64,000 nucleotides of DNA, taken from positions 1 to 64,000 of the forward strand of contig CAMPDV010000433.1 of assembly GCA_946699065.1 (NCBI GenBank), written 5' to 3'. This DNA comes from Loxodes magnus (lineage: Eukaryota; Ciliophora; Karyorelictea; Loxodida; Loxodidae). Positions 1 to 64,000 of the stretch are shown here, one piece after another (the first letter of the stretch is position 1; each line of letters opens with the position of its first letter). Made by a program: the position numbers and the translations under genes. The notes below the pieces were generated by a model. That model did not search any database, had not been told where the DNA came from, and was given only the letters and a program-made list of their open reading frames with translations.

Positions 1-1
1 G

Positions 2-610
2 ACTTAAATCTAGCATAAGAAAGAAATATATGGAAACTTTTTAGTTAAATAGTGGAATAACTTAATGAAGATTTCATATAATAATGTTGATCTCTAATCA
101 TTAATTAGATATTTAATATAGTCAAAAGAAATCTCCAGAATTTTACAAAAGAGAAAATAAGATGAAGAATTAGAGCAAAATTATGAAATTATTTAGTTTT
201 TATCATTAAAATCAATAAATATTTAATAGCTTAAAGATTGTATTGGAAAATTAAATTTAGATGAAATCCTTTACAAGCCAGAAAAACTAAAAGTAATTTA
301 AAGAGCTAGCTAAGAAAAAAATGGTAAGAAGGAGTCTAGTAAAAGAAATTATATTAAAAAAACCAAGGAAGAATTTTTAAAAGTTCAAAGAATGCCAAAA
401 AAATAGAACAAATTGAAGTAGAAGATTGAGAACAAAAAAACTTCAGAATTAAGCTATCTTAAATCCTATTTAACATTTATATTAACACTTAAGTTTCACA
501 GCAAAAAAAAATTATAAATTTCCGTCATGCTTTAGTATCATAATGATGCAAAATTAAATTCTTTGAAGTAATGTATATAATCCTATCAAATCTAAGTTCA
601 TAAAGCATGA
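2..610 (+). CDS. W1: unidentified ORF, 5'-truncated by the window edge (L1 copy)
   Basis: With TGA as the only stop, the frame is open from the first bases to a TGA at 608-610, about 200 codons. An internal ATG lies at 65. The translation is rich in Lys, Gln, Glu and Asn, with helical stretches such as DEELEQNYEIIQ and LNLDEILYKPEK, then a basic region (KEFLKVQRMPKK-like). No signal peptide, membrane segment or catalytic motif stands out. The partner at 47577-48205 suggests that the complete gene begins about 20 bases beyond what is seen here. Function is unknown. An open frame this long is unlikely by chance in this base composition. Confidence 0.55.
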
Positions 611-3600
611 GAAAAATATTAAAGGAATTAAAAAACCATTAATAGATGTATAAAGCCAACTTTTTATTTATTTTTAAAGCTAATTCTTATCATTTTAATA
701 AGCATATAAAAGAGAGATTTAAAGTTTCTTCTATTTATTTGATTATAATTAAAGATTATTTAAATTAAGTGATAATTGATAATTGACTTTATAGATGTTA
801 AATAAGAATATAGAGAAAATCAAATCCCTTAAGTGTAAATGTAAAATAAATAAAATATTTCTAACACTAAAGCTTCATACTCTTTCGACTTTTATTTTGA
901 ATTTCTAGTTATGCAAGTATTTTTAATATTTGCTTTGAAAGATAATAATCAAAATTTCTATTTCAAGATGTTTAATCCAAAGCAATTAAAACATAAACTA
1001 AATATTCAAATAAAAAGGATTTTATTTTTAAGTGCATTATTCAAAGAGTTTTAGATGCAAAGAACAATATTCAAGTTTTTATTTAGTAATTTGATTTCAG
1101 ATTTTATGCATTTTTAAATCTATAAATTCTACATTAATTGTTGGAAATTACCTTATATATATTAAATCACTCATGTAAGTTTTTATTTCTTAGAATTATC
1201 TATCTTTTAATCTAGATAATTCCTTATGTCTTAATTAAGGTCACATGTAAATATGTAATTATATAAGTAAAGCTCTTCAAAGAAGGAAGGAGATTGTTAA
1301 TCAAATAATATCTATTTTGCAGCTTTTTACAAAAGTTAAAAGCTTAGATCCGATCTTTATCAACTGATAATTTTTTCTGAATTATTTATTAAATTTAATA
1401 TAAATAATTCAGTAAATTGAGTAAGTTTTGAATTAACCAATATAAATCTTGCAGTAGGCTTCATTGAAGCTTTAAATTGTAGTTCTACAGAAATTGTTTA
1501 AATTTAATAATTAACATAATTAATATCTATTTTTATGTTTTTTCTATAATAAGGATAATCCTAATCTATTTTGTATTTATAAGAAAAGCTTTTCACATCA
1601 TTAAAGTATTAAAATCCTTATTTTTTAATTATTATTGAAATGCTTTCCTATAGTAGGCTCAGGATTATCTATATTAACTTTCCTAATTTCATAAAATAAC
1701 TGTAAAATTCTTAAAATGTTATGGGTTTGAAATTATTTAATTTAAGGCTAAATAGGATAATTTTTTTAAAATATTATTATCTGTCTAAAAAGATTTTCTT
1801 GATATAAGCCTCTCCCTTGTATCTATTTTGTCCCATATTCCTTTTATTCCATTTTAAATTCTTTTTACCACTAGCTCACTACTGTATTCAATTCTTTGGA
1901 GTGTAAATAATCTCACTAAATTCTTGAAGTGCAATGGAATCACATTTTATAATAAAGAAATTAAAAAATCAGATTTTTTCACAGCATCTAGTATATGTAT
2001 TCAGATTTTTTTAGGCTATTTTTAAGTTAATTTTCTAATGCAAAGCACTCCGATTATGTGACTTATTGCTTTTAAGATATTAATTAATGATTGAACTTTA
2101 ATTTTAAATTAACTAGTTAGTATTAATTTTCCTATATAATTAGCTAGCTTCAAATTAAAAAAATCATTTAAGTTGTATCCAATTTAAAACTCTACTTTTT
2201 CGTTAAATAAATCCTAAATAATTTTTTAACTTTGCCATAAAATCAGTTCATCTTTCCAGCCTTGCAAGCATAATCACCCCAAGATTCTATTAATTTTATT
2301 ATTAATTTAAATTTAAATTTAAGACTAAAAACGAGTTGTTCAATTATTTAGATGTATGAATTAAGGGTTATTTTTAATTAAGCTTATTTAGACTAATATC
2401 GATTCCCCGCTTGAGAGCAATTACAATTTATACACAAAATCCTTAAGAATATAATAGTCATAAGTTTTGTCTATATTATTTCGAAATTATAGTAAGATTA
2501 TTTCATAATTATTCGATTTAAGTATCTTAACTATGTTCTGCAATGGTTTGAATTAATTTATAATTAAGAAAGTTATGATTATATGTGAGGTTTTATATTT
2601 CAGTTTTAAGTTTTTTCGTCGTAAAGTTGAGAATTCATAAATCTAACTTTCCTTAGTCTTTTTATGAACTTTAATTAATTAATACATTAAAAGCTCTAGA
2701 TAAAATAGAAATGATTTAGTTAATTTTTAAGATTAAAAGCAATTTAGTTTAAATATAATCATAAATACATTTATTTAAAGATTTATGGAAATCTAATAAA
2801 TTTATGTGTTAAAGTGCTTATTTAGCTATTTATAGTATTAATTCTAATTTAACTTATAAATGTTTTATTAAAGTATCTTATATTTTCTTACCTTTTCTAA
2901 CATGCTTCATTTTCAAAAGATTCTAAGGATATTTTTATTGTAACATGGATAAATCTGTTTTTCTAACTATAACATGTAACTTTGCACAGTGCTAAAAATT
3001 ATGTTTCCTTTTTATTGCTTTGTGGAAATTTTTAAATAGAACTGAAATAACTTTATATATCTCTTAGTTATTAGCCCTTTTTATTAGCAACGTAGCAAGT
3101 TAATATAAAATAAGCATGTTAAAACAGTAGTAAATCTAATTGTATTATTAAATAGTTAAAACCAATAATATAATACTTAAGGTATTAGATACTTTTCTAT
3201 TCAATTAATAAAATTTCTTGTCTTTATGTAGGTATTTTGAATGTTCTCATTTTGATAAAATCTTTAAAATAAATGAAAAATGTAAAAGCATAAAGGACAC
3301 TTAAAGATAAAAATAAGTAATAATCTTTGATTAAATACATATCAAATAAAAGAATATAGTTATACACTCTTAGTTATAAACAAGAAATTATACTTTTATA
3401 GCATTTACAATTAACTAATTTATTTCCTTTTTAGGTGTCTAAGTAATAATTCATATATTACGTCTTTTTGAAGATATTTAAGTATATTGAAGTGGGCCAA
3501 GTAAAATGATAAAGCAGAAGAAATCTAGCTCTGTATAATTATAGACTATAAAATCTTCACAATATTAAAATTAATATTATTGCTTACCCTTTAATCTAGA

Positions 3601-3960
3601 CCATCTGGAAGAATAATAGATATGAAAATATCTTCTAAAAGTCTTGAACAGACAAAGCAAGTTAAAAGCACTAGAAGTTTAATTAGTATGAAATAATACA
3701 AAAAATATTATGAAATATAAGACACTAAGATACATTTTAAACTATTGCACGTTCATCAAATAATTGACAACATTCAAATATTAAATTAACTTTAAGCATA
3801 AAAATATAACTAAAATTAAAAGAAACTAAGCAAATCTTAAAATCTAAGTGTGATAAACTTAATATCAATAAAGCATTTTAATCAAAGATTAAATAGAATT
3901 TTATCTATCAATTCCTAAAATTACTCAAATATATTAAAATGAAAACATTAAAGTTAATAA
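611..3960. other. AT-rich spacer between W1 and W2 (L1 copy)
   Basis: I see no convincing coding frame, RNA gene or tandem array here. The sequence is nonetheless well conserved in the inverted partner (about 44.2-47.58 kb), so it belongs to the block rather than to inserted filler. Copy M and its paralogue M' lack nearly all of it and join sequence R at the point that corresponds to about 3.36 kb. Confidence 0.6.
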
Positions 3961-4128
3961 TTTAGTCGATAAAAAGTTAAAATAATAATATTAAAGTATT
4001 GTAAATAATATAAAGCCAGGCTAACTTAAACATTCACTTAACTACTTCATTTATAAAAATTACTAAATTAAATCTCATAATTCATTTAATTTATTATATA
4101 TAAACTTATTTCATTTTCTAAATTAGGA

Positions 4129-4640
4129 ATGACACATAAAAAGATAACCTTGCTATCTATAAGAAGCATCACCAAACATAAGGGCTATAGAATCAGTAAA
4201 ATATGCTAGAAAGAGGTTAAATAAGAGTTTGAATGCAAATGAAATCTGAGGAATATTTTATTTGACAAAAACGATCTAACTCTTAAAAGATATCCGAGAT
4301 TGGTAAATTGAGAAAATGAGTAAATTAAGTTTAAAATATTTATTTGATATTCCCATGGATGAAGAATAGAAAGCATCTAAAAAGTGACTTGAGAAATTAT
4401 AGTAAAAAAGAGAAAAATATTAAAAACATATGAGTTATATTTAAGGATTAAAGAGCTATGAATACATAAAATGTTTATTCGAAAAGGGATAAGAACTCTA
4501 ATTATTAAAAGGGGAAAACTCAAAACATAATAAACTTTTTAAATATAGTGATTTAAATTTATTTAACAAATGATTAAGTATAGTTACTATGTAAGTGAAT
4601 TGGAAAATTATTCTACGCAAACAATTTAAATATAAATATT
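4129..4640 (+). pseudogene. W2: small interrupted coding region (L1 copy)
   Basis: Starting at an ATG at 4129, coding-like sequence (MTHKKITLL, then a Lys/Arg-rich helical stretch, DKNDLTLKRYPRL, ELYLRIKEL-type segments) runs to just before the GGCGGGAAA box at 4644. The reading is interrupted a few times. The same region occurs at about 43.45-43.96 kb, 17.2-17.74 kb and 51.51-52.03 kb, always beside the same box. An AT-rich stretch with a related box (around 3962) precedes it. I do not recognise the protein. Confidence 0.4.
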
Positions 4641-5870
4641 TAAGGCGGGAAAGCTAAAATAATAATTTTAAAATATTAGCTCTTAAGATATAAATTTTAG
4701 ATTTTAAAAAGATTTTATATTGATTTAAGTGAAAAGATAGTAAACTTAAACATCTAATAAAGATAGAATTTCATAAAAGCTAATTTAAATCATAAGACCT
4801 AGAATGTTTAACGGCTAAGTTAAAAATAATTAATGCTAAAATCATTTAGAAACTTATCAAGTTCTATTTTCAATTTAAAATTTAAACAGTCAAATACAAC
4901 TCATCTTTTAAGATTTTTAGTTTGGAATACTTTTCTCTTACAAAATTCGGATGGTTAAAGAGCAGTAGAGATTCATGCAAAGAAGATAAAAAATAAAAGA
5001 AAATATAATTATTCTAGAAGATAAAGGATAAGAGAATGCATTATTGAAGTAGAGTTAATTACAAAATTGATTAAATTAGAGATAAAAGATAAATAATGTA
5101 GAGATCACTAAGTAAATGCTATTCATAAATTAGAATATCTGTATGATATATTTGTGAAAAATATAATAGTTAAAAGGTATCAGTGCCAATCTCGTAAAAA
5201 GTAAGAGATTCGAAACTTAAGGGATTAAAACACAGGAAATTATATTTAAAAAGGCGGAACATTTTAATAGAGGGATCTTTATAAGTAACTAAAGGATAAA
5301 ATAATGATAATAATGAAAGTAAGATCCAGCAATAGCAATTAAGAGAAGAAAAGGAATTATTAAAATAAAGTAGATAATAAATTCGAATAAAATTTGTAAC
5401 CATATATTTACCATTTATGCTTGAAATATCTAAGGAAAAATAGGTAAGTCCCTCATAAAAAGCGAAAAACATAAAAAACAGAGCAATTTCGCATAATAAA
5501 AAGAAAAAAAAATCAATAAACAATTTCAAAACTTTATAACTAAGGCTAGCATACAAAACGTAAAAGCAAAAACTAGATTATTGTTAGAAGGGAAAAATGT
5601 TTTTACACTTGAAAATAGGTTAATATTATTCAGTCTTGATTACAAAATATAATAAAATTTACTAAATGTTAGAGGAACTTAAAAGAAGAGAATGAAGATT
5701 ATTGCAGCAAGAGATTGTAAGTATGTTCTTAAAAAATGAAATAAAAAAGAAATTGATGAACTAATATATCTTTTAAAAGTGAAATACTTATACATGAAAG
5801 GATTTGAAGGAAAGTTTATTGGTATGATAAAATAAAGAGTTCTTGAAGCTTATTTAATAAAAATAAATAA
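4597..5870 (+). pseudogene. W3: unidentified basic-protein coding region (L1 copy)
   Basis: Read with TGA-only stops, the first thousand bases form one long open frame of over 330 codons that contains the GGCGGGAAA box in frame as Gly-Gly-Lys. The protein is very basic and helical: RRQRIRECIIEVELITKLIK, then QNTGNYIQKGGTFQQRDLYK and PYIYHLCLKYLRKNRQVP. More coding-like sequence of the same character follows up to the next box at 5879. A 128-residue standard-code frame on the other strand (5170-5556) overlaps it and is a shadow. The repeated basic stretches suggest a nucleic-acid-binding role, but no named domain is recognised. Confidence 0.5.
4644..4652 (+). promoter_or_regulatory. GGCGGGAAA box (E2F-like site), L1 box 1
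   Basis: A GC-rich nonamer in very AT-rich DNA. The reverse complement TTTCCCGCC fits the E2F/DP consensus TTTSSCGC. It is followed by GCTAAAATAATAATTTT, a context shared with the other boxes, and lies near the head of W3. It could equally be a conserved coding Gly-Gly-Lys codon run, because the frame is open through it. Confidence 0.4.
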
Positions 5871-5878
5871 ATATTAAA

Positions 5879-5887
5879 GGCGGGAAA
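5879..5887 (+). promoter_or_regulatory. GGCGGGAAA box, L1 box 2
   Basis: Same nonamer, followed by GGCTAAATAAAATTATT, at the boundary between W3 and W4. It is conserved in the right copy at 42142-42150. Confidence 0.4.
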
Positions 5888-7643
5888 GGCTAAATAAAAT
5901 TATTCGAAGAAAGCATTGATAAAGAAGATAAAATAATAATAAAAGAAAACAAATTAAAACATTTAATTAAGAATAATAAGTCTTAATTCATAAATCCATA
6001 TTATTTCGTTTATTATTCAAAGGTTAAATTAATTATTAATAAGCTTAATTAATTATAAAAGGTAGATACTATTACCTCTCTTTCAAAGAAAATCATTAAA
6101 TAAATTGCAAAAATTAGTTAGATCAAGACTTATTAGATGAGTTTGATATTTTATCTTGCAAAGAGAAAAAGAAGCATTGATAAGATAGTATATTAGTAAG
6201 GTATTAATAGCAAAGGTTGAATATGAAAAAGAGGAAAAAATGATAATTATTACATAGTTAGTTCAATATTTGCTATTTATAATTTAGCATAAAAAGACCC
6301 TATGGCCCATACTCTTATATTCTGTTGACAATTTTATGTTTATTCAGAAGAACAATTTTGGTGATTCACATGCATTCTCAAAGAGCTAAAAGTTAAAATA
6401 TTCAATAAAAGGTAATAAATTATATAGCAATCAAAGCTTATTAAGAATGATAATCTAGAAAGAATTAGGCCAACTAAAATTATTATAAATATTAAAAGTG
6501 AATAGTAAATCGGTTCCTTGGAACAAAATATTTGAAAGAGAGTTGAAATTACCTAAAATACTAAAATCAGAGCTCTTTATTTACGAAAACTAAGAAAATA
6601 ATTAAAAAAACTCTTAAAATTGTATTAGCTTCAAGTAAGGGTTAAAAGATAGATGTATCAAAGGATAAATAATAATAATAAACATTATGAAGCATTATTA
6701 GCAATTATTTAGAAGTATATCTAAGCTTATCTCTTTTTAAAGTATTATTAAATTATTATTTATAAAAATACTAATTCACTAACGCTTTTCGACATAAATG
6801 AGAGGCATCTCATTAATAATAATAGTAATAAAAGGAAAAGTATTTAAGGAATAATCTCAAATAAATAGAATTAAAATTAAGAAATCTAGAAAAAACTAAT
6901 TTGCTCATTTAATCATTAAGCATAAAAAGATATCTTTAGTTATTAAATCTTAGTAATAAGCAATCAATACTTTGCATAAACAATAAGATATATCAAACCA
7001 ACAAGAATCAGTTTAAATTATCACTTTTTATCTCCCTATCTGAATTTTAGTCATACTTGCAAATCCTATAAATTTGAAAGAGTAGAATCTTATAGAATAC
7101 CCAAATCCAGATGAGGAATCCTCATCCTATAAAAAAGCAGAAGAAACTTATATATTTAAAAAGAAAGCAGCAAAAAATGCCTATTCAAATATAGACGAAA
7201 TTGAAGCAACACCTAGCTTGAAGGCTTAAAAGATAAAAAAGAAGAGTAAAACTTATAAAACTAAGTTATCTTATAATAAAACTATATACTCAGAATCTTA
7301 AAAACCATGGAAAGTACAAAGAGTACCTACTTTAATTGCAAAATGTAAGTAAGTCTTCTTAATTGCAAGAGGCATTTTGACTATTGCTAAAACAAATAAA
7401 AAGAAAATTTAAAGAATAAACTACTAATTGAAATTCTAGATGAACTAAATTAGTACTGAAGATCATTTAAAAGAAACAGATGAAAAGATCATCACTATTT
7501 TAAATGTGTTAACAAAACCCAGACAAATTATTGACGAAATTTTGTATTTGGTTATAAAGGAAATATAGTAAATTATTCTACTAAAACAAAAAGTTATATA
7601 AGAACAAATTAACATTAATAATAAAAATAAAAGGAGTAATTTG

Positions 7644-7652
7644 GGCGGGAAA
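7644..7652 (+). promoter_or_regulatory. GGCGGGAAA box, L1 box 3
   Basis: Same nonamer with the shared following context ATCTAAAATAATAATATTT. Unlike boxes 1 and 2 it lies inside the long W4 frame, again reading Gly-Gly-Lys, about 20 bases before an in-frame ATG. It is conserved at 40359-40367 and 53140-53148. Confidence 0.35.
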
Positions 7653-9539
7653 ATCTAAAATAATAATATTTAAAAGATGCAAATATTGAAGAGACAAAAT
7701 TTAAATTTAAAAGATGATATTATAATAATTTAAAATAAATTAAGCAACAAACATCAGAGCCAGAAAGATCCTGTTAGAGTTACAAAATTAAATGTAAAAT
7801 ATGATATGAAAAGATACTAGAAACATGATAAAGAGTTAACTGAACTTCTTACTATAATTATATTTAAAAATAGTAAAATTAAGAATATCTAATCTTTGAT
7901 GTGCCTGCAGACACTTACTAATAAATCAGAATAAAAAGATATATTTCAAGCAACTATCGTATGAAAAGACACAATTGTCAATTTATAGTCAGTATTTCAA
8001 AAAAAACATTTTATATAAAAGGATTATCGAGATTGTTTCATAAGTTTGTTTCTGTTTCTTACCTAATATTTTTCTTGTTATTACCCAAATTACTACATAA
8101 AAGGAGCTTGATCTTTCTCAATTATGAAACCATTAATATAACCACTCATCAGAGTAAAATTAAGTTTACCTGTTAAACTTAATTTCTTAAAAATATACAA
8201 TTTCGAATCTAATTCTCAGGAGCAAAACTCTACGAATTAAAATCCTTAAGTTCTGTACTAATCATTCCTTTAAATAATTGAATGCTTATTTTTGCTTTAA
8301 ACTTCAACTAACTAAATCTTAATGAAATAAAGAATTAAGTATAGTAAAAAATTAGAGCCTGATACTTAAATAAATATCATTGCTTTAGTTTTAAATAAAC
8401 TTTATGAGCATTTAGTGAATATCTAAAACTTTTATCTTTTTCCTGCAGTAAGCTGGTAGAAACATTAAAATAAGCATAAATAGTGCTAGTTTAGTTATAA
8501 AATAAATAAGCAATCTAAAAGATAAAAATTACCTTAGAAATGTTTTCTTTTAATAAATTATACAATTAAAAAAATAATAAACCAATATTTCAAATCTTGC
8601 TACTAGCTTTCTATTGGGTAAAGCAGAAAAAAAAGCCTTAGACAAATAGTAGATGAAGCAAAAATACCAAAACTTTTATTCTCCTCAGTAATAAATACCT
8701 CTTGGTTAAAGAAAAGATTCTAAAATATTAACACAAAAAGAACTTACATCAAAATTTTTTAAAAAGGAAATTGCCATTCAACGACTGGCGCTTAAAGCTT
8801 CTAATCACTGAACGAAATCATAGTTTTTAAATGGAAAGTCGAAAACTAAGAAATTTATTATTGAAAGAATAAAGCAATTTTAAAATAGGAGTTATCAACT
8901 AGGAGAGGTTTAAGCATATTAATATTTTTAGATTGAATAGAGGTAAAAAACATCAAAAATTGGAGATGCAGTATAAAAACAAGAGATGAGTCTTCAAAAA
9001 TATAGAAAACTAAGTAGAAAAGATGAAGATAGAATAAACAGAGTCAATTGTGCAATGATCAATCAAATATATAAAGAAGTGATGCCATTACCGTGAGAAT
9101 TAGTGACATTTAAAAAAGAGATGCTCATATTATAAAAATTCAATAAAAATTATTGACTAAAGAATAAGAGCATTTCAAAAAATTTAACTGCAATTAGAAA
9201 GAATATATTTACAGAAGAAAGCGAAGCGAAGCATCATTGAGATTAAAGTAAATCAAAAAATAAAATGAAGAAACTGAGTTAATCCTAGAGAAGAGAGAAA
9301 TTTAAGATGAAGGAGAACAGTTGCAAATGAAGCAGCTTATTTAAAATGGTCATCGAACAGGCACTGCAAGGTATCTTAATTACTTTACATAAATAATGAA
9401 ACAAAGTACTTAAAAATAAAAGAAAATCATAAACAGAACTAAAAAGAGAATTATGTGTAACTCAGATTAAGCCTTGCAACGCAATCAATTTTTAAATTAT
9501 TTATTAAATTAAAATTTCGACATTTTTTAAATAAAAAAT

Positions 9540-12500
9540 TATCAAAAAGCAAGTACTTTAGCGAATTTTTATTAGCTAATAATAATGGAAGTGAAGATAA
9601 GAATGGTTTTTCTATCTACCTTATTTCTTTTCAAAATTACAGTATAGTAGCTCTGTCTAATGAAATATATGTTACAACACCCGAAGTATTTCAAGCTCTT
9701 AATCTGAACTAATCAATAGGAACAAAAGATTTCCCACTAATTTCAATATCTTAAGCATTATACAATCTAAAAGAAGGTCAATCTCACAAGGTCTTTATGT
9801 CTCCACATAAACATTTAATGGATTGTTTGAATTGTAATTAATGTAAGATAGTTGTGAAATAGTGAGAGGAGGAGCATTACGATAAAAGAAAAAAATATCA
9901 CTATAAAGATATATGAAAATTGTTCTTAATAAGAAAAAATAAAAAGAAATGTGCTTAATCCATTTAAAAATAGCAGTAATATAATCTAAAAAGATCAAAT
10001 CGTAATTTTTTCACAAAACAAATATTTGTAGTTAAAATCTCAAAAATTAAACCCAAGAAAAATAAAAAAATACCTAATAAACGAAATAAAAACTAAGCAA
10101 GTTTGGGAGAAATTTAAGTAAATCAACGGAAAGAAACTTTTACTTTTATAAAAATACAATCATAAAAAAAAAGCTCACTTAAATAAAACTCAGCTTAATC
10201 TTACGAAGTCGCATTTTACTTATCAGACTAATCAAAAAAGTTGCTGGTCCAATCTCAAAAATCGCAAATAAATCATGTAAAAGAGGATTCGCCTTATAAT
10301 ATAACTCTAGTATAAGTAGAATCTAAAATATCTCACTTTAATAAGACTCAGCTCAATCTTACGAAGCAGACTTATAAAGAAAAGATTTGCTAGTACAATC
10401 AAACTGATCGCAAATAAGGTTAGCAAAAGAGTGATAACTTATTATAAAAATCTAGTATAAGAAACATCAAAATTGATTACTTTAATCAAACTCAGCACAA
10501 TCTTACGAAGCAATTTTTTATTTAGCAGACTAATCAAGCAATAGCTAGCTAATCCAATCTCAATTAATCGCAAATAAGACTAGTAAAAGAGGATTCGCCT
10601 TATAATAAAACTCTAGTATAAGTAGAATCTAAAATATCTCACTTTAAGAACACTCAGCTCAATCTTACGAAGCAGTTTTTTACTTAGCAGACTAATCGAA
10701 AAAGCTTGCTGGTCCAATCTCCATTAATCGCAAATAAGACTAATAAAAGAGAAATCGCGTCATTATAAAACTCTAGTATAAGTAGAATAAAAATTGCTCA
10801 CTTCAATAAAACTCAGCTCAATCTAACGAAGCATTTTTTTATTTAGCAGATTAATCACGAAAAGATATTTTAGTCCCAATCTCAACTAATCGCAAATAAA
10901 GCCTGCAAAAGAGTATTCTCTTCATTGATATTTTTTTTATTGAAAAATATAAACTTTCTGATTTCAAAAAAGTTCAGCTAATTAAATCGATTTGTTTTTT
11001 TTTATTTAACAGATCACTCAGTATTAACCTTGGTTTTTTAGACTTAGATTTTTGCTGGTTTTACTATGAATGGTGCATGATTCGCTTTTTTGAAAATTTC
11101 TTTTTTTTTTGAGATATTTAATGTTTCTTTTTATTAAGACCAGACTTTTCAAAATTAAGGAATACTGTTTTTGTAATAATAAAATTTCTTTATTATCGAT
11201 TAATATAGTACTGAAAATAATTTTATTTGATTTTATGGTTCTTCAGATTTTTTAAATAATAATATTTCTATAGTTTAAGGATGTGCCTTTTATTAAAATT
11301 ATCATCAATTTGGAGATGTACTACTATTATTCGTTTTAAATTTAGATTCAAATAACTTAACAAATTATCTCGCTCCTAGGTAAGAAATCAATGGCTCCTC
11401 CTATTTATAAAGTTTGCATTTTACAAAATTCGAAAATAGCAATTTTATTTAAATTTTGAAAAGCAAGTTAGTAACAATTTTTGATAGTATGATAAAAATA
11501 AAAATTCATTTATTTAGACTATTTATGAAGAGAGTTATGAAACTTTATGTTCTCTTTGCTCTTAGTCGCTAGAGTTTTGTTCTTCTTGGTTCATAAAATA
11601 ATTCTATATGCTATTCGTGTTTTTCCCCTAAGAAATTATCTTAAAATAGATGTCTTGATAACTGCACTTCAAACGAGTAGGATTATGATGGAAATTCGAT
11701 TTGCGAGCCATGCGATTGAATTCTTTCAAATTGTTTAGAATGTAATTCCTTGTAAGTTGAATGCTTATTTTGTTAAAGTGGATTTTGAATTAATAATGAA
11801 AAGTAATGTTAGCTTTGCTCTGATTAAATTTAATATTGTGAACTTTGTTCTGATGATGGTCTAAATTGTTTAAAAATGCTAAAAACCAAAAGAAAATTGT
11901 TTTTAGGATAATGCTACTAGAATTGTCCTGAAGATACTTATTATATTTCTCCATCTGAGTGTAGTTTCTGCAATAATTCAACTAAAATTGCTAAAATTGT
12001 TCAAGTGATGGAATAATTTGTCTTAATTGCTATTATCCTTTCAAGCTAACAAATTAATAATGCTTAACTAATTGCATTTAATCTAAACTGGATTAAGACT
12101 AAGATTTTATATTCTAACCATGCAGTTAGATTATTTAATTTTGCGATATCTGCACAGAAGACGGTTTAAATTGCAGATAGAGCTCACTTTCAAAAAAATG
12201 GACTTAAAATAAATGTTTAGATAACTGCGATTCTAGTTAATAGGATATAGATTAAAATAATATAATGTGAGAATTGCTAGCTAGTTATTCCATTTTGCTA
12301 GTTCTGCGCTCAAGAAATAAGAAATGATTCATAAGTTGTAATTTGCAATGTATGCTAGAGCCCAAAGGTTTTGACCTTGAATGAATGTTTAGATATTTGC
12401 GATGTAACACAATAAGATAGCGATACAAACAGAATATGTCAGAATTGCGAAGTTGCTTTGTCTCATTGCGTATAATGTAATCAAGCAGGATCTCAATGCA

Positions 12501-13050
12501 CCAGTTGCAATTTAGGATACTATATTGGAGCAGATAAAATGTGCCATTCTTGCATTGATTTCGATCCTTTCTGTGCCACATGCACAAATGATGGCTGTAT
12601 TTAATGCTTAAATCCTAAGAAATTGACTTAAAATAATGTTTAGATAACTATGATTCTAGTTAATAGGATATAGACTAAAATAATATAAGTAACTTAAACT
12701 TAACAAAATTATCAGAAAGCTATGTAAAATCATCATGAAGTATAAAATTTATTGTAGCTTCTATGACTGCTGCATTTGGATATTCTAAATTAGTTGTGAG
12801 TTATGGTTCCTCCAATTTTGTTAATCGTTTTGATTTGCTTAGTTTTTAGATGAAATGATAAAATAAACGGGCTTCATATCAGTAATGATGCCTAATGCTT
12901 TATAAGCTCTATATTCAATTAAACAAAGATATTAAATAGATAATTATAGACTTTTTATGCTTAAATTTAGATTCTAAAATTGAATCTTAATAAAAAATAT
13001 GATATAACCTATAAATCTAAGGTATTAATGCAGTCTACTTTTATTTCAAA
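9540..13050 (+). pseudogene. S: composite surface-protein gene, C-terminally truncated (L1 copy)
   Basis: The N-terminal region is ectodomain-like (NGFSIYLISFQNYSIVALSN, then CLNCNQCKIVV). From about 9.87 to 10.93 kb come about five degenerate 54-residue beta-helix repeats (GFAL, SISRIQNISL, SAQSYEAVFYLAD). From about 11.5 to 12.62 kb lies a furin-like cysteine-rich part with CxxC spacing: CQNCEVALSHCVQCN, CTSCNLGYYIGADKMCHSC, FCATCTNDGCIQC. The membrane domain found in the other copies is only begun before the sequence stops at about 13050 against block M. The family is typical of ciliate plasma-membrane or ciliary surface proteins, and the role is probably adhesion or sensing. It carries several interruptions and is not an intact gene. 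The recognisable domain order makes the identification of its nature secure; its exact start is not. Confidence 0.7.
10150..10960 (+). repeat. Tandem 145-163 bp repeats coding for Pmp-like beta-helix units (L1)
   Basis: The anchor AATCGCAAA recurs at about 10262, 10408, 10567, 10727 and 10890. The units translate to short strands ending in Gly-Phe-Ala and Glu-Ala-Val-Phe-Tyr-Leu. This is a degraded version of the GG-F-A / F-x-x-N / GG-A-F pattern seen clearly in the right copy. There are about five units here, against twelve at 35.7-37.8 kb. Confidence 0.75.
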
Positions 13051-14150
13051 TGCAACGTCTTCAACTTTATTTGCGATTATTTCAGATTAGATTATCAATT
13101 CTATTAATTAATTATCTTTTAATCAAAAAACACCACCTCATTCCTTGACTGCGTTTTATTGAAATAAGCAGTTTTTGATTATACTTAAATTAGAATTTGA
13201 TAAAATGGCGAATCCTCCGCTATTAGCGTTATTTGCGATTATTTGAGTTTAGATAATCAATTCTATTATTGATTTACCTCATAAATTAAAAACGCCACTC
13301 ACTTACTTTGCTGAGTTTTATTGAAAGGAACAATTTTCGATTCTGCTTAATCTAGAATTTGATAAAATGATGAATCCCGCCTTCATTAGCTTTATTGTGA
13401 TTATTTGAGATTAAATAATCAGATCTATTATTGAGTTATCATTTAATTAAAACACGCCATATTATTTCTCGTCAGAGTTTTATTGAAATGAACAATTTTC
13501 TATTTTTGTAATGTTTGCGTTCGTAAGATAAGCAAAGCTTTTTATCATTTGAGTAACTTAATTATCTATCAAGGCTTATTTAAGAGTTAATTGCAAATAT
13601 GAAAGATCTTACTTATTATTATCATCCTATTATTTTATGTTTGAATTGATAAATAGTCGTTTGCATATAAATTTAAATTGATTTATTTTGGATATGTATT
13701 TCTGCTATTTTTGATCTGTTTAAGCATATTTCTATTTAGTATTCCTATTAAGAACAATTTTCATATGTCTTTATAGTGATATTTTTTCTCTTATCATTAG
13801 TATCCTCCTCTCAATATTCACTACTATCCATGCATTATGTACAATTCAAACAATCCATTAAATGTTTATGTGGAGACATAAAGACTGTGTGAGATTTACC
13901 TTCTTTTAGATTGTATAATGCTTAAGATATTGAAATTAGCGGGAATTCTTTTGTTCCTATTGATTAGTTCAGATTAAGAGCTTGAAATACTTCGGGTGTT
14001 GTAACATATATTTCATTAGACAGAGCTACTATACTGTAATTTGAAAAAGAAATAAGGTAGATAGAAAAACCATTCTTATCTTCACTTCCATTTTATATTA
14101 GATAACAAAATTTTGTTAAAGTACTTACTTTTGATAAATTTTTATTTAAA
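13051..14150 (-). pseudogene. S gene fragment: N-terminal region and three beta-helix repeats (copy M)
   Basis: Minus-strand counterpart of 9.54-10.9 kb. The repeat anchor TTTGCGATT (one variant) lies at about 13069, 13231 and 13393. The N-terminal ectodomain-like region spans about 13.6-14.15 kb. The furin-like and membrane parts are missing, because the block junction at 13.05 kb cuts the gene inside the repeats. Only a remnant remains. Confidence 0.65.
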
Positions 14151-14189
14151 AAATAGTTAAAATTTTTAATTAATAAATAATTTTAAAGT

Positions 14190-17100
14190 TATTTTGCGTT
14201 CCAACATTCAATGAAAGTTCCTCATAATTCTCTTTTATTGATGTTTGTGATTTTCTTTTTATTTTTAAGTACTTTGTTTCATTATTTATGTAAAGTAATT
14301 AAGATACCTTGCAGTGCCTGTTCGATGACCATTTTAAATAAGTTGCTTCATTTGCAACTCTTCGCTTTCATCTTAAATTTCTCTCTTCTCTAGGATTAAC
14401 TCAGTTTCTTCATTTTATTTTTAGAATTGCTTTAATCTCAATGTTTCTTCGCTTCATTTTCTTCTGTAAGCATCTCCTTTCTAATCGCATTAAAATCTTT
14501 AGGATTTTTCTTATTCTTTTACCAATTTTTCTTCTTCAATTTCTGAAATTATAAGCATCTCTTATATAAATATCACTAATTCTCACGGTAATTGGCATCA
14601 CTTCTTTATATATTTGATTGATCATTGCACAATTGACTCTGCTTACTCTATCTTCATCTTTTCTACTTAGTTTTCTATATTTTTGAAGACTCATCTCTTG
14701 TTTTTATACTACATCTCTAAATTTTAAGTTCTTACCAATGTTCAATCTAAAAATATTAATATGCTTAAACCTCTCCTAGTTGATAACTCCTATTTTAAAT
14801 TGCTTTATTCTTTCAATAATAAATCTCTTATTTTCAACTTCCTTTTTAAGTACTATGATCTATTCCTTGAGATTAGAAGCTTAAAATGCAAGCTGTTGAA
14901 TGGTAGTTTCCTTTTCATAAAATTTAGATGTAAGTTCTTTTCGTATTAGTATATTAGAATCTTTCTTGTTATCTCAGGAGGTGTTTATTATTGGGGTAAG
15001 GTGACTCTTATTATTTTTGCTTCATTTATTATTTGTCTAGGGATTTTTTCTCTGCTTTACCCAAGAAAGATAGGAACAAGATTTGAAATATTGTTTTATT
15101 ATTTGTAAATGAATAACTAAAAGAAAATATTTCAAGTTAATTTTTATCTTGTAGACTGCTTATTTATTTGGATTTTCATTACTAAACTAGCACTAATTTA
15201 TGATAACTTTAATCTTTCTACCAACTAACTGCAGAAGAAGATAAAAGCTTTACATATTCACTCAAATGTTTAAGTTTATTTAAAAACTAAAGCAATGGTA
15301 CTTATATAAGTATCAGGCTCTAACTTTTTACTATGCTTAATTATTTTCTTCATTAAGATTTAGTTAGTTGAAGTTTAGAGCAGAAATAAGGAATCAGTTA
15401 TTTAAAGATATGATTGATACAGAACTTAAGAATTTCAATTCGTAGAGATTTGCTCCTGAAAATAAGATTTGAAGTTGTATATTTTTAAGAAATTAAGCTT
15501 AGCAGGTAAATTCTATTTTACTCTGTTTATCGTTTATATAGATGGCTTCATAATTGAGGAAGATTAAGCTCCTTTTATGGAGTAAATTTGGCAATGGAAA
15601 GAAAAAATTAGGTAGAAACAGAAGCAAGATTATGAAACAATCTCGATAATCCTTTTATATAAAATGTTATTTCGAAATACTAACTATAAGTTGATTATTG
15701 CAAGATTTTCAAGTTAATTTAGTCAAAAAAGTAATTTGAGAAATTAAAATATCTTTATAAGATGTCTTTGCTCTTATGTATGGATATATACAATAAATTA
15801 TACTAAATTTCATTTAAATTAATTTTATCTTAATTAATAATACAGTTTTTAAGATTAAATACTCTTAATTTTACTAATTTAAATAAATAATAATATGAAA
15901 TACAGTTAACTCTTTATCATGTTTCTAGTATCTTTTCATATCATATTTTACATTTAATTTTGCAAATCTAACATGATCTTTCTGGCTATAATGTTTGTTG
16001 CTTAATTTATTTAAATTATTATAATATCAACTTTAAAATTTAAATTTTGTCTCTTCAATATTTGCATCTTTTAAATATTATTATTTTAGATTTTCCCACC
16101 TAAATTACTCCTTTTATTTTTATTATTAATGTTAAATTGTTCTTATATAACTTTTTGCTTTATTAGAATAATTTTACTATATTTCCTTTATAACCAAATA
16201 TAAAATTTCGTCAATAATTTGTCTGGATTTTGTTTAAACACATTTAAAATAGTGATGATCTTTTCATCTGTTTCTTTTAAATGAATCTTCAGTACTAATT
16301 TAGTTCATCTAGAGTATCAATATTATTTAGTAGTTTATTCTTTAAATTTTCTTTTATTTGCTTAAGCAATAGTCAAAATACCTCTTGCAATTAAGAAGAC
16401 TTACTTAAATTTGCAATTAAAGTTAGGTACTCTTTGTACTTTCTATGGTTTTTAAGATTCTGAGTATATAGTTTTATTATAAGATAACTTAGTTTTATAA
16501 GTTTTACTCTTCTTTTTTATCTTTTAAGACTTACAAGCTAGGTGTTGTTTCAATTTCGTCTATATTTGAATAGGCATTTTTTTGCTTTCTTTTTTAAATA
16601 TAAGTTTCTTCTGCTTTCTTTTAGGATGAGGATTCCTAATTTGGACTTAGGTATTCTATAAGATTCTACTCTTTCAAATTTTATAGGATTTGCAAGTATG
16701 ACTAAAATTCAGATTTTCTAATTTATGAATATCGTTTACTTAGTGATCTCTACATTATTTATCTTTTATCTCTAATTTAATCTATTTTGTAATTAACTCT
16801 TATTCAATAATGCCTTCTCTTATCCTTTATCTTCAAGATATTTATATTTTCTTTTATTTTTTATCTTCATTGCATGAATCTCTACTGATGCTGCTCTATT
16901 TAACTATCCGAATTTTGTAAGAGAAAATTATTCCAGGCTAAAATCTTAAAAGATGAGTTGGATTTAACTGTTTAAATTTTAAATTGAAATAGAACTTGAA
17001 TAGTTTCTAAATGATTTTAGCATTAATTATTTTTACTTAGCCATTAAACATTCTAGGTCTTATGATTTAAATTAGCTTTTATGAAATTCTATCTTTATTA

Positions 17101-17735
17101 GATGCTTAAGTTTACTATCTTTTCACTTAAATCAATATAAAATCTTTTTAAAATCTAAATTTATATCTTAAGAGCTAATATTTAAAATTATTATTTTAGC
17201 TTTCCCGCCTTAAATATTTATATATTTAAATTGTTGGTTGAGTATAATAATTTTTCAATTCACTTAAATTTACATAGTCACAATGCTTAATCATTTGTTA
17301 AATAAATTTAAATCACTATATTTAAAAAGTTTACTATATTTTGAGTTTTCTCATTTTAATAATTAGAGTTCTTATCCCTTTTTCGAATAAACATTTTATG
17401 TAGTCATAGCTCTTTAATCCTTAAATATAACTCATTCGTCTATAATATTTTTCTCTTTTTACTATAATTTATCAATTTCACTCTTTAGATGCTTTCTATT
17501 CTTCATCCATGGGAATATCGAATAAATATTTTAAACTTAATTTACTCATTTTTCTCAATTTACCGATCTCGGGATATCTTTTAAGCGTTAGATCGTTTTT
17601 GTCAAGAGAATATTCGTCAGATTTTATTCGCATTCAAACTCTTATTTAACCTTTTTGTAGCATATTTTATTGATCCTATAGCCCTTATATTTTTTTGATT
17701 CTCCTTATAGATAACAAGGTTATCTTTTTATGTTC
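14190..17735 (-). pseudogene. W4, W3 and W2 remnants (copy M)
   Basis: Minus-strand match to L1 4.13-9.48 kb, with part of W3 and W4 absent. The W4 coiled-coil part lies at 14.2-15.0 kb, the central W4 part with a box variant (TTTTCCCACC at about 16092) at 15.0-16.7 kb, and W3 remnants lead to the box at 17201. W2 lies at about 17.2-17.74 kb. The coding potential is fragmentary. A 60-codon standard-code plus-strand frame at 14211 and another at 14761 are shadows. Confidence 0.5.
17201..17209 (-). promoter_or_regulatory. GGCGGGAAA box (copy M)
   Basis: TTTCCCGCC on the plus strand, between W2 and W3 remnants; equivalent to L1 box 1 at 4644. Confidence 0.4.
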
Positions 17736-18545
17736 ATTCCTAATTTAGTAAATGAAATAAGTTTAGATATAATAAATTAAATGAATTATGAGATTTAATT
17801 TAGTAATTTTTATAAATGAAGTAGTTAAGTGAATGTTTAAGTTAGCCTGGCTTTATATTATTAAAATATCTTATTTAAAATATAGATCTAATATCTTATA
17901 TTATTTACAATACTTTAATATTATTATTTTAGCTTTTTTATCGACCAAATAATTAACTTTAATGCTTTCATTTGAATAGACTTGAGTAATTTTAGGAATT
18001 GATAGATAAAATTCTATTTAATCTTTATTTAAATGCTTTATTGATATTAAGTTATCAACCTTAAATTTTAAGATTTGCTTAGTTTCTTTGAATCTTAGTT
18101 ATATTTTATGCTTAAAGTTAATTTAATATTTGAATGTTGTCAATTATTTGATGATAGTGCAATAGTTTAAAATGTATCTTAGTGTCTTATATTTCATAAT
18201 ATTTTTGTATTATTTCATACTAATAAATTACTATTGCTTTTAATTTTCTTTGTCTGTTCAAGACTTTTTAGAAAATATTTTCATATCCATAACTCTTCCA
18301 GATGGTCTAGATTAAAGGGTAAGCAATAATATTAATTTTTAAATATTGTGTAGATTTTATAGTCTATAATTATACAGAGCTAGATTTCTTCTGCTTTATC
18401 ATTTTACTTGGTCCACTTCAATATTCTTAAATATCTTCTAAAAGACGTAATATAGGAAATATTTTAACCTAAAAAGGAAATCAATAATTAATTGTAAATT
18501 TTATAAAAGGATTATTTCTTGTTTATAACTAAGAGTGTATAACTA

Positions 18546-19967
18546 TATATTTCCATAAAAGATTTTAATTATTTATTAATTAAAGAAATTATTTATTTAA
18601 TTTTTTAGTTAAAAAGTATAAAAATATTTAGATTTGCTTGTGGTATTTAAATATAATTTTTATTTTTGTTACTTATTAATATCTTACGCAACTTATATTC
18701 TAAAGATTTTTTACTCAGATATTTAGAGATATCAACCTACACAGAAACCTACATCTTGTATATTTTTTATTTCTTAATTCCTTTATTTTAAAACTATTTT
18801 TAAGTAACTTCTTATTAATTAATAAAATTTATTTTCGAGTAATATAAAACTAACTCTTATTTTAAATTATCAAAGAAATCTTCATATCAATAAAAAAATT
18901 ACATTATTAAATAGTTAAAAAATAAGTGAAGTTAATTATGAAAACATTCAACAAGATAAAAATTCCCTTAGCTTTTAATATATGATACTTATGCACCTAA
19001 ATTTAGCCCACTTAGATTTAACTTATTAAAATATTGTATTGCATTCATTAAAAAGAAGAGGAATTATTAATTTTTTTGCTTTATGTAACCATTAAGCAAG
19101 CTTTAAAAATTAAGGTTGTGGTTTGTTTATAATGCAATACTTTAGGTAAAGCTTTCAGTATCCAGAAAAAGGAGAAAAATTATTACACTATGCTATATAT
19201 AAAATATTTCTCCGTCATTAGGGAATTTCACCCTTTCTGGAGTTCAGCGCTTCAAGTTTCATGCTCTATTTAAATTTTCTTGTGCAAAAGGAGGATAACG
19301 AGTTCTCATCTGTGAGTTTTAGTAGATTTTTTGTCCTTAATCCCTGCTATTTCTTGATTATTGCTTAATCTTCTTCCTCTTGTGAATGCTTTCATTTTTG
19401 TTAAGAAAATCTTGCTTAGTTGGATTTTTTTAACCGCTTTGCTTATCAGAAATCCCGTTTTTTTAATTTAGTTTCGGACTGTTCTGATATAGGTAGGATT
19501 CACAACAGAAGCATCACTTCTTGATCGGGATTAGCTTCATCCGAGGTACAACTTAAAAGTAAGACTATCGTTGGGATAGATTCCAAAGGGGAAAAATTAA
19601 TAAATGATTAGGTTATTGAACTAAAGCATTGCTAGTTTTCAGATGATATAAATAAAGACTAATTGCTAATCAACCTTCATATATTATCTTTTTTGTTATG
19701 ATTCACCTAAAAACTTGATATTAAGAATTTACAAGATAGTTTGACCAATTAACAATCAAAATGAGATCTTAATTACCTTAAAGGAAGATGATTGAATAAA
19801 ACCAGAAAAGCAAGAGGCAAAAAATTATCTACTTAAATTAATTTCATGAAAACAAAGGTTTATCTTAATTAAAAATAGAGAATAAAATATTAAATTTATA
19901 ATATTTACTATTTACTAAATATAACAATAGATAATTAAAATGCATTAAGAAGAAATAAATACAATTA
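18546..19967 (+). repeat. Sequence R, inverted copy at 49273-50700
   Basis: Reverse complement of about 49.27-50.70 kb and not part of the main block. It joins copy M on its left, and R' joins M' in the mirrored arrangement, so M plus R was duplicated and inverted as a unit. It holds AT-rich spacer and one island of higher GC (about 19.2-19.6 kb) that contains a possible small minus-strand frame. Confidence 0.8.
19259..19540 (-). CDS. Possible small ORF in R (minus strand)
   Basis: Counterpart of 49707-49985. It is clearly less AT-rich than its surroundings. The translation in the ciliate code is basic and Gln/Asn-rich (NPTKQDFLNKNESIHKRKK, MRTRYLPFAQENLNRA). This copy appears one base shorter than its partner, so the frame may not hold through. 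Function is unknown; a conserved non-coding element is an alternative. Confidence 0.3.
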
Positions 19968-20397
19968 CTTTATTTTAAGATTAAAGCTTTTCTTATTAAA
20001 TATTCTTTGCTTAATTAAGCAGTATTATTAATTTAGCAAAGGAAATTGTTATTAGGTATTAATGAATATTATACCATCAATATGAATTACTAGAATCTAA
20101 ATAATAATAAGGGAATATTTTATTGAAATGCTAATTAAAGATAATTAGACTAATTAAGATTGTTAAGCTTATAAATAAAATAGTGGTTATAATAATGAGA
20201 TTAGCTAAAATAATATTTAATTTTATAATCTTTCTTTAAGTTAATTTAAATCTCTAATTTTAACTTTAATTAATAAATAAAACTGGGAATTTTTTATTTT
20301 TAAGCCATCTATTTACATTTTATTTACTTCAATAAGAGCAAATTTACCTGCCTTTCATTATACCTTTTAATTCTATTGATAAATATTATTAAGACTT
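19968..20397. other. AT-rich single-copy stretch
   Basis: No repeat partner elsewhere in the window, and no gene-like frame or RNA structure that I can support. Confidence 0.5.
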
Positions 20398-21200
20398 TCA
20401 CACAAAAACCAGTATCTTTAAGATCTTCTTTTGGCAAGGATAAATTAATTTTGGTGTTTTTCTTAGATATATTAAAAAATCTAAAATAAAAGCCTGCTTT
20501 AGATAAAATTAGATTAATTATCTAATTTAGTTTTATTTATATGTGCGCTTTATTAGAATTTTATCCATATTTTTCTTGCTTCTTTTCATAAATCGCTTTT
20601 TTATATTTTTTCTAGTTAAAGGAAAATCTACTTTAAGGTTATGCAATTAATGTTTTGTTTTCCTTTAATTGTCTATTGCATTTTTAAATTTTATTGAGCA
20701 AATCCAAAATTCATTTTCTTAAGTTTTTTGCTTTCCTCGAATAGAAATACGTACTGATAGAAGAACTATCTTTAATTTATCCCTAACTGCTTAATTTCGC
20801 TTTTTTTTAATATTTTATGTCTATGATATTCTGCCAAAGTTTATACGTTTTCTCTCAATCAATTTTATTACTCTTTTGGTTTCAATAATCTCCAGTATTT
20901 TTGATAAAGTCTATAAGTATAAATATTTTTTATTTAGAGGCTGAGTAGCTTTTTATTTTTAGATTTTGTCATTATCGCTCTCATTTGCTAATCCGACTTT
21001 TTTATCTCTTTAATATTTTAGGCTTAGCCATTAGTTCTAGGTTGAGAGAAGTTAAGCCCATTTCTCCGTTAGCTTATGAAGAACTAAGAGTAAATAAGAG
21101 ATTAAAGCTGTTCTCTAATTTTTCAATTTTTTAAATTGTATCTTTTGTTTTTTAATTTATAGTGAAATAAGTAAGCTTGACTAATTATAATTAAAGCATA
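20398..21200 (-). CDS. Unidentified long ORF (ciliate code)
   Basis: On the minus strand a frame ending at a TGA at 20398-20400 stays open for more than 230 codons when TAA/TAG are glutamine. The translation includes LTEKWAQLLSTQNQWLSL, IIETKRVIKLIERKRINFGR, FWICSIKFKNAIDNQRK and VDFPLTRKNIKKRFMKRSKK. It is basic and probably helical, with no membrane segment or signal peptide. It is outside the repeated block and occurs once in the window. Parts of a second frame are also open at the upstream end, so the start is uncertain. I do not recognise the family. Confidence 0.45.
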
Positions 21201-22900
21201 TGTTTAATTAGTAATTACTATAGCATTATCTAAACATTACTAGTAAATTAAAAGTTTTAATTAAATAGGCTTCTACTATTTATTACTATGCTTTAGTTAT
21301 AATTTTTATTAGATTTCTTTAATTAATCTTTAGCCTCATTATTTATGTTTCTTAAATACATTTAACTATTATAATTTTAAAGTGAGAAGCTAATTCTTTG
21401 CATCTTAATTTATATATTATATTGTTGTTAGCTACTAAAAGATAGATATATAAACATATTATATCTTTTTGAGTAAATTAAAAGATTATAATATAGAGCT
21501 TATTATAAGAGTTTAAAGGAATAGATTTACTAATTTAACTAAACTGATAGCCAATACTGTTTCTTTTATCTCTTTCTAAGCTTTTTATTTTACTATCTCT
21601 ATTCAAAATTATTTTAGGTTTGAAAGATCTGAGTTTTGGCTTTTGAAAGTTTCTGGTATTTAATTTTTTATTTCCAGTTATTACCCCAAACAATTTCAAT
21701 GTTTTCAGAAATTCCTATCAAATTACTTGTAACTTTATTATGATTTTCTCTAATTAATTTGTGGATGCTAAACAACTTCAATATCAAAGGAGCTAACTTG
21801 AGCCTGGCATTTATACATTCCTGTTTCTTATAAGTACAAAAGTTAAAATTTAAAGGGATTCTTTAGTTTCTTTCCAGATAATCTTTTATACTTTCACTCT
21901 TAACATTTAGCTACTAGAGTATTTTTCTATTAGTGAGATACTTTAGCTTCTAGTTATAAAGAATAATGGATTTAACTAGGTAGTATTATTCTCTTAGATA
22001 ATGATAGCTTAAATATCTCTTTGAATATTAATTAACCTAAAAATAAATAATTATAGCTAATCTATATTTATAGACTTTAAACTCTTATATTGCTATTCAT
22101 TTTTAACTAAATCAAACTAAGATATTTAATAAAGTAGATAATAGAACAGCAAAATACTTAAAAGAAGGATATTTTATTTACAGTAATACTTTACTCAAGA
22201 AGAGTATTTTAGGAGATAGAATACTCTAGAAAGAAATATAGGAATAATAAAAGAATAAATAGGATAGTTAGTTTATGCTAAGCAATAGATAGCTAAGCTT
22301 ATGGAAATTAAAATTTTCATAAATACTTTCCAAGCAAAAAGGAAAGATAGCTCGTTATTTATAAATTATATTGCGTAAATATCTAAGAAATGATGTTAGC
22401 TAGTAAATTTTTATTTTTTTACTATTTCGTAAATAATATACAAGCTTTGCATTTATGTATTTTATTCACTTTTTTAAAAAATTGACAAGAAGAGCATATT
22501 AAATATACTTAAAAAATGTTCTGAACTCTTTTAAAAAAAAAGTAAATCTATCTAACCTTTTTAGGTTTTTCTCATAATATTAATATCATCAAGTATTAAT
22601 GATATTTGTTCTAAAAATAAAACATTTTGATAATTATATGAACTATAAAGCTAATAATAAGAGAAAGCATTTTTATTATTTTTAAATTTAAAAAATAATT
22701 AGTTGTGTATAGTAAAAAGCTTTCTAAAACAGCAGCTATAGAAGTCGCAAATAAGAACCAACTAAAGTGAACAATTTATTTTGGATAGAAAAGTGATAAA
22801 TATGATATTTCAACTATTTAATAATCAAATCAAGTAGAAGAAAAAGAATACTGAAAGACAAGAAATATCCATTACGCTTTTTATAATTGTAAATAATAAT
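21201..22900. other. AT-rich single-copy stretch
   Basis: Low-complexity AT-rich DNA without a repeat partner in the window. Short open stretches exist on both strands, but none has convincing protein character. I see nothing else in it. Confidence 0.45.
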
Positions 22901-22904
22901 TTCA

Positions 22905-24102
22905 AAAGAGAGGCTTCAGGTCATCAACCTTAGCAGGTATTTTTATAAAGTAAAAATAGATAAAATCTATTTAGCCTTGTGACATACAAAAAGAATCTTG
23001 CATAAACAAAATTTTAGGAAAAGTAAAAGTATCTACAATTTAGCAGTCCAACGTTAAACAAAATTATCTAAAAGATAGATAAATTTTCCAATTACTAGCA
23101 ATTACATTAATTACAGAAAAAATTAACTTTCTAGGAAGCAAAATAAAATGCAACAGTTACATCAATAGTTAAGATTTAGCTAGTTTTATTATAGCAGAAT
23201 CTATAATTTACAGCAAGCAACTAGCGTTAAATGCTTTCAAAGAAAGAATAGTTGAATAATGTTAATTGACATTTAAAGAACTAACTAGAAGCATTATAAT
23301 AAAACTTTGAGATAAAATGAAGGGAATAATAATCTGCACATCAAAGATGAAAATTTCTAAAATTATACCATCAGAGAAAAACGTTATTGGAAAAATTTAG
23401 CTTATTGTCTGAATGCTTAACAGGTAGAAATTTAAGAAATAAATATCAAGCAGTAAATTGATGAATTAACTAGAGATAGAAAAAAAGGAAAATAGTCTTA
23501 GAACTTATACAATGAGACTATAAAAATGTATCAAATTTCGATGCAAACAAATTTTGAATTAGCTATAGTAAAGAGAGTAAAGATAAACTTAGCTTAGAAA
23601 GACAAAAAATTAAAATAAATAGAAATTAGAAAACCTAATAATATCGGGATCGCAAAGAATGGAGTAAAAGAAATGAATATGATAAAAAATCGTTTGATAA
23701 GATAAAATAAGAAATAGCCAAAGAATATTTTGATAAAATGGAAATTACGAAGTATAAAACTTCTCCAAGTACTTAGAAGTGCAAACAACCACATCTATCT
23801 AATGTTTTTCAGCATAAAAAATTTTTAAAAAATGTAAATTATATAAAAGAAGGATCAAGGTATGAAGTCGACAAGTTAAGCATATTTCCTCGAGGTAAAT
23901 CCATAAAAAACTTGAGCAAAAGTGATTAAATACGAACTTCAAAAGAGATTTTTTTACAATATGTTAAGCAAAGGAACAGCCACTAAGACTTAAAATTACA
24001 TATAAAAAGAAATAATGATTTTGTTTAAGCAAGCTAAACTTAAGAAATGGATTAACGGAGATCTTTAAAAAATCGCTTCAAAGTTATAAAATAGCGGACT
24101 TT
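22905..24102 (+). pseudogene. Region H: unidentified helical-protein coding remnant
   Basis: One frame is open from about 22.9 kb to a TGA at 23308-23310, including QIFQLLAITLITEKINFLG and SFIIAESIIYSKQLALNAFK. A second open stretch (about 23.39-23.91 kb) carries QQIDELTRDRKKGKQSQNLY and NFELAIVKRVKINLAQKDKK. The character is alpha-helical, Lys/Gln/Ile-rich. A direct second copy lies at 53398-54326 and lacks a 0.2-kb piece of this one. The coding changes frame several times, so it is a decayed gene. It may be the front part of the gene whose remnant follows at 24.1 kb, but the duplication boundary falls between them. Confidence 0.4.
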
Positions 24103-27100
24103 TTCTCAGCTAAAATCAGTTCAGCTAATTAGATAGCTAGTTAGCATTTTTCCCCTAACATTATCGAACAGGAATCTGATTCTATTCTAGATGAAACAAG
24201 CTTAATCTTTGAAAATGAAGTAAAGCTAATGCTAAAGAATAAGTTATAGCAAAAACTAAAGGAAACCTAGAGAAGAAGTATTCAAGAAGAGGAAGAAGAA
24301 AGTGACAGAATTTACTCGACAGCAAAGAAGAATCAATCCCTTAAATTTGGAATAATCGTTTTATTCTAGTTAGTGATTGAATATCAGAACTAGAATCTGT
24401 TTTTGATAGTTAAATCAAAGTTCTATTAAAAGATTTCCTTAAGAAAAAATTAAAAAGAAACTGAAAAAAATAATCAATAGAAATGTAAAGGTAACAAAGT
24501 TAAAAGGCAATAAGAAAAGTAACTACTCTTAATCTTCAATCCGTAAAGATTGGAGCTAGTATAATATATCAGCAGTTAAATGAGATGAAAGAGAATGAAC
24601 ATAAAGAGAAGCTTTTTGCTGAGAATTATTATGATGGAGATATGAACTTTATTATTAAACTTAAATTGAAAGATTAATAGTACTTCAAATATAATGACTT
24701 TGAATAATTCACTCAGTAGCTTGTAAATTTGGGAGTTTCTGAGCAAAGGATAAAAATCTTTATAACAAATGGATAATTTTAGGATGAAATATTGAAGAGC
24801 TTAGTAAAAAATAAGAAGTAGTCCTGATTGAAAGAACAGCAGAATGTTAAATTAAACTAAATTTTAGATTTCTAACTTGATTAATGGGCAAATGATTAAG
24901 AAACGATCATAAAGAACTTGCTTAAAATATTATAAAAGTTCTTATTCACAATGAATAACTCTGAAATTCCCTTACATGAAAATACTAGTAGAAGAACAGT
25001 TCAAAGGAACTCCAAAAGGAGATTAACTATACCTACTCCAATGGATTTTATTCTAAACGTATTTCTAAAAATTAGCAATTTTTAGAAAGTAATGTGTCTC
25101 TTAATCTAGTCTTCGCTCTAGTTTTATTGAATAAAATAAGAATAAACAATAATAAATATGAAAATGCTTAAGAGAAGCTTTAAGATATACAAGCAGCTGT
25201 TTAATGCTTTTCCAATTATTTAGTTATGTCTAATAAAAATATTGTTATGAACCCTGAAGACTTCAACTCTTAATTAGCCTTTAGTCTACTTTCTCTTGCT
25301 ACTGGAACTCAAATTCCTATGAATAAGAGCTTTTTAAAGACCCGTTTTAGTGATTACTGTGACAAAAGTCTAAAGCAAGAAGTAAAGATCTAAATATTTT
25401 AGAATAGCAGAGAAATAATTAATAGATACATGCTTTTAAATCCTTAAACCTGCTATGAAGACTAAATTTCTTGTATGCAGGAATAGGCTGAATCTGAGTA
25501 AGATCATATGAGACTTTCAATAGTGTTTTTTAGATTAGATGCATAGAGATATACAAACAAAAAGGAAGGAAAGAATAGAATAGATTAACTAATATTCTAT
25601 ATTTGCCAAGGATAAAAGCCAATACGATATAGAGGAATTTGTGAATCATGACAGAATTCTGTCAAAAAATATCTCAAATTCCTGAAGTCTTTGTGTTAAA
25701 ATAAAGTAGATGCCTTGACTGATAAATTTAGCAAGTAGATACAATATAAACTGAATTTTAATGAGCAACAGATGACTAGCTATCGGTCCTTATGAGGAAT
25801 TTTAAATTCCCATGATCTTATCAAATCAGAATCAGTTTAAATTATGAGATAATGTTTGTAAAACTTAGCGATAGGATGAAATGTGAATATCTACGCAATA
25901 GAATCAGTACTAGCTGTGGTTCACTAAAACTATAGTAGCTTGATGGAAAACGAAATTTGCTGAAAATATAACTTCAATCAAAGCCTTCTTAAAACCTTCT
26001 TCTTTTCAATAGAAAACGAATTTGCTAAATAAGACTACACAAGTTTTAAAATATCAGTTTGGCCGTTAGTATGCAAAATGACAGTGAAAGCTATTAATAG
26101 AAGATCTATCATCGTAAAGGTGTTTTTTGCCTTAGTGAATATTTACAGAAAAAAATAAGAAGGATGGAAGCTTTTTATAAAGATATTCTATACTCATCCA
26201 GATAGCAATTAATAAGAAAACTAATAATAACTTTAAATTGCCAAAAGATTCTTTGCTTTACTTCGCTTCTTCAACTGACCTATCATCGAGATCAAGGATT
26301 TCCATAAAACTTTTCAGTGAAACTAGTTCATTGCAAACCCTAAGATTGTTTCATTTTCCATGTAATAATTCTTATAAAATGTTATCCAGGATTCTGACTT
26401 AAAAACGTTGGCAACGGAAAAGAATTAAGAAGACTAGATAACAGTAATTGCTTATTGTTTGCAATTAATATTAAACTGCGTTAAGGATGTTTATTTAAGT
26501 AAGATAGGGAAGATGCTTAACATCTAAAGCTTGGATTTATTTATCTCATTCTATCACTTGCTAACCATTTTTAGGAAGAAAAGAAAGTAACTTGAGCTCA
26601 ATCAAGCCCAAAAGCAGCTAATTACCTTCATCCAAAAGCTTAAACCTAATAAATCTCATTATGAAATTACCTCTTTTGTCAAAGCCTTCCTTATAGCTTG
26701 CAACGGTGATATTTAATAGTATCACTTCTTGGAGAGTTGATTTAAGCTTAACTTGTAAGGATATATTACTTTAACTTCTTTAATGAAGTTCTAAAGCTTA
26801 AAGAATTTGAAAGTGTAAGAAATAGCAGAAATGTAAGATGAAAGGAAAGCCGAAAAATTCGATTACATCTAAAAAGCTTGCGAACTTATATTCTACTTAC
26901 AACTTGATAGTGTCTTGTAAAAGCTTTAGTAATATTAGCTACAAAAGTTCAAAAACAAAAAGCTGAATCCTAGCTAATAAACGTGACTGTAAGAACTTAT
27001 AACTGATATTAAGCAGCAAGACAGGAAAATAGATTTTTTGGCAAAAGCGATATCATTTGTGGATCATAAAATACTATTTGAAATAGTAAAAGAGCATGAT

Positions 27101-28337
27101 AAGCAATTCGATAAAATATAGCAAAAAAGTGAGAAAGCTCATGAACAGATTTACGAACTAATTTTAAATAAAAATGAATTAGATCTCCTTAGTATTAACA
27201 ATCTCATTTATCATGTTCTATTCTCAATGATGATAGGAGATATATCTTACAGCTTTAAAGTATGGGAAAAAACAATCAAACTGATGAATAATCATTTATT
27301 TTAGATGAAGTAATAGTAAATCTACGTAGATGAAGACTACTTCCAATTTCTTTCTGAACTATTTAGAGTAGAGCAAGTGTATTAATAGATCCTATAAACT
27401 AAGAACAAGAATCTAGCAATAGATTTTATACAGAACATAAAATTGCTTAATTATATTTCTAAGGTAGAATAGATTAAGTTAGAAAAGAAGCAGGAGGAGA
27501 CTTTTAAGAACACTTGCTTGATACTGTTCAGCTTTAAAATGAAGCAATATGAAGGAAAGGAAATATTCTAGTGTATATAGAATATAGCTCTGAATGTAGA
27601 AGAAGATATTTTCTAGCAAAAGGTATTCAACTACTTCATGCAGATATTATACTCTAATATACTTATATAAAGCAAATCTATTAAACAATAATAAAATGTA
27701 ATTATCAATGTTTAGCAGGATCAAAAATTGACTGAGGAATAAAAACTATGGCTTACAAGGAATTAAAGTATGTTCAATCAGCAATTTCCAATAAAGGAGG
27801 AAAGCATAATGTAGTTGCTGTAGCTATAAGAACTCATTTAAAATTAAAATACCTAGATAAAGCTTAAGAATAACTAGCATATTATTTTTAATATATTAGA
27901 AACATATTCAAAGTACCTCAAATTACGATTCTAGGAATCATTCATCTAGCTAATGGTGATTATAGTTAGCTGCAGGAGTCTTTTAACTCTATATGTAACT
28001 TCGACTTGGATCTTATTCAAAAAACCCACCTAGCTTTATATAGAATCTAACAAATTTATGATGAGCAATTTGAAGAGAATTAAGATGATGCTTAATTCTT
28101 TTAAGCAATTTAGTAAGAGTAATGAAATGATCTTATCAAGAAGTTTAAAGAAGGAAGCTGTAGTGTTAGAGAGTTACTTGTACTAGTTTATTTGGAAGAT
28201 AATAGATCAGGAACAGTAGATAAAGACGAATTCAAATGTTTAGTTAAAAGATTAAATTATAATCTTAGTGATTATAGAGTAAATGAAATTTTCACCAATG
28301 TTAGGCAAAATAATATTCCAGGATTAGTACTTTGATA
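24103..28337 (+). pseudogene. Large EF-hand protein gene fragment, decayed and truncated
   Basis: About 1,400 codons of plus-strand coding-like sequence, markedly less AT-rich than its surroundings, with roughly ten in-frame TGAs or frame changes. Clean stretches include MSNKNIVMNPEDFNSQLAF, LTDKFSKQIQYKLNFNEQQ, a 300-codon run from about 27.0 to 27.9 kb (QQKVFNYFMQILYSNILI), and at the end a canonical EF-hand loop in EDNRSGTVDKDEF at about 28.2 kb. The protein is long, helical and without an obvious membrane segment in the part seen. A calcium-responsive giant protein, such as an IP3/ryanodine-receptor-like arm, is possible but unproven. The fragment ends abruptly at the junction with block module X. 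It appears to be a host gene piece caught in germline-limited DNA, and the duplicated flanks at 54.3-54.6 kb lack it. Confidence 0.55.
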
Positions 28338-29779
28338 ATTTATTTTATAAAAAACGTCTAAAACATCAAATAATTTTCTTGATGTGTATAATATAAGATT
28401 TCGTCTATTTAAGTTCAAATTTAGTTGCATATACGTTTTTAAATTCCAAAAATTCGTGATTTTTAGCATTTTCGTTGTACTCTTTTTAAATTTTTTTCTT
28501 ATTAATTCTAGATTTGTTGATAAAAACTGATTCTCCCTAAATTTTAATTTTTGTTAAATTTATGTCTATTAACTTCTACATTTAAAAAGCTCAATAATAT
28601 TAGTCAATTTTTAAAACTCATTAATGATTGTTAATTTTTAAGTGGGATTGTTTCTTGTAAAGAGTATTTTGATACTTTATTCTCTAATATATTTTGGATT
28701 TAATGTAACTTTCCTTGACTAAATTAGATAAAAAAGATAAATTTCTTATTTTGTTGTTCCTCTATGAAGGTAAAAATGTACTAAAGTTCTTTTTATTTAT
28801 ATCATTAAAATAATAAAATAGAAGCTGTTTATTTGATTAAAAAACTAAATATATGAATCCATAAAGAAGTTTCCTTTTATTAATTAAATAAAAATTAGGT
28901 TAATTTACACTATCTATTGAATAATCTACTTCCAAAAAGCATACTAAAATAATTAAAATAAAGAAAATTTCCCGCTTTTGAAATATTTATAGTTTATTAT
29001 TAAAATATTATATTTAACTTAAGAGAACTACCTTTATTTAATAGCCTCATTAGCTTAGCTATTATTATTAACCACATTAGTTTGTTCTAAGCTTTTAAAC
29101 GTTAGTATATATAATAGATGCTAAAGTCTATTCTCTACCTTACTTTGTTTTGTACAGTATTAGGTAAAGATGAATATAGATTAAAAATGTAAATCTTATT
29201 TGATTAGAATTTTGGTTATAATTAAGCTATATTAAGTGTATTAGGGTATAAATTAAATAAAATTAGTTCTACTTGATATCTTTCTTAAGTATAGATTAGA
29301 TATAACTTAGGATGTTCTTAGCTTATTATTATTTGTATCTCTTCAACTTTAATTTAATAAATTATAAGTAAAATTAGAAACATACTATCTTTTAATGGAA
29401 ACACTTATAAACATATCTTATAAGCAAAAGAATCAAAGAGAGATTATCAAATAAGCAACTGAAAATATGACTGATAAATGTAATACTTATATAGCTTAAA
29501 CAATTCAAATATATTCAATAAACATTTTAACTTCCTCTAGTCATTTAAAATTTACTAACATCTAACAATAGTACCTGAAACTAAGAAATCAAATCTATCT
29601 ACAAAACATACTTAAAATTACAACAGAATTAGCGATTCAAAGCACCTCTACGAAGTACTGAGGATCAAAGCTAGAATATTGAAATAGAAATTCTAACAAG
29701 AGAAGGAGTTTAACTTTGCTTTTATTATATAACTTTAAAGGTTAAACTCAGCACGAAATTTACAAAAATTTAAATTGCT
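28338..29779. other. AT-rich spacer of module X
   Basis: No coding frame supported. It contains one box-like TTTCCCGC (28968-28975) and is nearly identical to 54597-56037. A 65-codon minus-strand standard-code frame at 28272-28469 lies over the junction and is not credible as a gene. Confidence 0.55.
28968..28975 (-). promoter_or_regulatory. TTTCCCGC, E2F-like core in module X
   Basis: Matches TTTSSCGC but lacks the final C of the W boxes and their downstream TAAAATAATAAT context. It is repeated in copy 3 at 55226-55233. Confidence 0.2.
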
Positions 29780-30871
29780 ATGACTGTAGGAAGTAAAGTT
29801 ATTTGCGAGGGAAAACATTTTAGTAAAAATTAGAATGAAATATATTTAAAGAAAAAGGCTAAAGAATATCAGATAGGGAAATTATTTTTAGGATAAAATT
29901 TCGACGAATATTGAGCTAAGTGAGTATTAAACTATTTAAAAGAATTCGGTAGTTCATTAATAGAGAAGACAAAAAGAAAAAGAAAATTCAAAATATAGCA
30001 AAAATAATAAGAGCAAGCTCTTAAAATAAAAAAGTTGAGATCAATGCCAATATATAAAGGCAATTAAAATTTATCTAAAAGCAAAGAGATTAGAATTTAT
30101 TAAGCTCCTTTAAGAAAATATTCCTTTTAAAATTTAAAGAGAGATAAAAACTGAAAGTAAAAGATAAGAAAAGAGTTTACTTAAAATAAAATAAACTAAG
30201 TTTTCGTAATAATAATGGAATTCGAAGAAAAAATCAATTTTTTTCACAATCAACTTAAATGAAGAGGAAATAACGATTATTATCCAAGTAAAAAATAAGG
30301 TTTCAATTAGAGGAAACTTAGTCAGATAGAAATTAACAAAAACATTACTGTTAAAGCATAAATATATTCAAAATCCTGGATAAAATGATAAGTAGTGAAA
30401 ATTATAATATTCTTAATAAAGTTTGCTACAATAGTAAAGGAATAAAATGAAGATTATCTGAGAGTAAAGAAAGAACGTTAGATGAAGGCTATAAAAATAT
30501 TAAGAGAAAAGAAAAATAAAACTTGGCACTTAATTTATTTTTATATTCTGAGAGGCACATATAATTTATAGATAAAAGAAAAGAGATTGTAGCTATGTTT
30601 TAAGTAAAACAAACATCTTCGCTTTATCTTCAATTTATTCTTATTTTTTTTCAAAATTATACTAACTTACATAGAAATCATAAAAACTCAGAATCTTTAG
30701 ACTAAAGAAAATTATTTTTAAATATAAAACAATTTAGAAAAATAAAATTTATTTATTATTAAAATTACTTACTAAAAGACTTTTAAAAATAACTTTTAAA
30801 TTCTATATCTAGATGCTATATATTTCATTAATTATTATTAATAAGTTCAGCAAACTTTAATTATTTGCTGA
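29780..30871 (+). pseudogene. X1: unidentified basic coding region, interrupted (right copy)
   Basis: From an ATG at 29780 one frame of 364 codons can be followed to a TGA at 30869, with a handful of interruptions. It begins MTVGSKVICEGKHFSKNQ and continues Lys/Arg/Gln-rich (KRKRKFKIQQKQQEQALKIK, REKKNKTWHLIYFYILRG). A hydrophobic stretch near 30.63-30.68 kb (RFIFNLFLFFFKIILTYIEI) could be one membrane segment. The second copy at 56038-57129 has exactly the same length and shows the same interruptions where I compared them, so the gene was already dead before the block duplicated. The family is not recognised. Confidence 0.45.
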
Positions 30872-32612
30872 TAATCTTAAAATTATATTCTTCAATTGCC
30901 CACATTTATTAGCTATTAATAAATTCAAAAGTTTATTCTTTATATTTCTTTCAATCTATTCAATAACAAGATTAAGTATATACCTATAATTAAACTTAGA
31001 GTTTTGGTTAGTGGTATTTGAAATTTAACTAAAATATATTATAATATGTTTGTATGATTTTAACTTATCCTGTTATCTTTATTCATTTCTTAAAATTTTG
31101 AATTTTAGTTATTTAGGTTTTTAGTTTTTATAAGTATTTTTGAAATATTATAAAATATACTATTGTTTATAGAATTATCTTATATTACAAATAAAAGCAA
31201 TCAACTAAAAACTCTTAATAGTTTATTTCTTTTTTATTTTATTTTAATTTATTTTAATTTAATTTAATATCGTTATTCCTCCTTTATTTTTTCAGACTTC
31301 TCACTTTTATTTAATTATTTGTTGTATTTATCTATTTATTTCTTGCTAATTTAGATATGTTTAACCTGATTTGATTTTTTAAAGCTATTTAATAAAGTTC
31401 AAATTATTTATAGCATACCTAAAAAATGGAAAATAATACAATCCTATCACTCTATTAAAATCTTATTGACTCTTCTTTTATAACAATAAATAAAATACAA
31501 TAATTAAAAAATCTATTTGGGTGCTCTAAAGTCTTAAAATAACAGATCTGGGATCGCTATAATTCAAATAAACTAATTAGAACTTATGTACTAAATAATT
31601 AGACCTTATGTACTAAATGGGACCTATCTGAGAACTAATTAACTAACGTAATTTTCCATAGCTTTAAAAGTCTGATATAGAAGAGATTTAAAAGAAATTC
31701 ATTGATGCTTATGAGTACAGAGCTAGTTTTCTAAGACTTGCAAAAATTAACTAAATTTGTGCTTCAACATTTCTTAAACCAGCAATCCTAAGGTAATCTC
31801 TCCTTAGATAGTAAATATATATAAATTAAACGATACTATCGATAATACCAAATTAAGGGAGCAACCTTATGAATGATAATCTGATTTTATTGATTTGTAG
31901 ATAAAAATATCTACACTTTAGATTCAATTACTTTAATTTTTTAATTATGAGAAATTTGTTGGATGCTAAAGAGATAATTTCTTCAGATATATGTATCTTC
32001 AGGGTACTTAAATTACTCTAAGATACTAAGAAGGGAATCTATTTCCAAAGCCCCCTTTAGTAAAAGTTTTCCAACTAACGAAAGCATCACTTTTAAACTA
32101 TAAAATAAAGAAAATATAATAGCAATGAGAATACAAGGAGACGCCAAATACATACAAAAAATTATAATAGAAGCAGATTAACAAAGAGCTTATTCAAATT
32201 CTTTGTGATATAGAATTAAATCTATCAAAGTGACTTGCTAATTTAAAATATTAGTATCGTAAGCAAAGATAAGCATTAACTTCTTTTCATACTTATCTTC
32301 TTTACTATTCATGCAAATGCACTCCTTTTTCAAACTTCTTCAATTAATTCAAAGCTGTTAACACTATAAAGCAGATACTTTCACTTCTTACTTTTCTGCT
32401 TATTTTGCTTTTTTTCATCTTCTCCGTATAGAGTGATTTCTAGATTTAAATTTTTAAGTTTTTATCAATTTCTTTATTCTTCTTTTAGCAAGTTCCATTT
32501 AAGATTGTAATTAATCCTTATAAGGCATTTTAGTCAGAATTTATAATGCTAATATTAACCATCCTGAATGAAGGCTTATCTCTGCCGATCTTTATCGCCG
32601 TTGTTCTTGGTA
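30872..32612. other. AT-rich spacer between X1 and S (right copy)
   Basis: Mostly non-coding. It contains an ATTTA/TTTTA low-complexity run at about 31.21-31.27 kb and a 22-bp unit (TAATTAGACCTTATGTACTA) twice in tandem near 31.57-31.62 kb. Short minus-strand open pieces downstream of the S stop suggest that the S tail may once have extended further. Confidence 0.45.
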
Positions 32613-34329
32613 TCAATTTTTGCGCGATTAATTGAATTTTTTTATACACTACATTAATTATCTTATCGATTTCGTGAACTCTTATGACATAAATTTATTT
32701 AATAACTATAAATATGTGTATTTATATGTGTTAATGAAGTTCTGAGTTTAAACTTTTGATGAATATTAATAATGTTTATATTTAATTTATATTTTATTTA
32801 TGAATTTATAAATTAAAATATTTGTAATTTTATTAATATTTTTATAATTAAGAATTTTTTAAACTTCAATTTGTAATTGTTCATTTCTCTCATCTCGCCT
32901 CTCATTTTCTATAAATATGTTATCACTTTTTTATTCCTAGATTTAAGTTTGATTTTTCTCTCTCCAAACTGATTCATCTATAATCTTAAAATCTTGTCCT
33001 GTGTTTTGAATTCCAGAAGTAGTACTATTATGGATATCTCTCGATGTTGTATTTTGTTCGATTTATACTTACAAACTCTAAACTCTTACTTGCTCAGCTT
33101 TTTATTTTCTTTCTTAATAAATGCTATAAATAATTAAAACCAAAGCTATAATATAATTAGATATTAGTATAACCATAGTTACTACTACAATTAAAAAGGC
33201 TAAATATTCTAGTTTGTTGCTAATTGGATGAACGTAAAATGAAAACTGTATAAGTAGAATAAAAATCCAAATTTCGTTGATAATAGTTATTTTAAATATA
33301 ATTTTGCTATTCAAAGGTTTATATTTTATCAAATATCATATCCATATCAGTTATAAAAATGAAGCTAATGAAATTTGAAGTTCTGGTTGATTTTAACCTA
33401 TGATCATGATGAAAACAACTACTATTCTTCTTACAAGAAAAATAGCATAGAAGTATATAACTTAAGGTCTATTAGTTTCTTTAAGCTCATCAAATAGATT
33501 TTTAAATCTTTATTCTTATTGCTTCTTTGCCATTATTAGCTCCATTGTTACTTCTTAAGCATTAAATATTGCAAGATTTTATAAATAGTATTTCTTTATC
33601 TAAATGAATACTGTACAACAGAAAATGATCATTAGAATCTGTATATTAAAGCTTACTAAAAAGAAATATGAGATAAAAGTATTCATAGTAACGTATAAAT
33701 CTTCTAGGCTTTAAAATCTAATCTATAATAAAATAGAAATCATCAAACCTAAAGCAACATTAATACCTGTTCTTATAAAGGCTGAATATCTATAATTCTC
33801 ATACGTTTTTTCCATATATTTTCCTATTTTATTATTCAAATCTCTTAATTATCAAATTATATAAAAAACAACACAGCATATAATAATGCTAAGTAATTCA
33901 CAAACTGCATTTGAAATAAAAGTAGATGTATTAATACCTTAGATTTATAGGTTATATCATATTTTTTATTAAGAATCAATTTTAGAATCTAAGTTTAAGC
34001 ATAAAAAGTCTATAATTATCTAATTAATATCTTTGTTTAATGTAAATAGAGCTTATAAAACATTAGGCATCATTACTGATATGAAGCCTGTTATTTTTAT
34101 CATTTCATCTAAAAACTAAGCAAATCAAAACTATTAACAACAATTTGAGGAGCCATAACTCACAACTAAATTAGAATATGCTAATGTAGCAGTTATAGAA
34201 GCTACAATTAATTTTATATTTTATGATGACTTTACGTAGCTTTCTGATAATTTTGTTAAGTTTAAGTTACTTATATTATTTTAATCTATATCCTATTAAC
34301 TAGAATCATAGTTATCTAAACATTAATTT

Positions 34330-35250
34330 TAAGTCAATTTCTTAGGATTGATGCATTAGATACAGCCATCGTTTGTGCATGCGGCACAGAAAGGATCGAA
34401 ATAAATGCAAGAATGGCATAAGTTATCTGCTCCAATATAGTATCCGAAATTGCAACTGGTGCATTAAGATCCTGCTTGGTTACATTATGCGCAATGAAGC
34501 AAAACAACGTCGCAATTCTCACATATATTATTTTAATCTATATCCTATTAACTAGAATCGCAGTTATCTAAACATTAATTTTAAGTCAATTTTTTTGAAA
34601 GTGAGCACTATCTGCAGTTTAAACCGTCTTCTATGCAGATGTCGCAAAACTAAATAATATAACTGCATGGTTGGCATATAAAATCTTAGTCTTAATCCTG
34701 TTCAGATTAAATGCAATTAGTTAAGCATTATTAATTTGTTAGCTTGAAAGGATAATAGCAATTAAGACAAATTGTTCCATCACTCGAACAACTTTAGCAA
34801 TTTTTGATTGAATTATTACAGAAACTACACTCAGATGGAGAAATTTAATAAGTATCTTCAGGACAATTCTAGTAGCATTATCCTAAAAACAATTTCTTTT
34901 GGCTTTAGCATTTTAAACAATTTAGACCATCATCAGAACAAAGTTCACAAAATTAAATTTAACCAGAGCAAAGCTAACATTACATTTCATTATTAATTCA
35001 AAATCCACTTTCACAAAATAAGCATTCCACTTAAGATGAATTACATTCTAAACAATTTGAAAGTATTAAATTGCATGGCTCGCAAATTGAATTTCTGTCA
35101 TAATCCTACTCGTTTGAAGCGCAGTTATCAAGACATCTATTTTAAGATAATTTCTTAGGGGAAAAACACGAATTGCAAATAGAATTATTTTGCGAACATG
35201 ACGAACAAAACTCTAGCGACTAAGAGCAAAGAGAACATAAAGTTTCATAA
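34330..35250 (-). other. Furin-like cysteine-rich repeat region of S (right copy)
   Basis: Minus-strand translation shows the CxxC / C-x(5-8)-C pattern of growth-factor-receptor-type repeats. Compared with copy 3 (60.6-61.65 kb) it lacks 171 bp, exactly 57 codons, between two GCAATTCT-ACATAT sequences. This is one repeat unit, apparently lost by recombination between repeats. The plus-strand standard-code frames here (34373-34555, 34808-34996) are shadows. Confidence 0.65.
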
Positions 35251-35727
35251 CTGTCTTCATTAATAGTCTAAATAAATGAATTTTTATTTTTATCATACTA
35301 TCAAAAATTGTTACTAACTTGCTTTTCAAAATTTAAATAAAAATTGCTATTTTCGAATTTTGTAAAATTCTAACTTTATAAATAGGAGGAACCATTGATT
35401 TTTTACCTAGGAGCGAGATAATTTGTTGAGTTATCTGAATCTAAATTTAAAACGAATAATAGTAGTACATTTCCAAATTGATGATAATTTTAATAAAAGG
35501 CACATCCTTAAACTATAGAAATATTATTATTTAAAAAATCTGAAGAACCAAAAAATCAAATGAAATTATTTTCGGTACTTAATTAATCGATAATAAAGAA
35601 ATTTTATTATTACAAAAACAGTATTCCTTAATTTTGAAAAGTCTGATCTTAATAAAAAGAAACATTAAAAATCTCTAAAATTAAAGATATTTTCAAAAAG
35701 GTAAATCATCCACCGCTCCCAGTTGTA

Positions 35728-37800
35728 CCAGCAGAAAACAAAGATTAGTTAATCAATTCTATTATTGAGTTATCTTATAAATAAAAAACACCACCCCGCT
35801 CCTTGGCTGTGTTTTAATGAAATGAACAATTTTCGATTCTTTTCATTTTTGATCTATATAAATAGGCAAATCCGCCTTAACTTGCATTATTTGCGATTAT
35901 ATCAGATTAGATAATAAATTCTATTATTGAGTTTTTTTATAAATTAAAAACACCACCCAATGCTACTACTGTGTTTTATTAAAATAAACAGTTTTCGATT
36001 CTTTTCATTTTTGATCTATATAAATAGGCAAATCCGCCTTAATAAGCTATATTGTCGTCAATTTGAGATTAGATAATAAATTCTATTATTGAGTTTTTTT
36101 ATAAATTAAAAACACCACCCAATGCTACTGCTGTGTTTTATTGAAACAAACAGTTTTCGATTCTACTCAAATTAGAATTTTATAAAAAGGCAAATCCACC
36201 TTAACTAGCATTATTTGCGATTATTTCAGATTAAATTATCAATTCTATTACTGAGTTATCATATAAACAAAAAACACCACCCACTTACTTTGCTGAGTTT
36301 TATTGAAAGGAACTATTTTCGATTCTACTTAATCTAGAATTTGATAAAATGGTGAATCCTCCGCTATTAGCTATATTTGCGATTATTTGAGTTTAGATGA
36401 TTAATTCTATTATTGAGTTTTAATATAATGAAAAAACACCTCCTAATTAAACAGCTGTATTTTTTTAAAATAAGCAATTTTAGATTCTACTCAAATTAGT
36501 ACTTTAAAAAATGGCAAATCCACCTGTACTAGCATTATTTGCGATTATTTGAGTTTAGTTAATCAATTCTATTATTGAGTTATCTCATAAATAAAAAGCA
36601 CCGCCTAATTACTCTGCTACGTTTTTTTGAAATAAGCAGTTTTCGATTCTATTTATTTTCGATCTTTAAGCTCAGGCGAATCCACCATGACTAGCATTAT
36701 TTGCGATTATTTGAGATTAGATAATAAATTCTATTATTGAGTTGAATTAAGAAAAAACACCACCCAATGCTATTGCCGTGTTTTATTGAAACAAACAGTT
36801 TTCGATTCTACTCAAATTAGAATTTTATAAAAAGGCAAATCCACCTTAACTAGCATTATTTGCGATTATTTCAGATTAGATTATCAATTCTATTAATTAA
36901 TAATCTTTTAATCAAAAAACACCACCAAGTTCCTTGGCTGTGTTTTAATGAAATGAACAATTTTCTATTACACTTAATTTAGAACTTGATAAAATGGCGA
37001 ATCCTCCGCTATTAGCGCTATTTGCGATTATTTGAGTTTAGATAATCTTTTCTATTATTGCTTAATCTCATAAATTAAAAACACCACCCACTTACTTTGC
37101 TGAGTTTTATTGAAAGGAACTATTTTCGATTCTACTTAATCTAGAATTTGATAAAATGGCGAATCCGCCTTCATTAGCTATATTTGCGATTATTTGAGTT
37201 TAGTTAATCAATTCTATTATTGAGTTATCTCATAAATAAAAAGCACCGCCTAATTACTCTGCTGCGTTTTATAGAAAGGAACAGTTTTCGATTCTATTTA
37301 TTTTCGATCTTTAAGCTCAGGCGAATCCACCATGACTAGCATTATTTGCGATTATTTGAGATTAGATAATAAGATCTATTATTGAGTTTTAATTTAATGA
37401 AAAAACACCACCCAATGCTACTGCTGTGTTTTTTTTAAATAAACAATTTTCGATTCTACTCAAATTAGAATTTTATAAAAAGGCAAATCCACCTTAACTA
37501 GCATTATTTGCGATTATTTCAGATTAAATTATCAATTCTATTACTGAGTTATCATATAAATAAAAGACTGCGCCAAATTATACTGCTGCGTTTTATTGAA
37601 ATAAACAGTTTTCGATTCTATTTATTTTTGATTTTTATAATCATGCGAATCCGCCTTTTGTAGCTTTATTTGCGATTATTTGAGACCAGTTAATCAAATC
37701 TATTATTGAGTTGTCATTTATCTAAAACAGGCCATTTTATTACTCGGCAGAGTTTTATTGAAATGAACAATTTTCTATTTTTGTAATGTTTGTATTCTTA
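35728..37800 (-). repeat. Tandem 162-bp array, about 12 units, coding beta-helix repeats
   Basis: The anchor TTTGCGATT occurs (one degenerate) at about 35890, 36051, 36213, 36375, 36538, 36699, 36858, 37021, 37182, 37343, 37506 and 37668, a mean period of 162 bp or 54 codons. The unit on the minus strand is IIANxAxxGGFA, a variable strand, IENCSFxQNxAExLGGAFYL, then DNSIIELINQTQ. Paired Gly-Gly-Ala/Phe and Phe-x-x-Asn motifs are the signature of chlamydial Pmp-type right-handed parallel beta-helices. Units differ from one another by substitutions, so the array is not freshly amplified. Confidence 0.85.
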
Positions 37801-40358
37801 AGATAAGCAAAGGTTTTTTTCATTTGAGTAACTTAAATATTTATCAAGCTTATTTAAGAGTTAATTGCAAATATGAAAGATCTTTCTTATTATTCTCATC
37901 CTATTATTTTTATGTTTTGAATTGATAAATAGTCGTTTTGCATATAAATTTAAATTGATTTATTTTGGATATATATTTCTGCTATTTTTGATTAGTTTAA
38001 GCACATTTCTTATTAGTATTCCTATTAAGAACAATTTTCATATGTCTTTATAGTGATATTTTTTTCTTTTTATCCTAATGCTCCTCCTCTCAATATTTCA
38101 CAACTATCCAAGCATTATGTACAGTTCAAACAATCCATTAAATGCTTATGTGGAGACATTAAGACCACGTGAGATTTACCTTCTTCTAGATTGTATAATG
38201 CTTAAGATATTGAAATTAGCGGGAATTCTTTTGTTCCTATTGATTAGTTCAGATTAAGAGCTTGGAACACTTCAGGTGTTGTAACATATACTTCATTAGA
38301 GCGGGCAACTATACTGTAATTTTGAAAAAGAAATAAGGTAGATAGAAAAATTATTCTTATCTTCATTTCCATTATTATTAGCTTATAAAAATTCGTTAAA
38401 ATACTTGCTTTTTGATAATTTTTTATTTAAAAAATAGTTAAAATTTTAAATTAATCAATAATTTTAAAGCTATTTGCGTTGCAACTCTCAATGAAAGCTC
38501 CTCATCATTCTCTTTTTATTTCTTTTTATTTTATTATTTTTATTTTCAAGTCTTTTGCTTCATTATTTATGTAACGTAATTAAGATGTTTAGCAGTGTCA
38601 GTCAGATCATCGCTTTAAATAAGCTGCTTCATTTGCAACTCTTCTCCTTCATCTTGAATTTATGATTAACTCAGTTTCTTCATATTATTTTTAGTATTGA
38701 TTTAATCTCAATGCTTCTTCGCTTCATTTTCTTCTGTAAGCATCTGCTTTCTAATCGCATTAAAATCTTTAGGATTTTTCTTATTCTTTTGTCAATTTTT
38801 CTTCTTTAATTTCTGAAATTATAAGCATCTCTTATATAAATGTCACTAGCTCTCACAATAATGTAATCTCTTCCTTATTTATCTACTTGATTATTGAGCA
38901 ATAGTCTTTTTTTACTCTAGCTTCATCTTTTTTGCTTAATTTTCTGCATTTTTGAAGATTAATTTCCTGTTTTTTACTACGTCTTCAAGTTTTGAAGTTT
39001 CTTACCAATCTTCAGTCTAAAAATTTTAATATGCTTGAAGCTCTCCTAGTTGATAATTCCAATTTTAAATTGTTTTATTCTTTCAATAATAAATTTCTTA
39101 GTTTTAAACTTCCTTTTTTAAGTACTATGATCTATTCCTTGAGATTAGAAACTTAAATTGCAAGCTGTTGAATGGTAGTTTCCTTTTTAAAAAATTTAGA
39201 TGTAAGTTCTTTTCGTATTAGTATATTAGAATCTTTTCTTGTTATCTCAGGAGGTGTTTATTATTGGGGTAAGGCGACTCTTATTATTTTTGCTTCATTT
39301 ATTATTTGTCTAGGGATTTTTTCTCTGCTTTACCCAAGAAAGATAGGAACAAGATTTGAAATATAGTTTTATTATTTGTAAATGAATAAATAAAAGAAAA
39401 TATTTCAAGTTAATTTTTATCTTGTAGACTGCTTATTTATTTGATTTTATTACTAAACTAGCACTAATTTATTCTAACTTTAATCTTTCTACCTGCTTAC
39501 TGCAGAAGAAGAGAAAAGCTTTACATATTCACTCAAATGCTTAAGTTTATTTAAAAACTAAAGCAATGGTACTTATATAAGTATCAGGCTCTAACTCTTT
39601 ACTATGCTTAATTATTTTCTTCATTAAGATTTAGTTAGTTGAAGTTTAGAGCAAAATAAGGAATCGGTTATTTAAAGATATGATTGATACAGAACTTAAG
39701 GATTTTAATTCGTAGTGTTTTGCTCCTGAAAATAAGATTTGAAGTTGTATATTTTAAGAAATTAAGCTTAGCAGGTAAACATTATTTTACTCTGTTTATC
39801 GTTTATATTAATGGTTTCATAATTGAGGAAGATCAAGTTCCTTTTATGGAGTAATTTGGGCAATAGAAAGAAAAAAATTAGGTAGAAGCAAGATTATGAA
39901 ACAATCTCGATAGTCCTTTTATATAAAATGCTTTTTTCGAAATACTAACTATAAGTAGATTATTGCAAGATTTTCAAGTTAATTTAGTCAAAAAAGTAAT
40001 TTTGAGAAATTAAAATATCTTTTATAAGATGTCTTTGCTCTTATGTATGGATATATACAATAAATTATACTAAATTTCATTTAAATTAATTTTATCTTAA
40101 TTAATAATACAGTTTTTAAGATTAAATACTCTTAATTTTACTAATTTAAATAAATAATAATATGAAATACAGTTAGCTCTTTATCATGTTTCTAGTATCT
40201 TTTCATATCATATTTTACATTTAATTTTGCAAATCTAACATGATTTTTCTGGCTCTAATGCTTGTTGCTTAATTTATTTAAATTATTATAATATCAACTT
40301 TAAAATTTAAATTTTGTCTCTTCAATACTAGCATCTTTTAAATATTATTACTTTGAAT

Positions 40359-40367
40359 TTTCCCGCC
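40359..40367 (-). promoter_or_regulatory. GGCGGGAAA box (right copy, box 3)
   Basis: TTTCCCGCC on the plus strand; equivalent of 7644-7652 in L1. Confidence 0.35.
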
Positions 40368-42141
40368 TAAGTTACTCCTTTTATATTTATTATTAATGTT
40401 AAATTGTTCTTATATAACTTTTTGTTTTATTAGAATAATTTACTATATTTCCTTTATAACCAAATATAAAATTTCGTCAATAATTTGTCTGGGTTTTGTT
40501 TAACACATTTAAAATAGTGATGATCTTTTCATCTGTTTCTTTTAAATGAATCTTCAGTACTAATTTAGTTCATCTAGAGTATCAATATTATTTAGTAGTT
40601 TATTCTTTAAATTTTCTTTTTATTTGCTTAAGCAATAGTCAAAATACCTCTTGCAATTAAGAAGACTTACTTAAATTTTGCAATTAAAGTTAGGTACTCT
40701 TTGTACTTTCTATGGTTTTTAAGATTCTGAGTATATAGTTTTATTATAAGATAACTTAGTTTTATAAGTTTTACTCTTCTTTTTTATCTTTTAAGACTTA
40801 TAAGCTAGGTGTTGTTTCAATTTCGTCTATATTTGAATAGGCATTTTTTGCTGCTTTCTTTTTTAAATATAAGTTTCTTCTGCTTTCTTTTAGGATGAGG
40901 ATTCCTAATCTGGACTTGGGTATTCTATAAGATTCTGCTCTTTCAAGTTTATAGGATTTGCAAGTATGACTAAAATTCAGATAGGGAGATAAAAAGAGTT
41001 AATTTAAACTAATTCTTGTTGGTTTGATGTATCTTATTGCTTATGCAAAGTATTGATTGCTTATTACTAAGATTTAATAACTAAAGATATCTTTTTATGC
41101 TTAATGATAAAATGAGCAAATTAGTTTTTTCTAGATTTCTTAATTTTAATTCTATTTATTTGAGATTATTCCTTAAGAACTTTTCCTTTTATTGCTATTA
41201 TTATTTATAAATTATTATTAATGAGATGCCTCTCATTTATGTCAAAAAGCGTTAGTAAATTAGTATTTTTATAAATAATAATTTAATAATACTTTAAAAA
41301 GAGATAAGCTTAGATATACTTCTAAATAATTGCTAATAATGCTTCAAATGTTTATTATTATTATTTATCCTTTGATACATCTATCTTTTAACCTTTACTT
41401 TAAACTAATATAATTTTAAGAGTTTTTTTAATTATTTTCTTAGTTTTCGTAAATAAAGAGCTCTGATGCTAGTATTTTAGGTAATTTCAACTTTCTTTCA
41501 AATATTTTGTTCCAAGGAACCGATTTACTATTCACTTTTATATTTATAATAATTTTAGTTGGCCTAATTCTTTCTAGATTATCATTCTTAATAAGCTTTG
41601 ATTGCTATATAATTTATTACCTTTTATTGAATATTTTAACTTTTAGCTCTTTGAGAATGTGAATCACCAAATTGTTCTTCTGAATAAGCATCAAATTGTC
41701 AACTGAATATAAGAGTATGGGCCATAGGGTCATTTTATACTAAATTATAAATAGCAAATATTGAACTAACTATGTAATAATTATCAATTTTTTCCTCTTT
41801 TCATATTCAACCTTTGCCATTAATACCTTGCTAATATACTATCTTATCAATGCTTTTTTTTTTCTTTGCAAGATAAAATATCAACACATCTAATAAGTCT
41901 TGATCTAACTAATTTTTAGCAATTTATTTAATGATTTCTTTAAAAGAGAGGTAATAGTATCTACCTTTTATAATTAATTAAGCTTATTAATAATTAATTT
42001 AACCCTTGAATAGAATAAACGAAATAATATGGATTTATGAATTAAGACTTATTATTCTTAATTAAATGTTTTAATTTGTTTTCTTTTATTATTATTTCAT
42101 CTTCTTTATCAATGCTTTCTTCGAATCATTTTATTTTAGCC

Positions 42142-42150
42142 TTTCCCGCC
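42142..42150 (-). promoter_or_regulatory. GGCGGGAAA box (right copy, box 2)
   Basis: TTTCCCGCC on the plus strand at the W3/W4 boundary; equivalent of 5879-5887 in L1. Confidence 0.4.
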
Positions 42151-43490
42151 TTTAATATTTATTTATTTTTATTAAATAAGCTTCAAGAACTCTTTATTTT
42201 ATCATACCAATAAACTTTCCTTCAAAGCCCTTCATGTATAAGTATTTCACATTTAAAAGATATATTAGCTTTCATCAATTTCTTTTTGACTTTATTTTTA
42301 AGAACTCACTTACAATCTTTTGCTTCAATAATCTTCATTCTCTTCTTTTAAGCTCCTCTAACATTTAGTGAATTTTATTATATTTTGTAATCAAGGTTAA
42401 ATACTATTAATCTAATTTCAAGTGTCAATACATTTTTCCTTCCTAACAATAATCTTGTTTTGCTTTTACGTTTTGTATGCTAACCTTAGTTATAAAGTTT
42501 TTGAAATTTTTTATTGATTTTTTCTCTTTTAATTATGTGAAATTGCTCTGATTTTTTATGCTAATTCACTATGCTTTCGCTTTTCACGATGACTTACCTA
42601 TTCTTCCTTAGATAATTCAAGCATAAATAGTAAATATATGGTTACAAATTTTGTTTATTGAATTTATATTCTACTTATTTTAATAATTCCTTTTCTTCTC
42701 TTAATTACTATTGCTAAATCTTTCTTTCTTTATTATCATTATTTTATCCTTTAGATATTTAAAAAGATCCCTCTATTAATATGTTTTGCCTTTTTGCTAT
42801 AATTTCCTGTGTTTTTTCACCTTAAGTTTCGAATCTCTTACTTTTTACGAGATTGGCACTGATACCTTTTAGCCATCATATTTTTCGCAAATGTATCATA
42901 CAGATATTCTAATTTATGAATATTTTTACTACTAAACTCTATGATTCAGTGCTTTTATCAATTTTTCTTATTTATAAATAGTGTTTACTTAGTGATCTCA
43001 GTATTTTTATCTTTTATCTCTAATTTAATCTATTTTTGTAATTAACTCTACTTCAATAATGCATTCTCTTATCCTTTATCTTCAAGATATTTATATTTTC
43101 TTTTATTTTTTATCTTCTTTTCATGAATCTCTACTGAAGCTACTCTCTTTAACTATCCAAATTTTTTAAGAGAAAAGTATTCTAAACTAAAAATCTTAAA
43201 AGATGAGTTGTATTTGACTGTTTAAATTTTAAATTGAAATAGAACTTGATAAGTTTCTAAATGATTTTAGCATTAATTATTTTTATCTTAGCCGTTAAAC
43301 ATTCTAGGTCTTATGATTTAAATTAGCTTTTATGAAATTTTATCTTTATTAGATGCTTAAGTTTACTATCTTTTCACCTAAATCAATATAAAATCTAAAT
43401 TTATATCTTAAGAGCTAAAATTATTATTTTAACTTTCCCGCCTTAAATATTTATATATTTAAATTCTTTGAGTATAATAATTTTTAAATT
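42151..43490 (-). pseudogene. W3 (right copy)
   Basis: Minus-strand counterpart of 4.60-5.87 kb, with the box at 43434 at its head. It shows the same basic, helical coding character but more length differences from L1 than the neighbouring modules, including an extra stretch of under 100 bp near 42.92-43.0 kb. It is not intact. Confidence 0.4.
43434..43442 (-). promoter_or_regulatory. GGCGGGAAA box (right copy, box 1)
   Basis: TTTCCCGCC on the plus strand between W2 and W3; equivalent of 4644-4652 in L1. Confidence 0.4.
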
Positions 43491-43960
43491 CACTTACATA
43501 ATCACAATACTTAATCATTTGTTAAATAAATTTAAATCACTATATTTAAAATTTTACTATATTTTGAGTTTTCCTCTTTTAATAATTAGAGCTCTTATCC
43601 CTTTTTCGAATAAACATTTTATGATTTCATAGCTCTTTAATCCTTAAATATAACTCATATATTTTAATATTTTTCTCTTTTTTACTATAATTTATCAATT
43701 TCACTCTTTAGATGCTTTCTATTCTTCATCCATGGGAATATCGAAGAAATATTTTAAACTTATTTTAATCATTTTCTCAATTTACCAATCTTGGATATCT
43801 TTTAAACGTTAGATCGTTTTTGTCAAATAAAATATTCGTCAGATTTTATTCGCATTCAAACTCTTATTTAACCTTTTTGTAGCATATTTTACTGATTCTG
43901 AAGCCCTTATGATTGGTGATGCTTTCTTGTAGTTAGCAAGGTTATCTTTTCATGTGTCAT
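43450..43960 (-). pseudogene. W2 (right copy)
   Basis: Minus-strand counterpart of 4129-4640, with the matching ATG at 43958-43960. It is an unrecognised small Lys-rich coding region with a few interruptions. Confidence 0.35.
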
Positions 43961-46900
43961 TCCTAATTTAGTAAATGAAATAAGTTTAGATATAATAAAT
44001 TAAATGATTTATGAGTTTTGATTTAGTAATTTTTATAAATTAAGTAGTTAAGTGAATGTTTAAGTTAACCTGGCTTTATTTTATTTACAATACTTTAATA
44101 TAATATTTTAGCTTTTTTATCGACCAAATAATTAACTTTAATATTTTCATTTTAATAGATTTGAGTAATTTTAGGAATTGATAGATAAAATTCTATTTAA
44201 TCTTTGATTAAAATGCTTTATTGACATTAAGTTTATCAACCTTAAATTTTAAGATTTGCTTAGTTTCTTTGAATCTTAGTTATATTTTTATGCTTAAAGT
44301 TAATTTAATATTTGAATGTTGTCAATTATTTGATGATAGTGCAATAGTTTAAAATGTATCTTAGTGTCTTATATTTCATAATATTTTTTTATTATTTCAT
44401 ACTAATTAAATTACTAGTACTTTTAATTTTCTTTGTCTGTTCAAGACTTTTTAGAAAATATTTTCATAACCATAACTCTTCCAGATGGTCTAGATTAAAG
44501 GGTAAGCAATAATATTAATTTTTAATATTGTGTAGATTTTATAGTCTATAATTATACAGAGCTAGATTTCTTCTGCTTTATCATTTTACTTGGTATATTT
44601 CTTGATGCTTAAATATCTTCTAAAAGACGTAATATAGGATTTATTTTAGATACCTAAAAAGTAAATAAATTAGTTAATTGTAAATTTTATAAAAGGATAA
44701 TTTCTTGTTTATAACTAAGAGTGTATAACTATATTCTTTTATTTGATATGTATTTAATCAAATATTATTACTTATTTTTATCTTTAAGTGTCTTTTATGC
44801 TTTTACATTTTTCATTTATTTTTAAAGATTTTATCAAAAGGAGAACATTCAAAATACCTACATAAAGACAAGAAATTCTATTAATTGAATAGAAAAGTAT
44901 CTAATACCTTAAGTATTATATTATTGGTTTTAACTATTTAATAATACAATTAGATTTACTACTGTTTTAACATGCTTATTTTATATTAACTTGCTACATT
45001 GCTAATAAAAAGGGCTAATAACTAAGAGATATATAAAGTTATTTCAGTTCTATTTAAAAATTTCCACAAAGCATTAAAAAGGAAACATCAGTTTTAGCAC
45101 TGTGCAAAGTTATATGTTATAGTTAGAAAAACAGATCTATCCATGTTACAATAAAAATATCCTTAGAATCTTTTGAAAATGAAGCATGTTAGAAAAGGTA
45201 AGAAAATATAAGATACTTTAATAAAACATTTATAAGTTAAATTAGAATTAATACTATAAATAGCTAAATAAGCACTTTAACATATTTATTTATTAGATTT
45301 CCATAAATCTTTAAATAACTGTATTTATGATTATATTTAACTAAATTGCTTTTAATCTTAAAAATTAACTAAATCATTTCTATTTTATCTAGAGCTTTTA
45401 ATGTATTAATTAATTAAAGCTCATAAAAAGACTAAAGGAAAGTTAGATTTATGAATTATAAACTTTACGACGAAAAAACTTAAAATGAAATATAAAACCT
45501 CACATATAATCATAACTTTCTTAATTATAAATTAATTAAACCATTGCAGAACATAGTTAAGATACTTAAACCGAATAATTATGAAATAATCTTACTATAA
45601 TTTCAAAATAATATAGACAAACTTTTTGTCTTTTATATTCTTAAGGATTTTGTGTATAAATTGTAATTGCTCTCAAGCGGGGAATCGATATTAGTCTAAA
45701 TTAAGCTTAATTAAAAATAATCCTTAATTCATACATCTAAATAATTGAACAACTAGTTTTTAGTCTTAAGTTTAAATTTGAATCAATAATAAAATTAAGA
45801 GAATCTTGGGGTGATTATGCTTGCAAGGCTGGTAAGATGAAATGATTTTTCTGGAAAAGTTAAAAAATTATTTAGGATTTATTTAACGAAAAAGTAGAGT
45901 TTTTAATTGGATACAACTTAAATGATTTTTTAATTTGAAGTTAGCTAATTATATAAGAAAAGTAATAATAACTAGTTAATTTAAAATTAAAGTTCAATCA
46001 TTAATTAATATCCCAAAAGCAATAAGTCATATAATTGGAGTGCTTTGTATTAGAAAATTAACTTAAAAATAGCTTAAAAAATCTGAATACATATATCTAG
46101 ATGCTGTGAAAAAATATGATTTTTAATTTCTTTATTATAAAATGTGATTCCATTGCACTTCAAGAATTTAGTAAGATTATTTATACTCCAAAAAATTGAA
46201 AACAGTAGTGAGCTAGTGTTATGAAGTATTTAAAATGGAATTAAAGGAATATGGGACAAAATAGATGCAAGCAAGAGGCTTATATCAAGAAAATCTTTTT
46301 AGACAGATAATAATATTTCAAAAAAATTATCCTATTTAGCCTTAAATTAAATAATTTTCAAACCCATAACATTTTAAGAATTTTACAGTTATTTTATGAA
46401 ATTAGGAAAGTTAATATAGATAATCCTGAACCTACTATAGGAAAGCATTTCTTAATAATAAAAAAATAAGGATTTTAATACTTTAATGATGTGAAAAGCT
46501 TTTCTTATAAATACAAAATAGATTAGGATTATCCTTATTATAGAAAAAACATAAAAATAGATATTAATTATGTTAATTATTAAATTTAAACAATTTCTGT
46601 AGAACTACAATTTAAAGCTTCAATGAAGCCTACTGCAAGATTTATATTGGTTAATTCAAAACTTACTCAATTTACTGAAATTATTTATATTAAATTTAAT
46701 AAATAATTCGGAAAAAATTATCAGTTGATAAAGATCGGATCTAAGCTTTTAACTTTTGTAAAAAGCTGCAAAATAGATATTACTTGATTAACAATCTCCT
46801 TTCCTTTTTGGAGAGCTTTACTTATATAATTACATATTTACATGTGACCTTAATTAAGACATAAGGAATTATCTAGATTAAAAGATAGATAATTCTAAGA

Positions 46901-47576
46901 AATAAAAACTTACATGAGTGATTTAATATATATAAGGTAATTTCCAACAATTAATGTAGAATTTATAGATTTAAAAATGCATAAAATCTGAAATCAAATT
47001 ACTAAATAAAAACTTGAATATTGTTCTTTGCATCTAAAACTCTTTGAATAATGCACTTAATAATAAAATCCTTTTTATTTGAATATTTAGTTTATATTTT
47101 AATTGCTTTGGATTAAACATCTTGAAATAGAAATTTTGATTATTATCTACCTAATAATTTTAATTTTTTCTTTAAACTTTATAATTTAGTAATTAATTAT
47201 ATATTTTACTAATTCTTTTAATTAATTAGAATTTTTAATTATTATCTTTCAAAGCAAATATTAAAAATACTTGCATAACTAGAAATTCAAAATAAAAGTC
47301 GAAAGAGTATGAAGCTTTAGTGTTAGAAATATTTTATTTATTTTACATTTACACTTAAGGGATTTAATTTTCTCTATATTCTTATTTAACATCTATAAAG
47401 TCAGTTATCAATTATCACTTAATTTAAATAATCTTTAATTATAATCAAATAAATAGAAGAAACTTTAAATCTCTCTTTTATATGCTTATTAAAATGATAA
47501 GAATTAGCTTTAAAAATAAATAAAAAGTTGGCTTTATACATCTATTAATGGTTTTTTAATTCCTTTAATATTTTTC
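43961..47576. other. AT-rich spacer between W2 and W1 (right copy)
   Basis: Inverted equivalent of 0.61-4.13 kb. No gene is supported. A related box lacking the GGCGGG core (GGTCGATAAAAAAGC on the minus strand) lies near 44.1 kb. It carries the 99-bp insertion described at 47149-47247. Confidence 0.55.
47149..47247. mobile_element. 99-bp AT-rich insertion flanked by ATTATTATCT duplication
   Basis: L1 has a single ATTATTATCT at the matching site (about 940 bp), whereas the right copy has it twice (47139-47148 and 47238-47247) around AT-rich filler. This fits insertion of a very small non-autonomous element with a 10-bp target duplication. Replication slippage is an alternative. No clear terminal inverted repeat is visible. 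Confidence 0.35.
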
Positions 47577-48205
47577 TCATGCTTTATGAACTTAGATTTG
47601 ATAGGATTATATACATTACTTCAAAGAATTTAATTTTGCATCATTATGATACTAAAGCATGACGGAAATTTATAATTATTTTTGCTGTGAAACTTAAGTG
47701 TTAATATAAATGTTAAATAGGATTTAAGATAGCTTAATTCTGAAGTTTTTTTGTTCTCAATCTTCTACTTCAATTTGTTCTATTTTTTTGGCATTCTTTG
47801 AACTTTTAAAAATTCTTCCTTGGTTTTTTTAATATAATTTCTTTTACTAGACTCCTTCTTACCATTTTTTTCTTAGCTAGCTCTTTTAAATTACTTTTAG
47901 TTTTCTGGCTTGTAAAGGATTTCATCTAAATTTAATTTTCCAATACAATCTTTAAGCTATTAAATATTTATTGATTTTAATGATAAAAACTAAAATAATT
48001 TCATAATTTTGCTCTAATTCTTCATCTTATTTTCTCTTTTGAAAATTCTGGAGATTTCTTTTGACTATATTAAATATCTAATTAATGATTAGAGATCAAC
48101 ATTATTATATGAAATCTTCATTAAGTTATTCCACTATTTAACTAAAAAGTTTCCATATATTTCTTTCTTATGCTAGATTTAAGTCAAAAATTGTAAGTGG
48201 GTCAT
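47577..48205 (-). pseudogene. W1 (right copy), with probable start
   Basis: Minus-strand counterpart of 2-610. The coding-like sequence continues past the L1 window edge to an ATG at 48203-48205 (MTHLQFLTQIQHKKEIYGNF), preceded after about 45 more codons by a TGA, so this ATG is a plausible start. It differs by a base from L1 in overall length, so at least one of the two copies is not intact. Lys/Gln-rich helical protein, function unknown. This gene marks the outer end of the block. Confidence 0.4.
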
Positions 48206-49272
48206 TTTTAAACTTTTTTCTATAATTAATTAAGAATTTTAGAATAGATAGGTAAAATCATATTTTTATGCAAAGGAATCTTTTCATTTAATAAAATATA
48301 TAATATTTAAGGATTTAATTTCACCATAAATTAGATTCTTGTAAATAACTTGAAGTTCTTCAACTTTCTACACAAGAAAATTTAACTTCTAACTAAATTT
48401 CCTTTTAATCTCATGGAAAATATTTAAAGCAGCATTTGATTAATATTAGTTTCTTAAATTTCTATTTATTAATAATTAGACATAAGGCAAAAGCATATCT
48501 CATTTAATCTTTATTATCAGATGCAACAATAATAAGACTCAGAATTTTATCATGACTGCAACTAGTTATTATTTCTTGCATTTCCTATAGTTTATTGCAT
48601 TGAAGTTAGTGAAGATTAATTGTTTTAAATATTTGAAAACATATTTATTCTTTACTTGGCTAACACAGTTTCTGAATTAATTTTTATATTAGATCTTTCC
48701 TTGGATTATATTTAAAGCAACGTATAAATAGACTAATCTATTATTTTCATTAAAGATTAAAACTTAAAAACTTTGTTTTATTTTCGATTATAAACATATT
48801 TATGTCTTCACTTAAATCTCAAATTAGAGTAAAAAAGGTTTTCATTAAAATTTAAATTATAGGACATGAAGAAATAAAATATAGCATTTCTAATCTATTT
48901 TACTCTTTTAGAAAGATAGCTAATAACTTAAACTTTTTAAAATAGTAATGTTTAATCACTAGGATAATCTTTAATGGTTACTATCTTTAGTAATTCTATA
49001 TAAGCAATATCTTTGTTATAATTAATATAAAAACAAAATCTATATTACTCTAAACTTCTGAATCTATTATTACCCCAATTATTATTTTATTCTACTATCA
49101 TTGGCAGCTAGATTACCCTGAATTTATTATAGAAATTACCTTTTATAAATATTTGTCTTAACTCTCTTTTTATTTAGTATTTTAGCTCATAATCAGTTCC
49201 ACTCATATTTATTATTATAATTAGGCTTTTCATTTTTATCCATCTACATTAAGTTTCTTAAAGGTAGAGGTA
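48206..49272. other. Single-copy AT-rich stretch between the right copy and R'
   Basis: No repeat partner in the window and no convincing frame. The first hundred bases may be the 5' flank of W1. Confidence 0.5.
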
Positions 49273-50700
49273 GAGTGGTTGTATTTAATTCTTCTTAATG
49301 CCTTTTAATTATCTATTGTTATATTTAGTAAATAGTAAATATTATAAATTTAATATTTTATTCTCTATTTTTAATTAAGATAAACATTTGTTTTCGTGAA
49401 ATTAATTTAAGTAGATAATTTTTTGCCTCTTGCTTTTCTGGTTTTATTCAATCATCTTCCTTTAAGGTAATTAAGATCTCATTTTGATTGTTAATTGGTC
49501 AAACTATCTTGTAAATTCTTAATATCAAGTTTTTAGGTGAATCATAATAAAAAAGATAATATATGAAGGTTGATTAGCAATTAGTCTTTATTTATATCAT
49601 CTGAAAACTAGCAATGCTTTTGCTCAATAAATTAATCATTTATTAATTTTCCCCCTTTAGAATCTATCCCAACGATAGTCTGACTTTTAAGTTGTACCTC
49701 GGATGAAGCTAATCCCGATCAAGAAGTGATGCTTCTGTTGTGAATCCTACCTATATCAGAACAGTCCGAAACTAAAATTAAAAAAACGGGATTTCTGATA
49801 AGCAAAGCGGTTAAAAAAATCCAACTAAGCAAGATTTTCTTAACAAAAATGAAAGCATTCACAAGAGGAAGAAGATTAAGCAATAATAAAGAACTAACAG
49901 GGATTAAGGACAAAAAATCTACTAAAACTCACAGATGAGAACTCGTTATCTTCCTTTTGCACAAGAAAATTTAAATAGAGCATGAAACTTGAAGCGCTGA
50001 ACTCCAGAAAGGGTGAAATTCCCTAATGATGGAGAAATATTTTATATATAGCATAGTGTAATAATTTTTCTCCTTTTTCTGGATACTGAAAGCTTTACCT
50101 AAAGTATTGCATTATAAACAAACCACAACCTTAATTTTTAAAGCTTGCTTAATGGTTACATAAAGCAAAAAAATTAATAATTCCTCTTCTTTTTAATGAA
50201 TGCAATACAATATTTTAATAAGTTAAATCTAAGTGGGCTAAATTTAGGTGCATAAGTATCATATATTAAAAGCTAAGGGAATTTTTATCTTGTTGAATGT
50301 TTTCATAATTAACTTCACTTATTTTTTAACTATTTAATAATGTAATTTTTTTATTGATATGAAGATTTCTTTGATAATTTAAAATAAGAGTTAGTTTTAT
50401 ATTACTCGAAAATAAATTTTATTAATTAATAAGAAGTTACTTAAAAATAGTTTTAAAATAAAGGAATTAAGAAATAAAAAATATACAAGATGTAGGTTTC
50501 TGTGTAGGTTGATATCTCTAAATATCTGAGTAAAAAATCTTTAGAATATAAGTTGCGTAAGAATATTAATAAGTAACAAAAATAAAAATTATATTTAAAT
50601 ACCACAAGCAAATCTAAATATTTTTATACTTTTAACTCTAAAATTAAATAAATAATTTCTTTAATTAATAAATAATTAAAATCTTTTATGGAAATATATA
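49273..50700 (-). repeat. R': inverted copy of sequence R
   Basis: Reverse complement of 18546-19967, very similar along its whole length, joined to M' on the right exactly as R is joined to M. Confidence 0.8.
49707..49985 (+). CDS. Possible small ORF in R'
   Basis: A 92-codon frame in the ciliate code between TGAs at 49704 and 49983. It is basic and Gln/Asn-rich (SDKQSGQKNPTKQDFL, MRTRYLPFAQENLNRA). The local rise in GC and conservation in R support a function of some kind. The opposite-strand standard-code frame 49719-49913 is hydrophobic and probably a shadow. Confidence 0.35.
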
Positions 50701-52035
50701 GTTATACACTCTTAGTTATAAAAAAGAAATAATCCTTTTATAAAATTTACAATTAATTATTGATTTCCTTTTTAGGTTAAAATATTTCCTATATTACGTC
50801 TTTTAGAAGATATTTAAGAATATTGAAGTGGACCAAGTAAAATGATAAAGCAGAAGAAATCTAGCTCTGTATAATTATAGACTATAAAATCTACACAATA
50901 TTAAAAATTAATATTATTGCTTACCCTTTAATCTAGACCATCTGGAAGAGTTATGGATATGAAAATATTTTCTAAAAAGTCTTGAACAGACAAAGAAAAT
51001 TAAAAGCAATAGTAATTTAATTAGTATGAAATAATACAAAAATATTATGAAATATAAGACACTAAGATACATTTTAAACTATTGCACTATCATCAAATAA
51101 TTGACAACATTCAAATATTAAATTAACTTTAAGCATAAAAATATAACTAAGATTCAAAGAAACTAAGCAAATCTTAAAATTTAAGGTTGATAAACTTAAT
51201 GTCAATAAAGCATTTAAATAAAGATTAAATAGAATTTTATCTATCAATTCCTAAAATTACTCAAGTCTATTCAAATGAAAACATTAAAGTTAATTATTTG
51301 GTCGATAAAAAAGCTAAAATAATAATATTAAAGTATTGTAAATAATATAAGATATTAGATCTATATTTTAAATAAGATATTTTAATAATATAAAACCAGG
51401 CTAACTTAAACATTCACTTAACTACTTCATTTATAAAAATTACTAAATTAAATCTCATAATTCATTTAATTTATTATATCTAAACTTATTTCATTTACTA
51501 AATTAGGAATGAACATAAAAAGATAACCTTGTTATCTATAAGGAGAATCAAAAAAATATAAGGGCTATAGGATCAATAAAATATGCTACAAAAAGGTTAA
51601 ATAAGAGTTTGAATGCGAATAAAATCTGACGAATATTTGATTTGACAAAAACGATCTAACGCTTAAAAGATATCCGAGATTGGTAAATTGAGAAAATGAG
51701 TAAATTAAGTTTAAAATATTTCTTCAATATTAACACGGACGAAGAATAGAAAGTATCTAAAGAGTGACTTGAGAAATTATAGTAAAAAAGAGAAAAATAT
51801 TATAGACGAATGAGTTATATTTAAGGATTAAAGAGCTATGACTACATAAAATGTTTATTCGAAAAAGGGATAAGAACTCTAATTATTAAAATGAGAAAAC
51901 TCAAAATATAGTAAACTTTTTAAATATAGTGATTTAAATTTATTTAACAAATGATTAAGCATTGTGACTATATAAATTTAAGTGAATTGAAAAATTATTA
52001 TACTCAACCAACAATTTAAATATATAAATATTTAA

Positions 52036-52044
52036 GGCGGGAAA
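52036..52044 (+). promoter_or_regulatory. GGCGGGAAA box (M', box 1)
   Basis: Followed by GCTAAAATAATAATTTT exactly as at 4644. Confidence 0.4.
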
Positions 52045-53139
52045 GCTAAAATAATAATTTTAAATATTAGCTCTTAAGATATAAATTTAGATTTTAAAAA
52101 GATTTTATATTGATTTAAGTGAAAAGATAGTAAACTTAAGCATCTAATAAAGATAGAATTTCATAAAAGCTAATTTAAATCATAAGACCTAGAATGTTTA
52201 ATAGCTAAGTTAAAAATAATTAACACTAAAATCATTTAGAAACTATTCAAGTTCTATTTCAATTTAAAATTTAAACAGTTAAATCCAACTCATCTTTTAA
52301 GATTTTAGCCTGGAATAATTTTCTCTTACAAAATTTGGATAGTTAAATAGAGCAGCATCAGTAGAGATTCATGCAATGAAGATAAAAAATAAAAGAAAAT
52401 ATAAATATCTTGAAGATAAAGGATAAGAGAAGGCATTATTGAATAAGAGTTAATTACAAAAATAGATTAAATTAGAGATAAAAGATAAATAATGTAGAGA
52501 CCTCTAAATAAACACTATTCATAAATTAGAAAATCTGAATTTTAGTCATACTTGCAAATCATATAAATTTGAAAGAGTAGAATCTTATAGAATACCTAAG
52601 TCCAAATTAGGAATCCTCATCCTAAAAGAAAGCAGAAGAAACTTATATTTAAAAAAGAAAGCAAAAAATGCCTATTCAAATATAGACGAAATTGAAACAA
52701 CACCTAGCTTGTAAGTCTTAAAAGATAAAAAAGAAGAGTAAAACTTATAAAACTAAGTTATCTTATAATAAAACTATATACTCAGAATCTTAAAAATCAT
52801 AGAAAGTACAAAGAGTATCTAACTTTAATTGCAAAATTTAAGTAAGTCTTCTTAATTGCAAGAGGCATTTTGACTATTGCTTAAGCAAATAAAAAGAAAA
52901 TTTAAAGAATAAACTACTAATTGAAACTCTAGATGAACTAAATTAGTACTGAAGATTCATTTAAAAGAAACAGATGAATAGATCATCACTATTTTAAGTG
53001 TGTTAAACAAAACCCAGACAAATTATTGACGAAATTTTATATTTGGCTATAAAGGAAATATAGCAAAATTATTCTACTCAATCAAAAAGTTATATAAGAA
53101 CAATTTAACATTAATAATAAAAATAAAAGGAGTAATTTA

Positions 53140-53148
53140 GGCGGGAAA
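53140..53148 (+). promoter_or_regulatory. GGCGGGAAA box (M', box 3)
   Basis: Followed by ATCTAAAATAATAATATTT exactly as at 7644. The partner site in M has changed to TTTTCCCACC. Confidence 0.35.
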
Positions 53149-53397
53149 ATCTAAAATAATAATATTTAAAAGCTGCAAATATTGAAGAGACAAAATTTAA
53201 ATTTAAAAAATGATATTATAATAATTTAAATAAATTAAGCAACAAGCATTAGAGCCAGAAAGATCATGTTAGATTTGCAAAATTAAATGTAAAATATGAT
53301 ATGAACAGATACTAGAAACATGATGAAGAGCTAACTGTATTTCATATTATTATTTATTTAAATTAGTAAAATTAAGAGTATTTAATCTTAAAAACTG

Positions 53398-54326
53398 TAG
53401 CCTTGTGACATAAAAAAAGAATCTTGCATAAACAAAAAATTTTAGGAAAAGTAAAAGTATCTACAATTTAGCAGTCCAACGTTAAACAAGATTATCTAAA
53501 AGATAGATAAATTTTCCAATTACTAGCAATTACATTAATTACAGAAAAAATTAACTTTCTAGGAAGCAAAATAAAATGCAAAAGTTACATCAATAGTTAA
53601 GATTTAGCTAGTTTTATTATAGCAGAATCTATAATTTACAACAAACAACTAACAATAAATACTTTCAAAGAAAGAAATAGTTGAATAATGTTAATTGACA
53701 TTTAAAGAACTAACTAGAAGCATTATAATAAAACTTTGAGATAAAATGAAGGGAATAATAATCTGCACATCAAAGATGAAAATTTCTAAAATTATACCAT
53801 CAGAGAAAAACATTATAGGAAAAATTTAGCTTACTGTCTGAATGCTTAACAGGTAGAAATTTAAGAAATAAATATAAAACAATAAACTGATGAATTAACT
53901 AGAGATAGAAAAAAAAGGAAAATAATCTTAGAACTTATACAATGAGACTATAAAAATGTATCAAATTTCATTGCAAGCAAATTTTGAATTTGCTATAGTA
54001 AGGAGAGTAAAGATAAACTTTGTTTAGAAAGACAAAAAATGTAAATAAATAGAAATTAGAAAACACTAATAATGTTGGGATATGAAGTCAACAATTCAAG
54101 TATATTTCCTCGAGGTAAATCCATAAAAAACTTGAGCAAAAGTGATTAAATACGAACTTTAAAAGAGATTGTTTTACAATATATTAAACAAATGAACAGC
54201 CACTGAGGCTTAAATTACATATAAAAATAAATAATGATTTTGTTCAAGAAAGCTGAACTAAAGAAATGGATTAACAGAGATCTTTAAAAAATTGCTTCAA
54301 AATTATAAAATAGTGGACTTTTACTG
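53398..54326 (+). pseudogene. Second copy of region H
   Basis: Direct repeat of 22970-24102 with scattered substitutions, lacking about 210 bp that copy 1 has between two GGAT sequences (about 23652-23860). The coding-like frames are as in copy 1 but further decayed. Confidence 0.6.
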
Positions 54327-54596
54327 CAAGATATAAACTTGCAAATTAACTGACTCACTGTTTATTTCTCTTCTCCTTATACATCCATCTCCTTGTAATA
54401 TCCTTGCTTATTTGTAAAGTTTATCATACTAAGTTAGCTACTATAACTGATCTATTTTCTATTTTATTGTCAAGAAATCTTTTAATGATTCAAATTTATT
54501 ATTTTAATTGTTGTTCTATTTTTACTTAAAGTTGTCTTAGCTATGCCTTTAATTTTGTTGGATTAAATATATAATATAAATTTCCTTTTACTTTGC
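54327..54596. other. Unique 270 bp in place of the EF-hand gene fragment
   Basis: Where the first copy has 4.2 kb of EF-hand coding sequence, this copy has 270 bp without a partner in the window, slightly less AT-rich, with no convincing frame. Confidence 0.6.
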
Positions 54597-56037
54597 TAAT
54601 TTATTTTATAAAAAACGTCTAAAACATCAAATAATTTTCTTGTATAATATAAGATTTCGTCTATTTAAGTTCAAATTTAGTTGCATATACGTTTTTAAAT
54701 TCCAAAAAAATCGTGATTTTTTTAATTTTTCGTTGTACTCTTTTTAAATTTTTTTCTTATTAATTCTAGATTTGTTGATAAAAACTGATTCTCCCTAAAT
54801 TTTAATTTTTGTTAAATTTATGTCTATTAACTTCTACATTTAAAAAGCTCAATAATATTAGTCAATTTTTAAAACTCATTAATGATTGTTAATTTTTAAG
54901 TGGGATTGTTTCTTGTAAAGAGTATTTTGATACTTTATTCTCTAATATATTTTGGATTTAATGTAACTTTCCTTGACTAAATTAGATAAAAAAGATAAAT
55001 TTCTTATTTTGTTGTTCCTCTATGAAGGTAAAAATGTACTAAAGTTCTTTTTATTTATATCATTAAAATAATAAAATAGAAGCTGTTTATTTGATTAAAA
55101 AACTAAATATATGAATCCATAAAGAAGTTTCCTTTTATTAATTAAATAAAAATTAGGTTAATTTACACTATCTATTGAATAATCTACTTCCAAAAAGCAT
55201 ACTAAAATAATTAAAATAAAGAAAATTTCCCGCTTTTGAAATATTTATAGTTTATTATTAAAATATTATATTTAACTTAAGAGAACTACCTTTATTTAAT
55301 AGCCTCATTAGCTTAGCTATTATTATTAACCACATTAGTTTGTTCTAAGCTTTTAAACGTTAGTATATATAATAGATGCTAAAGTCTATTCTCTACCTTA
55401 CTTTGTTTTGTACAGTATTAGGTAAAGATGAATATAGATTAAAAATGTAAATCTTATTTGATTAGAATTTTGGTTATAATTAAGCTATATTAAGTGTATT
55501 AGGGTATAAATTAAATAAAATTAGTTCTACTTGATATCTTTCTTAAGTATAGATTAGATATAACTTAGGATGTTCTTAGCTTATTATTATTTGTATCTCT
55601 TCAACTTTAATTTAATAAATTATAAGTAAAATTAGAAACATACTATCTTTTAATGGAAACACTTATAAACATATCTTATAAGCAAAAGAATCAAAGAGAG
55701 ATTATCAAATAAGCAACTGAAAATATGACTGATAAATGTAATACTTATATAGCTTAAACAATTCAAATATATTCAATAAACATTTTAACTTCCTCTAGTC
55801 ATTTAAAATTTACTAACATCTAACAATAGTACCTGAAACTAAGAAATCAAATCTATCTACAAAAGATACTTAAAATTACAACAGAATTAGCGATTCAAAG
55901 CACCTCTACGAAGTACTGAGGATCAAAGCTAGAATATTGAAATAGAAATTCTAACAAGAGAAGGAGTTTAACTTTGCTTTTATTATATAGCTTTAAAGGT
56001 TAAACTCAGCACGTAATTTACAAAAATTTAAATTGAT
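54597..56037. other. AT-rich spacer of module X (copy 3)
   Basis: As 28338-29779. No gene supported; it contains TTTCCCGC at 55226-55233. Confidence 0.55.
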
Positions 56038-57129
56038 ATGACTGTAGGAAGTAAAGTTATTTGCGAGGGAAAATATTTTAGTAAAAATTAGAATGAAATA
56101 TATTTAAAGAAAAAGGCTAAAGAATATCAGATAGGGAAATTATTTTTAGGATAAAATTTCGACGAATATTGAGCTAAGTGAGTATTAAACTATTTAAAAG
56201 AATTCGGTAGTTCATTAATAGAGAAGACAAAAAGAAAAAGAAAATTCAAAATATAGCAAAAATAATAAGAGCAAGCTCTTAAAATAAAAAAGTTGAGATC
56301 AATGCCAATATATAAAGGCAATTAAAATTTATCTAAAAGCAAAGAGATTAGAATTTATTAAGCTCCTTTAAGAAAATATTCCTTTTAAAATTTAAAGAGA
56401 GATAAAAACTGAAAGTAAAAGATAAGAAAAGAGTTTACTTAAAATAAAATAAACTAAGTTTTCGTAATAATAATGGAATTCGAAGAAAAAATCAATTTTT
56501 TTCACAATCAACTTAAATGAAGAGGAAATAACGATTATTATCCAAGTAAAAAATAAGGTTTCAATTAGAGGAAACTTAGTCAGATAGAAATTAACAAAAA
56601 CATTACTGTTAAAGCATAAATATATTCAAAATCCTGGATAAAATGATAAGTAGTGAAAATTATAATATTCTTAATAAAGTTTGCTACAATAGTAAAGGAA
56701 TAAAATGAAGATTATCTGAGAGTAAAGAAAGAACGTTAGATGAAGGCTATAAAAATATTAAGAGAAAAGAAAAATAAAACTTGGCACTTAATTTATTTTT
56801 ATATTCTGAGAGGCACATATAATTTATAGATAAAAGAAAAGAGATTGTAGCTATGTTTTAAGTAAAACAAACATCTTCGCTTTATCTTCAATTTATTCTT
56901 ATTTTTTTTCAAAATTATACTAACTTACATAGAAATCATAAAAACTCAGAATCTTTAGACTAAAGAAAATTATTTTTAAATATAAAACAATTTAGAAAAA
57001 TAAAATTTATTTATTATTAAAATTACTTACTAAAAGACTTTTAAAAATAACTTTTAAATTCTATATCTAGATGCTATATATTTCATTAATTATTATTAAT
57101 AAGTTCAGCAAACTTTAATTATTTGCTGA
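56038..57129 (+). pseudogene. X1 (copy 3)
   Basis: Same frame length as the right copy (364 codons from ATG to TGA), with a handful of interruptions. The near identity to 29780-30871 points to recent duplication or gene conversion after the gene had decayed. Confidence 0.45.
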
Positions 57130-58861
57130 TAATCTTAAAATTATATTCTTCAATTGCCCACATTTCTAACTATTAATAAATTCAAAAGTTTATTCTTTAT
57201 ATTTCTTTCAATCTATTAAATATCAAGATTAAGTATATATCTATAATTAAACTTAGAGTTTTGGTTAGTGGTATTTGAAATTTAACTAAAATATATTATA
57301 ATATGTTTGTATGATTTTAACTTATCCTGTTATCTTTATTCATTTCTTAAAATTTTGAATTTTAGTTATTTAGGTTTTTAGTTTTTATAAGTATTTTTGA
57401 AATATTATAAAATATACTATTGCTTATAGAATTATCTTATATTACAAATAAAAGCAATCAACTAAAAACTCTTAATAGTTTATTTCTTTTTTATTTTAAT
57501 TTAATTTAATATGGTTATCCCTCCTTTATTTTTTAAGATTTCTCACTTTTATTTAATTATTTGTTGTATTTAACTATTTATTTCTTGGTAATTTAGATAT
57601 ATTTAACCTTATTTGATTTTTTAAAGCTATTTAATAAAGTTCAAATTATTTATAGCATACCTAAAAAATGGAAAATAATAAAATATCCTATTGTTCTATT
57701 AAAATCTTATTGACTCTTCTTTATATAACAATAAATAAAATGCAATAACTAAAAAATCTATTTAGATGCTCTAAAGTCTTAAAATTGCAGATCTGAGATC
57801 GCTATAATTCAAATAAATTAATTAGACCTTATGTACTAAATAATTAGACCTTATGTACTAAATGAGACCTATCTGAGAGCTAGTTAACTAACGTAATTTT
57901 CCATAACTTTAAAAGTCTGATATAGAAGAGATTTAAAAGAAATTCATTGATGCTTACGAGTACAGAGCTAGCTTTCTTTGACCTTCAAAAATTAACTAAA
58001 TATGTGCTTCAACATTTCTTAAACCAGCAATTCTAAGGTAATCTCTCCTTAGATAGTAAATATATATAAATTAAACGATACTATCGATACTACCAAATTA
58101 AGTGAGCAACCTTATGAATGATAATCTGATTTTATTGATTTGTAGATAAAAAATATCTACATTTTAGATTCAATTATTTTAATTTTGTAATTATGGGCAA
58201 TTTGTTGGATGCTAAAGAGATAATTTCTTCAGATATATGTATCTTCAGGGTACTTAAATTACTCTAAGATACTAAGAAGGAATCTACTTCCAAAGCCCCC
58301 TTTAGTAAAAGTTTTCCAACTAACGAAAGCATCACTTTTAAACTATAAAATAAAGAAAATATAATAGCAATGAGAATACAAGGAGACGCCAAATCCATAC
58401 AAAAAATTATAATAGAAGCAGATTAACAAAGAGCTTATTCAAATTCTTTGTGATGTAGAATTAAATCTATCAAAGTGACTTGTTAATTTAAGATATTAGT
58501 TAAGTAAACAAAGATAAGCATTAGCTTCTTTTCATACTTATCTTCTTTACTATTCATGCAAATGCATTCATTCTTGCTTTTTCAAACTTCTTCAATTAAC
58601 TCAAAGCTGTTAACACTATAAAACAGATACTTTCACTTCTTACTTTTCTGCTTATTTTGCTTTTTTTCATCTTCTCCGTATAGAGTGATTTCTAGATTTA
58701 AATTTTTAAGTTTTTATCAATTTCTTTATTCTTCTTTTAGCAAGTTCCATTTAAGATTGTAATTAATCATTATAAGGCATTTCAGTCAGAATTTATAATG
58801 CTAATATTAACCCTGAATGAAGGCTTATCTCTGCCGATCTTTATCACCATTGTTCTTGGTA
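57130..58861. other. AT-rich spacer between X1 and S (copy 3)
   Basis: Equivalent of 30872-32612. The 22-bp tandem unit is present at about 57.82-57.87 kb. The low-complexity run near 57.49 kb is shorter than in the right copy. No gene supported. Confidence 0.45.
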
Positions 58862-61800
58862 TCAATTTTTGTGCGATTAATTGAATTTTTTTATACACTA
58901 CATTAATTATCTTATCGATTTTATGAACTCTTATGACATAAATTTATTTAATTTCTCTAAATATGTGTATTTATATGTGTTAATGAAGTTCTGAGTTTAA
59001 ATTTTTGATGAATACTAATAATATTTATATTTTATTTATATTTTATTTATGAATTTATAAATTAAAATATTTGTAATTTTATTAATATTTTTATAATTAA
59101 GAATCTTTTTAGACTTCAATTTGTAATTTTTTATTTCTCCTTATTCTCCTCTTACTTTTTGACAATATATTATCACTTTTTTATTCTTAGATTTAAGTTT
59201 GATTATGCTATTCTCTTCAAATTGATTCATTAATACGTTTAAAATCTTGTCCTGTGTTTTGAATTCTGGAAGTAGGAGTATTATGAATATCTCTTGATGT
59301 TGTATTTTGTTCGATTTATACTTACAAACTCTAAACTCTTACTTAGTCAGCTTTTTATTTTCTTTCTTAATAAATGCTATAAACAATTAAAACCAAAGCG
59401 ATTGTATAATTAGATATTAGTATAACCATAGTTACTACTACAATTAAAAAGGCTAAATATTCTAATTTGTTGCTAATTGGATGAATGTAAAATGAAAACT
59501 GTATAAGTAGAATAAAAATCCAAATTTCGTTGATAATAGTTATTATAAATATAATTTTGCTATTCAAAGGTTTATATTTTATCAAATATCATATCCATAT
59601 CAGTTATAAAAATGAAGCTAATGAAATTTGAAGTTCTGGTTGATTTTAACCTAAGATCATGATGAAAACAACTACTATTCTTCTTAAAAGAAAAATAGCA
59701 TAGAAGTATATAACTTAAGGTCTATTAGTTTCTTTAAGCTCATCAAATAGATTTTTAAATCTTTATTCTTATTGCTTCTTTGCCATTATTAGCTCCATTG
59801 TTGCTTCTTAAGCATTAAATATTGCAAGATTTAATAAATAGTATTTCTTTATCTAAATGAATACTGTACAACAGAAAATGATCATTAGAATCTGTATATT
59901 AAAGCTTACTAAAAAGAAATATGAGATAAAAGTATTCATAGTAACGTATAAAGCTTCTAGGCTTTAAAATCTAATCTATAATAAAATAGAAATCATCAAA
60001 CCTAAAGCAACATTAATACCTGTTCTTATAAAGGCTGAATATCTATAATTCTCATACGTTTTTTCCATATATTTTCCTATCTTATTATTATTATCTTTTA
60101 ATTATCAAATTATATAAAAAACTAAATAGCATATACTAATACTAAACAATTCACAAGCTGCATTTGAAATAAAAGTAGATGCATTAATACCTTAGATTTA
60201 TAGGTTATATCATATTTTTTATTAAGAATCAATTTTAGAATCTAAATTTAAGCATAAAAAGTCAATAATTATCTATTTAATATCTTTGTTTAATGAATAT
60301 AGAGCTTATAAAACATTAGGCATCATTACTGATATGAAGCCTGTTATTTTTATCATTTCATCTAAATACTAAGCAACCCAAAACTATTAACAACTATTGG
60401 AGGAGCCATAATTCACAACTAATGTGGAATATCCTAATGCAGCAGTTATAGAAGTTGCAATTAATTTTATATTTTATGATGATTTTACATAGCTTTCTTA
60501 TTACTTTGTTAAGTTTAAGTTACTTATATTATTTTAATCTATATCCTATTAACTAGAATCATAGTTATCTAAACATTTATTTTAAGTCAATTTCTTAGGA
60601 TTTAAGCATTAAATACAGCCATCGTTTGTGCATGCGGCACAGAAAGGATCGAAATCAATGCAAGAATGGCATAAGTTATCTGCTCCAATATAGTATCCTA
60701 AATTGCAACTGGTGCATTGAGATCCTGCTTGATTACATTATACGCAATGAGACAAAGCAACTTCGCAATTCTGACATATTCCGTTTTTATTACTATCTTA
60801 TTATGTTACATCGCAAATATCTAAACATTCATTCAAGGTCAAAACCTTTGGGCTCTAGCATTCATTGCAAATTACAACTTATGAATCATTTCTTATTTCT
60901 TGAGTGCAGTACTAGCAAAATGGAATAACTAGCTAGCAATTCTCACATATATTATTTTAATCTATATCCTATTAACTAGAATCGCAGTTATCTAAACATT
61001 AATTTTAAGTCAATTTTTTTGAAAGTGAGCACTATCTGCAGTTTAAACCGTCTTCTGTGCAGATGTCGCAAAACTAAATAATCTAACTGCATGGTTGGCA
61101 TATAAAATCTTAGTCTTAATCCTGTTCAGATTAAATGCAATTAGTTAAGCATTATTAATTTGTTAGCTTGAAAGGATAATAGCAATTAAGACAAATTGTT
61201 CCATCACTCGAACAATTTTAGCAATTTTTGATTGAATTATTGCAGAAACTACACTAAGATGGAGAAATTTAATAAGTATCTTCAGGACAATTCTAGTAGC
61301 ATTATCCTAAAAACAATTTCTTTTGGTTTTAGCATTTTAAACAATTTAGACCATCATCAGAACAAAGTTCACAATATTAAATTTAATCAGAGCAAAGCTA
61401 ACATTGCATTTCATTATTAATTCAAAATCCACTTTCACAAAATAAGCATTCCACTTAAGATGAATTACATTCTAAACAATTTAGAAGTATTTAATTGCAT
61501 GGCTCGCAAATCGAATTTCCGTCATAATCCTACTCGTTTGAAGTGCAGTTATCAAGACATCTATTTTAAGATAATTTCTTAGGGGAAAAACACGAATTGC
61601 AAATAGAATTATTTTGCGAACATGACGAACAAAACTCTAGCGACTAAGAGCAAAGAGAACATAAAGTTTCATAACTCTCTTCATTAATTGTCTAAATAAA
61701 TGAATTTTTATTTTTATCATATAATCAAAAATTGTTACTAACTTGCTTTTCAAAATTTAAATAAAAATTGCTATTTTCAAATTTTGTAAAATTCTAACTT

Positions 61801-63590
61801 TATAAATAGGAGGAACCATAGATTTCTTATCTAGGAGAAAAATTATTTGTTAAATTATTTGAATCTAAATTTAAAACGAATAATAGTAGTACATCTCCAA
61901 TTTGATGATAATTTTAATAAAAGGCACATCCTTAAACTATAGAAATATTAGTATTAAAAAAATCTGAAGAACCAAAAAATCAAATAAAATTATTTTCGGT
62001 ACTTAATTAATCAATAATAAAGAAATTTTATTATTAAAATAACAGTATTCCTTAATTTTTAAAAGTCTGGTCTTAATAAAAAGAAACATTAAAAATCTCT
62101 AAAATAAAAGATATTTTCAAAAAGGCAAATCATCCACCACTCCTGGTAATGCCAGCGAAAATCTAAGATTAAAAAACCAAGTTTATTATAGAGTAATCTG
62201 TTAAATAAAAAGCACCGCCTAAATACTCTGCTGCGTTTTATAGAAAGAAACAGTTTTCGATTCTATTTATTTTTGATCTTTAAGATCAGGCGAATCCACC
62301 ATTACTAGCATTGTTTGCGATTATTTGAGATTAGTTAATCAGATCTATTGATGAGTTTTAATATAATCATAAAACGCCACCCAATTATACTGCTGCGTTT
62401 TATTGAAATAGACAGCTTTCGATTCTACTTAATCTAGAATTTGATAAAATGGCGAATCCACCTTATGTTGCTTTATTTGCGATTATTTGAGATTAGTTAA
62501 TAAATTCTATTCTTGAGTCATCTCTTAAATAAAGAGCTCCACCCCAGACCTCGGCTGAGTTTTAAAGAAATGAACAGTTTTCGATTCTACTTAATCTAGA
62601 ATTTAATAATCAGGCAAACCCGCCTTCATAGGCTTTATTTGCGATTATATCAGATTAAATAATCAATTCTATTTTTGAGCTATCATATAAATAAAAGACG
62701 GCACCCAATTATACTGCTGCGTTTTATTGAAATAAACAGTTTTCGATCTTATTTATCTTTGATTTTTATAAATATGCGAATCCGCCTTATTTAGCTTTAT
62801 TTGCGATTATTTGAGATTAGTTAATCAGATCTATTATTGAGTTGTCATTTATCTAAAACACGCCATATTATTACTCGTCAGAGTTTTATTGAAATAAACA
62901 ATTTTCTATTTTTGTAATGTTTGTATTCTTAAGATAAACAAAGGTTTTTTTCATTTGAGTAACTTAAATATTTATCAAGCTTATTTAAGAGTTAATTGCA
63001 AATATGAAAGATCTTTCTTATTATTCTCATCCTATTATTTTTATGTTTTGAATTGATAAATAGTCATTTTGCATATAAATTTAAATTGATTTATTTTGGA
63101 TATATATTTCTGCTATTTTTGATTAGTTTAAGCACATTTCTTATTAGTATTCCTATTAAGAACAATTTTCATATGTCTTTATAGTGATATTTTTTTCTTT
63201 TTATCGTAATGCTCCTCCTCTCACTATTTCGCAACTATCCAAGCATTATGTACAGTTCAAACAATCCATTAAATGCTTATGTGGAGACATTAAGACCGTG
63301 TGAAGTTTACCTTCTTCTAGATTGTATAATGCTTAAGATATTGAAATTAGCGGGAATTCTTTTGTTCCTATTGATTAGTTCAGATTAAGAGCTTGAAACA
63401 CTTCGGGTATTGTAACATATATTTCATTAGACAGAGCTACTATACTGTAATTTTGAAAAAGAAATAAGGTAGATAGAAAAACCATTCTTATCTTCACTTC
63501 CATTTATATTAGCTAATAAAAATTCGCTAAAGTACTTGCTTTTTGATAATTTTTTATTTAAAAAATGTCGAAATTTTATTTAATAAATAA
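58862..63590 (-). pseudogene. S: composite surface-protein gene (copy 3)
   Basis: Same domain order as the right copy: N-terminal region (63.59-62.95 kb), about four beta-helix units (62.93-62.16 kb), intermediate stretch, furin-like CxxC repeats (61.65-60.6 kb), multi-pass membrane domain (60.2-59.37 kb, with KYKPLNSKIIF and NEIWIFILLIQ) and polar tail. It has the full set of cysteine repeats, including the unit CQNCEVALSHCVQCN that the right copy lost. The plus-strand frames at 60626-60928 and 61232-61420 are shadows of this gene. It has several breaks. Confidence 0.7.
62160..62935 (-). repeat. Tandem 162-bp beta-helix array, about 4 units (copy 3)
   Basis: Anchor TTTGCGATT at about 62313, 62474, 62638 and 62799, with a degenerate edge unit upstream. 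Same unit and phase as the array at 35.7-37.8 kb. Confidence 0.8.
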
Positions 63591-63599
63591 TTTAAAAAT

Positions 63600-64000
63600 T
63601 GATTGCGTTGCAAGGCTTAATCTGAGTTACACATAATTCTCTTTTTAGTTCTGTTTATGATTTTCTTTTTATTTTTAAGTACTTTGTTTCATTATTTATG
63701 TAAAGTAATTAAGATACCTTGCAGTGCCTGTTCGATGACCATTTTAAATAAGCTGCTTCATTTGCAACTGTTCTCCTTCATCTTAAATTTCTCTCTTCTC
63801 TAGGATTAATTCAGTTTCTTCATTTTATTTTTTGATTTACTTTAATCTCAATGATGCTTCGTTTCGCTTTCTTCTGTAAATATATTCTTTCTAATCGCAG
63901 CTAAATCTTTTGAATTGCTCTTATTCTTTAGTCAATTATTTTTCTTGAATTTTTATAATATAAGCATCTCTTTTATAAATGTCACTAATTCTCACGGCAA
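63600..64000 (-). pseudogene. W4 coiled-coil part (copy 3, cut by window end)
   Basis: Counterpart of L1 9.1-9.48 kb, to which it is closer than to the right copy (for example the shared ACTGCAAGG-type stretch near 63.72 kb). The remainder lies beyond the window. Confidence 0.5.

Follow-up and report, generated by a model that had tools for sequence, protein, structure and literature searches.

A large membrane-protein gene is repeated along a contig of the Loxodes magnus assembly, and sequence comparison makes it probable that this is an array, on a somatic contig, of genes for an adhesin or receptor, and that ectopic recombination has diversified the family. The contig (CAMPDV010000433.1, 293,558 bp, here C433) holds 12 copies of the gene, 21-28 kb apart and in the order + - - + - - + - - + + -, copy numbers being approximate. 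The window, that is, the whole stretch analysed, is its first 64,000 nt, and includes three copies and a remnant. The protein would act at the cell surface in adhesion or recognition; a role as antigen, or in contact with prey or mates, would be compatible with it. On the best reading, the family is of a kind already known in type, the recombining surface-protein families of protists, and its array appears to resemble the mating-type array of Tetrahymena, as we discuss below.

The array and its copies

The relevant sections of PMC11441545 give 706 Mbp for the MAC assembly of L. magnus and 848 Mbp for the MIC assembly, report ~2,700 RVT_1 copies, assign the species code 27 (UGA as Trp or stop), and describe canonical germline-limited sequences as not found in it. 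The assembly searched here totals 705,730,643 bases in 7843 contigs, in agreement with the first of these totals and not with the second. It contains at least 150 matches to retroelement reverse transcriptases (150 scored among 3,403 candidates), and the reverse transcriptases have in-frame TGA, TAG and TAA. From the assembly total, the genetic code and the retroelement load we infer that the assembly is somatic (MAC). It is unphased, so that some contigs may be alleles and not every copy or comparison below counts as independent; nearly identical repeats are also open to misjoining. On two other contigs (C5131 and C20), reverse-transcriptase domains stand head to tail with a ~2.5-kb period, which is an unusual tandem arrangement for parts of retroelements.

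The genetic code of the arrayed genes is consistent with this source. L042, an intact relative on contig C418, reads as a single frame of 2,281 codons under code 27, in which the final TGA may be the stop. In-frame TGA outnumbers TGG by 25 to 3 in L042 and by 12 to 4 in copy 3. Code 6 was rejected because in-frame TGA would then read as stop. Tetrahymena and code 6, on which the first-pass annotation based its proposed searches, are not supported; the code is table 27, with TGA as Trp.

The CxxC part of the gene, used as a DNA query, gave at least 57 matches on at least 14 contigs (40 of 162 candidates scored). Along C433, eight of the 12 copies match the full membrane domain and four are truncated. 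Thirty loci were fetched. The membrane domain is entire in 12 of them, including the frameshifted L023 and L029, and truncated in 17; in the remaining locus a different membrane domain takes its place. Within the window, the genes are embedded in a large palindrome and a direct repeat (Table 1). The palindrome arms are 85.8% identical between 7972-9998 and 13678-15700, and 93.2% identical between 7038-7896 and 15851-16714. Searches of a collection of open-access papers listed none on such a Loxodes surface-protein family.

Table 1. Features of the window, with positions counted from its first nucleotide
Feature	Position	Strand	Remarks
Left palindrome arm	7038..9998	.	Covers the 5' flank and the beginning of the gene; repeated in inverted orientation at 13678-16714
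Copy 1	9585..13054	+	Frameshifted pseudogene: N-terminus, Pmp-like repeats, CxxC, partial membrane domain; ends at fusion junction; located by tblastn of intact parts
Copy 1, CxxC segment	11530-12684	+	tblastn with intact parts
Putative exchange point, last CxxC repeat motif	12600..12621	+	Copy-1 coordinates, approximate (indels); array-C418 divergence drops
Remnant	13055..14091	-	N-terminus and Pmp-like repeats, inverted, fused to truncated copy 1; frame change near start
Right palindrome arm	13678..16714	.	
Direct repeat, tandem part of array	28328..34589	.	Matches 54589-60842 at 96.2%; 6.3 kb
Copy 2	32797..38372	-	Open frame; 14 repeat motifs by pattern; tail frame change at ~32.86 kb
Copy 2, membrane domain	34271-33126	-	
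Copy 3	59046..63503	-	Open frame; stop codon not fixed
Copy 3, N-terminus	63503-62751	-	
Copy 3, repeats	between N-terminus and pre-segment	-	6 motifs by pattern
Copy 3, pre-segment	62192-61695	-	
Copy 3, CxxC segment	61679-60528	-	
Copy 3, membrane domain	60524-59379	-	
Copy 3, tail	59378-59046	-	

The first-pass annotation described three copies, each with furin repeats, a membrane domain and a tail, all in a single orientation. This description holds for copies 2 and 3, which have a CxxC segment, membrane domain and tail and lie, like the remnant, on the minus strand. It fails for copy 1, which is on the plus strand, keeps ~130 of the 382 membrane-domain residues and has no tail. The remnant, placed by the annotation at 13.05-14.15 kb, was recovered at 13.05-14.09 kb. 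Copies in the window lack ~840 nt that L042 carries (7979-8816).

Copy 1 has 10 frameshifting indels over 1651 nt (11400-13050) when compared with its intact paralogue L015. Two of them, del582 and del1416, are also present in L011-L014, and a further one, del1551, is common to eight other loci but not found in copy 1. Since indels recur across loci, they are inherited and not read errors. Inverted repeats follow directly after the truncation in all 17 truncated loci, including copy 1 and its 100% twin L009, and in none of the 13 others. The fusion junction is base-identical in 16 of the 17, the remaining one (L032) having a further deletion at the junction. The simplest reading is that one ancestral tail-on fusion was later copied with the array. 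The interval C2228:64241-65891 is 100% identical to window 11400-13050, and the two are probably alleles or a duplication in the assembly.

The region at 22800-28400 of the window is GC-richer (28%), with a coding-like signal and, by eye, an EF-hand-like stretch; most of it is not matched at 53.4-54.6 kb in the adjacent unit. The coding scan was trained on this surface-protein family and two reverse transcriptases and serves as a pointer only. No Pfam family scored above its cut-off in the frames scanned in this region or in selected frames elsewhere in the repeat unit.

Domains of the predicted protein

The 54-residue repeats noted in the first-pass annotation were confirmed as 162-nt units at 13.07-13.50, 35.74-37.78 and 62.18-62.91 kb, with a ~160-nt array at 10.37-10.92 kb. 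They carry the motifs I-E-N-C-x-F-x-x-N and GGFA, of which a pattern search counts 20 in L042. A relative on another contig (L055 and L056, C360:209500-229300) has 88 motifs over ~15 kb by a slightly narrower pattern; they are split 76, 10 and 2 among the three frames, so that the gene as assembled lacks a single clean frame. The repeat number is thus extremely variable, with 88 in this gene and 6-20 in the three others counted. The Pfam family Chlam_PMP (PF02415) matches above its cut-off of 20.6 bits in copy 2 (22.6), the N-terminal part of copy 3 (23.8) and L042 (75.0); copy 3 as a whole scores 15.9 bits, below the cut-off. AlphaFold, run with two sequences, gave stacked strands over approximately residues 190-460. 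Confidence in the repeats is moderate, with block means of 67-90 at residues 191-400 and a mean pLDDT of 52.5 overall. A PDB fold search with the repeat model placed chondroitinase B first, followed by many beta-helix enzymes and other beta-helix proteins and tailspikes, all at E 0.27 or worse and none at or below 0.001. By type, the Pmp-like repeats would form a beta-helix, for which the fold evidence is moderate.

Domain searches for the two profiles named in the first-pass annotation were divided: the Pmp-like profile was recovered, and the furin-like one was not. The CxxC spacing of the second segment is seen directly in the sequence, but no curated furin-like or GFR profile in Pfam matches it at E<=1. 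No Pfam family scores above its cut-off in this segment, the only match being a Giardia VSP family at 10.7 bits against a cut-off of 31.4. At 199.9-201.2 kb of C433, one gene copy contains five additional matches, in tandem, to a CxxC unit with ~252-nt spacing (query 972-1247).

The C-terminal half has six hydrophobic segments in copy 3 and seven in copy 2 in a Kyte-Doolittle scan. At the N-terminus, no 19-residue hydropathy window reached 1.6, and the putative signal peptide was judged by eye. Although the membrane domain has many copies, with at least 86 matches in the genome (86 scored of 2,569 candidates) that form groups near 60% and 45% identity, no Pfam model scored over its cut-off in any of the 13 members searched; there were three weak matches, each in one member, the best at 17.5 bits against 29.7. 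Its AlphaFold model has a mean pLDDT of 38.7, too low for a fold search. In PDB sequence searches, the membrane domain gave 12 matches, mostly rhodopsin entries (best E 0.15), which were taken as chance, and copy 3 gave an unrelated protein as its best match (E 0.024). The same membrane domain is found under laminin-G-like ectodomains in two other genes, L043 and L057, one above the Pfam cut-off (29.9 against 27.6 bits) and the other below it (22.5). By sequence, it is a membrane module common to differing outer domains.

Exchange between copies

The divergence between related genes changes abruptly along their length. In all seven array-type genes compared with the C418 gene L037, the CxxC part differs at 12.5-14.5% of its sites and the membrane part at 2.4-3.7%. 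The Fisher p values, 8e-18 to 2e-26, are descriptive, because the cut was chosen with the step already known and some of these genes are near-identical. Between array-type and C418 genes, dS is 0.26-0.37 in the CxxC part and 0.03-0.06 in the membrane part. The tail is intermediate in the comparison with L037, with 14-36 of 336 sites differing, and is less uniform than the membrane part. When copy 3 is aligned to L042, the 5' flanks are 71-80% identical and the 3' flanks 91-97%. For copy 2 and L042, the 5' flanks are closer (78-86%) and the tail dips to 83%; like the less uniform tail above, these figures weigh against the preferred reading.

The drop in divergence falls within the last CxxC repeat motif, and genes on three other contigs (C289, C52 and C1945) depart from the common sequence at the same point. 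The last dense array-C418 difference is at locus position 2701, and L038 departs at ~2705-2720, the two junctions lying within ~20 nt of each other. L038 has the common ectodomain joined to a membrane domain whose remote relationship to the first is seen by profile comparison only (hhalign 97%, E 3e-11, 24% identity). In the CxxC part, similar distances separate L038, L037 and L019 (12.0%, 13.8% and 14.1%). This does not hold for their membrane parts, and the two halves therefore cannot be fitted by one tree. Both types of membrane domain are present on C418.

Tests for mosaic ancestry, which assume even rates along the segment, point in the same direction. An incompatibility test gave p=0.0045 for the CxxC part of 20 array-type sequences and 0.001, its floor, for the whole length of 26 sequences. 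Twenty-four unique sequences gave 10,038 triplets for an exact triplet test; all were ranked and exact p values computed for the best 1500. Among these, 43 pass Bonferroni correction; the 43 involve eight child sequences, with 30 falling on L030, and represent few events. The best cases are a 115-nt array-type tract in the C418 gene L035 (3e-6) and the truncated L016 and L020, scored as mosaics of L018, which is intact, and L030, which is truncated (6e-6 and 2e-4). Window-by-window counts give a similar mosaic pattern for L015. A longest-run permutation test was set aside, since rates differ from one part of the gene to another. L019, L021 and L022 share one CxxC count and are possible alleles.

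The L016 mosaic would join an intact and a truncated lineage, with either as donor. Chimeric assembly is the main technical alternative to mosaic ancestry. The presence of the L016 type on three contigs (C2690, C433 and C360) argues against a single misjoin and is still compatible with alleles. The proposal of the first-pass annotation that modules could be exchanged with other family members is borne out as mosaic ancestry, truncated copies included; the direction of exchange and any role in expression lie outside this result.

These patterns suggest how the family may have diversified. Long similar units in both orientations would permit unequal crossing-over, inversion and gene conversion, and the CxxC motif that recurs at the ectodomain end may supply the homology by which an ectodomain is joined to a membrane module. 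Ectopic crossing-over and gene conversion among the units, and with other contigs, would leave the outer parts diverse while homogenising the membrane module and the 3' flank. Surface proteins with differing outer parts on one shared anchor would result.

Alternative explanations and known systems

The similarity of the membrane parts might be ascribed to constraint only, following ordinary segmental duplication with differential selection. This is quite unlikely. Selective constraint is indeed indicated by dN/dS below 1 in both parts: NG86 estimates on 10 intact genes (45 pairs, figures being for pairs with at least 15 changes) give an omega of 0.30-0.39 in the CxxC part (34 pairs) and of 0.28-0.74 in the membrane part (36 pairs), the latter resting on few changes. 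The step is, however, equally strong at synonymous sites, the similarity runs on into the 3' flank of copy 3, and L038 joins the same ectodomain to a very different membrane domain. Carriage of the surface gene as cargo of a mobile element might account for its presence on at least 14 contigs and for the large inverted repeats, and is very improbable: no transposase, polymerase or integrase profile was found in the frames scanned, at 28.0-38.0 kb (minus), 38.0-48.0 kb (plus), 22.0-28.6 kb (plus) or in one minus frame of 4.0-9.5 kb, and two LINE reverse-transcriptase loci of the genome have no match in the window at 1e-3. The first-pass annotation instead regarded the copies as germline-limited DNA, a reservoir eliminated from the soma that feeds somatic genes. 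Repeats, pseudogenes and palindromes are typical of such DNA in ciliates. Absence from the somatic genome, its defining feature, was not found, however: the copies lie in an assembly that equals the L. magnus MAC in total and so appears to be somatic, and canonical germline-limited sequences were not found in this species. The annotation itself named a somatic location of the copies as a ground for refutation, and the location that we infer would refute this part of it. We regard such a reservoir as extremely improbable and the annotation's germline assignment as not supported.

Somewhat less improbable, though still unlikely, is that the array is a locus for mating type or self-recognition, either homologous to the mat array of Tetrahymena thermophila or similar to it in its working. 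The parts of PMC3608545 and PMC10901506 that describe its MTA and MTB genes present large surface proteins that vary in their ectodomain and have furin-like Cys-rich repeats as well as several membrane helices. Each mat gene has furin-like repeats and a membrane exon, with all but the end copies truncated (PMC3608545, in its account of the array); the genes form head-to-head pairs, and the soma joins them within the membrane exon and deletes the rest in a programmed manner (PMC3608545; PMC10901506, in the corresponding sections). The Loxodes array shares with this locus the CxxC repeats on a multi-pass membrane domain, the variable ectodomain on a shared 3' module, and truncated membrane modules within the array (17 of 30 loci; 4 of 12 copies on C433). 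In contrast to the mat genes, those of Loxodes are single and of mixed orientation, without head-to-head pairs. Complete copies are many (8 of 12 on C433) and not confined to the array ends, truncated copies share frameshifts, the family is large by its membrane-domain matches, and the array is kept in an assembly that appears somatic. A related proposal is that the array is a self/non-self locus of mating-type-like nature, in which gene conversion from neighbouring, partly truncated cassettes would vary the ectodomains on a shared membrane module, following the logic of the mat array minus programmed DNA elimination; we give it little likelihood. Loxodes is a ciliate reported to lack extensive DNA elimination. 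The presence in its apparently somatic assembly of complete and truncated surface genes that have pieces in common, with an exchange point that can be defined, offers a test of whether ectopic recombination alone may do the job of programmed rearrangement at the mat locus.

A diversifying adhesin or receptor family, the reading that we prefer, has partial parallels in other surface proteins. The chlamydial Pmps end in an autotransporter barrel. The Loxodes repeats are like theirs in scoring over the curated PF02415 cut-off in the sequences given above, while the hydrophobic, multi-pass C-terminal half of the Loxodes protein is unlike them; no barrel model was among the Pfam matches at E<=1. 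The surface antigens of Paramecium are GPI-anchored coat proteins. The Loxodes protein differs from them in its multi-pass membrane domain and Pmp-like repeats, and several hydrophobic segments followed by a tail take the place of a single C-terminal GPI signal, as judged by hydropathy. Both are nevertheless multigene families with internal tandem repeats, duplicates along one chromosome or contig, and a pseudogene (one in Paramecium, in the part of PMC9788069 on these genes). The section of PMC6564038 on Tetrahymena LRR genes reports rapid divergence and repeat-unit shuffling and proposes ectopic recombination. These genes resemble the Loxodes family as rapidly diverging ciliate genes for which ectopic recombination is proposed, and differ from it in domain, the LRR repeats being exons of exactly 90 bp.
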